Origin: Candidatus Schekmanbacteria bacterium
Lineage (GTDB): Bacteria > Schekmanbacteria > GWA2-38-11 > J061
Reading direction: 5' to 3'
Length of the DNA: 64,000 nucleotides
Assembly (NCBI GenBank): GCA_016219965.1
Contig: JACRJM010000003.1
Coordinates: forward strand, 504,299 to 568,298
Every line of letters starts with the position of its first letter. Position 1 is the first letter of the stretch. The notes beneath the pieces were generated by a model that did no database searches, was not told the DNA's origin, and was given only the letters and a program-made list of their open reading frames with translations. Of this stretch, positions 1-64,000 are shown piece by piece. Made by a program: the position numbers and the translations under genes.

Positions 1-543
1 ATAAACCCTGCATACATCCGTGCAGCCGTCCCTGCAGAGGAAAAGATCCTGATCTGCATCAACTTTATCTTTCATCCCTGCAAGCTCGACCAGTTTCCAG
101 ACGAACCTGCGCGACAGCTCTGCTTCCTGCTTGTAGTAGTCGAGCCTGTCCATGTGATTGTCCGTGGGACCGTATTCAGGGTTGGGGCAGAAATCTATAA
201 TCCCAACATGGCTGTCTGCTGTATTTTCCTTGAGGTTGTAGATGCAAGGGTATGCAAGCCAGCAGTACTGGAATATCTTGCCAAGTGTGGGTATGTCTTT
301 TACTTCGTCTATCTTTAAAACCTGTTTTGCCTGTACAAATGAAACTTCTGCGAGCCCTTCCCATACTTTCCAGTAAAGGTCGAGGGCATCTTTGGGACCA
401 AGTGCAGCCTTCAATGTTCTCCATATGTAATAAACATGGGAGAAGATCGCCCTTGTTGCATCGAGGCAGAAATCTTCAAAATTATCCCTGCCTGTTTCCT
501 TCATATATTTGACCGGAAGGTCAACTGGTTGTTTCTCAGCCAT
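1..543 (-). CDS. Cys-rich protein of unknown function (3' end cut by window edge)
   Basis: An open minus-strand frame starts with ATG at 543 and runs off the window edge, giving 181 visible residues. The start is set by GGAGG five bases upstream. The protein is soluble-looking, with no signal peptide or membrane segment. It has scattered aromatic residues and several cysteines and histidines, including FCPNPEYGPTDNH near residue 125 and CRDGCTDVC near the visible end. These could bind a metal or an iron-sulfur cluster. It follows the nitrilase and alcohol dehydrogenase genes on the same strand, 52 bases after the nitrilase stop, so it is probably the last visible gene of that operon. I do not recognise the family. 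A weak resemblance to L-2-amino-thiazoline-4-carboxylate hydrolase-like proteins is only a guess. Confidence 0.7.
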   Translation of the reverse strand, partial: MAEKQPVDLPVKYMKETGRDNFEDFCLDATRAIFSHVYYIWRTLKAALGPKDALDLYWKVWEGLAEVSFVQAKQVLKIDEVKDIPTLGKIFQYCWLAYPCIYNLKENTADSHVGIIDFCPNPEYGPTDNHMDRLDYYKQEAELSRRFVWKLVELAGMKDKVDADQDLFLCRDGCTDVCRVY

Positions 544-595
544 AACTTCCTCCATTATATTGTTAACGCTTTCCTTGGATTAGATTATAAGTTCC

Positions 596-1540
596 CTATT
601 TTTTTTCCGGGGGCTTGTAGCCAAGGAGATTGTCATATACATCTGTTCTTCTGTCTGTAAACGGATTGTTAAAATCTGACCAGTGGCGGTACCTTGCAAT
701 CATGAGGTTTATCTCAGCGATGACCACCTCTGGCTTGTCAAACGATGCGGGACCACTGACAAAATTGCCGGCAGTGTCGATTACGCAACTGTTTCCAAGA
801 TAAGTGCATCCCCTTTCAACTCCTATGCGGTCGGCGCAGATGGTGAACACACTGCTCATCAGAGAAAGAGCGCTTGCCGTATAGGCAGCCGCCGGTTTTT
901 CAGGAGTCTGGATTCCGGGCACGATTACCCAATTAGTAGAATCACAGATAATGTCAACCCCCTGTGCCATATAAATACGAGTCACTTCAGGGAACCATCC
1001 ATCGTAGCAGATCCTGCATCCGATTTTTCCAAAGGGGAGCTCAAATACGGGATAGCCGACATCACCGGGGGTAAACCACAGCTTCTCCTCGTTCCAGAGA
1101 TGGGTCTTTCTGTACCTGCCGATAAATCCTTCAGGCCCGAAAACCGCGACAGCATTATAAAGCCTGTTCTCTTCGCGCTCAGTAATGCCTGCACAGATAT
1201 AGATATCCCATTCCTTCGCAGCCTTCGCCCATGCCTTTGATGTAGGGCCGTCAGGTACCTGCTCGGCGCAGGCAAATGCCTCTGCCCTTGAATTATATAT
1301 ATAACCAGTGTTGCAAAGTTCAGGAAGGACTGCGAGCTTTACTCCTTTTTTTGCCGCTTCTTTTATGAGCCTTAGAGATTCGTTAACATTCTTTTCCCTG
1401 TTTCCAATTTCAGGCTCCATCTGAAGGGCTGCCACTTTTACAAGGCTTTCCTTCCCCTTATCCCTTGCTCCGGGATATTCAGGCACAGGACAGCAGGCAG
1501 GTATTTTTACTTTCTGCGCAGGCTTACTTTCTTTAACCAT
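596..1540 (-). CDS. Nitrilase-superfamily carbon-nitrogen hydrolase
   Basis: This 314-residue protein belongs to the nitrilase/amidase superfamily, which hydrolyses nitriles, amides or N-carbamoyl groups through a Glu-Lys-Cys triad. All three residues are visible: Glu in LAVLPELCNTGY, Lys in GRYRKTHLW, and the nucleophile Cys in GCRICYDGWFPE. The N-terminal 30 residues precede the usual VKVAALQME strand and are a lineage-specific extension. The start ATG at 1540 has AAGGAGG upstream. It lies 16 bases downstream of the alcohol dehydrogenase stop, so the two are co-transcribed. The substrate cannot be read from sequence. The motif RICYDGWFPE suggests the amidase/carbamoylase branch rather than aliphatic nitrilases, but this is inference. 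Confidence 0.9.
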   Translation of the reverse strand: MVKESKPAQKVKIPACCPVPEYPGARDKGKESLVKVAALQMEPEIGNREKNVNESLRLIKEAAKKGVKLAVLPELCNTGYIYNSRAEAFACAEQVPDGPTSKAWAKAAKEWDIYICAGITEREENRLYNAVAVFGPEGFIGRYRKTHLWNEEKLWFTPGDVGYPVFELPFGKIGCRICYDGWFPEVTRIYMAQGVDIICDSTNWVIVPGIQTPEKPAAAYTASALSLMSSVFTICADRIGVERGCTYLGNSCVIDTAGNFVSGPASFDKPEVVIAEINLMIARYRHWSDFNNPFTDRRTDVYDNLLGYKPPEKK

Positions 1541-1556
1541 TTAATCCTCCTTAGCT

Positions 1557-2606
1557 TTATGGATTTACAAGAATTTTAATATTCTTCTCCGGGTTCTGGA
1601 TGAGCTCCTTGAACCCGCGGTCAATTATTTCATTAAGCTTTATCTTTCCAGTGATAAGAGGTTCAACCTTTACCCTGCCGTCTGCAAGGAAGGCTATGGC
1701 TGCCGGGAATTCATCAGGATATGCGGAGCTTCCTATAAGCTCCTTCTCATGGGACTGCATCCTTATGAACTGGAATTCAACGGGCTGTGTGAATATACCG
1801 GCGATGACCAAACGTGCGCCTTTACCTGAAACTTTTATTGCCGTATCAAGGGAAGCGGGTTTGCCTACGCATTCAAAAACTATGTCTGCCCTTAATCCGT
1901 CAGTCAGAGCATGTATCATCTTTCCGGCATCGCCTTCTGTCGGGTTAAAAACTTCAGTGGCTCCCAGCTTTTTTGCAAGCTCCCTTCTTGAGGGCATTGG
2001 TTCAACAACGAATACTTTGCCTGCGCCGCTTGCAAGGGCTGACTGGAGTACGAGCAATCCGATAGGGCCTGCGCCCACTATGGCAACAATATCGCCGGGT
2101 TTGATGCGGCTTCTTTTTACTGCGTGAACTGCAACTGCAAGAGGTTCAACAAATGAACCGGCGTCGTAAGATACATTGTCCGGAAGTTTATAACATGTGT
2201 AGTCAGGAACGACTACGTAATCAGCAAAACCACCATTGTCGCAAAGCCCGATGCTTCCAAGTTTTGCGCAAAGATTGAACTGCCCTTTTTTGCACCAGTA
2301 ACACTCATGGCAGACAAGGCATGCATTCACAGTTACCCTGTCGCCTATGTTCACATTCTTTACTCCTTCGCCGACTTCTACAACATCGCCGGCAAACTCG
2401 TGCCCCAGCGTGACAGGAGGTTCTTTTCCCGTAAGAGGATGGGGTTTTTTGGGGATGATTACCGGGCCTGACCGGTATTCATGGAGATCTGAACCACAGA
2501 TCCCGCATACCTTAACCTTTATTTTTACCTGTCCCTTACTGGCTTGCGGCTCCGGAACATCTGTTACTCTCACATCGTCTCTTCCAAACCAGACTGCTGC
2601 TTTCAT
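1557..2606 (-). CDS. Zinc-dependent medium-chain alcohol dehydrogenase (butanediol/sorbitol dehydrogenase-like)
   Basis: A 349-residue member of the zinc MDR family that oxidises secondary alcohols or reduces ketones with NAD(P). Visible features in order: catalytic-zinc residues CGICGSDLHEY near 37 and GHEF near 68; structural-zinc cysteines around CLVCHECYWCKKGQFNLC at 95-113; a Rossmann nucleotide fold at VAIVGAGPIGLL near 175; and FECVG near 245. The layout matches (R,R)-butanediol or threonine/sorbitol dehydrogenases. The start ATG has GGAGGTGA upstream. It is the first gene of the leftmost minus-strand operon. It could act on alcohols or aldehydes linked to the AOR pathway, but nothing in the sequence proves this. 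Confidence 0.9.
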   Translation of the reverse strand: MKAAVWFGRDDVRVTDVPEPQASKGQVKIKVKVCGICGSDLHEYRSGPVIIPKKPHPLTGKEPPVTLGHEFAGDVVEVGEGVKNVNIGDRVTVNACLVCHECYWCKKGQFNLCAKLGSIGLCDNGGFADYVVVPDYTCYKLPDNVSYDAGSFVEPLAVAVHAVKRSRIKPGDIVAIVGAGPIGLLVLQSALASGAGKVFVVEPMPSRRELAKKLGATEVFNPTEGDAGKMIHALTDGLRADIVFECVGKPASLDTAIKVSGKGARLVIAGIFTQPVEFQFIRMQSHEKELIGSSAYPDEFPAAIAFLADGRVKVEPLITGKIKLNEIIDRGFKELIQNPEKNIKILVNP

Positions 2607-2753
2607 GGGTCACCTCCGCGGAAAGGTCAAAATGTGGAAACTTCACCACCTGCGCATCTTTAAAATCAACAGGAATTACAATTCAAATTCACTAAGCCTT
2701 TTTCACGCAAACAGCAAAAAGTCAAGTGAAAAAAAACTGTCTTTTTCAGGGAG

Positions 2754-3974
2754 TTAGAAAGACTGACAGGGAGTTAAATTATCTCTCATTTTGATGCTGA
2801 AAAGAGCTTCATCTATTGGCCCGTAAAAATAACTTGGAGTGATTCCAGCTCCTTTTAGATGAAATTCAGCTTTACCTCCTGCCATTGAACAGATTAGGTA
2901 TGAGCAATCGCTTATCATCATTATGATACGATTGAGGGCATCTCCTTCTTCAACGCAGGTTTTGCGGCCGCTGCAGAATTTTTTCACATTCCTTTTTTCT
3001 ATGAAAATAAAGCCGCTCTCATTTAACTCATAGATGTAGAAGGTTTCTGCCCTCCCGAAATGTTCATCTACCAATTTTCCTGTCCTGCTTGCAACAGCCA
3101 CTCTGTCGTTTTCCGGGATTGCTTCCGGTGAATATCTTTTGCCCGGTCTTTTATTATAGTTAGTATCATCTAAAAATCCTATCTCGTCTGCCCTGCAAAG
3201 GCGGCAGTGCTTCATCAGCGGGACTTCATTTTGAAGTGATGCGATAAAGGCTTTATAAAATTCCTGCGACGGGATGGGATGGTTTTCAAAGGCAGAGCCT
3301 TTAACATTTATCATGGGAATTATATTTATTAAACTTACCCCCTTGTTTTTCATTTCATTTGCCAATTCTTTTAGATGACTGTCGTTTATGCCGGGAATAA
3401 GTACGGAATTTATTTTTACATTTATTTTTCTTTCCAGAAGAAGCCTTATCCCTTCAATCTGGTTTTTTAGGAGAATGCGGGAGGCTTCTTCTCCTTCATA
3501 TACGGCTCCGTTAAAAGTCACTTGTTGATAAATCTTTGATGCTGTAGCTGTGTCAGTGGCATTTACGGTGACGGTAATAAAGTTCACCCCGCATTTAACT
3601 ATATCATTTATATATAAGGGAATGTTGAGGCCATTTGTGGCCATGCAATAGTTCAGATGCGGATAATGATTTCTTATTAATGATAGAGTCTTAAAAGTTA
3701 AATCAGGATTTGCAAGAGCGTCTCCGGGGCCCGCGATACCTACGGTAGTCAATTTGGGGATTTTTTTTACGACTTCTTTTACTTTTTCCAAAGCCTCAAC
3801 CGGAGATAATACGTTGCTAGTCACGCCGGGCCTGCTTTCATTGGCGCAGTCGAAGAGACGGTTACAGTAGTTGCACTGTATGTTGCATAGAGGCGCTACC
3901 GGAAGGTGCATCCTTGCGGAACTGCCTGCTGCATCAACATTGAAGCAAGGATGAAAAATAGGGACAGCGCCCAT
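2754..3974 (-). CDS. nifB: NifB-type radical SAM protein with C-terminal NifX-like domain, 5' end rewritten by a REP repeat
   Basis: This 406-residue protein matches NifB, the radical-SAM enzyme that builds the 8Fe-9S-C precursor of the nitrogenase cofactor. The radical SAM cluster motif CNIQCNYC sits near residue 32, followed by NRLFDCANESRPGVTS. The later CRLCRADEIG motif near 257 is also characteristic. The C-terminal 110 residues form a NifX/NafY-like cofactor domain (VAVASRTGKLVDEHFGRAETF). NifB normally has about 10-40 residues before HPCFN. Here those are replaced by MGAVPIF, encoded entirely by ATG plus the 19-bp REP repeat. The start overlaps the upstream RAYT stop as TAATG, so translation may now depend on re-initiation. 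No other nif gene is in the window, so a role in nitrogen fixation is not shown. Confidence 0.88.
   Translation of the reverse strand: MGAVPIFHPCFNVDAAGSSARMHLPVAPLCNIQCNYCNRLFDCANESRPGVTSNVLSPVEALEKVKEVVKKIPKLTTVGIAGPGDALANPDLTFKTLSLIRNHYPHLNYCMATNGLNIPLYINDIVKCGVNFITVTVNATDTATASKIYQQVTFNGAVYEGEEASRILLKNQIEGIRLLLERKINVKINSVLIPGINDSHLKELANEMKNKGVSLINIIPMINVKGSAFENHPIPSQEFYKAFIASLQNEVPLMKHCRLCRADEIGFLDDTNYNKRPGKRYSPEAIPENDRVAVASRTGKLVDEHFGRAETFYIYELNESGFIFIEKRNVKKFCSGRKTCVEEGDALNRIIMMISDCSYLICSMAGGKAEFHLKGAGITPSYFYGPIDEALFSIKMRDNLTPCQSF
3954..3972 (-). repeat. REP-a copy 1 (left end of RAYT1)
   Basis: The minus-strand reading is GGGCGCTGTCCCTATTTTT, identical over 19 bases to the copies at 4687 and 6738. 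The core GGGCGCTGTCCC is an imperfect palindrome. It encodes residues 2-7 (GAVPIF) of the annotated nifB product. Confidence 0.9.
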
Positions 3975-4642
3975 TATTTTTCTTTCTTCCGAGGTCTTCC
4001 ATGAGGCAAGGCATTTAACTGCCGGGCAAATTTCTCCTCCAGCTTTCCAATAAATGACTCATCTCCGCATGGGCGCCCGGTCATGGAACACTTTTTGATG
4101 CGCTCTATCATAGTTATGTTTTCTTTCTCCAGCAAATAGCTTTTCCAGTTGCTTATCTCTGTCAGCAGGTAACATTTCCCTGAGACAATACCTTCCTGTA
4201 GGCCGTCTATATGCTCCTTTGCGCTTGACCATTTGTAGTCTTCCGCAGTTTTAACTATCCCTGCGCGGAGGGGATTGTTTTCTACGTATCGAACAGCCGT
4301 ATACACGTGCGCTTCATCAAGGATTGCGGAATAAAATCTTCCCTGCCAGAGATGACCGTTCGACTTTCTGCGTTTGTTTATATGCTGTGCATATCTCATA
4401 TGAAGTGTATTGAAGGTGCGGGCAAGGGAATCTTCTTTCCCTGGAACGCAGACAAAATGAACATGATTATTCATAAGACAATATGCCCAGATCTCAATGT
4501 CATACTGCTTACTGTATTCCCTGAGCCATTTCAAATAAAGCAGGTAGTCATCCTCAGTTTCGAATACTGTTTGACGGTAATTACCGCGCTGAGTGACATG
4601 GTGCGGATATCCACTGGCTACGACTCTTGCTATTCTTGGCAT
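3974..4642 (-). CDS. REP-associated tyrosine transposase (RAYT, IS200-like HUH family)
   Basis: This about 222-residue single-domain protein belongs to the Y1/HUH RAYT family, which cuts and moves REP hairpins as single strands. It has the N-terminal PRIARVVASGYPHHVTQRGN, the metal-binding HUH motif in MNNHVHFV, and the likely catalytic Tyr region TAVRYVENNPLRAGI, with NGHLWQGRF between them. The start is placed at ATG 4642 because the second RAYT in this window begins at the same residue; an upstream TTG would add six residues. The stop TAA overlaps the nifB ATG. The gene lies wholly inside its own inverted REP pair. Confidence 0.9.
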   Translation of the reverse strand: MPRIARVVASGYPHHVTQRGNYRQTVFETEDDYLLYLKWLREYSKQYDIEIWAYCLMNNHVHFVCVPGKEDSLARTFNTLHMRYAQHINKRRKSNGHLWQGRFYSAILDEAHVYTAVRYVENNPLRAGIVKTAEDYKWSSAKEHIDGLQEGIVSGKCYLLTEISNWKSYLLEKENITMIERIKKCSMTGRPCGDESFIGKLEEKFARQLNALPHGRPRKKEK

Positions 4643-4686
4643 ATTAATGACAGTTAACAAGAGATGATGTTTTTGTCAATAAAAAC

Positions 4687-4705
4687 GGGCGCTGTCCCTA
4701 TTTTT
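4687..4705 (+). repeat. REP-a copy 2 (right end of RAYT1)
   Basis: GGGCGCTGTCCCTATTTTT on the plus strand, the exact inverse of the left copy. The TAG stop of the histidine kinase on the minus strand (4698-4700) lies inside it. Confidence 0.9.
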
Positions 4706-6512
4706 CGGGAAGTGTGAAGAAGAATGTGGATCCCTCGCCGAGCTTCGATTCGACCCAGATAGTGCCGCCGTGCCAATCCACGATTTTTTTACAGATTGCC
4801 AGACCCATGCCTGTGCCCGGGTATTCCTGGCGTGTGTGCAGCCGTTGGAAGATCAGGAAGATACGCTCAAGATGTTTGGCGTCGATTCCTATTCCATTGT
4901 CGCGGACCCAAAAGAGCCAGTGATGGTCTCTTTTTTCGCTGCCGATTTGTACTTTGTTTGGTCGGTCAGGACTGCGGAACTTAATCGCATTACCGACGAG
5001 ATTCTGGAAGATCTGGGTCAGCAAAGTACCGTCAGCAAGGACTAAGGGCAGTTTGTTGCAGGTCACGGTAGCGGAGTCCCTTTGGATGGTAATATGCAGA
5101 TTGGCCAGTGCAGCAGCCAGCGCAGCCCCGGAATCAGTGGGCCGGAGGTTTTTGGCGTTGAGGTCCATCCGGCTCAAATCCAGCATTCCAGAGATAAGTT
5201 GCGACATCCGCACTGCGCCATCTACGGCATAGCCGATGTATTCACGGGCATTATCGTCCAGACTGTCCTTATACCGCGACTCCAGTAATTTGAGAAAGCT
5301 GCTGATCGAACGCAAAGGCTCCTGCAAGTCGTGCGAGGCGACATAGGCGAACTGTTTTAATTCTTCATTCGAGCGTGCCAGATCTGCGGTCGCTTTCCGT
5401 AGCGCATCCTCCGTTTTTTTGCGCTCCGTGATGTCCTGAGTAATGCCGAATCCGCCCAGCAACACACCATTCTTGTCGAACTCGAGATACGCTTTTTCGC
5501 GAACCCACTTGATACTACCATCCACAACGAGCCGGTGTTCGATGTCGTAAGGCTCGCCGCGAAGCCCTGCCTTCCATTGTGTATCGACATACTCACGGTC
5601 ATCCGGGTGCACAGTGGAAAGAAACGTCTCGTAGGTCAGAGGTGTTCCCCTGGGAATTCCGAAGATGTGATAGTTCTCGTCAGTCCATGTAAGCACATTT
5701 CTCCTGACATCGAGCCTCCAGCTTCCCATGCTTCCCACTTCCTGAGCGCGGCTCAGGTCCTCCTGCCTGTGCAACAGCTCCTCCTCCATCCGCTTGCTCT
5801 CGGTGATGTCTCGGAGCGCGATGTGCTGTCTTGTACTCCCCAGAGAGATGAGACTGCCTTGCGCTTCGACGACAACCCGCGTGCCATCCTTTCGGAGCAT
5901 GACATGTTCGATCGCTGATTTCCTGTACTGTTGGGTATTCTCTATCACCCGGTCCTGGTCTTCGGGGACAATCAGATTGGCCATCTCCATACCTTTTAAC
6001 TCGGTGATCGAGTAGCCCATCATCCGGGCGAACTGCACGTTGCAGTCTACAATACGTCCCTTTTCGCTTTCGACGATCCCTTCGAAGGTAGCCTCAGCAA
6101 ACGCAGCCAACCGTTCACGGTTTGCGCGCACGACTGCCTCACGATCATACTCCGTGGCCTTGTTTCGGTAGCGCTGGTAGATTACGGAGACTACGCCCAT
6201 GAACAAACCCATACTGGAAAAAACTACCAGCCCCAGGCGGTCAACGGGCGACGTGATGGCGAATTGCCCTACCGGCGACAGGATCCAATACGCTACGATC
6301 ACATCTGAAAATACAGTGGCCAGCAATACAGGCCCAAGACCGCCCAGCAATGCTATCACCATGATTATTGGATAGAACGTGATATAGGCGGGCAATCCAT
6401 GGCCTACCCAAACCTCCAGGACCTGCCTCAGAATCATTGCCGCTGCCGTCGCTCCGACTGCCAGGCCATAGCGCAACATCAATCCCAGATGGGGATGAGT
6501 CGTAGTGTTCAT
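4698..6512 (-). CDS. Membrane-bound PAS-PAS histidine kinase
   Basis: A 604-residue sensor kinase. The N-terminal 115 residues form a four-helix membrane module of DUF4118/MASE type (TFYPIIMVIALLGGLGPVLL). Two PAS domains follow (about 135-255 and 262-375). The HisKA domain has the phospho-accepting His in [12 protein letters not shown] near 398, and the HATPase has NAIKF, DNGIGI and GTGMGLAICKKI. The start ATG is preceded by AAGGAG. No response regulator is adjacent. The last codons GAA-AAA-TAG run into the REP repeat, so a few original C-terminal residues may be missing, although the ATPase fold looks complete at FFFTLPEK. It is more G+C-rich than its flanks and sits between directly repeated REP copies (4687 and 6738), which suggests acquisition. 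Confidence 0.88.
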   Translation of the reverse strand: MNTTTHPHLGLMLRYGLAVGATAAAMILRQVLEVWVGHGLPAYITFYPIIMVIALLGGLGPVLLATVFSDVIVAYWILSPVGQFAITSPVDRLGLVVFSSMGLFMGVVSVIYQRYRNKATEYDREAVVRANRERLAAFAEATFEGIVESEKGRIVDCNVQFARMMGYSITELKGMEMANLIVPEDQDRVIENTQQYRKSAIEHVMLRKDGTRVVVEAQGSLISLGSTRQHIALRDITESKRMEEELLHRQEDLSRAQEVGSMGSWRLDVRRNVLTWTDENYHIFGIPRGTPLTYETFLSTVHPDDREYVDTQWKAGLRGEPYDIEHRLVVDGSIKWVREKAYLEFDKNGVLLGGFGITQDITERKKTEDALRKATADLARSNEELKQFAYVASHDLQEPLRSISSFLKLLESRYKDSLDDNAREYIGYAVDGAVRMSQLISGMLDLSRMDLNAKNLRPTDSGAALAAALANLHITIQRDSATVTCNKLPLVLADGTLLTQIFQNLVGNAIKFRSPDRPNKVQIGSEKRDHHWLFWVRDNGIGIDAKHLERIFLIFQRLHTRQEYPGTGMGLAICKKIVDWHGGTIWVESKLGEGSTFFFTLPEK

Positions 6513-6737
6513 AACTACTCCTACTCCTTGCTGAATTTCAGGGGAGAATAGTGTGAAATTTTTTTTTGTGAAAGCCTACTTATAGGTGTTATCTTTTTTC
6601 GTAACACAACAGCCTGACGTGTTATGCAACTGGCTATTTTATATTTTTTTCTGAGATATTATTCTCCATATTTCTTTTGTCAAGCAGACTTAAAGACCTC
6701 AGGGATATAGAATCCGGGTTATGGTTTTAATTAAAAT

Positions 6738-6756
6738 GGGCGCTGTCCCTATTTTT
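6738..6756 (+). repeat. REP-a copy 3 (solo)
   Basis: GGGCGCTGTCCCTATTTTT, identical to the copies at both ends of RAYT1, with the same preceding AAT as the nifB copy. It has no transposase beside it. It lies in the gap between the kinase start and endonuclease IV and is in direct orientation relative to 4687. Confidence 0.9.
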
Positions 6757-6803
6757 ATATTTTCTTAATGGTCTATTTTATTTATTTGTCGTATAAAATA
6801 ATT

Positions 6804-7691
6804 ATGATTGCTGAAACAAATAAAAAAAAGATAAATGAACCCCTGATCGGCGCGCATATGTCGATTAGCGGGGGGCTGCATCTTGCCATCGAACGTGGAA
6901 AAAATATCAACTGCAGGGCAATTCAGATATTTACACGAAACAGCAACAGGTGGAATTCCAAAGAAATAACAGACGAAGAATCGCAGAAATTTATAACAGC
7001 CAGAAAAGAGTCTGGTATTAATCCAGTTTTTGCCCATGATATCTATCTTATTAATCTTGCCAGCCCTGATGATAAAATATTTGAGATGTCTATGAAGTCG
7101 TTCCTTGAAGAGGTAAGAAGAGCAGAACAACTGAAGCTTGATTTTCTTGTTTTTCATCCCGGTGCACACAAAGGGAGTGGCGGTAAAGAGGGGGTGAAAA
7201 AGATATCAGGGGCCTTAAAAGAAATTTTGGGGAAAACAGAAGGTTTTGCTGTTAAGTTACTTTTTGAAACAACAGCCGGGCAGGGGACATCCATTGGAGC
7301 TAGCTTTGAAGAACTTGCTGATTTAATGGAACAGACCGGCAACAAAGAACGACTTGGAGTCTGCATTGATACATGCCATATTTTTGCTGCCGGTTATGAT
7401 ATAAGAACCGCGGGGAGCTATAAGGAAACATTGTCAAAATTTAATGAAATTGTTGGGATTGATTATATAAAGGCGATACACATTAATGATTCAAAGGGTG
7501 ATTTGGGATCCCATCTTGACAGACATGAACATATTGGGAAAGGCCACTTGGGCAAAGATACATTTAAATATATTCTTAACGATGAACGTTTCTATGCTAT
7601 CCCCAAGGTACTTGAAACACCTAAGGGCGCAGACATGAAAGAAGATATTGAAAATATGTATTTTTTAAGACAACTTATGTCGGCTACGTGA
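6804..7691 (+). CDS. nfo: Endonuclease IV (AP endonuclease)
   Basis: About 295 residues of the zinc-dependent TIM-barrel endonuclease IV, which cleaves DNA 5' to abasic sites in base-excision repair. The family zinc-ligand motifs are visible in order: IGAHMSISGG at the N-terminus, FHPGAHKGSG, LLFETTAGQG, VCIDTCHIFAAGYD, HINDSKGDLGSHLDRHEHIGKG and VLETPKG. The start is placed at ATG 6804 because only a few residues precede IGAH in known family members. An in-frame ATG at 6768 would add an unusual 12-residue hydrophobic lead. Neither start has a strong ribosome site. The gene is monocistronic between the solo REP copy and the PEP-CTERM promoter region. Confidence 0.93.
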   Translation: MIAETNKKKINEPLIGAHMSISGGLHLAIERGKNINCRAIQIFTRNSNRWNSKEITDEESQKFITARKESGINPVFAHDIYLINLASPDDKIFEMSMKSFLEEVRRAEQLKLDFLVFHPGAHKGSGGKEGVKKISGALKEILGKTEGFAVKLLFETTAGQGTSIGASFEELADLMEQTGNKERLGVCIDTCHIFAAGYDIRTAGSYKETLSKFNEIVGIDYIKAIHINDSKGDLGSHLDRHEHIGKGHLGKDTFKYILNDERFYAIPKVLETPKGADMKEDIENMYFLRQLMSAT

Positions 7692-7707
7692 AAAAAAATC
7701 CCCCCTG

Positions 7708-7724
7708 TGTCGGATTTGTGAACA
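7708..7724. promoter_or_regulatory. Candidate upstream activator site 1
   Basis: TGTCGGATTTGTGAACA is a 17-bp imperfect palindrome (TGTC-N9-AACA). It shares TGTCGGATTT and the same spacing with a second site 110 bp downstream. It lies about 228 bp upstream of the -24 element, a typical distance for a sigma-54 activator. The function is inferred from the pairing and position. Confidence 0.5.
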
Positions 7725-7817
7725 CTTTTTCTGTTTCTCCTAAAAGAGATTAGAATGTTGATTTATAAATGAATTATAGGTTTTATGATTTTGTTTCTAA
7801 AAAAGTGTTTTCTAATC

Positions 7818-7834
7818 TGTCGGATTTTTAGACA
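7818..7834. promoter_or_regulatory. Candidate upstream activator site 2
   Basis: TGTCGGATTTTTAGACA is a 17-bp palindrome (TGTC-N9-GACA), the better-matched copy of the pair. It lies about 118 bp upstream of the -24 element. In PEP-CTERM systems the sigma-54 activator is PrsR, but no prsR gene is visible here. Confidence 0.5.
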
Positions 7835-7933
7835 AATAGGTATGGTAACAGTACCTCTCAGAGATAGTGATGATGTTATATAAAACTTTTATAATACAAA
7901 GAGTTATGCATATGAAAGGCTGGTCTGATTTTC

Positions 7934-7951
7934 TTGGCACAAAATTTGCAA
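7934..7951 (+). promoter_or_regulatory. Sigma-54 (-24/-12) promoter of the PEP-CTERM gene
   Basis: TTGGCACAAAATTTGCAA matches the RpoN consensus. The invariant GG (7936-7937) and GC (7948-7949) are separated by exactly 10 bases. Transcription would begin near 7961, leaving a leader of about 34 bases before ATG 7995. Confidence 0.8.
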
Positions 7952-7994
7952 AAACTAAATCAACAAAGTATAAATATTAAACGGAGGATGATTC

Positions 7995-8810
7995 ATGAAG
8001 AGTCTAATTATAACGTTAGCAATAGTAATAACTGTACTATTTAGTAGCTATCAGGTAGAAGCTGCAATTCAGCTTGCGCCAACCGCGGAAGGTACATCGG
8101 GAAAGATTTTTTATCCCAATAGCGCATCGTCAGCTACAGGAGTGACAACCAACTTTGGAACTAATATTAATGGACTTCCCAACTTTTATACAACCACCAC
8201 CGGTGGTTCGACTGTGAATATCGGGCCATTTATAAATGCGGGAAGATACATTGATACTACAGCTTCAGGTGGGTCAGCGCATGTTTATCTTAAGGGAATA
8301 TTAGAATTTGATATTTCTTCATTATCAGGTTCTGTGACCTCTGCGTTGTTAACACTCGACTTTACAGGATTAAATGGATTTCTCGGCAATCCGGGGACTC
8401 TTAAATTATATGATATGGCTGAATCAACAGAAGATGGAGCTATTACAGGTAATGAAATAAAAGGCTCATATATAGCAGATATATTCAGCTATACTCCATC
8501 AAGTGTTCCCGCAGCCGGAATCTATACAATCGACGTAACTTCCGTGGTTGCAGCTGATCTTGCAAATATAGGCTCAAATGGTTTCAGCGGCTTTGTACTT
8601 GACTACACAACCCCAGATGCAACATTGCCATTTAATTCATTCTTTGATGTTTTTGCAGTAGCCCAGTTTAACAATTACCAGACAGGTCCTAACGAAGGTT
8701 CAACACTTACAATTGAAACAGGACCTCAGCCTGTTCCTGAACCGGCAACCATTCTTCTTATTGGCGGCGGTTTGGTAGGTCTGTTCTTTGCAAGACGCAA
8801 AAGAAGCTAA
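7995..8810 (+). CDS. PEP-CTERM surface protein
   Basis: A 271-residue exported protein. An N-terminal signal peptide (IITLAIVITVLFSSYQVEAA) ends near residue 25. The body is a low-Cys, Thr/Ser/Gly-rich beta-type domain resembling DNRLRE-like or adhesin domains (HVYLKGILEFDISSLSG). The C-terminus is a canonical PEP-CTERM sorting signal: PVPEPATIL, a hydrophobic helix, then RRKRS. Such proteins are anchored and cleaved by an exosortase and often decorate exopolysaccharide. No exosortase gene is in the window. GGAGG lies seven bases before ATG. A sigma-54 promoter with two upstream sites precedes it and a strong terminator follows, so it is a single-gene unit, probably controlled by the PrsK/PrsR-RpoN pathway (inference). 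Confidence 0.9.
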   Translation: MKSLIITLAIVITVLFSSYQVEAAIQLAPTAEGTSGKIFYPNSASSATGVTTNFGTNINGLPNFYTTTTGGSTVNIGPFINAGRYIDTTASGGSAHVYLKGILEFDISSLSGSVTSALLTLDFTGLNGFLGNPGTLKLYDMAESTEDGAITGNEIKGSYIADIFSYTPSSVPAAGIYTIDVTSVVAADLANIGSNGFSGFVLDYTTPDATLPFNSFFDVFAVAQFNNYQTGPNEGSTLTIETGPQPVPEPATILLIGGGLVGLFFARRKRS

Positions 8811-8843
8811 TTTCAACATCAGGCAAAAGAATATAAAATTCAG

Positions 8844-8874
8844 ATGCCCGCTCAAATTGAGCGGGCATTTTTTA
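8844..8874 (+). terminator. Rho-independent terminator after the PEP-CTERM gene
   Basis: Perfect inverted repeat ATGCCCGCTC / GAGCGGGCAT with a five-base loop, followed directly by a run of T residues. Confidence 0.9.
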
Positions 8875-8921
8875 TTATTAGCAGTTGACACCATCAACAA
8901 CCTTAACTAAAATCCTCACCT

Positions 8922-9788
8922 ATGAATTATAATCAGATTATAAGATGTCTTCTGTCACTCATCATTATGTCTTCTGTGTTGAGTTTTACCGCACAATCAA
9001 AAGCCCTTGTTGAACCTGAAGCCGTTGGTGGTGTGAGGAACGGTCAGAATACTTCTACCGGCGGCACAGCAGGTGAAAACGTAGATATTAATACGCTTAT
9101 CAGGGAATCAGAAAAAAATCCTTCAGATATTTCCTTAAAAGAGAAGCTTGCTATCGCTTATATAAAAGAGAAAAAATATGATAATGCGATTCAGATTTTT
9201 CAGAAGATTCTTTCTATTAATTCAGGGTCTGCCATTCATCATAATGCCCTTGGAAGCGTTTACGGATTGAAAGGGGATATCAATAAAGCCGTAGAAGAGT
9301 ATAAACTGGCAGTGAAATTTGATCCCGGTTTTGCCGAGGCTCATAAAAACTTAGGAAATGCATATATAGGAGAAAAGAAATTGGACGAGGCTTTGAAGGA
9401 ATTTAATACTGCACTTAAACTTAAACCTGATTATTTCAGCGTTATGAACAATATTGCCTCGCTTTATCTCTTACAGCAAAAATATGATGAGGCCCTAAAA
9501 AAAGTCGACGAAGTGCTTACTCGCTCTCCTTCATATATTCCAGCCTTGAGAATGAAAGGGATAATTTATTTAAGATCCGGCAAATATAAGGAAGCTACCA
9601 AGGAATTTCTGGATGTACAGGAGAAAAATCCCAAAGATCCGCTCAATACGAAATACCTTGCCGGCGCTTATGTTAGAATGGGAGATTTCATAAAAGCTGT
9701 AGAGTATTGTAAAAAGTATATTGAGCTTATGCCTTCTACATCTGATATACAGGATTATAAAGATTTCATTAAAATTTATGGCAATTAG
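8922..9788 (+). CDS. Exported TPR-repeat protein
   Basis: This 288-residue protein has an N-terminal signal or anchor segment (CLLSLIIMSSVLSFTAQSKA). It then carries about six tetratricopeptide repeats from residue 62 (NPSDISLKEKLAIAYIKEKKYDNAIQ and similar 34-residue units). TPR solenoids mediate protein-protein contacts; no enzyme motif is present. The stop overlaps the next gene by 11 bases, so the two are co-translated. Co-occurrence with a PEP-CTERM protein suggests a role in envelope or exopolysaccharide export, because TPR proteins are common in exosortase-linked loci. That is context only. Confidence 0.85.
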   Translation: MNYNQIIRCLLSLIIMSSVLSFTAQSKALVEPEAVGGVRNGQNTSTGGTAGENVDINTLIRESEKNPSDISLKEKLAIAYIKEKKYDNAIQIFQKILSINSGSAIHHNALGSVYGLKGDINKAVEEYKLAVKFDPGFAEAHKNLGNAYIGEKKLDEALKEFNTALKLKPDYFSVMNNIASLYLLQQKYDEALKKVDEVLTRSPSYIPALRMKGIIYLRSGKYKEATKEFLDVQEKNPKDPLNTKYLAGAYVRMGDFIKAVEYCKKYIELMPSTSDIQDYKDFIKIYGN

Positions 9789-11907
9789 AAAACAAGTGAA
9801 AATCAAACCAATATTTTTTCCTGTAAGCATTGTAATATTTTTACTATTTTTCATTTCCTGCTCGGAAAAGAAGCTGCAAAAAATCAAACCGAAGAATGTT
9901 CTCATTATAACCATGGATACAACCCGGGCTGACAGGCTCAGGTGTTATGGGAATAAAAATATCGTGACATCGAATATAGATACTCTTTTCAAGAGAGGTT
10001 ATATGTTTGCTAATGCGGTAAGTCCTGCGCCTGTCACGCTTCCGAGCCATTCATCGATAATGACAGGATTGTTTCCCATAAACCACGGGGCAAGAGACAA
10101 CAGCATATACAGGCTTTCCCCTGACAATGTCACACTTGCAGAGGTATTGAAGGAAAAAGGATATAACACGGCTGCTTTTGTAAGCAGCTTCATACTTGAC
10201 TCACAGTACGGAGTTAATCAGGGATTTGCAACTTACAATGACCGGTTTTTACACCCCCAGCAGAAGGGAAGACTTCCTGTAGAAAGGAGGGGTATTGAAA
10301 CCGCGACCCTTGCTGCTGAGTGGCTGAAAAATAATGCAGGCAAAGAGCCCTTTTTCATGTGGACCCATTTTTATGACCCTCATGCTGAATATGATCCTCC
10401 AGAGCCTTTTAAGACAGCCTATGAGAGCGACCCTTATAACGGTGAAATCGCTTACACTGATATGTGCATAGGGCTCCTGATTGACGAACTTAAAAAAGAT
10501 AATCTTTTTGATTCCACATTGATAGTAATCACGGCAGACCATGGCGAAAGTCTTAATGAACACAATGAGCAGACACATGGCATGTTTGTTTATGACAGCA
10601 CCCTTCATGTCCCTCTTATAATAAGTTACAGAGGCTTTACTGAGGGTGGAGAAAAAATAAATGATCAGGTAAGGTCTGTTGATATTTTCCCCACAGTACT
10701 TGAGCTTTTGGGGATAACTAACAATTCCAAAACAGACGGCAAAAGCATCGTCCCGCTCATGAATGGGGAAAAAATGGAAGAGCTTCCATCATACTGCGAA
10801 GCGGAGATACCAAAATCGTTTTACTGGAATGCCCTTAAAGGCGTCCGCTATAAAGGGTGGGAATATATTTATGGAAGAAAGCCGGAACTTTATAACCTTG
10901 AAAAAGATCCGGCTGAAAAAGAGAACCTGATTTCCAAGGAGGGCGCTAAAGCAGCCGAACTTCAGGGTATTTTAAAGAAGATTGTGGAAGATAGAAACAA
11001 AAGAATCTCAACTAGCATTGCCCCCGTTGATGAAGAAACAGTCGAAAGGCTGAAAAGTCTCGGTTATTTCCAGGCAGGGGGCACGAGCGGCAAGGAAGGG
11101 AAGGATGAAGAGTTCCTGACCAGTTTCACGCGTCCCGACCCATCAGAACAGATCTCACTTTACAGGAAATACCAGAGGCTCACCAATCTGGCTGATTCAA
11201 AAGAATATGAACCGGCTGAAAAGGGATTGCTTGAAATAATAAGACAGGACCCTCAGAACCCGAGATTCATTGCCACTCTTGGCAAGATGTACGAGGATAT
11301 GGGGAAAATAGAAGATGCTATTTTCAGATATGAGGAGGCATCAAAGATAGACAAGGATAACAGCAGGTACTATTTCCTCATCGGAAACCTTTACGGCAAG
11401 GAAGGCAAAGAAGAAAAGGCAGTCGATTTCTACAGGAAAACCCTGATATCAGACCCGTCCCATTTCATGGCGCATTATAACCTTGGCAGGCATTACACTG
11501 TAAAGGGGAAATTTGAAGATGCAATAAAAGAGTACGAGACTACACTGAAATTAAAGCCCGATCATTCCTATTCCTTAAATAATCTGGCCTATATTTATAT
11601 AGAAAAATTCAAGGATGTTAAAAAAGGAGTGGAATATTTAAAGGAAGCTGCAAAGTCAGCGCCCGGCACACCTTTTATAAGGGATAATCTTGGATGGGCC
11701 CTGATGGAAGCAGGCGACTATAACGGTGCGATAGAAGAGTGTTCAGCTGCTGTTAAGATTGATCCCAATAATCCGCAATATCTTCTCCATCTCGGTGATG
11801 CCTATAAGAAGAAAGGGAACAGGGAGATGGCATTAGAAAACTGGAAAAAAGCGCTTGAGATTAAGCCTGATTTTAAGGAAGCAAAGGACAGGCTTAAGGC
11901 AGGCTGA
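9778..11907 (+). CDS. Alkaline-phosphatase/sulfatase-fold lipoprotein with C-terminal TPR repeats
   Basis: About 709 residues. A lipoprotein signal ends at the lipobox-like FFISC-S near residue 23, so the protein is probably membrane-tethered. The first 420 residues have the alkaline phosphatase superfamily fold: metal motif IITMDTTRADRL, nucleophile region PAPVTLPSHSSIMTG, HFYDPHAEYDPP, and VITADHGESLNEHNEQTHG. The usual formylglycine Cys/Ser position (C/S-x-P-S/T) is Thr here (TLPSH). It is therefore better seen as a phosphotransferase or phosphodiesterase-like enzyme than a classical sulfatase. Residues 480-709 hold about six TPRs. The start is ATG 9778; a TTG 57 bases upstream lies inside the previous gene. 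It probably modifies envelope glycans or lipids. Confidence 0.85.
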   Translation: MAIRKQVKIKPIFFPVSIVIFLLFFISCSEKKLQKIKPKNVLIITMDTTRADRLRCYGNKNIVTSNIDTLFKRGYMFANAVSPAPVTLPSHSSIMTGLFPINHGARDNSIYRLSPDNVTLAEVLKEKGYNTAAFVSSFILDSQYGVNQGFATYNDRFLHPQQKGRLPVERRGIETATLAAEWLKNNAGKEPFFMWTHFYDPHAEYDPPEPFKTAYESDPYNGEIAYTDMCIGLLIDELKKDNLFDSTLIVITADHGESLNEHNEQTHGMFVYDSTLHVPLIISYRGFTEGGEKINDQVRSVDIFPTVLELLGITNNSKTDGKSIVPLMNGEKMEELPSYCEAEIPKSFYWNALKGVRYKGWEYIYGRKPELYNLEKDPAEKENLISKEGAKAAELQGILKKIVEDRNKRISTSIAPVDEETVERLKSLGYFQAGGTSGKEGKDEEFLTSFTRPDPSEQISLYRKYQRLTNLADSKEYEPAEKGLLEIIRQDPQNPRFIATLGKMYEDMGKIEDAIFRYEEASKIDKDNSRYYFLIGNLYGKEGKEEKAVDFYRKTLISDPSHFMAHYNLGRHYTVKGKFEDAIKEYETTLKLKPDHSYSLNNLAYIYIEKFKDVKKGVEYLKEAAKSAPGTPFIRDNLGWALMEAGDYNGAIEECSAAVKIDPNNPQYLLHLGDAYKKKGNREMALENWKKALEIKPDFKEAKDRLKAG

Positions 11908-11948
11908 TCTGAATATAATAATGATAAAAACTTTTTATATGGTAAGAC

Positions 11949-11967
11949 CCCCAGCTTCTGCCTGGGG
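11949..11967 (+). terminator. Stem-loop between the TPR-sulfatase-like gene and rsmB (possible terminator)
   Basis: CCCCAG and CTGGGG form a 6-bp stem with a 7-base loop in the 75-bp gap. There is no T-run directly after it, so it may be a weak terminator or an rsmB leader structure. Confidence 0.35.
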
Positions 11968-11982
11968 TGCGTCGATTTAATC

Positions 11983-13320
11983 TTGTCTTCTCAGAACATA
12001 TCCCCTGCAAGGCTCTCAGCATTCCGCATAATAAAGTCCTTTGAGTCAAAAGGTGCATTGCATTTAAAGGACCTCATTGGAAAAGAGTTCTCTCAAAATA
12101 CACATTCACAATCAGACAAAGGGCTTGCCACTGAAATAGCTTATGGAGTTACACGGTGGAGACTTTATCTTGATTCTAAGATTGACAGCAAATACAAGGC
12201 AAAAAGGGATATAATGATAATCCTCCGCATGTCTCTTTATCAGCTTATCTTCCTGTCAAAGATTCCTGCACATGCCATTGTTGATGAGGCGGTGAAAATG
12301 GTGCGGTTTTTCGATGAAGAAAAAACATGCGGTTTTGTTAACTGGTTTTTAAGGGATTTTATAAGAAAAAATAAAAAGATCGCTAAGGACATAAAAGCAG
12401 ATACAGCAAAAGAAATATCTGTGAATTTTTCCTTTCCTCTGTGGCTTGTAACAAGATGGATCAAAGCGTTTGGCATTGAAAAGACCGCTGCCATATGTGA
12501 AGCACAAAACAGGATTGCCGGGATTTCGCTGAAAGTAAACACTCTTAAAATAACTCCGGACGGCTTTGAATTTCTCCTCAAATTAGAAGGATTAACGTTC
12601 AGCAGGTCGAAATATTTTGATGAAGTATTCAATGTAAAAAGTGCCGGCAATAAAATTCTAAGACTCATCAATGACGGGTATTGCTATGTTCAGGATGAAG
12701 CATCTGCCGCAGTCGGGGAGATTCTTTCACCGCGAAGGGAAGAAATGATTTTGGACATGTGTGCCTCTCCCGGGGGAAAATCCCTCCACATAGCAAATCT
12801 AACCGGGAACGGGGCATTTCTGGTGAGCATGGATAAGAATTATGAACGCACAGCGATTGTAAAAGAAAATGCAGAGCTTTATGGTGCATCCTGCGTAAAC
12901 CCTGTTGCCGCAGATGCTTTAGAATATTCAGGTCTTTTTAAAGCGAAATTCGACAGGATCCTTGTTGACGCTCCCTGCTCCGGTACGGGTATCATACGCC
13001 GCCACCCTGATATCAAATGGAGAAGACGCGAAAGCGATATTTCGATGTTCTCAGATTTGCAGTTAAAGCTTCTTAAGGCAGGCACAAGAGCCGCAAAACC
13101 CGGCGGAATAATTGTTTACAGCACCTGCACACTTGAAAAAGAAGAGTGCGAGGACATTGTATATAAGCTCATGGAAGATGATAAAGGGGTTTCTTTATTG
13201 AATATAAAAGAAACACTTCGAGAACCTCTTCAAAAGTTTGTTAACAAAAAAGGCTTTTTCCGAACATTACCCACAGATGGTATGGATGGCTTTTTCTGCG
13301 CTTTGATTAAAAAAATATAG
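11983..13320 (+). CDS. rsmB: 16S rRNA (cytosine-967-C5)-methyltransferase
   Basis: A 445-residue RsmB/Fmu enzyme that methylates C967 of 16S rRNA with S-adenosylmethionine. The N-terminal 130 residues form a NusB-like RNA-binding domain. The catalytic half has motif I region MCASPGGKSLHIANL near 256, motif IV DAPCSGTGIIRRHPDIKWRR near 328 with the PC cysteine, and motif VI STCTLEKEECE with the nucleophile Cys. The start is a TTG at 11983; no in-frame ATG or GTG fits better. It runs to within two bases of the convergent glycosyltransferase gene. Housekeeping function, normal family length. Confidence 0.93.
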   Translation: MSSQNISPARLSAFRIIKSFESKGALHLKDLIGKEFSQNTHSQSDKGLATEIAYGVTRWRLYLDSKIDSKYKAKRDIMIILRMSLYQLIFLSKIPAHAIVDEAVKMVRFFDEEKTCGFVNWFLRDFIRKNKKIAKDIKADTAKEISVNFSFPLWLVTRWIKAFGIEKTAAICEAQNRIAGISLKVNTLKITPDGFEFLLKLEGLTFSRSKYFDEVFNVKSAGNKILRLINDGYCYVQDEASAAVGEILSPRREEMILDMCASPGGKSLHIANLTGNGAFLVSMDKNYERTAIVKENAELYGASCVNPVAADALEYSGLFKAKFDRILVDAPCSGTGIIRRHPDIKWRRRESDISMFSDLQLKLLKAGTRAAKPGGIIVYSTCTLEKEECEDIVYKLMEDDKGVSLLNIKETLREPLQKFVNKKGFFRTLPTDGMDGFFCALIKKI

Positions 13321-13322
13321 CT

Positions 13323-14801
13323 TCATTCCTGATAGTTTATCTTATAGACAAGATAAGGACCTGTTTCATATAAAAAGGTAAATCTGTAATCCAAGTTTTT
13401 AAGGCTGATAGAATTTCCTTCCCTATTGAAATATTCTTTCAATACTCCGTCAGGGTAATATAAAAAAATGGAAGGTTTTTCCTGTTCAAGATATCTTAAC
13501 AGCCCATTATCATTCAGTGAATAAAAACCATTGCAGCTCTTTATTCCCACATAGGGGGCAGACATAAAAACTCTTCCAAGGTTTTTGGGAGATATTCCGG
13601 AACGTACGGCAATATTACTGATAAACCAATCATAGTTATCTATCAGAAGCTTCTCGGTTTTTGGAACAGATGCAAATTTTTCTGACAAAGTTATCTCCCA
13701 TTGCGGAGCTTTATAGGCTTTTAATTCTCCGCCGGAGAAGAAAATCCCCCAGAAAGAAATTAATATAGAAGAAATAAATCCAACAAAAATTAATATTTTT
13801 TTTGTCTGTTCTTTTTTAATAAAATTAACTTCCTCAATGAAAAAGAAAAAATATGGAATTGAAATAATGGCAATTATCATGAGAAACCTGTATTGCGGAT
13901 TAGCATTTACCTTTATTGATTCGTAAATAAAAAAAGACAGATATCCAACAAATAGGACTCCAAGCTCATAACGTTTTCTCTGCAGAAAAGAGAGGAAAAT
14001 GCCAAAGAACGAACCAACTGCAATAATCGGCCCTACTAATTTTATAAATTTAACAGGATAAATAAAAAACTTTTCCCAGAATCCTCCTATTTTATATCTT
14101 TCAGAGGCTACATTAAGCGAATAGTAAGGAAGGATGTCCCCCATTTGCACGAAGGTGCTGATCATCCATAAGGACGGAAGCAAAAGTGTTGAAAAACTGT
14201 AAACAAGAGATTTTTTGATGCCAGTTTCCAGCACGCGCAGCACGATAAGCAGCGGGACAAAAACCCAAAATTCTATTCTTATCATTGAAGAAAGGCCAAT
14301 AAAAAGACCTGCGGATATGGACGTTAAAGTATTCAATCTTTTTTCACATAGCGAAAGGGAAAATCCTGTTATGAGAAAAAATAATGCCGGAGCTTCAGAC
14401 CATGACTGTGCAGAATAAGAAATATGCACGCCTAATAATGAAAAAAGAATACAGGAGAATAAAGCGTTGGTTCTGCCAAAAATATGTTTTAATAAAAGAT
14501 ATAGCGGGATTACGGTTAATGATCCAAACAATAAGCTTAAAACCCTTGGAGCTATTAGAGGATTATTCCATAACAGGAGCATTCCGGAAATTAGATATGT
14601 ATGAAGCGGAAGCCAGTAACTGCTTAAAATAAAATGAGGATTTTCAAGCCATTCAAGAGAATTAATAATGCGTTCCCAGGGGTCCCCCGGCCTGTTATCT
14701 GTGAATATTAAAAAAATACATCTTGTCAGAAAACAGATTAAAAAAAGGAAAAATAAATCTATGGTTTTTTTGTTTTTAAAAAAAGGTAATTGTTTTGTCA
14801 C
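13323..14801 (-). CDS. Polytopic membrane glycosyltransferase (GT39/ArnT-like)
   Basis: This 492-residue protein has about ten hydrophobic segments and the N-terminal loop DNRPGDPWERI. An acidic residue in that position is the catalytic signature of GT39/PMT/ArnT-type glycosyltransferases, which move a sugar from a polyprenyl-phosphate donor to lipid or protein on the outer face of the membrane. A C-terminal soluble region begins near 370. The start is GTG. It is separated by 44 bases from the GT2 gene upstream on the same strand, which has the form of a polyprenyl-phosphate sugar synthase. The pair would make and then use the lipid-linked sugar. The target is unknown. Confidence 0.8.
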   Translation of the reverse strand: MTKQLPFFKNKKTIDLFFLFLICFLTRCIFLIFTDNRPGDPWERIINSLEWLENPHFILSSYWLPLHTYLISGMLLLWNNPLIAPRVLSLLFGSLTVIPLYLLLKHIFGRTNALFSCILFSLLGVHISYSAQSWSEAPALFFLITGFSLSLCEKRLNTLTSISAGLFIGLSSMIRIEFWVFVPLLIVLRVLETGIKKSLVYSFSTLLLPSLWMISTFVQMGDILPYYSLNVASERYKIGGFWEKFFIYPVKFIKLVGPIIAVGSFFGIFLSFLQRKRYELGVLFVGYLSFFIYESIKVNANPQYRFLMIIAIISIPYFFFFIEEVNFIKKEQTKKILIFVGFISSILISFWGIFFSGGELKAYKAPQWEITLSEKFASVPKTEKLLIDNYDWFISNIAVRSGISPKNLGRVFMSAPYVGIKSCNGFYSLNDNGLLRYLEQEKPSIFLYYPDGVLKEYFNREGNSISLKNLDYRFTFLYETGPYLVYKINYQE

Positions 14802-14845
14802 ATTAACAGAAAGTACGGGTTGATTATCATAATAAGTTTATTGGG

Positions 14846-15598
14846 TTAATCAGTGTTAACATTTTTCAACAGGCTTTTCTTTCTCAAAATCAGATTTATA
14901 TAACGGAGTATTGTATATATGAATTTCATTTTTGAGCTGCCTTTCTTCATATCATATCTTAATACAAGAGGGACCTCATCAATTGATGCACCCAAAGATG
15001 ATAATTTTATAAGGATCTCGCTCATGCAAACAAAACTTGACTCACTTACCAGATTGTCTCCGTAAATATCAAAAGCTTTTCTTAAAAATGATGGTTTGTA
15101 AGCTCTAAACCCGCATGTACAATCTTTTGCAGCGCCTACATTGAATCCTGACTTAATTATTATACTTGCTGTCCTGCTTAAGACTTTGCGAATAGGTGAG
15201 AGTCCGACTTCTCTGCCGCCTTTGGCATATCTCGATGCAATAACTATATCAAAGCCTTCATTAATCTTATTAATCATTGGTATGAACAGAGACGGAGGAT
15301 GAGTATTGTCGGCGTCGAGGGTTATTATTATGTCTCCATTTTCCTTTTTCTTTAAAGCGTGCTTAAGGCCATTGAGAATGGCTTTACCAAGGCCCATATT
15401 TTTGCCATGGTCGAATATCTCAAGCGGCATATTATTTTCATATTTATGTGCAACATCGAGTGTTTTGTCAGTACTGCCGTCATTAACAACTAATACTTTG
15501 TAGTGGTAATCTTTATCCTGAAATGTTTCTTTTATTGTATTTAAAAGAAGCGGCAAAGACTCTTCTTCATTATAAGCAGGTAATATTATCCAGATCAT
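14846..15598 (-). CDS. GT2 glycosyltransferase, polyprenyl-phosphate mannose/glucose synthase-like
   Basis: This 250-residue GT-A fold family 2 enzyme resembles dolichol/polyprenyl-phosphate mannosyltransferases. Visible motifs are the N-terminal ILPAYNEEESLP, VVNDGSTDKT, the metal-binding LDADNTHPP, and the lipid-substrate region CGFRAYKP. It ends with a short basic region and no C-terminal membrane helices, as in the soluble class. It would load a sugar from a nucleotide donor onto a polyprenyl phosphate. It is the first gene of a two-gene operon with the GT39-like enzyme that probably uses this product. Confidence 0.87.
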   Translation of the reverse strand: MIWIILPAYNEEESLPLLLNTIKETFQDKDYHYKVLVVNDGSTDKTLDVAHKYENNMPLEIFDHGKNMGLGKAILNGLKHALKKKENGDIIITLDADNTHPPSLFIPMINKINEGFDIVIASRYAKGGREVGLSPIRKVLSRTASIIIKSGFNVGAAKDCTCGFRAYKPSFLRKAFDIYGDNLVSESSFVCMSEILIKLSSLGASIDEVPLVLRYDMKKGSSKMKFIYTILRYINLILRKKSLLKNVNTD

Positions 15599-15726
15599 AA
15601 TCAGACGGTTAAGGTAACTTACTAATATGTTTAATTGAATATGCCATAGTCATTATGGCTCTGCAATGTTTTTTATAAATAAAATATGACTGACATTATA
15701 TACATTTCTTAATTCTTTCTATCTCC

Positions 15727-15756
15727 TTGACATAATAAAAAAAATCATTTTTTATA
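15727..15756 (+). promoter_or_regulatory. Candidate sigma-70 promoter of the E2-AOR operon
   Basis: A consensus -35 TTGACA (15727-15732) is followed after 18 bases by TTTATA (15751-15756), 46 bases before the GTG start at 15802. The gap from 15599 contains no other candidate. Read by eye only. Confidence 0.4.
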
Positions 15757-15801
15757 GGCGGAGTTTCTTTATAAAAAAACTACTGACGAGGAGGTTGTCC
15801 G

Positions 15802-16479
15802 GTGGAGCCGAAGATAAAAGAAAAGATTCCGCTTAAAGGCATACGCGCCCGTATTGCAACCAAGATGACGCAGAGCTGGACAAATGCCCCGAGGGTCGCA
15901 GAGATTGTCCTTATCAACATGGAAAATGCCAAAAAAGCAGCCGATGCGCAAAAGCAGGATGGTGTTACGATAAATGACCTTATAATAAAATCCTGTGCCT
16001 TAGCACTTAAAAAACAGCCCCTTATGAACTCCGCTATAATCGGCGAGGAAATCCTTGTGTTCGAAAGTATAAATGTTGCCTTTGCGGTAGCACTTGATGA
16101 AGGGCTTATAACACCGGTAATACCTGACGCAGATGCACTTGACCTTAAAAGCCTTGCGGCAAAGCGTGAAGATGTTGCAAACCGAGTACGTGCAGGGCAA
16201 AGGTCTGCTGACATATTAACAGGCGGCACCTTTACCATTACAAATCTCGGTGGATTTGGTATTGAAATATTTACTCCAATCATAAATTACCCGCAGTGCG
16301 GGATATTAGGTGTCGGCAAGGCATTACAGCGCCCTGTTGTGGAAGACGGCAAAGTAGTTCCACAGCTTAACATGTATGCCTCCCTTGTTTTCGACCACAG
16401 AATAATAGACGGAGCACCGGCAGCAAAGTTTTTAAATGAAATAAAGACAGGGCTTGAGAAGCCTGAGACACTAATTTAA
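15802..16479 (+). CDS. Stand-alone catalytic domain of a 2-oxoacid dehydrogenase E2-type acyltransferase
   Basis: This 225-residue protein is only the CoA-dependent acyltransferase core of E2 (dihydrolipoamide acyltransferase), of the chloramphenicol-acetyltransferase fold. It begins at the inner-core motif IPLKGIRARIATKMTQSW. It includes GGTFTITNLGGFGIEIFTPIINYPQCGILGVG and ends with the active-site DHRIIDGAPAAKFL (His and Asp present). There is no lipoyl domain and no E1/E3-binding domain, whereas normal E2 has 400 or more residues. No E1 or E3 genes are nearby. The GTG start has GAGGAGG seven bases upstream, so the short length is genuine. It opens the operon with an SDR, an acyl-CoA ligase and the AOR-Hdr genes. 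It may move an acyl group to or from CoA (inference). Confidence 0.85.
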   Translation: MEPKIKEKIPLKGIRARIATKMTQSWTNAPRVAEIVLINMENAKKAADAQKQDGVTINDLIIKSCALALKKQPLMNSAIIGEEILVFESINVAFAVALDEGLITPVIPDADALDLKSLAAKREDVANRVRAGQRSADILTGGTFTITNLGGFGIEIFTPIINYPQCGILGVGKALQRPVVEDGKVVPQLNMYASLVFDHRIIDGAPAAKFLNEIKTGLEKPETLI

Positions 16480-16507
16480 TTGGGGATAATTGAGTCATAA
16501 AAATAGA

Positions 16508-16561
16508 ACCACAGAACAGAGATTATAGAACAGGAGTGATTCCTTCTGTGTACTCTGTGGT
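16508..16561. repeat. ACCACAGA/TCTGTGGT palindromic repeat, copy 1
   Basis: ACCACAGA at 16508-16515 and TCTGTGGT at 16554-16561 are inverted ends of a 54-bp intergenic unit. A related copy lies at 17385. Such elements are dispersed in many anaerobe genomes. Confidence 0.65.
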
Positions 16562-16584
16562 TAATTCTTTTAAAGGGTGTTTCT

Positions 16585-17352
16585 ATGAGCAAAGAGATTT
16601 TTGATCTTGAAGGTAAGGTTGCAATAGTAACAGGCGCAGGGAAGGGTATCGGCAGGGCGCTGTCAATAGGCCTGGCAGAGTTTGGCTGCGATCTTGTCCT
16701 TGTTGCGCGCACTCTCTCTGACCTTGAGAGCGTTGCGGCAGAGATTGAAAAGAAAGGTAAGAGGGCACTTGCCTGTCCCACTGATGTCACAAATGAAGAC
16801 CAGGTAAATGACATGGTAAAAAAAGCCGTGGAAAAATTCGGCAAGATAGACATCCTCGTAAATAACTCAGGTATAAGCGGAGACAAGCCGGTTCTCAAGA
16901 TGGAAGCAAGCTACTGGGACTGGATAATGTCTGTGAACCTTCGCGGCCCGTTTTTGTGCGCAAAGGCGGCAGGTGCACAGATGGCAAAACAGAAAAGCGG
17001 TAAGGTCGTAAATGTTTCTTCGATAACTTTCCAGATGGCAATACCCAACATGACATCATACAGCGCCTCAAAAGCAGGACTCGTTCAGTTTACCAAAGTG
17101 CTCGCCCTTGAATGGGTAAAATATAATATACAGGTAAACGCTGTGTGTCCCGGCTATTTCAGGACACCCATGAATGAAGCGTTCTTTTCAAGCGAGGCAG
17201 GGAAAAAAGTCATTGAGCAGACGCTTCCTATGAAAAGACTTGGCGAGCCTGAAGAGATTCTTGGCGCTGTCGTGTTCTTTGCATCAAAGGCTTCTGATTT
17301 TACGACAGGGGCAGTCCTTGTCGTTGACGGCGGTCAGATCTTAGGTAAATAG
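16585..17352 (+). CDS. Short-chain dehydrogenase/reductase (FabG-like)
   Basis: A 255-residue classical SDR that interconverts a hydroxyl and a keto group with NAD(P)H. Visible are the cofactor motif TGAGKGIG near residue 17, NNSG near 95, the catalytic Ser in VVNVSSITFQ, the YSASK Tyr-Lys pair, and the PGYFRTPM loop. ARTL after the second strand suggests NADPH preference. It lies between two palindromic repeats inside the E2-AOR operon, after the acyltransferase and before an acyl-CoA ligase. A beta-oxidation-like step on an acyl-CoA is a reasonable guess, but no substrate signature is readable. Confidence 0.92.
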   Translation: MSKEIFDLEGKVAIVTGAGKGIGRALSIGLAEFGCDLVLVARTLSDLESVAAEIEKKGKRALACPTDVTNEDQVNDMVKKAVEKFGKIDILVNNSGISGDKPVLKMEASYWDWIMSVNLRGPFLCAKAAGAQMAKQKSGKVVNVSSITFQMAIPNMTSYSASKAGLVQFTKVLALEWVKYNIQVNAVCPGYFRTPMNEAFFSSEAGKKVIEQTLPMKRLGEPEEILGAVVFFASKASDFTTGAVLVVDGGQILGK

Positions 17353-17384
17353 TTTTTTTGATGAGGTTATTGAAAAAAGTTTTT

Positions 17385-17428
17385 ACCACAGAGTTCACAG
17401 AGAAAAAATACTCTGAGTCCTCTGTGGT
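17385..17428. repeat. ACCACAGAG/CTCTGTGGT palindromic repeat, copy 2
   Basis: ACCACAGAG at 17385-17393 and CTCTGTGGT at 17420-17428 form a 9-bp perfect inverted repeat in the SDR-ligase gap, related to the copy at 16508. Confidence 0.7.
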
Positions 17429-17486
17429 TGAAATCATTTTGTAAAATGTTCTAATTGTAAAAAATAACAAATAGCGGAGGCAGGAG

Positions 17487-19073
17487 ATGAGCATCATTAT
17501 CGGGAGAAATAAGAACCTCAGAAGGCTTCTCGAATTTCAGGCAGAGGTGCGTCCAAACCAGATTTTCATCATATTCATAGATAAAGATGAAAATGTAGAA
17601 ACCTTGACTTACAGGGAATTCAACCTAAAGGTAAACCAGTTTGCCAATTATCTTCTGGGCATCGGGATAAAGAAGGGGGATTTCGTTACATGCAACCTTC
17701 CTAATTCCACGGGTTTCTGCCTTACATGGTTTGCCACATCCAAGATAGGCGCCATAATGATCCCGACCAATACAATGTCGCGCGCTGATGAGATGCAGTA
17801 TATGCTCGAACATTCCGGTTCAACTACGCTGGTCACAGACCCTGAATTTATGGAGATGATTAACAGCATAAAGCCGCAATGTCCAAAGCTTAGGAATATC
17901 ATCCTTTACCGCGCAGAAGAAGCGGCACCGGGAACAGTCCTTTTAAACGATATACTGAAGGACCAGCCTGCGGAGCTGAAAAAAATAGTTGATGTCGGTC
18001 CCATGGATGTTTCCAACATGCTCTATACATCAGGGACAACAGCAAGACCGAAGGGAGTTCTTTTAACTCACGGCAACTCACTCTGGATAGGGGAGAGCAT
18101 GGCATGCGAGCAGAAGCTTACGCACGAAGACAGGCACATCTGCGTGCTTCCTCTCTTTCATGTCAATGCCCAGTACATCTCGTTTATGCCGACCATAACA
18201 GCCGGGGCAAGCATAATAGTATGCGAACGTTTCAGCGCATCAAGGTATTACAGGCATGTCCGCGAATACGGGGCCACAATCACAAGCTTAGTCGCTACCA
18301 ACGTAAGGCAGCTCTTAGCCCAGCCGCGCCATCCCCACGATGCAGAAAACAAAATGAGAAGGATATGTTTTGCCATTGCCATCACAGATGAACAGTGGGA
18401 TGAGTTTGAGGCAAGATTTAACTGCACGCTTCATGACCTTTACGGGCTCACTGAAACGCTCGCTCCCTGCACGTTCACTGCAATGCATGCAAAGAGGAAA
18501 AGAGGCTCTGTCGGGCTTCCTGCCTTTGGCATTGAGATAAAGATAGTTGATGATGAAAGAAAAGAAATTCCCATCGGCGAGGTTGGCGAGATTGCGGTTT
18601 GCGGAACCCCGGGGATTCAGCTCATGAAGGGCTATTATAAGAACCCGGAAGCCACGGCCGCAGTTCTGGATGAGAACAACTGGTTTTATACCGGCGATTT
18701 TGGGAAGATGGACGACGAAGGGTATGTCTATTTCGTTGACAGGAAGAAAGATGTAATAAAACGGGCAGGCGAGAACATTGCCGCATGCGAGGTCGAAAGG
18801 GTGCTGAACGAACACCCTGCAATATCTGAAACAGCCGTTATTGGTGTCCCTGATGAAATGAGGGATGAAGCGGTAAAGGCATTTATAATTTTAAAAGAAG
18901 GGCACAACCCTACTGAAGAGGAGCTCAAGGCGTACTGCGGAGAAAAACTTGCGAAATTCAAGATACCGCAGTACATAGAAGTTGTTGCTTCCTTCCCAAA
19001 GACTTCTATTGGGAAGATCCAGAAAAATATTCTTAAAAAAGCAGAGCTTGAAAAGTTAAACAGAAAGGGTTAA
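17487..19073 (+). CDS. AMP-forming acyl-CoA ligase (CaiC-like)
   Basis: A 528-residue member of the ANL superfamily that activates a carboxylic acid to its CoA thioester with ATP. Visible are the P-loop-like LYTSGTTARPKGVLLTHGN near 180, YGLTETL near 315, the hinge YTGDFGKMDDEGYVYFVDRKKDVIKRAGENI near 405, and the catalytic Lys in FPKTSIGKIQKNIL near the C-terminus. Overall sequence style resembles crotonobetaine/carnitine-CoA ligases. GGAGGCAGGAG precedes ATG. It sits between the SDR and the ferredoxin/HdrA genes of the same operon, so it is the likely entry step that supplies an acyl-CoA. The acid cannot be identified from sequence. Confidence 0.92.
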   Translation: MSIIIGRNKNLRRLLEFQAEVRPNQIFIIFIDKDENVETLTYREFNLKVNQFANYLLGIGIKKGDFVTCNLPNSTGFCLTWFATSKIGAIMIPTNTMSRADEMQYMLEHSGSTTLVTDPEFMEMINSIKPQCPKLRNIILYRAEEAAPGTVLLNDILKDQPAELKKIVDVGPMDVSNMLYTSGTTARPKGVLLTHGNSLWIGESMACEQKLTHEDRHICVLPLFHVNAQYISFMPTITAGASIIVCERFSASRYYRHVREYGATITSLVATNVRQLLAQPRHPHDAENKMRRICFAIAITDEQWDEFEARFNCTLHDLYGLTETLAPCTFTAMHAKRKRGSVGLPAFGIEIKIVDDERKEIPIGEVGEIAVCGTPGIQLMKGYYKNPEATAAVLDENNWFYTGDFGKMDDEGYVYFVDRKKDVIKRAGENIAACEVERVLNEHPAISETAVIGVPDEMRDEAVKAFIILKEGHNPTEEELKAYCGEKLAKFKIPQYIEVVASFPKTSIGKIQKNILKKAELEKLNRKG

Positions 19074-19085
19074 TTAGTCATCCGT

Positions 19086-19709
19086 ATGGATTATAAATTT
19101 GACCTTCGCGTCCACCGCGTAGAAAAGAAAAATCTTGGCAACAGGGAAGAGCTTGCAAGACTGCTCTCTTCATTGAAGTCAAAAAAAGGAGACTCAACCT
19201 GGCCGGAGAAGTTTATAAAGGCAGGGGAAAATCTTTATTTTGGCGGTAAAGTTGAGATTGACACTGACAAGTGTATCGCCTGCGGAGCTTGCGCCGAGAT
19301 ATGTCCCACAGGAGCCATTGAGGTTGTTGACAGGGATGGGAAGCGTTTCATCTCTCACAACCTTCAAATCTGCGTTGGCTGCCGCAAATGTGAGGGAAGC
19401 TGCGATGACAAGGCGATAAAAGCTGTTCCCGGATTAGAGCTTAAAGCTTTTTTTGAAGGAAGGTCCGAACCCAAAAAAGAAGCAGACCTCATAGCATGCA
19501 AGCAGTGCGGAAGACCAGTAGGTCCTGCCCAGGCAATAGAGAAAATAAAGAAAACCCTTGAAAAAGAATCACACCTCCACAGCGAGCTTGACTTTTGCCA
19601 GAAGTGCCGCAAATGGCGTGCCGCGTACGAGGCTGTGCCGCGTCTTTCCATGCTTCTTGGCAGGACGCATTCTGATATAACCGGAAATGAAAGCAGTGAC
19701 CCGAAATGA
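19086..19709 (+). CDS. HycF/HyfH-like ferredoxin with two [4Fe-4S] motifs and a C-terminal Cys4 site
   Basis: A 207-residue electron carrier. After a 55-residue leader it has two cluster motifs, CIACGACAEICPTGA and CVGCRKCEGSCDDKA; the second has SC instead of CP at the end. The C-terminal part has CKQCGRP and CQKCRKW, a probable zinc ribbon like that in hydrogenase-linked ferredoxins of the HycF/HyfH type. The stop overlaps the next start (ATGA), so it is translationally coupled to the HdrA-MvhD protein and probably passes electrons to it. Confidence 0.82.
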   Translation: MDYKFDLRVHRVEKKNLGNREELARLLSSLKSKKGDSTWPEKFIKAGENLYFGGKVEIDTDKCIACGACAEICPTGAIEVVDRDGKRFISHNLQICVGCRKCEGSCDDKAIKAVPGLELKAFFEGRSEPKKEADLIACKQCGRPVGPAQAIEKIKKTLEKESHLHSELDFCQKCRKWRAAYEAVPRLSMLLGRTHSDITGNESSDPK

Positions 19710-22129
19710 AATCAGTAAAAAGACAAGAGAAACAGGAAACGGAAAATAAAGCCGGAGCAGCTCTGCCTCAGAATGCTGTTTTTCTGTGCAGTTGCGCCGG
19801 AGAAATAGATAAAGTCATAAACCCGGAACGGGTTCTTAAAGCGCTCGAATCTTCCGGCAAATTCGCGAATATATACCGCCATGATTCCCTTTGCCAGCCC
19901 AACGGGATCCGCGCCATAGCAGACAGTGTAAAAGATAGTGGCACGGAAAAATTCCTCATTGCCGCATGTTCACCGCAGAGCATCGGAAAAATATTCAAAG
20001 AAGGGCTTGAGCGCGCAGGCATAGATACAAGCCGTTATTCCATAGTTAACATAAGGGAAGGCTGTGCCTGGCCTCATGCGAATGAGCCTGAGCTTGCAAC
20101 TGAAAAATCGATTTCAATGATAAAGACAGCATGGATGGGGCTTAAATCATCCGTAGAAAAAGACACCGAAGTAAGAGGGATAAATGAGAGCGCCATTGTA
20201 ATAGGCGGCGGTCCTGCCGGAATATCAGCAGCCTTTGAACTTGCAGAGTCGGGAATAAAGACTACGATAATCGAGAAAAAGCATGTACTTGGCGGATTTG
20301 CAAACAAGCTCGGCATTGTGGCGCCTACGAATGACTGTGCCCTTTGTACCGCATTTCTGGATACCGGCAACCTCGAGGTTTGTAGAAAATGTATTTACAG
20401 GAGCCGCATAGATTCACAGTCTAATCTGAAAATAGTCACAAAGGGAAAAGTCACAGGGATAAGCGGAGAGCCGGGGAATTTCACCGTAAAAGTTGCAAAA
20501 GAGCCGCGTTATGTTGATGTGGATAAATGTATTCTCTGCGGAAAGTGCGAAGATGTCTGCCCTGTGACAGGAATAAAAAGCAAACCCTATTCAACGGTCA
20601 CAAGGAAAGCTGCATTTCTTCCTTATCCGCAGGCAATCCCCAGAGCCTATGTGATAGACCGCGAAGCCTGCAAAGAAGGATGTACTGAATGTGAAAAAAT
20701 ATGTCCCACCAGGGCGATAGACCTTAATGAACAAAAAACAGAGCAAACCCTGAACGCAGGGGCTGTTGTCATTGCAACGGGAATAAAAGAATATAAGCCA
20801 AATGAGATAACGGAACTCGGCTACGGCAGGTACCCTAATGTCATAACACAGCATCAGCTCGGCAATATGTTAAATCCCGAAGGACACACGGCTGGTGAGG
20901 TAATAAGACCCTCGGACGGCAGGAAGCCAAAAAACATCGTCATGATGCAGTGCGTCGGTTCAAGGGATAAATATCATCCCTATTGTTCAGAAGTGTGCTG
21001 TCTATTTGCCACAAAACATGCGATCCTTTTGAGGGAGCGGGCAGGCGCTGAAGTCACCATTTGTTATATAGATATCAGGACACCCGGATTTTTTGAGAAA
21101 TATTATGTCGAGGCGCGTGACAAATGGGTAAACTTCATAAAGGGAAGGCCTTCCAGCATTGAAGAAGACCCGGATACGAAAAATCTTTATGTCACGGTTG
21201 AAGACATGGCCATTAATTCTGATGTTGTGCTGAATGCAGACCTCATGGTGCTTTCAAGCGCACTTATACCTTCTGAAGATACCGAAGAGCTGTCAAAAGT
21301 TTCAGGGATAGAGCTTAATGAATACGGGTTCATAAAAGAGTATTACGGAAAGAACAGGGCTAACGAGACATCCTTAAAAGGAATATATGTTGCCGGTTCT
21401 GCAACAGGTCCAAAGAATATTCCTCTTTCAGTATCACAGGGAAGCGCTGCCGCGGCAAAGGCAATATCCCAGATAAAGAGGTTAAAGGCTAAGAAAGAGA
21501 TCCTTTGTGCTTCCATAGACGAAGAGCTTTGCATCAAATGCGGGATATGCGTGAAGATCTGTCCGGTAAAAGCAATCGAAACCGAGGAATCTCTGACCGC
21601 TCTTGATATACTCGAGACCCCCGAAGTAAACAGGATAAAATGCCTTAACTGCGGGCAATGCTCTGCATATTGTCCGACAGGCGCGATCTGGGCGGGAAAT
21701 TACAGCGGCGAAAATTTCTTCCCGCAGATCGAAGAGATACTTGCCGGCAATACGATAAAACCAAAGATTCTCACTTTCCTCTGCCTTGAATGTGCCTATG
21801 CTGCTGTTGACCTTGCAGGGTTGAAAAAAATATCTTATCCAGCTAATATCATTCCTCTCGGAGTGCCCTGTGCAGGGAAGGTTTCACTTGTTGATATACT
21901 TAAAGCCTTTGAGTGCGGGGCAGAAGGGGTGTTGCTTGGAGGGTGCGTTACATGCCATTTTAAAAACGGCAAGGATTTCATGGTCTCTCAGGCGGTTTTT
22001 GGAAAAGAACTTTTAGCGAGCATAGGAATAGAGCCTGAGCGGTTGGATTACTTTACGGCTGCAATCTCCGACCATGCAAAATTTCTTGACATAGCAAGAG
22101 GAATGACTCAAAAGTTGAAAAAATTATGA
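19706..22129 (+). CDS. HdrA-MvhD fusion flavoprotein
   Basis: An 807-residue fusion of the flavin electron-bifurcating subunit HdrA with MvhD. In order: HdrA N-terminal domain (VFLCSCAGEIDKVI, about 25-150); FAD Rossmann motif VIGGGPAGISA near 170; the HdrA signature APTNDCALC near 210, here followed by CRKC; a ferredoxin pair (CILCGKCEDVCPVTG and CKEGCTECEKICPTRA); the second FAD half with QCVGSRDKYHPYCSEVCC; a C-terminal ferredoxin pair (CIKCGICVKICPVKA, CLNCGQCSAYCPTGA); then MvhD from about 690 (FLCLECAYAAVDLAG, VPCAGKVSLVDIL, GCVTCHFKNG). In methanogens HdrA-MvhD links hydrogenase or formate dehydrogenase to HdrBC. Here it directly precedes a ferredoxin and AOR, so it is the probable electron gate of that enzyme. 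Confidence 0.88.
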   Translation: MKSVKRQEKQETENKAGAALPQNAVFLCSCAGEIDKVINPERVLKALESSGKFANIYRHDSLCQPNGIRAIADSVKDSGTEKFLIAACSPQSIGKIFKEGLERAGIDTSRYSIVNIREGCAWPHANEPELATEKSISMIKTAWMGLKSSVEKDTEVRGINESAIVIGGGPAGISAAFELAESGIKTTIIEKKHVLGGFANKLGIVAPTNDCALCTAFLDTGNLEVCRKCIYRSRIDSQSNLKIVTKGKVTGISGEPGNFTVKVAKEPRYVDVDKCILCGKCEDVCPVTGIKSKPYSTVTRKAAFLPYPQAIPRAYVIDREACKEGCTECEKICPTRAIDLNEQKTEQTLNAGAVVIATGIKEYKPNEITELGYGRYPNVITQHQLGNMLNPEGHTAGEVIRPSDGRKPKNIVMMQCVGSRDKYHPYCSEVCCLFATKHAILLRERAGAEVTICYIDIRTPGFFEKYYVEARDKWVNFIKGRPSSIEEDPDTKNLYVTVEDMAINSDVVLNADLMVLSSALIPSEDTEELSKVSGIELNEYGFIKEYYGKNRANETSLKGIYVAGSATGPKNIPLSVSQGSAAAAKAISQIKRLKAKKEILCASIDEELCIKCGICVKICPVKAIETEESLTALDILETPEVNRIKCLNCGQCSAYCPTGAIWAGNYSGENFFPQIEEILAGNTIKPKILTFLCLECAYAAVDLAGLKKISYPANIIPLGVPCAGKVSLVDILKAFECGAEGVLLGGCVTCHFKNGKDFMVSQAVFGKELLASIGIEPERLDYFTAAISDHAKFLDIARGMTQKLKKL

Positions 22130-22282
22130 CACAATGTTCCATGTTTATTTTAAGGTTTATTTTAAAGCTCGAAATATGGAAGGGGGTGGGAGTAATTTAA
22201 GAAGTTTTGACAATGCAATTTAAGACTAAAATACGTGGACAGTTTTTAGTATCAGGATAGTTAAAATCGAAGGGGGAGACAT

Positions 22283-22768
22283 ATGGAACATCAACGTTTT
22301 ATAATGATTAACCCGGATAAGTGTACCGGTTGCAGGACCTGCGAAATGGCATGTTCTCTTTACAATGAGAAAGAGTGCAGCCCCTCGCTTTCGAGGATTC
22401 GCGTGGTTAGAAACGAAGCAATCGGCGACAGTTTCCCGGTAGGTTGTGCCCTTTGCTCAAAGCCGGTCTGTGTTGAAGTTTGCCCTACAGGCGCAAACTC
22501 AATAGACCCGGTAATGGGCACCGGTATCATCAACGAAGAGATATGCGTAGGATGCAAGGCATGCGTAAGAGCCTGCCCGTTTGGAGCTGCCGGTATAAGC
22601 TATAGGACCGGCAAGGCTTTCAAGTGCAATCTCTGTAACGGCGACCCGCAGTGCGTAAAACACTGTCCGTCAAACTGCCTTGAATATGCACCTGTTGAGC
22701 TTACAGTAAGGCACCGCCGCAGGGCGCTTGCTGATGATGTAATCTCTAAGTTGAAAGGGGAGGGCTGA
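22283..22768 (+). CDS. Four-cluster ferredoxin, small subunit of the AOR-type enzyme (AorA/BamC-like)
   Basis: This 161-residue polyferredoxin of the HycB/CooF/AorA class has four [4Fe-4S] motifs: CTGCRTCEMACS, CALCSKPVCVEVCPTGA, CVGCKACVRACPFGA and CNLCNGDPQCVKHCPSNC. It has a strong ribosome site (GGGGGAGACAT-ATG) and lies three bases before the AOR gene. Small proteins of this kind are the electron-transfer partners of W-containing AOR in Aromatoleum (AorA) and of BamB in class II benzoyl-CoA reductase (BamC). It would wire the tungsten subunit to the HdrA-MvhD protein. Confidence 0.87.
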   Translation: MEHQRFIMINPDKCTGCRTCEMACSLYNEKECSPSLSRIRVVRNEAIGDSFPVGCALCSKPVCVEVCPTGANSIDPVMGTGIINEEICVGCKACVRACPFGAAGISYRTGKAFKCNLCNGDPQCVKHCPSNCLEYAPVELTVRHRRRALADDVISKLKGEG

Positions 22769-22771
22769 TAC

Positions 22772-24748
22772 ATGTCAATAAATGGATGGAGAGGTAAAAG
22801 GATTCGTTTCAACCTTACAAAAGGGACCTGGGATGTAGAAGAGACTCCTTATGAATACAGGAGAAAATGGCTGGGCGGCAGGGGATATAACTCTGAAGTG
22901 CTTTACAATAATGTCCCTGTTGATGTTGACCCGCTTTCACCTGAAAACGTAGTATGTCTTGGCGTTGGTCCGCTTTCAGGAACATTCGGACCTTCAACAG
23001 GCCGAGTGACAGTAACCGCAAAGTCACCTTTGACCGGCGGGTTTGGTGATTCCAATATGGGCGGTCACTGGGGCGCAGAGTTAAAATATGCAGGCTACGA
23101 GCAGATAATATTGACCGGCAAGGCTCCAAAGCCGTCATACATCTGGATAGACGATGACAAGATAGAAATAAGGGATGGCTCTCACATCTGGGGGAAATTC
23201 CCTCGTGATGCTGATGCCATAATTAAAGAAGAGCTTGGCGACAAAGATATCCATATCGTTACAATAGGACCAGCCGGAGAAAATCTTGTACGTTTTGCAT
23301 GCACCTTCAATGACTGTTACAGGGCGGCAGGAAGAACAGGACACGGCGCGGTAATAGGCTCAAAGAACATAAAGGCAATCGCTGTGCGCGGAACAAGCGG
23401 AGTAAAGATTGCAAAGCCTGAAGAATATTACAAGATATGCAGTGACTGGCGCGAGACAATGCGTACAGATCCGATGGCACAGGGGTTGTTCAACTTCGGC
23501 AGTCTCATCCTCATCATGCCCTGCAACTATGAGATGGGCTGGTTCCCGTGGAAGAACCTTAAATACGGATATCATCCGGATGCAAGGAACATATCCGGAG
23601 AGGTATGGGCAAAGAAACACTTAAGGCACAAGGAAGGTTGTTTCTCCTGCGCAATCTGCTGCGGAATAGTTTCCGAAGTAAGAGAAGGAAAATATGCCGG
23701 CGACTACACAGGCGGACCGGAATACGAGGCAGCGGTTCCGACAGGACCGAGGGTCGGTATCATTGATTCTGAAACAACATTGCACAATGCCATGCTTACA
23801 AACAACTACGGCATGGATGCAATCGAAGCCGGAGCTTCAATAAGCTGGGCTATGGAATGCTGGGAACACGGGTTGCTCACATCAAAAGACACCGGCGGCA
23901 TAGATCTTACATGGGGTAATCAGGAAGCCGTTGAACAGCTCCTCCATGACATGACATACAGGAAAGGCTTCGGCGACATACTTGCCGACGGTCCATGGAG
24001 AGCTTCAATGAAGCTGGGTCTTGGCGAGGAATACCTCACCGTGACAAGAGGAATGAGTCTTCCCGGCGATGACCCAAGGGGACTTGGTTTCGGTTACGGA
24101 TTGAGCTTTGCAGTTGGAACAAGGGGCGGCTGCGACCACCTTCGTTCACTCTGCTGCCTTGAGCTCTCAGGCTACCTCTATCCGGGACTCAACATGAAGA
24201 TAGTAGGGACAGAGGAATGTTCGAAGCCTCTTACCACAATAGGCAAACCCAAGATGGTTTACTGGGAAGAAAACCAGAAGGCCTTTGTTGACTGCCTGCA
24301 GGTATGCTGCTTCAACACCCACTGGTCATATGGGTGCAGAAATGAGCACCTTATCCCAATGATAAATGCAGTTACGGGTCTTGATTTTACAGAAGAAGAG
24401 CTGATGACCATAGGCGAAAGGATATACAACCTTGAGCGCGCATACTGGTCAAAGATGCTTAGCGGAAAACATGAGGACACTGTTCCGAAGCGCTTTACCC
24501 ATGAGCCGATGCCTGAAAACCCGGCAGCAAGCTCTGGCAAAGTTCTTCCTTTAGACGAGATGCTTCCGGAATATTACAGGCTGCGCCAGTATGAGCCTGA
24601 GACAGGATTCCCGGGAGACAAGAGGTTGAGAGAACTCGGCCTCGAGGATATCGCAGAAGAACTGAAACCTTACAGGAAGAAATACATAGATCTTCATGAA
24701 GGGAAAAAGGGAGCGAAACCTCAGCAGCAGCCAAAAAAAGGTAAATAA
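22772..24748 (+). CDS. Tungsten-type aldehyde:ferredoxin oxidoreductase large subunit (AorB/BamB-like)
   Basis: A 658-residue AOR-family enzyme binding a bis-pterin tungsten (or molybdenum) cofactor and one [4Fe-4S] cluster. The N-terminal AOR domain includes RGYNSEVLY, GPLSGTFGPSTGRVTVTAKSPLTG and FGDSNMGGHWGAELKYAGY. The cluster Cys motif GCFSCAICCG lies at about 290-297 with the fourth ligand probably C512 or C513 (QVCCFNTHW). Pterin-contact stretches GDDPRGLGFGYGLSFAVGTRGGCDH are near 430. Length is slightly above typical AOR and close to BamB. It may oxidise aldehydes, reduce acids, or reduce an aryl-CoA as BamB does; the sequence alone does not separate these. The C-terminus is Lys/Gln-rich. 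It lies three bases after its ferredoxin and upstream of a MoaD-like gene. Confidence 0.93.
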   Translation: MSINGWRGKRIRFNLTKGTWDVEETPYEYRRKWLGGRGYNSEVLYNNVPVDVDPLSPENVVCLGVGPLSGTFGPSTGRVTVTAKSPLTGGFGDSNMGGHWGAELKYAGYEQIILTGKAPKPSYIWIDDDKIEIRDGSHIWGKFPRDADAIIKEELGDKDIHIVTIGPAGENLVRFACTFNDCYRAAGRTGHGAVIGSKNIKAIAVRGTSGVKIAKPEEYYKICSDWRETMRTDPMAQGLFNFGSLILIMPCNYEMGWFPWKNLKYGYHPDARNISGEVWAKKHLRHKEGCFSCAICCGIVSEVREGKYAGDYTGGPEYEAAVPTGPRVGIIDSETTLHNAMLTNNYGMDAIEAGASISWAMECWEHGLLTSKDTGGIDLTWGNQEAVEQLLHDMTYRKGFGDILADGPWRASMKLGLGEEYLTVTRGMSLPGDDPRGLGFGYGLSFAVGTRGGCDHLRSLCCLELSGYLYPGLNMKIVGTEECSKPLTTIGKPKMVYWEENQKAFVDCLQVCCFNTHWSYGCRNEHLIPMINAVTGLDFTEEELMTIGERIYNLERAYWSKMLSGKHEDTVPKRFTHEPMPENPAASSGKVLPLDEMLPEYYRLRQYEPETGFPGDKRLRELGLEDIAEELKPYRKKYIDLHEGKKGAKPQQQPKKGK

Positions 24749-24763
24749 GATATTTACAAATTT

Positions 24764-24804
24764 CCCCTTTCCCCCCTTTGTCATTTATCAAAGGGGGGGT
24801 GGGG
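24764..24804. repeat. Pyrimidine/purine hairpin repeat, copy 1
   Basis: CCCCTTTCCCCCCTTT and AAAGGGGGGGTGGGG form a long stem between the AOR and MoaD-like genes. A related hairpin lies at 39024-39060. Probable dispersed intergenic element. Confidence 0.65.
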
Positions 24805-24828
24805 ATTTTTAATCAGCTCAAAGAACCA

Positions 24829-25161
24829 ATGATAAAAATCAAATGCCGTTATTATAATCTTACCCTTGATGTTACGAAGAAGATTGATGAGGAAATAGTG
24901 CTTCCTGACGGTTCAACTGTTAAACAGGCAGTTGATTTTCTCATTAAAAAATATGGCTACAAATTCCAGCAAAGGGCAATTCTCACAATGGATTCCATGC
25001 AGGGTACCGTACAAAGGGCCAATGTATATCTAAACAACCACCCTGCTGACTATGAGTACGATTATCCAGACAAACTTGAAACAAAACTAAAAAACGGCGA
25101 CACCATCTCATTCGGCTCCCTCATTGGCGGTGGACAGAAAAGGGGGACGCAACCCTTTTAA
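24829..25161 (+). CDS. MoaD/ThiS-like sulfur carrier with REP-derived C-terminal extension
   Basis: About 110 residues of the beta-grasp MoaD/ThiS fold (IKIKCRYYNLTLDVTKKI, LPDGSTVKQAVDFLIKKYG, LKNGDTISFGSLIGGG). MoaD-type proteins carry sulfur for molybdopterin and must end in Gly-Gly. Here the glycines (SLIGGG) are followed by QKRGTQPF, of which KRGTQPF is coded by the REP repeat at 25138-25159. The native C-terminus has probably been overwritten. The start ATG 24829 begins at the first beta strand; an upstream TTG inside the hairpin is less likely. AOR operons often encode a MoaD-like protein for the tungstopterin cofactor. The protein may need proteolytic trimming or may be inactive. Confidence 0.82.
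   Translation: MIKIKCRYYNLTLDVTKKIDEEIVLPDGSTVKQAVDFLIKKYGYKFQQRAILTMDSMQGTVQRANVYLNNHPADYEYDYPDKLETKLKNGDTISFGSLIGGGQKRGTQPF
25138..25159 (-). repeat. REP-b left copy
   Basis: It codes the last seven residues of the MoaD-like protein and provides part of its stop codon (25159-25161). The RAYT2 stop (25158-25160) overlaps on the other strand. Confidence 0.85.
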
Positions 25162-25835
25162 TCTTCATCATTTTGCACCTTTTTGGGGCGGCCCGGTGGA
25201 CGGAAGGTTAGAGTACGTTTTAATACTTTTTCCAACCCAGAAATAAAAGTTAAATCCCCACAGGGTAAACCTTTTTGGGTGTTCAGTTTCAAAATATCTG
25301 TATCTTCCTGTTTATCAGATTCGCGTAACCATTCAGACCAGTTTTCTATTATTCCAGATGGAGGGAAATCAGATGACATAACATTGTCTTTCTTTATTCC
25401 GCAATGACTCGCAGCGCTTGACCATTTATAATCCTCCGCAAGTTTTGTAATATGGGAACGAACTGGATTGCGCTCTACATAACGTACTGCTGCCCATAGA
25501 TAACTTTCATCAAGAGCAGACGAAAAAAATCTACCTTGCCATAAATGACCTGACCATCCTTTTCTCTTGTTAATGTATTGTGCATAGCGCATATGCAAAG
25601 GGTGCAATACATTCTCCAATGAATTTCTGTTCATGGGAACGACTACCAGATGGACATGGTTAGTCATCAGGCAGTATGCCCATATCTTTAATCCGTATTT
25701 TTCTGAGTATTCCCGGAGCCACTCCAAATATCTCTTGCGGCATTCATCAGTAAAAAAAACATCTTCCCTTCTATTCCCTCGTTGCGTTACATGATAGGGA
25801 ACTCCTTCAAATACAGCTCGTGAAATCCTTGGCAT
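25158..25835 (-). CDS. REP-associated tyrosine transposase (RAYT), second copy
   Basis: A 225-residue HUH transposase homologous along its length to the RAYT at 3974-4642, but diverged. It has MPRISRAVFEGVPYHVTQRGN, the HUH motif in MTNHVHLVVV, SGHLWQGRF and the Tyr region AAVRYVERNPVRSHI, followed by DYKWSSAASH. The upstream stretch TTGTCAATAAAAA also occurs before RAYT1, so the two share a promoter-side layout. It ends in PPGRPKK, a basic tail also seen in RAYT1 (HGRPRKK). It is bracketed by the REP-b repeats. Confidence 0.9.
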   Translation of the reverse strand: MPRISRAVFEGVPYHVTQRGNRREDVFFTDECRKRYLEWLREYSEKYGLKIWAYCLMTNHVHLVVVPMNRNSLENVLHPLHMRYAQYINKRKGWSGHLWQGRFFSSALDESYLWAAVRYVERNPVRSHITKLAEDYKWSSAASHCGIKKDNVMSSDFPPSGIIENWSEWLRESDKQEDTDILKLNTQKGLPCGDLTFISGLEKVLKRTLTFRPPGRPKKVQNDED

Positions 25836-25894
25836 ATGAATTATTTATATTCCCACTAAGCAAGAATTGTCAATAAAAAGCAAATATTATCAAC

Positions 25895-25917
25895 AAAAAG
25901 GGTTGCGTCCCCTTTTT
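25895..25917 (+). repeat. REP-b right copy
   Basis: AAAAAGGGTTGCGTCCCC followed by TTTTT, the inverted partner of 25138-25159. Confidence 0.85.
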
Positions 25918-26035
25918 GTCGATGCTGCCTTCTTTTTATTGTCTTACGGAAATACTTAGTATTGTTTTCATATAAGGAAAAAGTTATATGAATAATTAAT
26001 ATTGATACAAAAGAAGGGAGTGTTATAAGCGCTTT

Positions 26036-27004
26036 ATGTCTGTTAATGACGGGGGAAAAGGCGTCATTTTTAAACTTGGAACAGCTTCGAAGGCGAGAAA
26101 TTATCTTATCATAATTTCATCTCTGCTTTTTCTGGTTACCTGTGTTTCTCTTTACACCAATTTGAGGAAAGCCGGAGCAGAGTACGAAGCGCTGGCAACT
26201 ATGACAGGACGCACATTTTTCAAGTCTATTGTGGCAATGAGGCAATGGAATTCTGACCATGGAGGGGTCTATGTCGTGATTGATGAGAAGGCACAGCCTA
26301 ACCCCTACCTTGAAGACCCGCTTAGAGATATTACGACTGTGGATGGAATGAAACTCACCAAGGTAAATCCGGCATATATGACAAGGTTCATTTCCCAATA
26401 TCTTGAAAAAAACGAGGGGATAGAGCTTCATATTACCAGCTTGAAGCCACTCAACCCTTCAAACAAAGCAGATTTCTGGGAAGAAGAAGCTTTGAGAAAA
26501 TTTGAAAAGGGAAATAGCGAAGAATCAGGAAAAGTGCTTTATGAGGGGACAGAGTTTTTCCGCTACATGGCACCGCTTGTAACAAAAGAATCATGTTTAC
26601 AATGCCATGCAAAGCAAGGGTATAAAATTGGGGAAGTCAGGGGAGGGATAAGCGTTTCCTTTCCATATTCTCCCTATAAAAATGCGATTACCCTTCGTGA
26701 TAAAAAAATTGTTATTAACCACACTTTGTTCTTTTTTATAGCTTTGATAATAATCTGGATTTTAGGCAGAAGGCTGGTAAATAACATCTCTCAACTTCAG
26801 GAAAGCCTTGTGCGTATAAACAAGCTTGAGGGGATTCTGCCAATATGTTCTTCCTGCAAGAAAATCCGCGATAATAAAGGCGAATGGAACCAGCTTGAAA
26901 TATACATAAAAGATCATTCAGAAGCTGAATTCAGCCACGGGATTTGTCCTCAATGCGCAGAAAAACTCTATCCTGATTACTACAAACCTAAAAAAAATCA
27001 GTAA
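26036..27004 (+). CDS. c-heme Tll0287-like (DUF3365) membrane sensor with Cys4 C-terminal domain
   Basis: A 322-residue membrane protein. A membrane helix (LIIISSLLFLVTCVSLYTNL, about 23-42) precedes a Tll0287-type periplasmic sensor domain with the c-type heme motif CLQCH near 194. A second helix (HTLFFFIALIIIWILG) lies near 230. The cytoplasmic end is a short linker plus the Cys4 domain ILPICSSCKKIRD...SHGICPQCAEKLYP. There is no kinase, cyclase or DNA-binding domain, so output must pass through the Cys4 tail or a partner. Two more genes just downstream carry the same tail. It probably senses redox state or a small ligand (family knowledge). Confidence 0.82.
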   Translation: MSVNDGGKGVIFKLGTASKARNYLIIISSLLFLVTCVSLYTNLRKAGAEYEALATMTGRTFFKSIVAMRQWNSDHGGVYVVIDEKAQPNPYLEDPLRDITTVDGMKLTKVNPAYMTRFISQYLEKNEGIELHITSLKPLNPSNKADFWEEEALRKFEKGNSEESGKVLYEGTEFFRYMAPLVTKESCLQCHAKQGYKIGEVRGGISVSFPYSPYKNAITLRDKKIVINHTLFFFIALIIIWILGRRLVNNISQLQESLVRINKLEGILPICSSCKKIRDNKGEWNQLEIYIKDHSEAEFSHGICPQCAEKLYPDYYKPKKNQ

Positions 27005-27089
27005 TTGTTCTAAAATTTTATTTCTGTAAAATCATTTGTAGGTTTATAATCTTATTTATAGTTTTTTATTGGTTAACCGGGAACAAGAC

Positions 27090-28208
27090 ATGAAGACTTA
27101 CGATACAATGACAAGAGAAGAACTTGAGGATTTACTGAAATTCTATAAGGATCTCTACGATTTTTCACCATTAAGCTATGCCAGCCTTGATGAGAATGGA
27201 TATATTAAAGAGATTAACTGGGTTGGTTCTGCGATGCTCGGAATTGACAGGGAACATCTTAACGAACATCCTTTTTCCCAGCATATATGTGAAAGTGACA
27301 ACGAGAAATTTAATGATGCGCTGGAAGAATGCTTCAGAAAAGGAGAAAAAATTACGGTTGAAATCGAACTCCCCATAAAAGGAGGGGAATCAATCAATGC
27401 CCAGATTCTCATGGTGCCGGTTCAGGATATTGATGGAAAGACTCTCTGCAGGACAGCAATTACAGATATCACCGAGCGCAAAATAGCAGAAGCTCACAAC
27501 GCCAAGAGGTTAAAACTTGCCCATTTGGGTGCTGAGATCGGGGTTGCGCTGAATCATGGGTCTTCTCTTCAGAAAATGCTGCAAAAGTGTACGGAAACGA
27601 TAGTCTATTACCTTGAAGCAGCGTTCGCGCGTATCTGGACATTTAATGAAGACGAAAACATGCTCGAATTGCAGGCAAGCGCCGGAATGTACACGCATAT
27701 AGATGGAGAGCACAGCAGAATACCTGTAAACAGCAGATATAAACTCGGATTTATAGCGCTTTCCCGCGAACCGCATCTAACTAACAATGTGATCGGGGAT
27801 CCGCAGATCAAAGATCAGGAATGGGCAAAAATAGAAGGTATGGTCGCATTTGCAGGTTATCCTCTAATAGTTGATAATTCCCTTGTAGGCGTTATGGCGA
27901 TGTTTTCCCGCAGACCTTTTGAGGATTTTGCCCTTAAGGCACTTGGCTCTATTGCGAACAACGTAGCCCTCGGGATTAAGAGAAAGCAGGCTGATGAAGA
28001 GTTGAAAAAAGTCTTTATTGAACTAAGTGATTCACTCCAGCATTTAAACACATTGAGCGGTATGCTTCCTGTATGTCAGTCCTGTAAAAAAATACGCGAT
28101 CAAAATGGAAAATGGAATGAACTTGAAACATACGTGAAAGAAAAAATGAAATCAGATCTTGCTCCTGTTCTTTGTCCTGAATGTGAAAAAAACTGGCAAT
28201 CTGATTAA
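27090..28208 (+). CDS. PAS-GAF sensor protein with Cys4 C-terminal domain
   Basis: About 372 soluble residues. An N-terminal PAS domain (DLYDFSPLSYASLDENGYIKEINW to ITDITERK) is followed by a GAF domain (about 150-310, with ARIWTFNEDENMLELQASAGMYTHIDG). The C-terminus has the Cys4 motif LPVCQSCKKIRDQNGKWNELETYV...LCPECEKNW; the HSEAEFSHG segment of its relatives is replaced here. The start ATG 27090 is preferred to a TTG 21 bases upstream. It has no catalytic output domain. It is the second of three Cys4-tailed sensors in this 5-kb stretch. Confidence 0.82.
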   Translation: MKTYDTMTREELEDLLKFYKDLYDFSPLSYASLDENGYIKEINWVGSAMLGIDREHLNEHPFSQHICESDNEKFNDALEECFRKGEKITVEIELPIKGGESINAQILMVPVQDIDGKTLCRTAITDITERKIAEAHNAKRLKLAHLGAEIGVALNHGSSLQKMLQKCTETIVYYLEAAFARIWTFNEDENMLELQASAGMYTHIDGEHSRIPVNSRYKLGFIALSREPHLTNNVIGDPQIKDQEWAKIEGMVAFAGYPLIVDNSLVGVMAMFSRRPFEDFALKALGSIANNVALGIKRKQADEELKKVFIELSDSLQHLNTLSGMLPVCQSCKKIRDQNGKWNELETYVKEKMKSDLAPVLCPECEKNWQSD

Positions 28209-28309
28209 TTTTAAGAGCTGATTAAAAGTGTTATAATTTTAATGTACTCCTTATCCAGAGTGCTATAGTTAAACTCGGTTTCTCGTATTTGATGAAATGA
28301 TTGGATAAA

Positions 28310-30067
28310 ATGGAAAAAGAGAAAGACGCGGCGGAATATCGAAGAAGTGAAAATAATATACCTCTCCGTATCATTATCATTTTCTTGATTTTTGCTCTAT
28401 GTGTCATTTCAGGCGGCTATATTTATTACAGCGCACAGAAAGCGAATGTCGTAAGAGAAAAACATAATGAGCTTACCGCGATTGCTGATTTAAAAACAAA
28501 ACAAATAGTGAACTGGCGGAATGAAAGGATTGCTGATGCCAAAGTTACCTTAAGAAGTCCTCTGATTTACAACCAAATTATAGAGTTTTTGCGAAATCAA
28601 AAAGAAGGTGAAACAAAAGAAAATATCCTCTCATGGATAGCTTCTTTTAAAGAAGCCTACAATTACAAGAATATATATTTGCTTGATTTAAAAGGGAACA
28701 TAGTTCTTCCGGAGAATAGTAAAAAAACAATTGGGAAAGACGACCGTGAAAAGGCTGAAAAAGCTCTAAAAACAAGAGAGATATTTTTTTCTGACATTCA
28801 AAGGGACAATGTTTCAAATGCCATCCATTTGGATTTGATTATACCGGTAATAAACCATCCTGAAAAGAATGGAGCAGTCGAAGGTTTTATTCTGCTTGAG
28901 ATTGCCCCTTATGATTTCTTATATCCTTTGATCCAGCAATGGCCAACGCCAAGCAAAACCGCTGAGACTCTCCTGGTTCGGCGTGAAGGGGATGAAGTCC
29001 TTTATCTCAATGAACTGCGTCACAGGAAGAATACGGCAATGACTCTGAGGTTTTCTCTTTCATTGAAAAATTTACCTGCAGCAAGAGCAGTGCTCGGTAA
29101 AGAAGGAGTTTATGAAGGGGTTGATTACCGCGGAAAACCGGTAGTTGCTGCAACACACTCCGTACCGGGCACGCCATGGTTTATTGTTTCTAAGGAGGAT
29201 AGTTCTGAAGTATATGCATCAATGCAAAGGCTTTTCTGGTTTGCTGCAATTGTTGTCATAGTTTTAATTATCGCTGCTGGTTCGGGAGTTGGTTTAATGT
29301 GGCGTGGGCAGAGACTACAGTATTTCAGGAAACAGTATGAAACTGAGATGGAAAAGTTGAAAATTGAGGAGCGATATTCAGAAGAATTAAAGAAGAGCAA
29401 TGAACAACTAAAAAGGTTTGCCTATATCGCTTCCCATGATCTTCAGGAACCTCTGCGGATGATATCAAGCTATTTGCAATTAATAGAAAGACGTTACAAG
29501 GGAAAGCTTGATAAGGATGCGGATGAGTTTATTGCGTTTGCCGTAAACGGCGCTGATTCATTGCAGAAAATGATTGAAGGACTTCTTGTTTATTCACGCC
29601 TTGATGCACCGGTTTCTTTAAACACTGTTGACTGCGAAGAGGTGCTTCAAAGAGTTATTGCGAATCTCAAACTTGCGATTGAGCAGAGCGGTGCGGAGAT
29701 TACACATAGCCCTCTTCCAGTTATCATGTCAGACCAGTCGCAGCTTGTCCAGTTATTCCAGAACCTTATCAACAATTCCATTAAGTTTAAAAGGGAAGAA
29801 CCTTTAAAGATTCACATCTCAGCCAAAAAAAGCGGAGACGAATGGTTTTTTTCAGTAAAAGATAATGCAGAAGGAATTGACCCGCAGTATAAAGACAAAA
29901 TCTTTCTTCTTTTTCAGCGCCTTCACGGCAGAGAGTATACAGGTGTTGGAATCGGGCTTTCAATATGTAAAAAAATAGTAGAACGGTTCGGAGGAAGGAT
30001 TTGGGTTGAATCGGAAATTGGGGAAGGCTCTATTTTTTATTTTACAATTTTAGACAAAAGGAGTTAG
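28310..30067 (+). CDS. Cache-domain sensor histidine kinase
   Basis: About 585 residues. Two membrane helices (about 17-38 and 308-330) flank an extracytoplasmic double-Cache-like domain ([35 protein letters not shown]). Inside, HisKA has the phospho-accepting His in [19 protein letters not shown], and HATPase has [20 protein letters not shown] and [18 protein letters not shown]. The usual DNGxGI is DNAEGI here, a conservative variant. ATG 28310 or a TTG nine bases earlier could start it. It is four bases upstream of a single-domain response regulator, so the two are a likely cognate pair. Confidence 0.88.
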
Positions 30068-30071
30068 TATA

Positions 30072-30533
30072 ATGGAAAATGGTAACAATATGATAAAACC
30101 GATTGAAATACTTTTAGTCGAAGACAGTCCGGGTGATGTGCGTCTAACACAGGAATGTCTAAGGGAGGCAAAGGTCAACAATCGCCTCAGTATTGTAGGT
30201 GATGGTGTTGAGGCTATGGCATTCCTTCGAAATGAGGGAAAGTATGTTAATTCCCCGAGACCTGAACTCATACTGCTTGATTTGAACCTGCCAAAAAAGG
30301 ATGGCAGGGAAGTTCTCTCTGAAATAAAGGGTGATGCTAATCTAAAACGCATCCCTGTAGTTGTTCTTACTGTTTCAAAGTCAGAAGAGGATATTCTTAA
30401 AACCTATGATCTCCATGCAAATTGTTACATAACAAAACCTATAGATTTTGCGCAATTTTTAAATGTTGTAAAATGTATAGAGGAATTCTGGCTTACAGTT
30501 GTTAAACTTCCAAAAAATGGGAAACATGAATAA
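30072..30533 (+). CDS. Single-domain response regulator (Rcp1-like)
   Basis: A 153-residue stand-alone receiver domain with acidic pocket [11 protein letters not shown], phospho-acceptor Asp in [13 protein letters not shown], conserved Thr/Ser in [12 protein letters not shown], and Lys in CYITKPIDF. It has no output domain and resembles the Rcp1 class that partners with kinases carrying SHDLQEP. It lies directly behind the Cache kinase and overlaps the next REC gene. Confidence 0.92.
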
Positions 30534-31152
30534 TAGCGTAATAAAGATTTTGCTCATTGAAGATAATCCCGGAGATGTAAGGCTTATAGAGGAAATGTTG
30601 ACGGAGTCAAAGAGTTCTGGTTTTGCTCTTGAATCAACAGATAGGCTTTCGGCGGGTCTTAATCTTCTCGAGAAAAAAAGATTCGATATCGTACTTTTAG
30701 ACCTCGGTCTTCCTGACAGCCAGGGGATATATGCTGTATTAAGGATAATCGAAAGCTTCCCGGCGATGCCTGTGATTGTCCTTACAGGTCTCTCTGACGA
30801 GGTTGTCGGTTTAGAGGCAATTTCAAAAGGCGCACAGGACTATCTTGTAAAAGGTCATATTGAAAGCAATCTGCTTGTTCGTTCTCTCCGCTATTCGCTG
30901 GAACGCAAACGTATAGAAGAAGAAAAGGAAAAACTCATTAAAGACCTAAGGGATGCCCTTGGAAAGATCAAGACCTTAAGCGGCATGCTCCCAATTTGTG
31001 CCTCCTGCAAGAAAATCAGGGATGACAAAGGCTACTGGAATCAGATTGAATCTTATCTCAGGGACCATTCTGAAGCAGAGTTCAGTCATGGTATTTGTCC
31101 TGAATGCGCAGAAAAGTTTTACCCCGACTATTATAAAGGTGAGAAAAAATAA
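30517..31152 (+). CDS. Response regulator with Cys4 C-terminal domain
   Basis: About 211 residues. An N-terminal receiver domain ([15 protein letters not shown], Asp in [12 protein letters not shown], Lys in YLVKGHIES) is linked by a coiled coil ([24 protein letters not shown]) to the Cys4 domain [12 protein letters not shown]...[17 protein letters not shown]. Receiver phosphorylation is therefore the input to the Cys4 module. The start overlaps the previous gene by 17 bases at ATG 30517; ATG 30526 is also possible. It is the third protein with this tail here, and its Cys4 sequence is closest to that of the c-heme sensor. Confidence 0.87.
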
Positions 31153-31255
31153 ATTTTTCCGCCATTGTAATCAATATTGAAATAAATCAGGAAAAGTTAA
31201 CAACAAAGAGAATCTTAAATATTCCAATCAGGATCTTTATGTAAAAGAAGAAAGC

Positions 31256-33208
31256 ATGAATAAAATTGATGAGAATGTAATAAAGATTCTGATAATAGAA
31301 GATAATCCGGGAGATATCAGGCTTATAGTAGAGATGTTAAAGGAAGCAAATACTTTTCTCTTTGAGATAGAGTCAGCGGACAAGCTTTCGGCAGGGTTTC
31401 AACTTCTTGGGGAAAAAGAATTTGATATCGTGCTTCTCGACCTCGGTCTTCCAGACAGCCAGGGGATGAATACTGTCACAAAAACTGTAGAACAATTTCC
31501 CGCCATTCCTTTAATAGTCCTGACAGGACTTTTCAACGAGGCTTTGGGTTTAGAAGCAATCTCAAAAGGAGCACAGGACTACCTTGTAAAAGGCCATATT
31601 GAAAGCAAACTGCTTGCGCGTTGTATCCGTTATGCCATAGAGCGGAAACGTATAGAAGAATCACAGAAGAAAACAGAAGCATTTGTAAAGAACATATTTG
31701 AAAGCATGGGAGAAGGGCTTGCTGTCATAAATCATGATTTAAATATCCTTACTGCCAATAAGGCTTACGGCGAACAGCTTTATATTCCTGTAAAAGAGAT
31801 TATAGGCAGACATTGTTATGAAGCAACGCATGGCAGGCATTCCCCCTGCTATGAAACCGGAGAAAAATGTGCGGCTATCTCTACCTTCAAAACCGGCATG
31901 GCTCATTCATCTATACACAAACATTTAAGAAGCGATGGGAGCAGCTTTGATGTTGAGACAAATACATATCCTGTAAAAGACGCATCGGGGAAAGTAATCT
32001 CAATCATTGAAAATGTAAAAGATATTTCAGAAAAAATTAAACTTGAAGATGAGCTAAGGCATTCACAGAAAATGGAAGCCATAGGACAGCTTTCCGGGGG
32101 AGTAGCTCATGACTTTAACAATATCCTTACTGCCATTATAGGATATGCGACCATATTGAACGCCAATATTAAAGATAATGATAAAATGAATTATTGCATC
32201 GAGCAGATATTGGCGTCATCCGAAAGAGCAACAAATTTGACCCAGAGCCTTCTTGCATTGAGCAGGAAACAGATTATGACCCCAAAAGTTATTAACCTTA
32301 ATGATATAATCCAGAGAGTTCAAAAATTACTGTTAAGACTGATTGGCGAGAATATAGAGAATAAGTCATTTTTTAAAGATGAAGAGTTATTCATAATCGC
32401 TGATGAAGGACAATTAGAGCAGATATTGATCAACCTTGCAGTGAATGCAAAAGATGCCATGCCCAGAGGTGGATTGCTTACCATAAACACAGAAATGGTG
32501 AAGCTTGACAGAAAATTTATAAATATTCATGGATACGGCAGGATTGGAAGCTATGCCCTTCTATCGGTTTCTGATACAGGCATTGGAATGGATGAAGAAA
32601 CAAAAAAGCGGATTTTTGAACCTTTTTTTACAACCAAAGAGGTTGGCAAAGGAACAGGCCTGGGGCTCTCAATAGTTTACGGAATAGTTAAACAGCATGA
32701 CGGATATATAAATGTTTACAGCGAGCCCGGCAAAGGCACTACTTTCAAAATATACCTTCCATTGATCGAGGCAGAAAAAAAGGAAGAGCAGGAGATTCCT
32801 GTATCTGTTCCGCTTGAAGGAGGGAGCGAAGTAATACTTGTTGGTGAAGATGATCAAAGTGTAAGGAACATTGTCGTAAAGTTACTTGAAGAATTCGGAT
32901 ATAAGGTTATTGAAGCTCAAAATGGCAAAGATGCAGTAGAAAAATTTCTTGAGAATAAGGAAAGCATAAAACTTGTTCTTCTGGACGTAATAATGCCGCA
33001 GAAAAATGGTGTGGAGGCATGCGAAGAAATAAGAGAAGCAGGCTATTATCCTGAATGTATTTTTATGAGCGGGTATAGTTCAGACATAGTTAGGAAGGCA
33101 GGTCTCTTTGATGAAAACATGAGTTTTATTTCAAAGCCTATAAGACCGGATAATCTGTTGAGAACTGTGAGAAGAGCCCTTAACTGTGTTAAGCCCCAAC
33201 AGACCTGA
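31256..33208 (+). CDS. Hybrid histidine kinase REC-PAS-HisKA-HATPase-REC
   Basis: A 650-residue cytoplasmic phosphorelay protein. In order: receiver (about 9-130, [11 protein letters not shown]), PAS (about 142-265), HisKA with the His in [17 protein letters not shown], HATPase ([37 protein letters not shown]), and a second receiver (about 525-645, [13 protein letters not shown]). Its first receiver is very similar to that of the gene just upstream, indicating local duplication. It has no membrane segment. Its 3' end overlaps the convergent kinase gene by 20 bases. Confidence 0.9.
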
Positions 33209-34331
33209 TAGTAAAATAAAAAATAGAGCCTTTCCCCATCTCTGCTTCAACCCAGATCCTGCCGCCATGACGTTCTGCAATCTTTTTGCATATTGCAAGC
33301 CCTATCCCTGTGCCCGGATATTTGGATGTGCTGTGGAGGCGCTGAAATATCTCGAATATCCGGTCAACATCATCCGGTGCTATTCCTATGCCATTGTCGC
33401 TTACTGAGAATATCCACTCGTTCTCTTTCTGTTCAGCAGAGATGTGAATATGCGGGGAATTATCATTACAAAATTTAATGGCATTGCCAATGAGGTTCTG
33501 GAACAATTGAACAAGCTGGGCCTGGTCTGCTGTAATTGTCGGCAGGCAATCGTATGTTATCAAAGCTCCGCTTTTTTCAATTGTGACCTGAAGATTTGAT
33601 ATTGCCTGTTTGATAATGGATCCTGAATCCACGATTCTTAAATCTGACTCCTTTGAACCTATGCGTGCATAAGCGAGAAGATCGCTTATAAGTGTCTGCA
33701 TTCTTGTTGTTCCGTCTATGACATATTTTATAAGTTCGTTTGCTTTATCATCGAGTTTTTCACCATGAGTGCGCTGTAAACGGCGTATGAAGCTTTCAAT
33801 TACTATTACCGGTTCTTTCAGGTCATGGGCTGCGGCAAAAGCAAATCTTTCCAGTTCAGTATTTGAACGTGCAAGCTCGTTTGCCTTTTGTTCCAGTTCG
33901 TGTTTGGCAGAGTTTAATTCTTTAATAAGGTTTTCCTTTTCTTCTTCTATCTGTTTACGCCCTATGGCATGGCGTATACAGCGCGCAAGAATGCTGCAAT
34001 TCAAATTCCCTTTTACAAGGTAGTCCTGCGCTCCCTTTGAGATGGATTCAACCCCTGCAGCTTCGTCAGATAATCCGGTAAGAACCACAACAGGAATCCT
34101 GGGGAATCTTTCTACAGCTCTTATAATAGTATTCGTCCCCTGGCTGTCGGGAAGGCCGAGGTCTAAAAGCACAATGTCGAATCTTTTTTTTTCAAGAAGT
34201 TTAAGACCTGCTGAAAGCCTGTCTGCTGTTTCCAGTTCAAATTGAAAAGCATTAGACTCCCGTAACATTTCCTGAATAAGCCTCACATCTCCGGCGTTGT
34301 CTTCTATAATAAGAATCTTTAGAGATGACAT
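33189..34331 (-). CDS. Response-regulator/histidine-kinase fusion (REC-HisKA-HATPase)
   Basis: A 380-residue soluble protein. It has an N-terminal receiver (IIEDNAGDVRLIQEM, Asp in [11 protein letters not shown]), a coiled coil (KHELEQKANELARSNTELERF), HisKA with FAAAHDLKEPVIVIESF, and HATPase with NAIKF, DNGIGIAP and GTGIGLAICKKI. The C-terminal 230 residues and their DNA are nearly the same as those of the next minus-strand kinase, so this arose by recent duplication with a swapped input domain. Start ATG at 34331. Confidence 0.9.
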   Translation of the reverse strand: MSSLKILIIEDNAGDVRLIQEMLRESNAFQFELETADRLSAGLKLLEKKRFDIVLLDLGLPDSQGTNTIIRAVERFPRIPVVVLTGLSDEAAGVESISKGAQDYLVKGNLNCSILARCIRHAIGRKQIEEEKENLIKELNSAKHELEQKANELARSNTELERFAFAAAHDLKEPVIVIESFIRRLQRTHGEKLDDKANELIKYVIDGTTRMQTLISDLLAYARIGSKESDLRIVDSGSIIKQAISNLQVTIEKSGALITYDCLPTITADQAQLVQLFQNLIGNAIKFCNDNSPHIHISAEQKENEWIFSVSDNGIGIAPDDVDRIFEIFQRLHSTSKYPGTGIGLAICKKIAERHGGRIWVEAEMGKGSIFYFTIRSVGA

Positions 34332-34365
34332 AATTTTAAGAGGGTAGTCATATTATATAGTGATT

Positions 34366-36060
34366 TTATTCTTTTTTATCAGGAATAGTAAAATAAAAAG
34401 TAGAACCTTTTCCCATCTCTGCTTCAACCCATATCCTGCCGCCGTGGCGGTCTACAATCTTTTTGCATATTGCAAGCCCTATCCCTGTGCCGGGGTATTT
34501 GGATGTGCTGTGGAGGCGCTGAAATATCTCAAATATCCGTTCAGTATCATCCGGTGCTATTCCTATCCCGTTATCGCTTACTGAGAATAACCACTCGTTC
34601 TCTTTCTGTTCGGATGAGATGTGAATATGCGGCGAGCTATCAGTGCAAAATTTAATGGCATTGCCAATGAGGTTCTGGAACAATTGAACAAACTGAACCT
34701 GGTCTACTGTAATTGTTGGTTGGCTATCGTGTGTTATTACAGCCCCGCTATTTTCAATGGAAATCTGAAGATTTGATATTGCATGTTTGATAATGGCTTC
34801 TGAGTCAACAGGTTTTAAGTCGGCTTCTTTTGAGCCTATCCGTGCATAAGCGAGAAGATCGCTTATAAGTGACTGCATCCTTGTTGTTCCATCGATGGCA
34901 TAAATTAAGAGATCGTTGGCCTTGTCATCGAGTTTTCCGCCATAGATGCGCTGTAAACGGCGTATGAAGCTTTCAATTACGATTACCGGTTCTTTCAGGT
35001 CATGGGCTGCCGCAAAAGCAAATCTTTCAAGTTCTGTATTTGAACGGACAAGCTCATTTGCCTTCTGCTCCAGTTCCTCTTTTGTCTTGTTGAGCTTGTC
35101 AAGTGTATCCCTTAGCTGGAGGATGACTTTTTCACGTTCATCTTCTGCTTTTTTTCTTTCAATTGTTGCGCGGTCAATCTCTCCTCCTATGGACTGGGCA
35201 AGTCTTGTTACGATTATTCCTACTATAATAATTGACAATATTGCCAGTACAGACATTATAAGTGTAGGATTTGACATCTCCCTGGTGATAAAAAGATCAA
35301 GCATATCATGAAGCAAAATAACAATGACAGTGATTGGAAGAAATGTGCGCATCAGCCGGGCCCTTACACTTGAGCCGATGAGTAATTTTATGGGCCATAA
35401 ATCAGGTCCCGCAGAGGTAATAAGTGCAATGCCAAGCAAGATAAAAGCAACAGAAGATGGAAAAGCTATGGGCTTTATTTTCCCGCCATATAAAAATGGT
35501 GTTTTGTAAAGATAACCAAGCATAGATACTGTTCCAACGGAAAAAATAAAAGTGGCAATACCGGAAGAAAGAGTTTTCCGGATAGATTTCTCAGCCGGCC
35601 ATGTAATCATCAGCAGAAGTGAAATACTGGCAAGAAGAAAATTGACAGCAGAAATATAAGACATGTGCTTTAGAGGAACGGGACCTGGCTCTTCCGGAAT
35701 ACCGAGCATAATATGTTCAATATCAGATTTCCTGCCGGTTAAATATTCCATGAGAATTATTGTTACAAAAATTAAAACCACAAATGTAAAAGCTTTAGAA
35801 AATCTCCGCACTAAAAGGCTTTGAGGTTGGAGAGTATAAACAAACAATGCTGTGTTTATGATAAGAAAACATAAAGCTGAAGCATTAGACATGAGGATAT
35901 GACCGCTGCTTATGTTATCAATGATGTTGATTTTAAGCAGTCTGGCAAATAATGAGAACACACTTAAGCATGAAGAAAATGCAATACTCCAGAATGTTAT
36001 AGCTTTTAACTTTGCTTCTGTGCGGTTTATAATTTCCATGGTTTCAGTAATTTTATACAT
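34366..36060 (-). CDS. Polytopic membrane histidine kinase
   Basis: A 564-residue protein. The N-terminal 295 residues hold about eight hydrophobic segments forming an integral membrane sensor of MASE-like type that I cannot assign to a named family. A coiled coil (about 300-340) leads to HisKA (FAAAHDLKEPVIVIESFIRR) and HATPase (NAIKFCTDSSPHIHIS, DNGIGIAPDDTERIFEIF, GTGIGLAICKKIVDRHGG). The kinase half is a close paralogue of the neighbouring 33189-34331 gene. It ends with TIPDKKE. It is transcribed away from the Hdr cluster. Confidence 0.87.
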   Translation of the reverse strand: MYKITETMEIINRTEAKLKAITFWSIAFSSCLSVFSLFARLLKINIIDNISSGHILMSNASALCFLIINTALFVYTLQPQSLLVRRFSKAFTFVVLIFVTIILMEYLTGRKSDIEHIMLGIPEEPGPVPLKHMSYISAVNFLLASISLLLMITWPAEKSIRKTLSSGIATFIFSVGTVSMLGYLYKTPFLYGGKIKPIAFPSSVAFILLGIALITSAGPDLWPIKLLIGSSVRARLMRTFLPITVIVILLHDMLDLFITREMSNPTLIMSVLAILSIIIVGIIVTRLAQSIGGEIDRATIERKKAEDEREKVILQLRDTLDKLNKTKEELEQKANELVRSNTELERFAFAAAHDLKEPVIVIESFIRRLQRIYGGKLDDKANDLLIYAIDGTTRMQSLISDLLAYARIGSKEADLKPVDSEAIIKHAISNLQISIENSGAVITHDSQPTITVDQVQFVQLFQNLIGNAIKFCTDSSPHIHISSEQKENEWLFSVSDNGIGIAPDDTERIFEIFQRLHSTSKYPGTGIGLAICKKIVDRHGGRIWVEAEMGKGSTFYFTIPDKKE

Positions 36061-36236
36061 TTTTAATCAACTTCTGGCAAACGTGGTTATATTTCAATCA
36101 TTATTTTGCGGCTCAGAACAACTGGTTAATCAAAATTCCATTAATTCATTAAGAAGTTAATGCTTGCATTTTTCCACTGATTTTATAGAAAAGCTGTAGT
36201 ATTTAATTTTTCTAATACCATAAGCGGAGAGCCTCT

Positions 36237-36776
36237 ATGGATATAAAGTTTGATGAGCTTGATCCGGGTTTTAAATATGAAGTGGCAAAAAGGCCCGGGG
36301 GTGACAAGATAAAATACTGTTATTCCTGCGGCACATGCACCGCAAGCTGTCCGGTTCGTAAAATAGACGAGAGATTCAATCCGAGACAGATAATAAGGAT
36401 GGCGCTTCTCGGGATGAAAGAGAAGGTTTACAAAAGCGAATTCATATGGCTTTGCACTGCCTGCTACAGCTGTCAGGAGAAATGTCCGCAGGATGTTAAG
36501 ATCACTGATTTAATGACGGTGTTTAAAAACCTTGCCACTGAGGCAGGTTATGTTCATCCGTCTTATCTTCAGATCGGGGATTTCATAAAATCAAGCGGAA
36601 GGGTATATGTGCTTGAAGATTTTGACAATAAAAAAAGGGAAAAGGCAGGATTGCCCGCACTTCCCCTAAAGATTGACGAGGTTGAGAAAGTTTTTGAGAT
36701 TACCGGGTTCAGCAAGTTGATACCGGCAAAACAGGAAGCCGCGCCGGAAGAGGTTAAAACAGGAGATACACAGTGA
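36237..36776 (+). CDS. HdrC-like ferredoxin subunit (Hdr supercluster, C1)
   Basis: This 179-residue protein has the two [4Fe-4S] motifs of heterodisulfide reductase subunit C: CYSCGTCTASCPV and CTACYSCQEKCPQ, with the spacing of HdrC. HdrC carries electrons between HdrA and HdrB. The C-terminal 60 residues are a Glu/Lys-rich extension. AGCGGAGAGCC precedes ATG. Its stop overlaps the HdrB start (GTGA), so the two subunits are coupled. It is the first gene of the plus-strand Hdr supercluster. Confidence 0.9.
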   Translation: MDIKFDELDPGFKYEVAKRPGGDKIKYCYSCGTCTASCPVRKIDERFNPRQIIRMALLGMKEKVYKSEFIWLCTACYSCQEKCPQDVKITDLMTVFKNLATEAGYVHPSYLQIGDFIKSSGRVYVLEDFDNKKREKAGLPALPLKIDEVEKVFEITGFSKLIPAKQEAAPEEVKTGDTQ

Positions 36777-37657
36777 AGGCAGCGCTATTTCTTGGATGTA
36801 CGATCCCTGCAAGGGTAAGGCAGTATGAAATCTCAACGCGCCGCGTTGCACGCGAGCTGGGCATTGAATTTGTAGATATACCGGAATTCTCATGCTGCGG
36901 ATTTCCGCTCAAGGCTGCAAGCTTTGATACGGCAATGCTCCTTGCAGCAAGGAATCTAAGCCTTGTCGAAGAAAAAGGGCTTACCAATATTTGTTCAATA
37001 TGCAGCGCCTGTACTGAGAACCTCACCGAATTTTCAAAGGAGCTAAACCACGACGAGGAGCTTAGAAACCGGGTCAATGAAAAGTTAAAACCGATAGGCA
37101 GGTCATATAAAGGAACAGTTACAGTAAAGCATATAGGCAGGATTTTGAAGGAAGACATTGGCGTAGAGAAGATAAAGGGAACAGTTGTTAAGAGTTTAAA
37201 CAACCTCAAGGTTACGGCGCATTTCGGGTGCCATTATGTGAGGCCTTCTGCGATATACGGGAAATTTGATGACCCTGAGCTTCCAACATCTTTAAAGGAT
37301 TTGATCAGGGCAACAGGAGCGGAGTATGTCGAGCACAGCAATGAGATGCAGTGCTGCGGCGGAGGTATTCTTGCCGTGGCAGAGAAGGTCTCCATCGCTA
37401 TGTCGAAAGACAAGCTTGACCGCATGAAAAAGGCAGGGGCAGAGGTAATATGCCTTATATGTCCATTCTGCGGTGTCATGTATGACGCCAATCAGCGCTC
37501 CATCGAAGAGCAGTACCAGACGGAGTACAAAATCCCTGTGCTCTTCTATCCTCAGCTTCTCGGTCTTGCCATGGGTATTCCTTCAAAAGAGCTTGGGCTT
37601 AACCTCAATGTTGTTAAGACCAAGGATCTTCTCGAGAGATTAGGCGCAGACGCTTAA
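36773..37657 (+). CDS. HdrB-like catalytic subunit (B1)
   Basis: A 294-residue heterodisulfide reductase subunit B with two CCG domains, which in known HdrB bind non-cubane [4Fe-4S] clusters that cleave a disulfide. The first has FLGCTIPAR, FSCCGFP and CSICSACTENL; the second has FGCHYVRPSA, MQCCGGG and CLICPFCGVMYD. The start is GTG with AGGAG seven bases upstream. In bacteria without coenzyme M the acceptor is unknown; candidates are another disulfide, a quinone-linked or an acyl-CoA partner. Confidence 0.9.
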   Translation: MKAALFLGCTIPARVRQYEISTRRVARELGIEFVDIPEFSCCGFPLKAASFDTAMLLAARNLSLVEEKGLTNICSICSACTENLTEFSKELNHDEELRNRVNEKLKPIGRSYKGTVTVKHIGRILKEDIGVEKIKGTVVKSLNNLKVTAHFGCHYVRPSAIYGKFDDPELPTSLKDLIRATGAEYVEHSNEMQCCGGGILAVAEKVSIAMSKDKLDRMKKAGAEVICLICPFCGVMYDANQRSIEEQYQTEYKIPVLFYPQLLGLAMGIPSKELGLNLNVVKTKDLLERLGADA

Positions 37658-37681
37658 AGGCAGGAAGGGGAAAATCCATTC

Positions 37682-38929
37682 GTGAAATCTTTTGTAGCCA
37701 TAATAGGCGGAGGGATTGCAGGCATTTCTGCAGCAAATGAGTTGTCGCGTGAAAAGGTCCCTTTTGCACTTATTGAAAAGGAATTCTATGCAGGAGGGAA
37801 AAGCTCGCTCCTTTGCTGCAAAGCCTCCGAGAAATGCAACCGCTGCTCTGCCTGTGTCGCAGACCACAGGATAAAGGATTTTTTTTCAGGGAGAGAATCT
37901 CCTCTTCATGTAGGTTCATATTTAACCGGCATTGAAAAGGATGAAAAAGGTTTCAATATAAATTTTAAAAAATCTGCTCGAAGCGTAATAGAAGAAAAAT
38001 GCACTTCCTGCGGGAAATGCGAAGAGGCTTGTCCGGTTGCCGGGAAAGCCATCAAATTGCCGCCTCCTGGAACATTTCCAAAGACAGCTTACATAGATAA
38101 ATCTCTCTGCCTTCGCTCCAAAGGGGAAAATTGTGAGATTTGCGCAAAGGTCTGTCCTGAGAATGCTGTTGATTACAGTCAAAACCCTGTTAATGAGAAA
38201 ATTTACGCCTCATCTGTTATTCTTGCCGTAGGATTTGAGCATTTTAATCCGCGCGATAAATCATCATTCCACTATGGCATTTTTAAAAATGTAATAAGCG
38301 GGCAGGAGCTTGAAGAGGCTTTAAGGATAAAGGGGAAAGTGGTCAGACCCTCTGACGGCAAAGTCCCTTCTTCGATTGCCTATATACAGTGTGCCGGAAG
38401 CCGGGACCCTAAGAATACAAATCCTTACTGCTCTCAGGTCTGCTGCCTTTATGCTATGCGGACTGCATTACATATAAAAGAAGAATCTCCGGACACGAAG
38501 ATAAAGATTTTCTATATGGATATCCAGAGCGACTGCAAGAAAGAAATGGAGTTTTACAATGATTGCCTCGCAAGGATAGAAATGGAAAGGTCAATGCCGG
38601 GAAACATCGAAGAGCTGGATAGCGGAGGCATACTCGTTACATACGAGTCAATAGAAAAGGGCAAAAACATCGCCGAAGAATTTGACATGGTGGTTCTTTC
38701 AACAGGAATTGCGGCGACACCGGCGAATAAAATGGTAACTCAAATGTTCGGACTTAAAACTGACAGCTCTGGCTTTATCGAGTCCGGCGATGAGAGCGAG
38801 AGAACCAAAACCAAAGACCGCAGGATATTTATTGCAGGATGCTGCCAGTCGCCAAAAAACATAAGCTCAAGCATGGCGCAGGGGGTAGCTGCTGCAAGGA
38901 ATGCAATAGAGATAGGGTATGGGGAATAA
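37682..38929 (+). CDS. Short HdrA-like FAD/iron-sulfur protein (A1)
   Basis: A 415-residue HdrA core without the N-terminal Cys domain. FAD motif FVAIIGGGIAGISAANEL is at the start. The HdrA Cys region is a variant (LLCCKASEKCNRCSACV) in place of the usual TNDCALC. A ferredoxin insert follows (CTSCGKCEEACPVAGKA and CEICAKVCPENA), then the second FAD half with QCAGSRDPKNTNPYCSQVCCLYA and a C-terminal CCQSPKNISSSMAQG. There is no C-terminal ferredoxin. The start GTG follows AGGAAGGGG. It directly follows HdrB1, so HdrC-HdrB-HdrA form one unit. Confidence 0.87.
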   Translation: MKSFVAIIGGGIAGISAANELSREKVPFALIEKEFYAGGKSSLLCCKASEKCNRCSACVADHRIKDFFSGRESPLHVGSYLTGIEKDEKGFNINFKKSARSVIEEKCTSCGKCEEACPVAGKAIKLPPPGTFPKTAYIDKSLCLRSKGENCEICAKVCPENAVDYSQNPVNEKIYASSVILAVGFEHFNPRDKSSFHYGIFKNVISGQELEEALRIKGKVVRPSDGKVPSSIAYIQCAGSRDPKNTNPYCSQVCCLYAMRTALHIKEESPDTKIKIFYMDIQSDCKKEMEFYNDCLARIEMERSMPGNIEELDSGGILVTYESIEKGKNIAEEFDMVVLSTGIAATPANKMVTQMFGLKTDSSGFIESGDESERTKTKDRRIFIAGCCQSPKNISSSMAQGVAAARNAIEIGYGE

Positions 38930-38930
38930 T

Positions 38931-38996
38931 TAAGGTCTGGCAGTCCTGCTCTGGCACTAAACAGCAGGTGCCTTCCGCAGGAACTACCAGACCTTA
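38931..38996. repeat. Hdr-cluster hairpin repeat, copy A
   Basis: TAAGGTCTGG pairs with CCAGACCTTA at the ends of a 66-bp unit. Its inner loop is nearly identical to that of copy B at 40785 (CTGGCACTAAACAGCAGGTG). It lies two bases after the HdrA1 stop. Confidence 0.8.
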
Positions 38997-39023
38997 AAAA
39001 AAATGTTAAACAGGTGCAATGCT

Positions 39024-39060
39024 TCTCTTTCCCCTTTTCATAAAGGGGGATAGAGGGGGA
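39024..39060. repeat. Pyrimidine/purine hairpin repeat, copy 2
   Basis: TTTCCCCTTTT and AAAGGGGGATAGAGGGGGA form a hairpin related to 24764-24804. Its GGGGG end may serve as ribosome site for the TTG start at 39069. Confidence 0.6.
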
Positions 39061-39068
39061 TTATTTAA

Positions 39069-40331
39069 TTGAAAAATATGAAAACTGAGAAGACAGATGT
39101 TTTGATTGTGGGAGGGGGGCTTGCGGGGATGTCATGCGCAATCAAGCTTTCACGCGCAGGGCTTAGCGTCACTATTATCGAAAAACAGGACAGGCTTGGC
39201 GGCAAGCTGAATGAGATAACCTCTTTTTATAATTCAGAGATTAAACCTCAAGAACTATTAAAGGGAAAAATATTACCCCTCCAATCTTCAGATAAGACAG
39301 AGGTTCTTTTAAATACAACCTTGTCACAGTTAAGCGGAGAGCCTGGGAATTTTATGGTTCTTTTAAATTCTTCTGATGAAAGCAAGGAAGTGAATTGCGG
39401 CGCAGTAATCATTTCAACGGGTGCAGAGCTTGGAATATCTGATAGAGAAAAAGCGAATCTTCCGGCAGATGAAAGAATAGTGAGTCTTTCAGGCTTTGAA
39501 AAAGAACGTAAAAAATATTTGGAGTCTGTTAAGAATGGTAATAAAGCCATACTCTTTTTAGGAAGCTACTCAGGCTCATATCTTCCTGTGCTTTCAGCCT
39601 CCATGTTTTACAATGCTTCAATCGCCTTAGAGGCTCTTAATGTTCCTGTTATACTTGCAATTCCCAATGCAGAGGTTGCAAGAGAAGGGGTTGAAGAACT
39701 TTATAGAGATGCCCGCGAAAAAGGAGTAGTCCTCTTTAAAACCACATCTAAGATGCCGCAGATTACAAAAGAGGCGGGCAATATTATTGCTTATATAGAT
39801 GACCCCTATCTTAAAGAGGGTGATGCTGATTCTCCAAGAGTGATTGTTGAATGCGGACTTATAGTTTTAGAGGATTCAGTCCTTCCTTCAGCAGAGATTT
39901 GTGAATTATCTCAAACGCTCAGAATAAAAACGCACAGCCACGGAAGCTTACAACCTGACAATCCGAATCTTTCAACCGTTGACACAAACAGGTGCGGTAT
40001 TTTTATTTGCGGCTCCTGCAGGCAGGTCTCTGAAATACAGGAAGTGGAAAGGGATGCAGGAAACGCAGTCGCCGAAGTACTCCGTCTTTTAAAGGGAGAA
40101 TTGAGGTATTCTGAAGAAAAGATAAAAGTTGATAAAGGGAAGTGTACGCTTTGTCTTACATGCTACAGGGTTTGTCCCCACAGCGCCATAACATGGTCGC
40201 GGGCAGCGGAGATATCGCAGTCAACATGTATGGCATGCGGGACTTGCACGAGCGAATGTCCCAACAGGGCTATAACGCTTTCCGGTTACAGCGACGAGGA
40301 TTTGTACGATGCGATTGAGAGGGTTTTATGA
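39069..40331 (+). CDS. Degenerate HdrA-like flavoprotein with C-terminal ferredoxin (A1')
   Basis: A 420-residue HdrA relative. An FAD motif (VLIVGGGLAGMSCAIKL) opens the protein and a dicluster ferredoxin closes it (CTLCLTCYRVCPHSA, CMACGTCTSECPNRA). Unlike its paralogues it has lost the Cys-rich HdrA signature after GGKL, and the middle QCVGSR/CSxVCC motifs are replaced by FLGSYSGSYLP. It may bind FAD and pass electrons only through the C-terminal clusters. Start TTG 39069, or ATG 39078. The stop overlaps the MvhD-like gene as ATGA. Confidence 0.82.
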   Translation: MKNMKTEKTDVLIVGGGLAGMSCAIKLSRAGLSVTIIEKQDRLGGKLNEITSFYNSEIKPQELLKGKILPLQSSDKTEVLLNTTLSQLSGEPGNFMVLLNSSDESKEVNCGAVIISTGAELGISDREKANLPADERIVSLSGFEKERKKYLESVKNGNKAILFLGSYSGSYLPVLSASMFYNASIALEALNVPVILAIPNAEVAREGVEELYRDAREKGVVLFKTTSKMPQITKEAGNIIAYIDDPYLKEGDADSPRVIVECGLIVLEDSVLPSAEICELSQTLRIKTHSHGSLQPDNPNLSTVDTNRCGIFICGSCRQVSEIQEVERDAGNAVAEVLRLLKGELRYSEEKIKVDKGKCTLCLTCYRVCPHSAITWSRAAEISQSTCMACGTCTSECPNRAITLSGYSDEDLYDAIERVL

Positions 40332-40753
40332 GCAGCACAGGAGCTGAAAAACAGGCAGATGTCCGCAGCATTGTGGCTTTCTGCTGCAATCACTCAGGCT
40401 TTGAGGCTTATGAGTCTGCATGCAGGGAATTGAAATTCAGCGATGATTTTTTAAAGATTGTAAAAGTTCCTTGTTCAGGCAAAGTTGATATCCAGCACAT
40501 TCTGCGTGTATTTGAAAAGGGAGCAGCGGCTGTCATGGTTTTTGCCTGTTACAGGGACAATTGCAAATACATACATGGCAATGTGCGTGCTGAAAAAAGA
40601 ATGGAAGATGTGAAACTGCTGCTTGGCGAGATTGGGATAGACGCTGAGAGGGTTGCTTTTTGCAATGTGGCATCTAATACACCTCACAGGGTAACCCAGG
40701 CTGTAATAAAAATGAGGGAAACCATCAACAGACTTGGTCCATTAACGGTGTAA
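40328..40753 (+). CDS. MvhD-like electron-transfer subunit (D1), lacking one Cys
   Basis: A 141-residue MvhD/FrhD-like [2Fe-2S] protein that in methanogens docks a hydrogenase or formate dehydrogenase to HdrA. Visible are FCCNHSGFEAYESA, VPCSGKVDIQHIL and FACYRDNCKYIHGN. In the other two MvhD modules of this window the first motif is CxxC-type (FCCYYCAF, FLCLECAY); here the second Cys is Ser. It overlaps the upstream A1' gene. Confidence 0.85.
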   Translation: MSSTGAEKQADVRSIVAFCCNHSGFEAYESACRELKFSDDFLKIVKVPCSGKVDIQHILRVFEKGAAAVMVFACYRDNCKYIHGNVRAEKRMEDVKLLLGEIGIDAERVAFCNVASNTPHRVTQAVIKMRETINRLGPLTV

Positions 40754-40784
40754 ATATTTAACATGCTGTTAATATGTGTAGGTC

Positions 40785-40847
40785 AGGCTTGGCTGTTCCT
40801 GCTCTGGCACTAAACAGCAGGTGCCTGCCGCAGGAACAGCCAAGCCT
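40785..40847. repeat. Hdr-cluster hairpin repeat, copy B
   Basis: AGGCTTGGCTGTTCCTGC (40785-40802) is a perfect 18-bp inverse of 40830-40847, with a 27-base loop shared with copy A. It could also act as an attenuator or terminator between D1 and the giant HdrA fusion. Confidence 0.85.
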
Positions 40848-40862
40848 TGCAATGACTACACT

Positions 40863-40892
40863 TTGTCTTTGCGAGCGAAGCGAAGCAATCTC
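40863..40892. repeat. Dispersed repeat of the TGCGAGCGAAGCGAAGCAATCTC type
   Basis: TTTGCGAGCGAAGCGAAG followed by CAATCTC, a sequence type I know as dispersed in many bacterial genomes. A longer relative lies at 45516-45570. Confidence 0.6.
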
Positions 40893-40914
40893 ATAATTAT
40901 ATAGATAAAAAGTT

Positions 40915-43900
40915 ATGGAAAAGAAAAATAGTGACAACAAAATCGGCTCAGTGCTCGTAGTCGGAGGAGGAGTCGGAGGTATGCAAGCTGCGATAGACCT
41001 TGCTGATTCAGGCTATAAGGTCTATCTTGCCGAGCAGACGCCTTTTATTGGCGGCAAGATGGCTCAGCTTGACAAGACCTTCCCCACCAATGACTGCGCC
41101 CTGTGCACCATTTCTCCAAGGCTTGTGGGAGTGAGCCGTCATCTTAATATTGATATTGTTGCCGGCGCAGACATTGTCCGCGTTGATGGCAAAGCGGGAA
41201 ATTTCAAGGCAATTGTCCGGCAGCAGGAGCGGCTGGTAGACCTTGCGAAATGCACTGCCTGCGGAGACTGTAAAAAAGTCTGTCCGGTAGAGATTGACAG
41301 CGAATTCGATTTAGGGCTTTCCAAAAGGACGGCTGTTTATAAAAGCTATTCGCAGGCTGTCCCCAATGCATGGGCAATAGATAAGCGCGGGCTTTCAGCA
41401 TGCAAGATAACATGCCCGGCAGGAATAAGCGTGCAGGGTTACATTGCCTTGATCGCCAAAGGGAAGTACCGCGAAGCTTATGACCTTATAATGAAGAACA
41501 ATCCCCTTCCCGGAGTTTGCGGGAGGATGTGCCACCACCCATGCGAGACAGAGTGCAGAAGGCGCGACGTTGACGATCCAATTTCAATCAGGAACCTGCG
41601 CCGCTTCCTTGCTGATAAAATATACGGCGATCCTGAGTCTCATGCGCCGGAAAAAATTGAACCCCAGAATCCGGAAAAAATCGCCATAGTCGGAGCAGGG
41701 CCCTCCGGGCTCTCATGCGCCTATTACCTTGCAAGGGCAGGCTACACGGTGGAGATATTCGAGCAGCTTCCTGTGAAAGGCGGTATGCTCGCAGTCGGCA
41801 TACCTGAGTACAGAGTTCCAGCGGACTCGCTTTCAAAGGAGATCTCAAACATCGAAGCCCTTGGTGTAAAAATCCATCTTAATACAAAGATAGGCAAAGA
41901 CATAAAACTTGCTGATATAAAAAAGCAGTTCAATGCTGTTTATGTGGCAACAGGAGCCCATCTTGCGAACCGCCTTAACATACCTGGCATAGATACGCAG
42001 GGCGTGCTCGATGGCGTGGAATTTTTAAGAAACGTGAGCCTTAAGGAAAAAGTTACACTCGGTAAAAAAGGGATTGTGATCGGAGGCGGAAATGTCGCCA
42101 TGGACGTAGCCCGTACAGCTCTCAGGATGGGACTTGAAGTAGAGGTTATGTGTCTTGAATCCGACACAGAGATGCCATGCCATCCATGGGAAAGGGATGA
42201 GGCGATTGAAGAAGGTGTTAAAGTAAACTGCTCGGTTGGTCCCAAAGAAGTAATCGTAAAGAATGGGAGAGTGGCAGGTATAAAGACAATAAAAGTCAAA
42301 TCGGTTTTTGATGAGAGCGGGGAATTTAATCCTAAATTTATTGACGGCGCTGAAGGCGCTATCGAGGGCGACACTGTCTTCGTTGCCATAGGACAAAGAC
42401 CGGATATAAGTATATTTGAAGGAGACGGACTTAATGTAAGCATAGGAGAAGGAAACAGGATAACTGTTAGCTCGTCCCTTCTTTTAACAACAGCAGAAGG
42501 AATCTATGCAGGAGGCGATGCAGTGCGTGGCCCTGCATCTGCGATCGAAGCCATTGCCGACGGCAGGCGCGCCGCTTTTGTAATAGATGCAAAGCTAAGA
42601 GGAAAGCCTGTTCCGGAAGATGTAAGGCCAGAGCCGATAGAGCCTGAGATAAAAGGGAAAAAAATAAAAAAAGAATGGCGCGAGATGCCGCAAATTGTGG
42701 AAGCAAGCGAGAGAAAGAAAGATTTCAGGGAAGTAGAAAAGGCATTCACAGAGGAGCAGGCAGTACGGGAGGCGTTAAGATGCCTTAACTGTTCAATATG
42801 CTCTGACTGCCGTCTATGCGAAGAAGCCTGCCTTCCTAAAGCCATAAGCCATGACAGACCATTTGAGACAGTACGGGAACTTGACGTGGGTTCAATAATA
42901 CTGGCACCGGGCTTTGATTATTTTGATGTTAATTTAAAAGAAGAATTCGGGCACAGGCGTTATAAGAATGTGCTTTCAAGCCTGGAGTTTGAGAGGATTT
43001 TAAGCGCAAGCGGCCCATTCATGGGAGAGATAAAAAGACTTTCCGACGGGAAGCATCCAAAGCGCATCGCATGGATACAGTGCGTTGGCTCAAGAGAAGA
43101 GGAGCGCGATTACTGCTCATCGGTCTGCTGTATGTATGCCACCAAGCAGGCAAGATTAGTAAAGGAACATCTCCCCGAGTCTGAATGCACGATATTTTAC
43201 ATAGACCTTCGCGCCTTCGGAAAGGGATTTGACGATTACTGCACACGCGCAGAAGCGCTTGGCGTAAAGTATGTAAGATGCAGACCATCGGCAGTAAAAG
43301 AAGACCCTTCCACAAATGACCTTATGGTAAAATATTTTTCTGAAAGCGGTGAAATGTTAAGCGAAGAGTTTGACATGGTAATCCTCTCAAGCGGTCTTGC
43401 CGCAGACGATTATCATAAAGAGCTTTCAGAATCGCTTGGCGTAAAACTTAACAGGTTCGGTTTCTGTGAAACTGAAAAATGGACGCCTCTTAATACTAAT
43501 GTTGACGGCATATTTGCATGCGGAGCTTTCACAGAGCCGCGCGATATCCCGGAGGCAGTGACACAGGCGAGCGGCGCCGCATCCCTTGCCATAGAGATGC
43601 TTTCCGGTGTGCGAAACACCTGTACAAAAAAGAAAGAATATCCTCCTGAAAAAGATGTAATGAAAGAGCCTGTGCGCGTCGGAGTTTTTGTCTGCCGGTG
43701 CGGAACAAACATCGGAGGCGTAATAGACGTTCCCTCTGTTGTAGATTATGTGAAAGATATGCCAGATGTTGCCTACGTTGAAGAGAACATGTATACCTGC
43801 GCCGCCGACAGCCTTGAGAAAATAAAAAGTAAGATTGCCGAGCACAACCTAAACAGAGTAGTTGTAACATCATGCACCCCGCGCACTCATGAGCCGCTTT

Positions 43901-45387
43901 TCCAGGAGGCATTGCGAGAGGCAGGGTTAAATCCATATCTATTTGAAATGGCAAATATCAGAGACCAATGCGCATGGGTACACGGAAACACTCCGGACAG
44001 TGCGCTTAAAAAAGCCGAGGCTCTTGCCCAGATGGCTGTAATGCGGGCAAGGAAATTAAAACCCCTCTTCAAGCAGGATCTTGACATAAGCCGCGACGTT
44101 CTTGTCATTGGAGGAGGCTTGTCGGGATTAACTTCAAGCCTTAATCTTGCAAGGCAGGGATTTAAGGTATTCCTTGTTGAAAAGGAAAAGGAGCTTGGCG
44201 GGAATTTAAAGAATGTAAAATTTTCAATTGAAGGGAATGACCCGCAAGCTCTTTTAACAGGACTTCTAGATGAGATTAAAAAAGAGCCAAAGATCGAAGT
44301 TTTCACGGAGAGCATGGTTGAGGAAGTAAAAGGCTTCATGGGAAACTTTGATGTGAAAGTGAGCCAGAGAGGAAACGGCGGGATACAGCCTTTTAAATGC
44401 GGCACAGTAATAGTTGCAACAGGGGGAGTTGAGTATAAAGGCGATGAGTTCCTTTATGGCAAATGCGATAATGTGAAAACACAGCTTGAGCTTGAGGAGA
44501 TACTTAAAGACAAACCCCATATTATAAAAAGCATGAAAAGCATTGCCATGATTCAATGCGTCGGATCCCGCAATGAGAAACGACCTTATTGTTCGCGGGT
44601 TTGCTGTACAGAGGCTGTAAAAAATGCCTTAAAGATAAAAGAGATTTCACCTCAAACTGATGTAACTGTTTATTACAGGGACATACGAACTTTCGGTTTC
44701 AAGGAAAGTTTTTATACAGAGGCGAGAAAGAAGGGGATAAGATTCATAAGATTTGACAAAGATGAACCCCCTGTTGTGGAAGAAAAAAATGGCAAAATCA
44801 GAATTTCCTCAACTGACAAAGTGTTAAACCAGACTGTTGAAGGGAATTTAGACATGCTGGTCTTAAGCATGGCAGTAATAGCACGGGAAGAAAATCAGCT
44901 TGTTGCGCAGGCATTGAAGCTTCCGCTCACATCGGACGGATTTTTCCTTGAAGCGCATATGAAATTGCGCCCTGTTGATTTTGCATCGGAAGGGATATTC
45001 CTTTGCGGCATAGCTCATTATCCAAAATTCATGGAGGAAAGTATTGCGCAGGCACTTGCCGCGGCTGGGCGGGCCAACACTATTATCTCGCAGGACAAGC
45101 TCCATGTCGGAGGAGCCATTGCTGTGGTTGATGAGAAACTTTGCGCATCATGCCTTACATGCGTGAGGACATGCCCTTACAATGTGCCGCGCATCTTAGA
45201 CAGGGTTGCCCATATAGAGGTGGCACAATGCCAGGGATGCGGGACATGCGCGTCCGAGTGCCCCAACAAGGCGATACAGCTTTTACATTACACAGATGAA
45301 CAGGTACTTGCAAAATGTGAGGCGTTTGAACTAAAAGATAAAGAGAAAGAAGTAAAAATTGGAACACTGGGAAACATTAAATCTTAA
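40915..45387 (+). CDS. Giant HdrA - NfnB/GltD - HdrA fusion flavoprotein
   Basis: A 1490-residue protein with three flavin modules. (1) Residues 1-150: first half of an HdrA core, FAD motif VLVVGGGVGGMQA, signature FPTNDCALCTISPRLV near 57 and CTACGDCKKVCPVE. (2) About 165-590: an inserted NfnB/GltD-type NAD(P)H oxidoreductase with the Cys-rich N-domain CGRMCHHPCETECRRRDVDD, FAD motif IVGAGPSGLSCAYYLARAGY near 258, NAD(P) motif IGGGNVAMDVARTA near 390 and YAGGDAVRGPAS. (3) About 620-910: the rest of the first HdrA with QCVGSREEERDYCSSVCC. (4) 920-1490: a complete second HdrA (FVCRCGTNIGG, CTPRTHEPLF, FAD near 1065, QCVGSRNEKRPYCSRVCC) ending in a dicluster ferredoxin (CASCLTCVRTCPYN, CQGCGTCASECPNKA). 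It could bifurcate between NAD(P)H, ferredoxin and HdrBC. Confidence 0.9.
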   Translation: MEKKNSDNKIGSVLVVGGGVGGMQAAIDLADSGYKVYLAEQTPFIGGKMAQLDKTFPTNDCALCTISPRLVGVSRHLNIDIVAGADIVRVDGKAGNFKAIVRQQERLVDLAKCTACGDCKKVCPVEIDSEFDLGLSKRTAVYKSYSQAVPNAWAIDKRGLSACKITCPAGISVQGYIALIAKGKYREAYDLIMKNNPLPGVCGRMCHHPCETECRRRDVDDPISIRNLRRFLADKIYGDPESHAPEKIEPQNPEKIAIVGAGPSGLSCAYYLARAGYTVEIFEQLPVKGGMLAVGIPEYRVPADSLSKEISNIEALGVKIHLNTKIGKDIKLADIKKQFNAVYVATGAHLANRLNIPGIDTQGVLDGVEFLRNVSLKEKVTLGKKGIVIGGGNVAMDVARTALRMGLEVEVMCLESDTEMPCHPWERDEAIEEGVKVNCSVGPKEVIVKNGRVAGIKTIKVKSVFDESGEFNPKFIDGAEGAIEGDTVFVAIGQRPDISIFEGDGLNVSIGEGNRITVSSSLLLTTAEGIYAGGDAVRGPASAIEAIADGRRAAFVIDAKLRGKPVPEDVRPEPIEPEIKGKKIKKEWREMPQIVEASERKKDFREVEKAFTEEQAVREALRCLNCSICSDCRLCEEACLPKAISHDRPFETVRELDVGSIILAPGFDYFDVNLKEEFGHRRYKNVLSSLEFERILSASGPFMGEIKRLSDGKHPKRIAWIQCVGSREEERDYCSSVCCMYATKQARLVKEHLPESECTIFYIDLRAFGKGFDDYCTRAEALGVKYVRCRPSAVKEDPSTNDLMVKYFSESGEMLSEEFDMVILSSGLAADDYHKELSESLGVKLNRFGFCETEKWTPLNTNVDGIFACGAFTEPRDIPEAVTQASGAASLAIEMLSGVRNTCTKKKEYPPEKDVMKEPVRVGVFVCRCGTNIGGVIDVPSVVDYVKDMPDVAYVEENMYTCAADSLEKIKSKIAEHNLNRVVVTSCTPRTHEPLFQEALREAGLNPYLFEMANIRDQCAWVHGNTPDSALKKAEALAQMAVMRARKLKPLFKQDLDISRDVLVIGGGLSGLTSSLNLARQGFKVFLVEKEKELGGNLKNVKFSIEGNDPQALLTGLLDEIKKEPKIEVFTESMVEEVKGFMGNFDVKVSQRGNGGIQPFKCGTVIVATGGVEYKGDEFLYGKCDNVKTQLELEEILKDKPHIIKSMKSIAMIQCVGSRNEKRPYCSRVCCTEAVKNALKIKEISPQTDVTVYYRDIRTFGFKESFYTEARKKGIRFIRFDKDEPPVVEEKNGKIRISSTDKVLNQTVEGNLDMLVLSMAVIAREENQLVAQALKLPLTSDGFFLEAHMKLRPVDFASEGIFLCGIAHYPKFMEESIAQALAAAGRANTIISQDKLHVGGAIAVVDEKLCASCLTCVRTCPYNVPRILDRVAHIEVAQCQGCGTCASECPNKAIQLLHYTDEQVLAKCEAFELKDKEKEVKIGTLGNIKS

Positions 45388-45388
45388 A

Positions 45389-45447
45389 GGCTTGGCAGCC
45401 CCGCTTAGGCTTAAAACTTCATGCGCCTGCCGCGGAGCAGCCAAGCC
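45389..45447. repeat. Hdr-cluster hairpin repeat, copy C
   Basis: GGCTTGGCAGCCCCGC pairs with GCGGAGCAGCCAAGCC (two mismatches) around a 27-base loop. It has the same stem design as copies A and B with a diverged loop, and lies two bases after the giant HdrA stop. Confidence 0.8.
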
Positions 45448-45515
45448 ATCAGATATAAAGTGCAATGCTTAATCTTGATTAAGAGATAAAAGAGACAGAA
45501 AAAAAATTAACCTCC

Positions 45516-45570
45516 GGTCATTACGAGGCTTGTCCGTAGTGAAGCGAAGGAACAAGCAGAAGTAATCTCT
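45516..45570. repeat. Dispersed repeat (CATTACGAGG...GAAGTAATCTC type)
   Basis: This intergenic stretch contains GTCATTACGAGG, GTGAAGCGAAGG and AGAAGTAATCTC, a longer relative of 40863-40892. It lies in the gap before the second MvhD-like gene. Confidence 0.55.
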
Positions 45571-45596
45571 GGAATAATTATTTAAATAAAGCGAAG

Positions 45597-46076
45597 ATGG
45601 AAGAGAAAAAGGAAACAGAAAAAATTAGTACTGAAGGGTATGAGCCGGAGGTGATTGCCTTTTGCTGTTATTATTGTGCTTTTGCGGCGGCAGATATGGC
45701 AGGCTCACTGAGGTTAAACTATCCGGCCAATGTCAAAATAATAAGAATACCCTGTACAGGGAAACTTGATGTGATATATATTTTGAAGGCCTTCGAGAAC
45801 GGCGCAGATGCCGTGTTCGTTGCAGGCTGCCTTGAGGGGAACTGCCATTATCTTGAAGGCAATATCCGGGCAAAAAAACGGGTTATGAGCCTAAAAAAAA
45901 TGCTTGAGGAGATTGGCATCGAGCCTGAACGTCTTGAAATGTTCAACATGTCATCTTCCATGGGTTTTGCTTTTGCCGAGGCTGCAAAGGAGATGACCGA
46001 GCGTGCAAGAAAGCTTGGAAGAAATCCTGTATTTGTCAAAAAAGATGGAGATAGCAGTGAAAAAAATATCGCTTGA
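45597..46076 (+). CDS. MvhD-like electron-transfer subunit (D2)
   Basis: A 159-residue MvhD homologue with the full Cys set: FCCYYCAFAAADMAG, IPCTGKLDVIYIL and GCLEGNCHYLEGN. A Lys/Glu-rich tail follows EEIGIEPERLEMFNMSSS, a segment also present in D1 and in the HdrA-MvhD fusion. It follows the giant HdrA and overlaps the next HdrC by 20 bases. It probably joins HdrA to HdrC2-HdrB2 or to a partner dehydrogenase. Confidence 0.88.
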   Translation: MEEKKETEKISTEGYEPEVIAFCCYYCAFAAADMAGSLRLNYPANVKIIRIPCTGKLDVIYILKAFENGADAVFVAGCLEGNCHYLEGNIRAKKRVMSLKKMLEEIGIEPERLEMFNMSSSMGFAFAEAAKEMTERARKLGRNPVFVKKDGDSSEKNIA

Positions 46077-46641
46077 TGAAAGCTCAAAGGGATTTACCGG
46101 GCTAATAGAGAAAATAAGCGATCAGAATGTGAACGTCTGTTATCAGTGTCTTAAATGCACGGCAGGCTGCCCGATGGTAGAGGAGATGGATTACACTCCG
46201 GCGCAGATAGTCCATGCCATAAGGCTTGGAGTTGAAGACATGGTGATAAAGAGCAATACTATCTGGATATGCGTTTCCTGCGAGACCTGCTCCACAAGGT
46301 GCCCGCAGGGGCTTGATATAGCACACCTTATGGATGCGGCAAGGAACATTGCTTTCAGACGAGGCATAAAACCTCCTGAAAGCTCTGGTGCCATAAAGGA
46401 TTTCTACAAAGTTGCTCTCGGGAACATAAGGACTTATGGCAGGATGTATGAGCTAGGAATGATAATGTCTTACAAGATGAAAACCGGGGATTATTTAAAG
46501 GACATGAAGCTTGGAATGAAGATGGGAATGAAGGGTAAACTCAAGATACTTCCTGTTAAAACAAAGGGTGCAAAGGAGATTGACCGTATATTTGCCAGCG
46601 TTGAAAAACTCGAAAAACTTGAGAACGAGGGGAAGCCATGA
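46057..46641 (+). CDS. HdrC-like ferredoxin subunit (C2)
   Basis: About 194 residues with two [4Fe-4S] motifs, CYQCLKCTAGCPM and CVSCETCSTRCPQ, followed by a helical, Lys/Met-rich C-terminal part. The start is placed at GTG 46057 because GGAG lies six bases upstream. A longer form from TTG 46003 or ATG 46045 would overlap the MvhD gene further. The stop overlaps HdrB2 (ATGA). It mirrors the C1-B1 pair at the other end of the cluster. Confidence 0.88.
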   Translation: MKKISLDESSKGFTGLIEKISDQNVNVCYQCLKCTAGCPMVEEMDYTPAQIVHAIRLGVEDMVIKSNTIWICVSCETCSTRCPQGLDIAHLMDAARNIAFRRGIKPPESSGAIKDFYKVALGNIRTYGRMYELGMIMSYKMKTGDYLKDMKLGMKMGMKGKLKILPVKTKGAKEIDRIFASVEKLEKLENEGKP

Positions 46642-47510
46642 GTTACGCCTATTATCCCGGCTGCTCGCTCCATTCAACGGGTTCTGAGTATGACATCTCC
46701 ATAAAATATATCTTTAACTCCCTTGGCATCTCTTTTGAAGAGATAAAAGACTGGAACTGCTGCGGCACAACGCCTGCGCACTGCACATCGAAATATCTGT
46801 CTATCGCACTCCCTGTAAGGAATTTAAAGCTTGTCGAGGACTCAGGCAAAAGCAAGGTTGCTGTCCCCTGCGCTTCATGCTTTTCAAGGTTAAAGCGGGC
46901 AAAGTTCGAGATATCAAAAGATGAAGATTTAAAGAAAAAAGTTGATGGCATACTTCAAACTACATATGGGAATACAGTTACCATTATCCATCCCCTTGAT
47001 ATAATAAAAAACGAGATTGGACTTAAAAGCGTGCGTGAAAAAATGAAAAGGTCCCTCTCAGGGTTAAAAGTTGCCTGCTATTATGGCTGCCTTATGACAA
47101 GGCCGCCTGATGTCACTGAGTTCGACGAATGCGAGTATCCTGTTATCATGGATGAGATACTTACAGAACTTGGGGCAGATGTGAAAGACTGGTCATATAA
47201 GACCGATTGCTGCGGAGCAAGCTTTTCCATATCAAGGACTGAGTCATCTATTAAATTAATGGAAAAAGTCATCCGCAATGCCGTTGAATGCGGAGCCGAG
47301 TGTATTGCCGTTGCCTGCCCGCTCTGCCATGCAAACCTTGACACAAGGCAGGAAGATATAAACGCAAAATACAGCAAGAATTTCAATGTGCCTGTTTTCT
47401 ATTTCTCAGAGCTTATGGCTCTCGCCTTCGGCGCTAAGGGAGGCGAGCTGGGTTTGAAGAAACATATCACAGATCCATCAGTATTACTTTCCAGATATAA
47501 ACTCGCCTGA
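46638..47510 (+). CDS. HdrB-like catalytic subunit (B2)
   Basis: A 290-residue HdrB with two CCG domains: YYPGCSLHSTG, WNCCGTTP, CASCFSRL, then YYGCLMTRPP, DCCGASFS and CPLCHANLD. This is the classical methanogen-type arrangement, more canonical than B1, whose first domain has CSICSAC. GGGGAAGCC precedes ATG. It closes the Hdr supercluster. A decayed copy of its 3' end lies 140 bases downstream. Confidence 0.92.
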   Translation: MSYAYYPGCSLHSTGSEYDISIKYIFNSLGISFEEIKDWNCCGTTPAHCTSKYLSIALPVRNLKLVEDSGKSKVAVPCASCFSRLKRAKFEISKDEDLKKKVDGILQTTYGNTVTIIHPLDIIKNEIGLKSVREKMKRSLSGLKVACYYGCLMTRPPDVTEFDECEYPVIMDEILTELGADVKDWSYKTDCCGASFSISRTESSIKLMEKVIRNAVECGAECIAVACPLCHANLDTRQEDINAKYSKNFNVPVFYFSELMALAFGAKGGELGLKKHITDPSVLLSRYKLA

Positions 47511-47650
47511 AACCTTATTAGATTTTGAATTACTAAATAAATTTTCTACAAATTTTTTGTATCATCTTTGCTTTTTACTCTGTTAGTCTTTTTTCATTTT
47601 GCCATCCCCTCGAAAAAGGGAAACCAGAAATCATTTTTATTCTCATTATA

Positions 47651-47762
47651 GAGGATATACAAAATACAGAAGGAATTTAAATGTTTCTGTTTTCTATTTC
47701 TCAAAACTTAGGGTATTTTCTTTCATGCGCAAGGCAATGAACTTGGATTGAAGAAATGTTTA
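47651..47762 (+). pseudogene. Relic of an hdrB 3' end
   Basis: About 110 bp aligns with 47352-47465 of hdrB2 (for example CTGTTTTCTATTTCTCA identical, then TTGAAGAAA against TTGAAGAAA). It has frame-breaking changes and early stops. It would read NLNVSVFYFSK where the gene reads NFNVPVFYFSE. It fills most of the otherwise gene-less gap 47511-47812. The gap also contains a decayed CTCGAAAAAGGGAAACCAG repeat near 47610. Confidence 0.75.
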
Positions 47763-47812
47763 AAAAGTTTTGTCTAAATAGATGAGTCAGTTTTAAACTT
47801 GGAGAAGCATCA

Positions 47813-48790
47813 TTACAGATTGATGAGCCATTCACATATTGTAGCCAACTGATCGTCATTGGTTAGATTTGCGGCGTTATTTATTGTCCCATTTTGAAGT
47901 TGTTTATATATTTCTGATGCCATGCTATTTTCAATCGCAGCACCAATAAAGAACAGTTGAGGTTCTAACTTCATTTTTTTAAAACTATTTCTTATTCTTT
48001 CGATGGCTGAATTTGCAGTTTTCCAATGTTCGTCTGCTCCTGCCGGATCGATACCACCTTTCAATTCACCCAAAGCAATGTATTTTTCGTTGTTATGTAT
48101 TATGGATTGTTTGCCGCGTTTCAAATCATCGATGGTTCCATGTAGAATTGAAAGATCAACATTCTTTTTGACGACTGGGATGGTGATATTCATTATTAAG
48201 AGGCGTTGTTTATTGCCTTTTGACCAAGATAGACCCTTGATTCGTTTTTCAATACCAGTATCATCCTTAGGTTTTGTAAGCCAAGACTTTGTATCCGAAT
48301 CATTCCATTGGTAGTCTATGCCTGATAGGTTAAAAACCGACAGCAATGTCCGTAAAAATTTTCTTTCTCCTAACACGCCTGCCAGATTTCTTGCTTTTCC
48401 ACCTAAGGCGTCGCCCTTTGTTAGAAGATAACGATAAACAAGTTCATCAATAAAATTCTCTCCGGCAGGTTCAAGAAATTTTTCAATAAGTCCTTTTATT
48501 GCGAGGAGCTTATCTTTTTCCGTTAAGTAATTTAGAGATTTTTCGGAGAGCCCTGATGCAGTAAGCAAGCCAACTCTCAAGTCTTCAACTAGTAGCAGCT
48601 CTTTTGGTTTCTTAATCCTATTTGCTATTGCCTTAAGAGCCTTGGCTTCTTCGACATAAGGAACAGCAAGATAGTTTTTTTCCAACGCAAGCGCAATGAA
48701 CCCAGCTCTAGTTTTTTCTCTTGGAGTTACCAAGTCTGCTACATTTTTAATGTGTGTAAGATTTATTTTTTTTGCCATAGATACACACAT
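47813..48790 (-). CDS. Type II restriction endonuclease of the AvaI/BsoBI family (predicted CYCGRG)
   Basis: A 325-residue protein matching the AvaI/BsoBI endonuclease family in length and motifs (GDALGGKARNLAGVLGERKFL). The catalytic strand ELKGG (E242, K244) is followed by H255, 13 residues after the Glu. This is the spacing of BsoBI E240, K242 and H253. D212 is the best upstream acidic ligand. BsoBI and AvaI cut C^YCGRG, so this specificity is predicted. The start ATG at 48790 overlaps the methyltransferase 3' end by 28 bases; the Met at residue 5 is an alternative. Low G+C suggests transfer with its methylase. Confidence 0.85.
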   Translation of the reverse strand: MCVSMAKKINLTHIKNVADLVTPREKTRAGFIALALEKNYLAVPYVEEAKALKAIANRIKKPKELLLVEDLRVGLLTASGLSEKSLNYLTEKDKLLAIKGLIEKFLEPAGENFIDELVYRYLLTKGDALGGKARNLAGVLGERKFLRTLLSVFNLSGIDYQWNDSDTKSWLTKPKDDTGIEKRIKGLSWSKGNKQRLLIMNITIPVVKKNVDLSILHGTIDDLKRGKQSIIHNNEKYIALGELKGGIDPAGADEHWKTANSAIERIRNSFKKMKLEPQLFFIGAAIENSMASEIYKQLQNGTINNAANLTNDDQLATICEWLINL

Positions 48791-50187
48791 TTACGGATTT
48801 CAGTTCGACCATAGTTCCCCATCTGTTGGCTGCTGTTTCCCTTACCTTTAGGCAAAACAAAGATTTTGTTGATTTTGAAGCCGAAATCTTCCGCAAATTC
48901 AGAAAGAATTAAATCAACTGGTATCTCTTCACCTCCGTAACGAACATTATCATTAATCATAACACAATAACCGTTTCTTTTTATGACCCTTGCCATTTCA
49001 TAAATAACAAAACATAATTCCAAGAAATAGTTTTTTATCATTCTAGGAATGTTGTTATTGTTGAGTTTTTTTAATTTATTCAATATATCCAGAACTGAAT
49101 TTACCTCACGCATTGCGGCTGATCTGCAGTAAACGTCAAGTACCTTTTCAAAGGTTCTTGTTTTACCTATAGATGCATAAAACTGATTTAAGTGATCAAT
49201 CTTTTCCTTGTTTTCTACGGTGCAGGAAAGCATTGATTGGCGCAAATCACGTACCTGATCATTGTCAAAGCCAAGATAAACCAGTTCTAAAGCATAGGTT
49301 CTTGTGTAATCATACCTATTGCAGTAAGGAGGAGAAGTAATAACAAAATCGAAAAAATTATCTTCAAGCGCTGGTAACTTTTCAAGACAAGAGCCTTCGG
49401 TAATAGTCACCGGATATTTTTCTGCTATGTTGTTTTCAAACTGCTCAAATAATTGGCCAGGTTTGTGAGACGAAAGATCATGAACAATATCGCGGAGTTT
49501 ATGTTTAACAGCTTCTTGAAAAGTTAGGATTCTTCCTTTGTCAAATGGCTTTCCTGCAAGTTGTCTTTTAGAACGATAATCCCAGCGCAAATACTGTCCG
49601 TCTTTTCTTGTATAACTGATTTCTTCCAATACGGCAAAAGCTGCAAAACGTAATATAATTTGCACTTGATCATTCTTAAACTTTGAACAATAGCTTAAAT
49701 ACTTATTTAAATAAGTTTCTGTTTCTTCTGGGAAAGCGTTTTTCGTAATTGAAATATGGTTTATCCGGTAGTCAAAATCATGGATTCTTTCAAGATCTGT
49801 CCAAATATCTTTTACAGTAGATTTCAACATGTTTGTGTCAATCTCATTAAGTGCTTGACGTGTCTTTATAGCGAAAGTACCAACCGGTAAAAGTTCTATT
49901 CCATATGATTGCCATCCAAGTTCTTGCCCTGCAAAAAGAGTTGTTCCAGCTCCTGCAAAGGGATCTAAAACTCTTCCAGTCTTTGGTGCGTATTTGGTCA
50001 AGAAATATTTTACAAGACTGGAAGAAAACCCTTCTTTGTATTTAAACCAGCGGTATATTGATTCTTCTTTATTTGCCTGAAAACTTACGACTCTACGACT
50101 TAAATTGTAGGCAATCTCCAATTTCTCTTCAAATTGGTGATAAAGTTTTTGTCGTTCGGTAGGGAAAAGTTCTGACGCTTGTTCCAT
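48763..50187 (-). CDS. DNA methyltransferase of the restriction-modification pair (amino-methylating, alpha-type order)
   Basis: A 474-residue DNA methyltransferase with SAM motif I LDPFAGAGTT at 74-83 and catalytic motif IV TSPPY at 284-288. The TSPPY form is typical of N4-cytosine (some N6-adenine) enzymes. About 200 residues between the motifs, with motif I first, suggest an alpha-type order with the recognition domain in the middle. It would protect the sites cut by the overlapping endonuclease gene, and it lies upstream so that protection is made first. There is no clear ribosome site before ATG 50187. Confidence 0.9.
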   Translation of the reverse strand: MEQASELFPTERQKLYHQFEEKLEIAYNLSRRVVSFQANKEESIYRWFKYKEGFSSSLVKYFLTKYAPKTGRVLDPFAGAGTTLFAGQELGWQSYGIELLPVGTFAIKTRQALNEIDTNMLKSTVKDIWTDLERIHDFDYRINHISITKNAFPEETETYLNKYLSYCSKFKNDQVQIILRFAAFAVLEEISYTRKDGQYLRWDYRSKRQLAGKPFDKGRILTFQEAVKHKLRDIVHDLSSHKPGQLFEQFENNIAEKYPVTITEGSCLEKLPALEDNFFDFVITSPPYCNRYDYTRTYALELVYLGFDNDQVRDLRQSMLSCTVENKEKIDHLNQFYASIGKTRTFEKVLDVYCRSAAMREVNSVLDILNKLKKLNNNNIPRMIKNYFLELCFVIYEMARVIKRNGYCVMINDNVRYGGEEIPVDLILSEFAEDFGFKINKIFVLPKGKGNSSQQMGNYGRTEIRKCVYLWQKK

Positions 50188-50472
50188 GTTAATAGTTTAG
50201 CATTTTGTTATTATATGTCTCATGAATTATAGGCGGTTTTAATTTCTTGTAATTCATGTTTTGCATTTACCATTTATTATTACATTACAAATTAACAATA
50301 TAGTGGATTTTCTCTATGGTCAATTAATAAAAAAGTAGCTTCTGATAGTAAAGAAATTTTTCGAAGCACACGCTTTCATATAATCATCCCCTATTTTTAT
50401 TCTGTTACTCCTTCGAACAGGGAGATCCAGAAATAATTACTAAAACTGGATTTCACATCTTGTGCGGAATGA

Positions 50473-50649
50473 CAGCCATTCTATGGTTGGATTGTTACCT
50501 TCTTTAAGTCAATTGGCTTGACCAACTATCTTCCGGAAGTGTATAACTCGCACAAGCAATATAAAAAAGAACATTGGGTGGATGCTTCGCTCAATGGCAA
50601 CATATCAGATAATATCGTATACATATTTAATCAGTCTCAGCAAATTTAG
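50473..50649 (+). pseudogene. Possible fragment of an HNH/IscB-like nuclease C-terminus
   Basis: A 58-codon frame without a proper start ends in VYNSHKQYKKEHWVDASLNG and then 20 more residues. The (R/K)-x-K-x-H-W-(V/I)-D-A-x-x-x-G pattern recalls the conserved stretch of IscB-like and related RRXRR/HNH nucleases. The match is short and from memory, so it is a lead rather than an assignment. Confidence 0.25.
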
Positions 50650-50656
50650 CAGGGAG

Positions 50657-50692
50657 AGAGGGTTAGTATTAACCGTAACCCTCTGGTATAAT
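50657..50692 (+). promoter_or_regulatory. 9-bp palindrome followed by a perfect -10 box
   Basis: AGAGGGTTA (50657-50665) is the exact inverse of TAACCCTCT (50676-50684). A nested GGTTA-GTAT-TAACC hairpin competes with it. TATAAT follows at 50687-50692. This could be an operator-promoter for the glucan synthase gene about 190 bp downstream, or a terminator without T-run. No good -35 is visible. Confidence 0.4.
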
Positions 50693-50892
50693 GATTGACT
50701 ATGTAATCATTGCCAGCTCACCTTCCACACAGAAAACACTCTGTCCCGGTTTGGACATGGCAGAGACGGTCACCACGGCACCCGCCCCTTTGCGTTAATT
50801 AGCCAGGAGGCAACGAAAAAAGAAGATGGGTTAAACGCAAGAGAGGTCGGTCGGAGATTGTCCTTGTTTGTCAACCCAGGGAGAACTCAAAA

Positions 50893-53800
50893 TTGAAATT
50901 TAACAGCTCGGCCATTCTCGGAAATGTGCTCCAGTTGTGGACGAACTTCCGCGGAAAAAGTTTGGCACAAAAATACGCCAGCGACGAGCCACCACTGCGT
51001 GCGGAACTATTCACAAGCGACCAGATGAAGCAGCATGGCAAAGCCCTGGCAGACTCACACAAGCTGGCTCCGGGACTCGCTCCTGACCAGCTTCTGGTGA
51101 GACTGTCTGAGAATGAAGGTGTCCTGCTGGGAGCCTGTAATCTGCTGACAGCAGCGGTCATGGCAGACCGTCAGATTGCGCCGGCCGGTGAATGGCTGCT
51201 CGACAATTTATATCTGATAGAAGAACAGATTCGCACAGCCAGGCGACACCTGCCAAAGGGTTATAGCCGTGGGCTTCCGCGCTTGCTGCATGGTCCATCG
51301 GCCGGACTTCCGCGCGTTTATGACATTGCCCTGGAGACGATATCGCACGGCGATGGACGGGTGGATCTGGAAAGTCTCAGCAGTTTCGTTGCAGCCTACC
51401 AGACGGGCACTGTCCTGAAGTTAGGCGAGTTGTGGGCAATCCCTATCATGCTGCGTCTGGCACTGATTGAGAACCTCCGGCGCGTCGGAGCGCGGATTGT
51501 CGCTGAAAGAATCAATCGAAACCTTGCCGACTATTGGGCAGACCAGATGACGGAGACCGCCGAGCAGGACCCGAAGAATATGATTCTGGTGATTGCAGAC
51601 ATGGCACGAGCAAAACCTCCCATGGTAAGTTCCTTTGTAGCAGAATTTGCGCGCCGGTTGCAGGGACAAAGTCCCGCTCTGGCATTACCGCTCACTTGGA
51701 TTGAGCAGCACCTCTCCGATTCCAGCCAGACGATTGCGCAGTTGGTGCAGTCGGAGAACCGGCAACAAGCTGCCGACCAGGTTTCTATAAGCAACAGCAT
51801 CGGCAGCCTACGCTTTCTGGGGGCTACGGACTGGCGCAAGTTTGTTGAGACGATGAGCGATGTCGAGCATGTACTGCGCGATGATCCGATGGGAGCCTAC
51901 TCAAAGATGGATTTTTCCACCCGTGATCGCTACCGTCATGTTGTCGAGAAGATTGCCAAAAGCAGCCTGCAGTCCGAAAACACAGTGGCGCGCAAGGCTA
52001 TCCACCTAGCCCGAGAGGCCGCCGCCAGTAAAGGTATAGATGATCGAACTGCACATGTCGGGTTCTACCTGATTGACAAGGGATTGCCGCAGCTCGAACA
52101 AACAGTGGGGGCGCGCCTATCTACATTTCAAACGTTCCAGCGAATGTGTTGCCGGGTTCCTTTGTTCATCTATCTCGGTACGATAACGCTGATTACGGCG
52201 ATTTTAACCGGGGGCTTATTGGTAGAGGCACATGTCATTGACATAAATGATTGGCTCCTCGCACTGATCGGTATCCTCTCGCTCGTGTGCGCAAGTCAGC
52301 TGGCGGTGGCGCTGATTAACTGGCTGACTACAATGCTGGTGATGCCGCACACCCTGCCTCGCATGGACTTCTCTGAGGGGATTCCGCCTGAATTGTGCAC
52401 GCTGGTGGTGGTTCCGACTATGCTCACAGGCGCTCAAAACATCGAGGAACTGATCGAAGCGCTTGAAGTCCGGTTCCTTGCGAATCGGGATGAGAACCTG
52501 CACTTCGGACTGCTGACTGATTTCCGGGATGCACCCGAAAAAACGATTCCGGAGGATGAGGAGCTTTTGCGGCTTGCCCGGAAGAGTATCGAAGAGCTTA
52601 ATAAAAAATACAGTGGAGCAAAGAACGATATATTCTTTCTCTTTCATCGCCCGCGCCTATGGAATCCCCGGGAGCAGATTTGGATGGGATATGAGCGTAA
52701 GCGTGGGAAGATTGCGGACTTAAATGTGTTTCTGCGGGGCGGCTCAGGAGCGGGCTTCTCTCTCATTGTCGGGGGAAAGGCAGCCTTATCGAACGTGAAG
52801 TATGTGATCACCCTTGACACAGACACTCAATTACCACGCGATTCAGCATGGCAGTTGGTGGGAGCAATGGCGCATCCGCTGAATCGTGCTCAATACGACG
52901 CAGATAAGCAGCGTGTTACCGAGGGTTACGGCATCCTTCAGCCACGAGTGGCTGTGAGCCTGCCGGGACTTAACCGGTCGCGGTATTCGCGCCTGTGGGG
53001 TGGGGAGCCGGGCATTGACCCGTACACACGCGCTGTCTCTGATGTTTACCAGGACATATTCGGTGAAGGCTCCTTCATTGGCAAGGGGATATATGATGTT
53101 GATATTTTCGAACGAACGCTTAAGGGGCGATTTCCCGAAAACCTGATACTCAGCCACGACCTTCTGGAAGGTTGCCACGTGCGAACCGGGCTGTTAAGTG
53201 ATGTAATGGTGTATGAGGAATATCCATCACGCTACAGCGCTGAGGTGAGCCGCAGGCACCGCTGGATTCGCGGGGATTGGCAGATTGCACACTGGCTGCT
53301 GTCAGGCGTTCCAGGCTCCGGAACAACACGAAAGAAAAATCCGCTCTCTTTGCTATCCCAATGGAAGATATTTGACAACCTTAGGCGCAGTATCGTGCCT
53401 TCGGCGTTAACATTGCTGTTGCTGCTGGGCTGGCTGGTTTTATCACAGCCCTGGGTATGGACTCTGGCTATGATTGGAACTATCCTGCTCCCTCCATTGA
53501 TTGCCTCAACACGGGAAACGTTTCAGAAGGCAGATGATGTGCTGCTCCGTCAGCATCTCGCTGCCTCGGTACGCTCGTCCGGGCGGCACTTTGCTCAGGC
53601 GGTATTTACGCTCGTGTGTCTTCCCTACGAAGCGTTCTTCAGTCTGGATGCGATTGTGCGCTCGTGCTGGCGAATGCTGTTCACACACAAACGGCTTCTT
53701 GAATGGAGCCCCTCGGGCGACCCGGACCGCACTAGCCACACTGACCTTTCCGCTTTCTGCCGGACCATGTGGGTTGCCCCAATTATTGCGGCATCTACCG

Positions 53801-56800
53801 GACTTTATCTTGCAATATCAAAGCCGGACACACTGTTCATGGCATTACCCATACTTATTCTCTGGTTTGCTTCACCCGCTATAGCATGGTGGATCAGCCA
53901 GCCACTCACTCACCACAAAGCCCGGCTGACAGAGGACCAGATCATCTTCCTACGGAAGATCTCCCGAAAGACGTGGGCGTTCTTCGAAAAATTCGTCGGC
54001 CCGGAGGACAATTGGCTGCCTCCTGATAACTATCAGGAACATCCGGTCCCTGTAGTTGGGCATCGCACATCTCCGACCAACATGGGTCTTGCGCTGCTGG
54101 CGAATGTGACCGCATACGACTTTGGCTACATTTCGGCAGGGCAGTTAATCGAGCGTACGGCCAGTGCACTCAACACAATGCACGGTTTGGAGCGACACCG
54201 GGGACATTTCTACAACTGGTATGACACTCAGTCTCTAAAACCACTGCCGCCTCTTTATGTTTCGACGGTGGACAGCGGAAACCTCACTGCACATTTGCTG
54301 ACATTGAGGCCAGCTCTGCTCGCGCTTCCAGAGCACAAGATTCTTGGAGAACGATTGTTTGAGAGTTTGAGCGACACACTAATAATTCTCATGGACTCTA
54401 CGGAAGGGGCCGTTCCGGCCCAGCTTGCTCAACTGCAGAAAGATCTGGAGTCTGCCTGTGGTTCCCGGCCACCGACGCTCACAGCGATGCGGGTGTGCCT
54501 CGAGCGGTTGGCTGCATCTGCCGCTGAAGTGTCTCTTTGTATAGATGCAGACAAAGAAAGTCAGGCAACATGGTGGGCAGATACCCTTGCCCGGCAATGC
54601 CAGGCTGCTCTCGATGAATTGATGTTTCTTGCTCCGTGGACAGTGCTGTCTGCCTCTCCAGATATCTTTAACGAATTTCGCGACATTGATGATATACCGA
54701 CGCTGCGCAGGCTGTCAAACCTCGAGAAGGAGCTGATCCCTGCAGTCAGTGATCGGCTCGGCTCGGTCGGGACTCCCGCAGAGAAAGAATGGGTTGGTGA
54801 GTTTAGCCGGCTAGTTAAGGAGGCAAGCAAGCGGGCCAAAGCGAGGATCGTGACCAGCGAACAGCTTGCCCGACAGGTGGGAGAACTCACCCGGATAGAG
54901 TATGACTTCCTCTATGACAAGTCGCGTCATCTGCTGGCTATCGGGTACAATGCTTCCGAGCGGCGGTTGGATGCGAGTTACTATGATTTGCTGGCTTCGG
55001 AAGCGAGGTTGACATTCTTCGTGGGCATTGCGCAGGGGAAACTGCCGCAGGAAAGCTGGTTTGCCCTGGGACGCCTGCTGACTAAAACCGGCGGAGAGCC
55101 GATTCTCCTTTCCTGGAGCGGTTCGATGTTTGAGTACCTCATGCCGCTTCTGGTGATGCCAACCTATGAAAACACGCTGCTCGACCAGACCTGCAAGGAA
55201 GCTGTGGAGAGACAGATTGATTATGGAAAGAAACGAGGAGTGCCATGGGGCATTTCTGAATGCGGCTATAACACAATCGATGTTCAACTCAACTACCAGT
55301 ACCGCGCGTTTGGCGTGCCGGGGCTGGGACTCAAACGTGGACTTGCTGAGGACCTTGTTATTGCGCCCTATGCATCGGCGCTTGCGCTGATGGTTGATCC
55401 AGAAGCGGCATGCCTGAATCTACAGAGACTCTCCGCCGATGGGTTTGAGGGACAATATGGTTTTTATGAAGCAATAGACTACACAGCGTCGCGTCTTCCG
55501 CGCGGACAATCAAGCGCCGTGGTCAAATCCTTCATGGCACATCACGAGGGCATGAGTTTGCTGTCGCTGGCCTATCTGCTTTTGGACTGTCCTATGCAGA
55601 AGCTCTTCGAGTCTGACCCGTTGTTCCAGGCGACTATACTGTTGCTTCAGGAGCGGATTCCAAAAGCCACGGCTTTCTATACGCACATCGCCACCGAGCT
55701 TTCAGACTCTCGTGCGGCTTCCAGTGTCGCCGAGATACCGGTTCGTGTCTTCGACAGTCCGAACACCCCGATACCTGAAGTACAGTTGTTGTCAAACGGC
55801 AGATACCATGTGATGGTCACGAATGCGGGGGGTGGTTACAGCCGCTGGAAAGACATAGCAGTCACGCGCTGGCGCGAAGACAGCACCTGCGACAACTGGG
55901 GAACGTTCTGCTATATCCGCGACCTTGCGAGCGGCGAGTTCTGGTCAACCTCCTATCAGCCGGCACTCAAACGGTCAGATTACTACGAAGCGATTTTTTC
56001 GGAGGCACGCGCGGAGTTTCGCTGCCGCATAAACGGTTTTGACACGCACACGGAAATTGCTGTTTCACCGGAGGATGATATTGAGCTGCGCCGCATCCGT
56101 ATCACCAACCGGTCACGGACACGCAGAACATTCGATATGACGAGTTACGCAGAAGTGGTTCTCAACTCGGCCGCGGCTGACGCACTGCATCCGGCATTCA
56201 GCAATCTCTTTGTTCAGACAGAGATCATTCATAAGCGCCAGGCGATCCTTTGCACGCGCAGGCCCCGCTCCGTTGATGAGCAAGCTCCCTGGATGTTTCA
56301 TCTCATGGCCGTACACGGTGCGGATGCCGGAGAAATATCCTATGAGACAGACCGGCTGCAGTTCATCGGTCGCGGCAATACACTTGCCAATCCGCACGCG
56401 ATGAATGATTCCGCTGCGCTGTCGGGAAGTCAGGGGTCGGTACTCGATCCTATTGTCTCAATCCGGCATAAGATGACGCTCGATCCGAACGAGTCGGCGA
56501 CAATCAATATTGTTTCCGGCATAGGCGAGACCCGCGATGCAGCTTTAAGTCTTGTCGAGAAATATCAGGATCGGCGTCTCGCGGACCGCGTCTTTGAACT
56601 GGCATGGTCGCACAGCCTGGTGCTCCTGCGACAGATCAATGCAACAGAGGCTGATGCACAACTCTATGGTCATCTGGCCAGCTCGGTACTCTACGCAAAT
56701 TCCTCGCTGCGCGCTGATTCAAGCATCATAACCAGGAATCGCCGCGGGCAATCCGGTCTGTGGGGCTATTCCATTTCCGGCGATTTACCAATCGTGCTGC

Positions 56801-59619
56801 TGCAGATCGCAGACCCGGCTAATATCGAACTGGTACGCCAACTTGTGCAGGCTCACGCGTACTGGCGCTTAAAAGGACTGGCAGTTGACCTGGTAATCTG
56901 GAACGAAGATCACGCCGGTTATCGGCAACTTCTGTACGACCAGATCATGGGGCTCATTTCCGCAGGCGTCGAAGTCAGCGTTACCGACCGACCAGTCGGC
57001 ATCTTTGTGAGACATGGCGACCAGATATCAAACGAAGACCGGATCCTGTTCCAATCAGTTGCTCGTGCCATCATTTCCGACAATCAGGGCTCTTTGGCGA
57101 ACCAGATCAATCGGCGAGGCATTATGGAAGGAAAAGTTCCGCGCCTTGCAGCGCCCCGTACCTTCCGTGCCGAATCCACGGAAGATGTCAGTTTGCCTCA
57201 CCGCGATCTGATTTATTTCAACGGGCTTGGTGGATTTACCCCTGACGGGCGCGAGTATGTGATCACGACTGCACATGGTCATGTGACGCCGGCACCGTGG
57301 GTGAATGTGCTGGCGAACCCGCACTTTGGAACGGTCATATCAGAGAGCGGCCCTGCCTACACCTGGGCCGAGAATGCCCATGAGTTTCGCCTCACTCCCT
57401 GGTGCAATGACCCGGTGAGCGATCCGAGCGGAGAAGCTTTTTACCTCCGTGATGAAGAAAGCGGCCGTTTCTGGTCCCCAACGCCACTGCCCAGCCGCGG
57501 TCAGCAGCCCTATGTCAGCCGGCATGGATTCGGTTACAGCGTTTTTGAGCATACTGAGGACGGCATCTATTCTGAGATGTGGGTTTACGTAGCTCTGGAC
57601 TCATCGATCAAGTTCTCTGTATTGAAGGTGCGAAACGATTCTGGCCGGGCGCGCCGGCTTTCAGCCACTGGATACATGGAATGGGTGCTTGGAGACCTGC
57701 GGCCAAAATCAATGATGCACGTGGTTACCGAATTTGACCCTATTAGCGGTGCGCTCTTTGCGCGTGATCCATTCAATACAGAGTTTGCTGACCGGGTTGC
57801 CTTTTTCGACGTGGACGATGCAACGCGGACTGTAACCTGCGACCGGACTGAATTTATTGGACGCAACGGTACGCTTCGGAGTCCGGCTGCTATGAGACGG
57901 ATGCGACTCTCGGGCAGGATAGGGGCTGCTCTGGATCCCTGTTCAGCGATTCAGGTTGCATTCGAACTTGCAGACGGGCAGGAGCGTGAGATCATATTCA
58001 CACTCGGTGCCGGGCGAGGCGCCGGGCAAGCCAGCAACCTGGTGCAGCGCTTCCATGGTTCAGCAGCAGCACGCGGCGCGCTTGAAGCGGTGTGGCAGTA
58101 CTGGAACCACACGCTCGGGGCAGTGCAGGTGGAAACCCCGGACCAGTCCCTCAATGTGCTGACCAATGGCTGGCTTATGTACCAGACTATCACATGTCGT
58201 CTCTGGGCGCGGAGCGGATACTATCAGTCGGGAGGTGCTTTCGGGTTCCGCGATCAGTTGCAGGACTCTATGGCCCTTATATATGCCGAGCCGCACCTTA
58301 TGCGTGAGCACTTGCTCCGCTGTGCAGCTCATCAGTTCCCTGAGGGAGATGTCCAGCATTGGTGGCATCCTCCTCAGGGGAGGGGTGTGCGTACTCACTG
58401 TTCGGATGATTACCTCTGGCTGCCGCTTGCGGCATGCCGCTACGTTCTGAGCACAGGGGATACAGGTGTGTTGGATGAACCTGTCCACTTCATCGAAGGA
58501 CACCCGGTAGGTGCGGAAGAAGACTCTTATTACGATCTGCCCGGCAGGTCTGAAAAAGCGGCTAGTTTATACGAACACTGTGTGCGGGCGATTCTGAAAG
58601 GCCTCAGCCGTGGAGTGCACGGACTTCCGCTCATCGGCTCCGGTGACTGGAATGACGGCATGAACCTGGTGGGCAAAGAAGGAAAAGGTGAAAGCGTCTG
58701 GCTGGGCTTTTTCCTTTTTGAAGTGCTCATGCGCTTCAGCGAGGTTGCCCGCACATATGGTGACATAACCTTCGCTGAACAATGCATCAGGGAGGCGGAG
58801 GAACTGCGCCTGAATATCGAAGAACAGGGCTGGGACGGTGCCTGGTACCGCCGCGCGTACTTCGACGACGGCTCGCCGCTAGGGTCGGCAAATAACCCCG
58901 AATGCCAGATTGACTCGATTTCTCAAAGCTGGTCTGTTCTGTCCGGGGCTGGCGATACCGGGCGCGCGCAGATAGCAATGGAATCGGTGGATAAGCGCCT
59001 CGTGCGCCGGGAGCATGCGCTGATTCAGCTCATGGACCCGCCGTTCGACACATCGGATTTGAATCCTGGCTATATAAAAGGCTACATCCCCGGGGTTAGA
59101 GAGAATGGCGGACAGTACACGCATGGGGCAATCTGGTCAGCGATGGCATTTGCTGAATTAGGCGACAGCAAACGCGCATGGGAACTGCTGGCAATGATCA
59201 ACCCGGTGAACCATACGAAATCCTCGGATGGGGTTGCGACATACAAAGTAGAACCGTACGTTGTCGCAGCCGACGTATATGCTCTCTCGCCGCACACTGG
59301 CCGTGGCGGATGGACATGGTACACTGGGTCGGCTGGCTGGATGTACCAGCTTATCGTGGAATCCCTCCTGGGGCTGAGACTGGAAAAGGACAAAATGCAT
59401 TTTGCGCCGTGTCTCCCTGCGGATTGGAAAACATTCAAGATACACTACCGGTATCGCGAGACTGTCTACCACATTGCTGTCTTGCATCTGCATGATGGTA
59501 CTGTCGGTATCAGAGTGATCGTTGATGGGGTTGAGCAACATAACAAGGCTATTAACCTTGTTGACGACGGCCAGGAACACACAGTCGAGGTGATGATTAT
59601 AGCTCCTCTAAAATTTTAG
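50893..59619 (+). CDS. ndvB: Cyclic beta-1,2-glucan synthase
   Basis: A 2908-residue membrane enzyme of the NdvB/ChvB type, which makes, elongates and cyclises beta-1,2-glucan for the periplasm. In order: an N-terminal about 420-residue helical domain; membrane helices near 425-480; a GT84 glycosyltransferase domain with DTDTQLPRD near 642 and RRHRWIRGDWQ near 785; further helices near 835-1010; a glycoamylase-like domain (TSPTNMGLALLAN near 1060 to MAHHEGMSLLS near 1550); then two GH94-type beta-sandwich regions and a GH94 phosphorylase domain with the acid motif GSGDWNDGMN near 2581. Length is normal for the family and the frame is intact. The start is TTG with AGGGAG upstream. The gene is more G+C-rich than the Hdr region, suggesting transfer. 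Its product helps osmotic adaptation and surface properties. Confidence 0.95.
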   Translation: MKFNSSAILGNVLQLWTNFRGKSLAQKYASDEPPLRAELFTSDQMKQHGKALADSHKLAPGLAPDQLLVRLSENEGVLLGACNLLTAAVMADRQIAPAGEWLLDNLYLIEEQIRTARRHLPKGYSRGLPRLLHGPSAGLPRVYDIALETISHGDGRVDLESLSSFVAAYQTGTVLKLGELWAIPIMLRLALIENLRRVGARIVAERINRNLADYWADQMTETAEQDPKNMILVIADMARAKPPMVSSFVAEFARRLQGQSPALALPLTWIEQHLSDSSQTIAQLVQSENRQQAADQVSISNSIGSLRFLGATDWRKFVETMSDVEHVLRDDPMGAYSKMDFSTRDRYRHVVEKIAKSSLQSENTVARKAIHLAREAAASKGIDDRTAHVGFYLIDKGLPQLEQTVGARLSTFQTFQRMCCRVPLFIYLGTITLITAILTGGLLVEAHVIDINDWLLALIGILSLVCASQLAVALINWLTTMLVMPHTLPRMDFSEGIPPELCTLVVVPTMLTGAQNIEELIEALEVRFLANRDENLHFGLLTDFRDAPEKTIPEDEELLRLARKSIEELNKKYSGAKNDIFFLFHRPRLWNPREQIWMGYERKRGKIADLNVFLRGGSGAGFSLIVGGKAALSNVKYVITLDTDTQLPRDSAWQLVGAMAHPLNRAQYDADKQRVTEGYGILQPRVAVSLPGLNRSRYSRLWGGEPGIDPYTRAVSDVYQDIFGEGSFIGKGIYDVDIFERTLKGRFPENLILSHDLLEGCHVRTGLLSDVMVYEEYPSRYSAEVSRRHRWIRGDWQIAHWLLSGVPGSGTTRKKNPLSLLSQWKIFDNLRRSIVPSALTLLLLLGWLVLSQPWVWTLAMIGTILLPPLIASTRETFQKADDVLLRQHLAASVRSSGRHFAQAVFTLVCLPYEAFFSLDAIVRSCWRMLFTHKRLLEWSPSGDPDRTSHTDLSAFCRTMWVAPIIAASTGLYLAISKPDTLFMALPILILWFASPAIAWWISQPLTHHKARLTEDQIIFLRKISRKTWAFFEKFVGPEDNWLPPDNYQEHPVPVVGHRTSPTNMGLALLANVTAYDFGYISAGQLIERTASALNTMHGLERHRGHFYNWYDTQSLKPLPPLYVSTVDSGNLTAHLLTLRPALLALPEHKILGERLFESLSDTLIILMDSTEGAVPAQLAQLQKDLESACGSRPPTLTAMRVCLERLAASAAEVSLCIDADKESQATWWADTLARQCQAALDELMFLAPWTVLSASPDIFNEFRDIDDIPTLRRLSNLEKELIPAVSDRLGSVGTPAEKEWVGEFSRLVKEASKRAKARIVTSEQLARQVGELTRIEYDFLYDKSRHLLAIGYNASERRLDASYYDLLASEARLTFFVGIAQGKLPQESWFALGRLLTKTGGEPILLSWSGSMFEYLMPLLVMPTYENTLLDQTCKEAVERQIDYGKKRGVPWGISECGYNTIDVQLNYQYRAFGVPGLGLKRGLAEDLVIAPYASALALMVDPEAACLNLQRLSADGFEGQYGFYEAIDYTASRLPRGQSSAVVKSFMAHHEGMSLLSLAYLLLDCPMQKLFESDPLFQATILLLQERIPKATAFYTHIATELSDSRAASSVAEIPVRVFDSPNTPIPEVQLLSNGRYHVMVTNAGGGYSRWKDIAVTRWREDSTCDNWGTFCYIRDLASGEFWSTSYQPALKRSDYYEAIFSEARAEFRCRINGFDTHTEIAVSPEDDIELRRIRITNRSRTRRTFDMTSYAEVVLNSAAADALHPAFSNLFVQTEIIHKRQAILCTRRPRSVDEQAPWMFHLMAVHGADAGEISYETDRLQFIGRGNTLANPHAMNDSAALSGSQGSVLDPIVSIRHKMTLDPNESATINIVSGIGETRDAALSLVEKYQDRRLADRVFELAWSHSLVLLRQINATEADAQLYGHLASSVLYANSSLRADSSIITRNRRGQSGLWGYSISGDLPIVLLQIADPANIELVRQLVQAHAYWRLKGLAVDLVIWNEDHAGYRQLLYDQIMGLISAGVEVSVTDRPVGIFVRHGDQISNEDRILFQSVARAIISDNQGSLANQINRRGIMEGKVPRLAAPRTFRAESTEDVSLPHRDLIYFNGLGGFTPDGREYVITTAHGHVTPAPWVNVLANPHFGTVISESGPAYTWAENAHEFRLTPWCNDPVSDPSGEAFYLRDEESGRFWSPTPLPSRGQQPYVSRHGFGYSVFEHTEDGIYSEMWVYVALDSSIKFSVLKVRNDSGRARRLSATGYMEWVLGDLRPKSMMHVVTEFDPISGALFARDPFNTEFADRVAFFDVDDATRTVTCDRTEFIGRNGTLRSPAAMRRMRLSGRIGAALDPCSAIQVAFELADGQEREIIFTLGAGRGAGQASNLVQRFHGSAAARGALEAVWQYWNHTLGAVQVETPDQSLNVLTNGWLMYQTITCRLWARSGYYQSGGAFGFRDQLQDSMALIYAEPHLMREHLLRCAAHQFPEGDVQHWWHPPQGRGVRTHCSDDYLWLPLAACRYVLSTGDTGVLDEPVHFIEGHPVGAEEDSYYDLPGRSEKAASLYEHCVRAILKGLSRGVHGLPLIGSGDWNDGMNLVGKEGKGESVWLGFFLFEVLMRFSEVARTYGDITFAEQCIREAEELRLNIEEQGWDGAWYRRAYFDDGSPLGSANNPECQIDSISQSWSVLSGAGDTGRAQIAMESVDKRLVRREHALIQLMDPPFDTSDLNPGYIKGYIPGVRENGGQYTHGAIWSAMAFAELGDSKRAWELLAMINPVNHTKSSDGVATYKVEPYVVAADVYALSPHTGRGGWTWYTGSAGWMYQLIVESLLGLRLEKDKMHFAPCLPADWKTFKIHYRYRETVYHIAVLHLHDGTVGIRVIVDGVEQHNKAINLVDDGQEHTVEVMIIAPLKF

Positions 59620-59745
59620 ACAGATTAATTAAGCTTTATGATAGAATATCATAACGAGTGCTGAGGGCGGAAGTATAGGAAAGTTCGCGAACCACTCCGC
59701 TACCAGCCATTTGTGGTTGACTGGTAAAATTAGGAGACAGAGTCT

Positions 59746-61170
59746 ATGGACAAACCCATAGAAAACCTAACGAGACAAACCAAATCCCGCTCTCTGTGGT
59801 TTACCCCAGCCATTTTACTGGCTGCATTCATTCTCATTTCCATAACAGTTCTCTGGATCATTCAGACAAAAACCTATGTGACAAAGCGGAATCAGCTTGT
59901 TGAAATGGCAGAATCATCGGCAGAGAGCATACGTCTGCGGCTGAACGGGAACCGGGATTATTTACTTTTGCTGGCAAAAGAGCGCAGCGAAGGGACTATG
60001 AATGAAGAATTGTTTCAGGAACGGGCTTCGCGTTATGTGGCGGATCATTCGGAATTTATCAACATTACATGGGTAGATGCAAATTTTGTTGTTCATGATG
60101 TGGCACCCATCGCCTCAAATAAACAGATATTGGGGCTACGGCTCGAACTGCCCGAACCCAAGCGCGCTTCGCACCTGGCTGCCGAGCGGAGACAACCTGT
60201 TTATACCCAGCCATTCGAGGCAATTCAAGGCAAACCAGCCTTTGAGATATGGGTGCCTGTATTTCATGGCGACGAATTCCTTGGATTGTTCGCCGGGGTC
60301 TATTCATGCGAAAATGTTTTGCAGGAGCTAATTCCGCATCAACGTCTTCAAAACAATCAGGTTAGCCTGGTAGATGTGTCAGGAAATGTTTTTTGTGAGT
60401 TGCCTGCAACAAGAACTCTGGATGAAAAGCTGCTCCACCGAGCTTCATTGTCTTTGCCGGAAAATGACATGTTGTTACAGTTCAAAGGATATGGGCCTGG
60501 GGTTCTTGAACAGAGCTTGTTATTGCTGGAATTACTCTGTCTGGCATTTGTGATCGGAATAGTTTTCGCAATGTGGAGACTGAAACGTGAAACCGAAACA
60601 AGTAAGCGGGCGGAAGAAACACTGGCAGAAAGTGAAGCAAAATACAGGGCGGCTATCGAGAGTTCGTTAGACGGCTTCTGGATTAATGACATGGAAGGAC
60701 ATATCCTAGAGGTTAATGACACTTATTTAAAACAGTCTGGTTACAACCGCGAGGAACTGCTTAACATGTGTATAATGGACATTGATAGTATTGAGTCACC
60801 GGAAGAAACAGCTGATCACATTCGGAAGATTAAGAGTGATGGCAACAGCCTTTTCCAGACCAGGCATAGAAAAAAAGATGGAGCTGAATGGGATGTTGAA
60901 GTGAATGTTATTTACTGGCCCGCTATTGGCAACCGGTTATTTTGCTTCTTCCGTGACATCACCGACCGCAAGCAGGCAGAAGAAGAAATCCGCAAGCTCA
61001 ATGCCGAACTCGAACAACGGGTTAAGGACAGAACCGCCGAGCTTGCAGACAAGAATGAGGAGCTGGAAAAAATGAACAGTGTTTTTGTGGGCCGGGAGCT
61101 TAGGATGATTGAGCTGAAAAAAAAGATAGAAGAACTGGAGAGAAAGACAAAGGAACTTGAAGGAAGCTGA
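59746..61170 (+). CDS. Membrane sensor protein (Cache/CHASE-like, PAS, coiled coil) without a kinase domain
   Basis: A 474-residue protein. Two membrane helices (about 18-40 and 252-272) flank an extracytoplasmic sensor domain (FINITWVDANFVVHDVAP, PVYTQPFEAIQGKPAFEIWVPVF). A PAS domain (about 292-408) leads into a coiled coil ([18 protein letters not shown]) and the tail [17 protein letters not shown]. No HisKA, HATPase or GGDEF follows. Its last about 60 codons are almost identical in DNA to the end of the next gene. It may form a complex with the adjacent hybrid kinase. GGAGACAG precedes ATG. The 126-bp gap before it has only a weak AT-rich hairpin. Confidence 0.85.
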   Translation: MDKPIENLTRQTKSRSLWFTPAILLAAFILISITVLWIIQTKTYVTKRNQLVEMAESSAESIRLRLNGNRDYLLLLAKERSEGTMNEELFQERASRYVADHSEFINITWVDANFVVHDVAPIASNKQILGLRLELPEPKRASHLAAERRQPVYTQPFEAIQGKPAFEIWVPVFHGDEFLGLFAGVYSCENVLQELIPHQRLQNNQVSLVDVSGNVFCELPATRTLDEKLLHRASLSLPENDMLLQFKGYGPGVLEQSLLLLELLCLAFVIGIVFAMWRLKRETETSKRAEETLAESEAKYRAAIESSLDGFWINDMEGHILEVNDTYLKQSGYNREELLNMCIMDIDSIESPEETADHIRKIKSDGNSLFQTRHRKKDGAEWDVEVNVIYWPAIGNRLFCFFRDITDRKQAEEEIRKLNAELEQRVKDRTAELADKNEELEKMNSVFVGRELRMIELKKKIEELERKTKELEGS

Positions 61171-61222
61171 AAATAGTGGGCACCAAAGTTGAGTATAATA
61201 TTATAAAAACTAAGGTGAACGT

Positions 61223-63931
61223 ATGAGACTGATAAAACCACCCCTCCGGCACAGCTTTATTGTGACACTCCTGATCGTTGCGGCAGCCACTATCATCCGC
61301 GCTGAGTTCTTTGCAGATTTGGGAAGAGTAACCCCTTACATAACGTGTTATCCCGCTGTGGTGTTCGCGGCCTTATACGGCGGAGCGTTTGCAGGCATCC
61401 TCGCCACCGTACTTTCGTCGGGTATCAGCTTCTTTTGGACCCAGCAGGGCTTTTTGTCTTCAGTAGAAGTGCTGTCGCTGGGAGTTTTTTTCATCAGTTG
61501 TACCATAATCTCCCTGGTCGCCGAGGCAATGCACCGCGCCCGCATCCAGGCAAGGGTGGCCCAGGAGAAAGCCGAGGAGGCCAACCGCGCCAAAAGTATT
61601 TTTCTGGCGAACATGAGCCACGAACTGCGCACCCCGATGAACGCCATCATCGGATTTTCCAACTTGCTGCGGAACGACGCCACCGTTTCCGCTGAGTGCA
61701 GGCGGAAGCTGGAGATCATCAACCGCAGCGGAGAACACCTGCTGCAGATCATCAACAACGTGCTGGACATGGCCAAGGTCGAGTCCGGGAGGACCACTCT
61801 GCTGGAAACCGTCTTTGATCTGCACGCGCTGATGCGGAACATCTCCGACCTGTTGCGTGAGCGTGCCGAATCCCGGGGGCTGACTTTGACGCTGGAGATT
61901 GACGGGACGGCGCCCCGCGCCGTGCTGGCAGATGAAAGCAAGCTGCGGCAGGTTGTCATCAACCTGGCCGGCAATGCCATCAAGTTTACCCAAAAAGGAG
62001 GAGTGACACTGCGTCTCCGGAGCCAACCATTGGACGAACCCAGGCGTGTCACACTGGTGATTGAAGTCAAAGACACCGGCATTGGCATCGCCGCCGAAGA
62101 CCAGCAGCGCATTTTCGAGCCGTTCACCCAGCTCGGCAACCGGTCCGACCAGAAAGGAACAGGGCTGGGGCTGACTATCACGCGCCAGTTTGTAGAACTG
62201 ATGGGTGGCAGGATTAGCGTCGAGAGCGTGCCGGACCATGGCTCGACATTCACGGTTGAGATGCAGCTAGAGACCACAGAAACTGCCGAATCGGCGGCCG
62301 GAAATGTGCAGTCGGGCATGGCGCACCTTGCGCCGGGCCAGCCAGAACAACGGATACTGATTGTCGAAGATCAGGAGGAGAATTGGCAGTTGCTGAGTCA
62401 AGTGTTGGAGCAGGCAGGCTTTCCGGTGCGCGTGGCAAAAAATGGCGCGGAAGGGGTCGAGATGTTTCAATCGTGGCGGCCGCATTTCATCTGGATGGAC
62501 TGGCGGATGCCGGTGATGGATGGACTGGAGGCCACCCGCTGCATCCGAGCCCTCGAAGGCGGGATCGAGGTCAAGATCGTCGTTCTCACCGCCTCGGTGC
62601 TTAAGGAGGAACGCGAGCAGGTGCTGGCGGCTGGGACAGATGATTTCGAGCTCAAGCCGATCCAGTTAGGGAAAATTTACGATTGCCTGGCGCGTCACCT
62701 CGGAGTGCGGTTTGTCCCGGACGAAACGCCGTCACCCCTGGCCGCAGAGCCGGTCCCTGATTCGTCGCGCCCCGAGTCTCCGGCAGTTCGCGACGGGGAG
62801 TTGCAAGATGCCGCCGCCAGCGGCAAAGTCACCATCCTGGCTGTGGACGACACTCCCGAATCGCTGGCGTTCCTGGTGGAGATACTGACCCCGGCGGGCT
62901 ACGCAGTGCAGACCGCCGCCAGCGGCGATACGGCACTGGCCGCTGTGACCGCCAACCCATCGGACTTGATCCTACTGGACATCTGCATGAAGGGCATGGA
63001 CGGACTGGAGGTTTGTCGGCGAATCAAAGCAAACGATCAGACACGGCACATTCCCATCATCATGCTCAGCGCTTTTCCCAAGGTTGAGGATTGGAAACAA
63101 TTTCTGGAAGTTGGAGCGGCGGATTACATGGCCAAACCGTTCCAGACCGCGGAACTCCTGGCGCGTATCCAAACTCACCTGGCCTTGAGCCAGGCGAGCG
63201 ATGAGCTCAAACAACGGGCGGTCATGCTCGGCCAGCTCAACGAGCAATTGCAAGCCGAGCTTGCAAAGCGCCAGTGCGCGGAGGATGAACTGCGCCAAAG
63301 TCTTGACCTGGCCGCACAGGCCCGGTGCGAAGTACTCGACATGCTTGAGGACCAGAAACGGGCGGAAGCCGCGTTGCGGAAGAGCGAGGAAAGATTCAAG
63401 GCGCTGGCAGACACCTCGCCGCTTGCCATCTATCTGTCGGTGGGCCTCGAACAGAAAGCGGACTACATCAACCCAACTTTTGTCCGTCTGTTCGGCTATA
63501 CGCTGGATGAAATCCCGACAGCGGAACACTGGTGGCCGCTGGCCTATCCGGACGAAAGATACCGCTGTCAGATAGAAGATGAATGGCAGAAGAGAGTAGC
63601 GCAAGCCATCGAACGCCGCTCAGAGATCGAGCTGATGGAGGCCATGGTCACTTGCAAGGACGGCTCCCGAAAGAACATCCTTTGGGGTTTCAAAGCCATC
63701 GGTGAAGAAAACTGGGCGTTCGGCCTTGATATCACTGAGCGTAAGCAGGCGGAAGAAGAAATCCGAAAGCTCAATGCCGAACTAGAACAACGAGTAGCGA
63801 CACGTACCGCTGAGCTTGAAGAGAAGAATGAGGAGCTGGAAAAAATGAACAGTGTTTTTGTGGGCCGGGAGCTTAGGATGATTGAGCTAAAAGAAAGGAT
63901 CAAGGAGCTTGAAGAAAAAATTGGAAGCTAA
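61223..63931 (+). CDS. Hybrid histidine kinase with two receivers and a C-terminal PAS
   Basis: A 902-residue protein. The N-terminal DUF4118-type membrane module (about 10-105, [20 protein letters not shown]) resembles that of the kinase at 4698-6512. HisKA has the phospho-accepting H133 in [19 protein letters not shown]. HATPase is at about 235-350 ([23 protein letters not shown]). Receiver 1 (about 374-490) has Asp in [11 protein letters not shown], and receiver 2 (about 533-660) has Asp in [12 protein letters not shown] coiled coil, then an unusual C-terminal PAS (about 720-840), and the tail [17 protein letters not shown] follow. AAGGTGAACGT precedes ATG. It is G+C-rich like the glucan synthase. 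It may serve as a receiver hub for envelope stress (inference). Confidence 0.9.
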
Positions 63932-64000
63932 CGACTTGTCACGGATTGAAACACCACGGTCCAAAACAGATCATGGCGAAAGTACAAAGAGCCAAATCAT

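Follow-up and report, generated by a model that had tools for sequence, protein, structure and literature searches.

In Candidatus Schekmanbacteria, a tungsten oxidoreductase (WOR) of the aldehyde oxidoreductase (AOR) family is encoded in one conserved gene block with an HdrA-MvhD fusion protein. The block consists of eight co-directional genes on the plus strand, at positions 15802-25161 of the window (the whole 64,000-nucleotide stretch analyzed). We hypothesized that it forms the redox half of a catabolic cluster, in which the tungstoenzyme WorLS oxidizes an aldehyde of the pathway, a ligase activates the acid, and the electrons pass into HdrA-MvhD. On balance, we regard this as the probable role of the block.

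ORF and profile searches of the window recovered every member of the co-directional set that a preliminary description had proposed, in place and on the plus strand. The first gene encodes the catalytic core of a 2-oxoacid dehydrogenase acyltransferase (E2, 15802-16479; PF00198, E = 9e-72), which lacks a lipoyl domain and has an intact HRxxDG motif, as HRIIDG. It is followed by an SDR-family dehydrogenase (16585-17352; adh_short_C2, E = 4.5e-67) and an AMP-forming acyl-CoA ligase, CaiC-like by its profile matches (17487-19073), for which the nearest model was crotonobetaine/carnitine-CoA ligase, with a score under the equivalog cut-off. The next gene encodes a HycF/NuoI-like ferredoxin (19086-19709) with two 4Fe-4S motifs and a C-terminal CxxC...CxxC; its predicted structure (pLDDT 36) was unusable. 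The HdrA-MvhD fusion (HdrA2/FlpD, 19706-22129) has relatives among solved HdrAs and matched FlpD with 110 bits and HdrA2 with 636 bits, for which the cut-off is 1100. WorS (22283-22768) is the small subunit, a ferredoxin carrying four 4Fe-4S motifs, and its best solved relatives were AorA of Aromatoleum (8c0z_C) and WorS of Acetomicrobium (9mqx_E). WorL (22772-24748; AFOR_N and AFOR_C, 374 bits) is the AOR-family tungsten catalytic subunit, and it is paired with a four-cluster WorS as in the ferredoxin-linked class II WORs. The last gene encodes a WorX-like MoaD/ThiS-like protein (24778-25161; ThiS/MoaD profile matches), with a probable role in pterin cofactor maturation.

The HycF and HdrA genes overlap by 4 nt, and 3 nt separate WorS from WorL. 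Between HdrA-MvhD and WorS there is a gap of 116-208 nt in 4/4 Schekmanbacteria genomes, so a single transcript of all eight genes is presumptive. Counts of promoter-like sites (23, with 15.2 expected) and terminator-like sites (12, with 10.7 expected) were close to chance and uninformative.

Gene order and strand of the block were identical in all four Schekmanbacteria genomes examined, each of another genus. The MoaD gene is next to the AOR gene in three of them (the window genome, G001 and G002), and the contig of the fourth, G003, stops after the AOR gene. G003 belongs to the same taxonomic order as the window genome. Identity of the window proteins to their three orthologs was 84-91% for both WorL and WorS, 79-83% for the AMP ligase, 69-81% for the SDR, 60-74% for E2, 54-71% for HdrA-MvhD and 46-71% for HycF, in which both 4Fe-4S motifs and the C-terminal CxxC...CxxC were unchanged. 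The flanks of the block differ between the genomes, and the sole common neighbor is a Tll0287-like gene (in G000 and G001); the linkage has therefore been kept despite reshuffled surroundings. In these four genomes, all represented by genome-bin data, the linkage of the genes is beyond chance. The compact set of the preliminary description, AOR and WorS linked with HdrA-MvhD without Nuo-like subunits, was present in 4/4.

In a tree of 115 AOR-family proteins, WorL belonged to a 17-member clade with an SH-aLRT support of 99. Four members are the Schekmanbacteria proteins, 10 come from bins under the names Deltaproteobacteria, Thermodesulfobacteriota or Proteobacteria, and Peptococcaceae, Desulfobacterales and Methanosarcina contribute one apiece. 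The BamB and BamB-like sequences of the tree were placed elsewhere. Residue criteria for AOR and BamB were taken from the literature (PMC12096430). The AOR residues Glu311, Tyr312, Glu313 and His448 are present in WorL as E317, Y318, E319 and H456, the 4Fe-4S ligands (C288, C291, C295 and C494 of PfAOR) as C290, C293, C297 and C512, and Asn93 of the Mg/pterin site as N95. Tyr427 (His in one characterized enzyme) and Tyr452 are conserved in characterized AORs (PMC12096430), and in WorL they are replaced by Asp433 and Leu460; the Asp is common to 17/17 clade members. At the position of the BamB tungsten ligand Cys322, neither WorL nor any clade member shown has a Cys, and the BamB Zn-site residues Glu251, His255, Glu257 and His260 correspond to Leu, Cys, Tyr and Trp in WorL. 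The predicted model of WorL (pLDDT 91.9) gave 1AOR as the best fold match (TM 0.97, by target length); BamB, at 0.82, ranked lowest of the solved family members, as it did by sequence.

The preliminary description had related the set to class II benzoyl-CoA reductase and proposed a phylogeny of the AOR subunit and a search of its pocket for BamB-type residues. Kinship of WorL with BamB was rejected on residues, tree and fold search alike, with the BamB residues missing and most AOR second-shell residues kept. Judged by sequence and predicted structure, WorL is an enzyme of the aldehyde oxidoreductase type whose pocket is particular to its clade, and not a benzoyl-CoA reductase; its function is probably aldehyde oxidation. 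At the level of gene types, the block shares with BamBCDEFGHI of Geobacter metallireducens an AOR-family subunit, a polyferredoxin, HdrA-like and MvhD-like parts, and the context of a CoA ligase, and it might on these grounds be a compact analog that reduces the CoA ester formed by the ligase. We consider this hardly credible, given the missing Cys322 and Zn-site residues, the retained AOR acid-base pair Glu313/His448, the position of BamB in the tree, and the lack of genes like BamD (HdrBC-like) or BamGHI (NuoEFG-like) in either half of the cluster.

HdrA-MvhD contains an MvhD domain and an HdrA FAD domain, and it has the FAD and 4Fe-4S cluster motifs found in solved HdrAs. Its domain order is identical to that of HdrA2 and HdrA-MvhD of HdrA2B2C2 and the bacterial Hdr complexes, with the same FAD and cluster motifs. 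In contrast to HdrA of the HdrA2B2C2 type, it has an insertion after the PTNDCxxC motif that brings an extra CxxC (C226/C229) beside the FAD domain, and the cysteine loop of its MvhD part is shortened (GGCxTCHFKNG). All four orthologs have both features unchanged, and neither occurs in the other HdrA sequences compared. HdrBC is the usual high-potential partner of HdrA. No CCG-domain gene for HdrB or HdrC was found in either cluster half, again a difference from HdrA2B2C2; HdrB- and HdrC-like genes belong to a second Hdr cluster, 11 kb further downstream.

The block proved to be part of a larger cluster, of which it forms the second half. On the same strand ahead of it, G003 and G002 encode the alpha and beta subunits of E1, a lipoyl protein of 79 aa and an unknown-family protein. 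Further upstream, G003 contiguously encodes an enoyl-CoA hydratase, an acyl-CoA dehydrogenase, another two small proteins, a member of the nitrilase family and an alcohol dehydrogenase (ADH); the G002 contig terminates short of this part. In the window genome, the upstream genes form a separate minus-strand block (C3:498557-506904), the end of which is window 1-2606. The two halves are thus on opposite strands, about 13 kb apart as measured to the E2 gene, and in G001 the upstream half sits on a different contig. Y1 transposase genes are present at 3974-4660 and 25158-25835 of the window.

The part of the first half within the window comprises three minus-strand genes. The ADH gene (1557-2606; ADH domains, 75% identity to the G003 gene) encodes a zinc alcohol dehydrogenase, whose best annotated matches were named "2,3-butanediol dehydrogenase", at about 42-43% identity. 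The second encodes a nitrilase-family carbon-nitrogen hydrolase (596-1540; 86% to the G003 gene, with the CN_hydrolase domain in the L203 gene). The third, at 1-555, is cut by the window start and encodes the unknown-family protein, a homolog of L203:16284-16853, with which the first half ends. Neither Pfam nor the PDB gave a match for it, and its homologs in Rhodococcus jostii RHA1 and G035 stand in varied gene contexts.

These findings changed two earlier interpretations. The acid-activating operon of the preliminary description consists of real genes, and was abandoned as a full unit once the other half had been found. The E2 without a lipoyl domain was no longer treated as an odd acyltransferase, because the lipoyl domain is encoded by the separate 79-aa gene in that other half.

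With its ADH, E1/lipoyl/E2 proteins, acyl-CoA dehydrogenase, enoyl-CoA hydratase, SDR and ligase, the cluster in its entirety resembles a pathway of oxidative breakdown, which argues for conversion of aldehyde to acid by the AOR. HdrA bifurcation yields low-potential electrons, as established for HdrABC-MvhAGD. If HdrA-MvhD acted in this way, it could supply very low-potential electrons to the AOR for reduction of a free acid to the aldehyde. AORs are reversible, and acid reduction by AOR is treated as established in C. autoethanogenum (PMC12727526). We nevertheless consider this direction unlikely for the present cluster, since the remainder of it is oxidative, the acid-consuming ligase would compete, and the high-potential acceptor module HdrBC is lacking from it. 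The preliminary description had allowed for two directions, in which a free acid or acyl-CoA is either reduced or formed by the reverse reaction, and it is the reductive one that the ADH, acyl-CoA dehydrogenase, enoyl-CoA hydratase, E1/E2 and ligase make less likely.

In the oxidative role that we favor, WorL with WorS would turn an aldehyde made within the pathway into its acid, and the AMP ligase would convert the acid to the acyl-CoA. The aldehyde could arise from an alcohol oxidized by the ADH, or from an acyloin cleaved by the E1/lipoyl/E2 complex of the AcoAB superclade. Low-potential electrons would flow from tungsten through the WorL clusters and the WorS clusters to HdrA-MvhD, with HycF as a bridge or an outlet. 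HdrA-MvhD would thereby stand where other WORs have WorN (NAD) or WorABC (NAD plus ferredoxin). Tungsten enzymes that oxidize acetaldehyde have a precedent in Pelobacter, an anaerobe using ethanol and acetoin (PMC4275255). Counted against this reading were the replacement of Tyr427 and Tyr452, the lack of HdrBC in the cluster, the gap between hdrA-mvhD and worS, the AOR relatives without HdrA nearby, and an E1 whose nearest relative is outside the acetoin group.

The E1 proteins branch separately from PDH and BCKDH, within the AcoAB-type superclade (100/99). Acetoin dehydrogenase (AcoABC) clusters have in common with the Schekmanbacteria cluster an E1 of this superclade, a 2,3-butanediol dehydrogenase-like ADH and a lipoyl protein nearest to AcoC. 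The Schekmanbacteria cluster differs from them in that E2 and the lipoyl domain are split, E3 is encoded outside the cluster, and the nearest relative of its E1 is an acyl-CoA dehydrogenase/enoyl-CoA hydratase-linked E1 from Azospirillum rather than one of the acetoin-operon group. A firm assignment to acetoin had early support from the identity of E1 alpha to acetoin-operon proteins (47-50%), and was weakened by the larger E1 tree.

No E3 gene was found in either cluster half. A comparable gene set on pRHL3 of Rhodococcus jostii RHA1 (L219) also encodes an acyl-CoA dehydrogenase, E1 alpha/beta, E2, an ADH, the unknown-family protein, an SDR and an AMP ligase, at 27-55% identity to the Schekmanbacteria proteins; it has lpdA, and is without AOR, WorS, HycF and HdrA-MvhD. 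In sulfur oxidation, lipoate-binding proteins are known to function together with Hdr-like complexes. HdrA-MvhD might likewise stand in for E3, reoxidizing the separate dihydrolipoyl protein and merging these electrons with those of the AOR, a role in line with the presence of a lipoyl protein and E2 without E3, the lpdA of the Rhodococcus set and the extra CxxC beside the FAD domain. We judge such a replacement very improbable, as an E3 scoring above cut-off is encoded elsewhere in 4/4 Schekmanbacteria genomes and the cluster lacks an HdrB-type disulfide site. In a broader and equally doubtful form of the idea, HdrA-MvhD with its extra dithiol by the flavin would be a pathway-wide hub that replaces E3, at whose FAD very low-potential electrons of aldehyde oxidation by WorLS and higher-potential electrons of the dihydrolipoyl protein are merged or split. 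Such a hub, if real, would represent an electron-bifurcating or confurcating architecture of a new kind.

We examined the pairing of AOR with HdrA-MvhD outside the phylum. The nearest AOR relatives there are 52-64% identical to WorL, and no HdrA-MvhD was seen near 14 same-clade AOR loci outside Schekmanbacteria, for several of which the examined flanks were short. Conversely, among 386 genomes surveyed, no AOR was present within 1.5 kb on either side of the best extra-phylum HdrA-MvhD matches. Named relatives came from one scan of a collection with two short peptide patterns, which can miss rare linkages elsewhere. The sole exception among the lineages searched was a looser arrangement in a termite-gut bacterium, the Eubacteriaceae MAG L111, in which consecutive genes encode an AOR, a ferredoxin, a small protein, a GltD-like protein, another ferredoxin and HdrA2-MvhD; its AOR belongs to a different AOR clade. 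In a relative within the WorL clade, L080 (Peptococcaceae), NuoE-, NuoF- and WorA-like genes come after worS, worL, moaD and thiF.

Lack of the HdrA neighbor in relatives, which would have counted against the preliminary description, was thus borne out by half: the neighbor is fixed inside the phylum (4/4) and was not seen in the flanks examined outside it, which suggests a phylum-specific pairing. HdrA-MvhD appears to be an electron module particular to this phylum and joined to an aldehyde oxidoreductase. Since one AOR clade includes members with no module in view, one with NuoE/NuoF-like proteins and four with HdrA-MvhD, the electron module appears to be exchangeable within the clade.

The clade relatives in which WorS-WorL has no electron module in view also fit a simpler arrangement without a complex. 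WorLS, as a class II WOR, might reduce soluble ferredoxin, and HdrA-MvhD/HycF might serve another step of the pathway. Consistent with this are the gap ahead of worS and the very different rates at which HdrA-MvhD and WorLS have diverged. Such independence is possible, but we think it rather unlikely, because the order HycF-HdrA-MvhD-WorS-WorL is invariant across four genera and no other gene of the cluster is an obvious partner for HdrA-MvhD.

If WorLS does deliver its electrons to HdrA-MvhD, the assembly would differ from the characterized WORs in its electron module. AorABC of Aromatoleum aromaticum (class III WOR, 8C0Z) likewise combines an AOR large subunit with a four-cluster ferredoxin and has the AOR-type catalytic Glu/His, but its third subunit is an NAD-linked flavoprotein, Tyr427 is present, and it belongs to another AOR clade. 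AmWOR1, WorLSABC of Acetomicrobium mobile (class IV WOR, 9MQX), has homologous WorL and WorS and an extra multi-cluster flavin module alongside. That module is the NuoEFG-like WorABC, whereas in Schekmanbacteria it would be HdrA-MvhD with HycF, of an unrelated fold family and with putative bifurcation. WorABC genes were absent from the four Schekmanbacteria clusters and present in L080.

A 2026 classification of tungsten oxidoreductases comprises more than 4,000 members in five classes, defined by electron module, and mentions HdrA for benzoyl-CoA reductase only (PMC13328260). A conserved WorLS, HycF and HdrA-MvhD set without WorABC or HdrBC would be a further electron module for an aldehyde-type WOR. 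In the open-licence literature, we found no paper naming Schekmanbacteria together with aldehyde ferredoxin oxidoreductase. The proposed role is a testable one, both for this uncultured phylum and for the AOR clade in which Tyr427 is replaced by Asp. The window genome is 3.58 Mb in size and contains 12 AOR-family genes.

The genome of this Candidatus Schekmanbacteria bacterium contains 12 AOR-family genes in 3.6 Mb, and these fall in several clades of the AOR-family tree. The AOR clade that includes WorL of the main cluster also has a member in a Peptococcaceae locus (L080:9510-16158). There, worS, worL, moaD and thiF occur together with genes resembling those for NuoE, NuoF and WorA, so that the arrangement is like that of class IV WORs. 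An AOR-Hdr neighbourhood is present in a Eubacteriaceae MAG (L111:10007-17888), with consecutive genes for AOR, a ferredoxin, a small protein, a GltD-like protein, a second ferredoxin and HdrA2-MvhD. It is an independent case, its AOR belonging to a different AOR clade.

The loci of two relatives (L075:12686-15967 and L078) have genes for an acyl-CoA dehydrogenase and EtfBA after the AOR gene on the same strand, and EtfA of these neighbourhoods carries a ferredoxin domain. A Chloroflexi contig (L112:12980-17892) contains three consecutive BamB-like AOR-family genes, the products of which show 52-56% identity to BamB in the N-terminal part.

Besides HdrA-MvhD of the main cluster, the window contains a second Hdr cluster (36237-47510, plus strand). 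It begins with HdrC- and HdrB-like genes (36237-37657) and ends with another such set (46003-47510). The cluster also encodes two flavoproteins that resemble HdrA, a protein of 1490 aa that combines GltD-like with HdrA-like parts, and a stand-alone MvhD (45597-46076). A 2908-aa open frame on the same strand (50893-59619) had no NCBIfam matches.

Two Y1/IS200-like transposase genes, both on the minus strand, lie between and beside the halves of the main cluster, one (3974-4660) recognised by sequence alone and the other (25158-25835) by Pfam. These transposases are possible agents of the split of the cluster in this genome. Judging by sequence alone, the region between the halves also encodes a radical-SAM protein (2754-3974, minus strand) that resembles NifB.

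A conserved protein family with neither a Pfam nor a PDB match (L203:10557-11381, L190:13606-14271 and L219:7833-8600) is present in the Schekmanbacteria cluster and in a similar cluster of Rhodococcus RHA1, and is characterized by the motif EDDEKFTF...PCGSG.RL.R...YC.HC...DPC.
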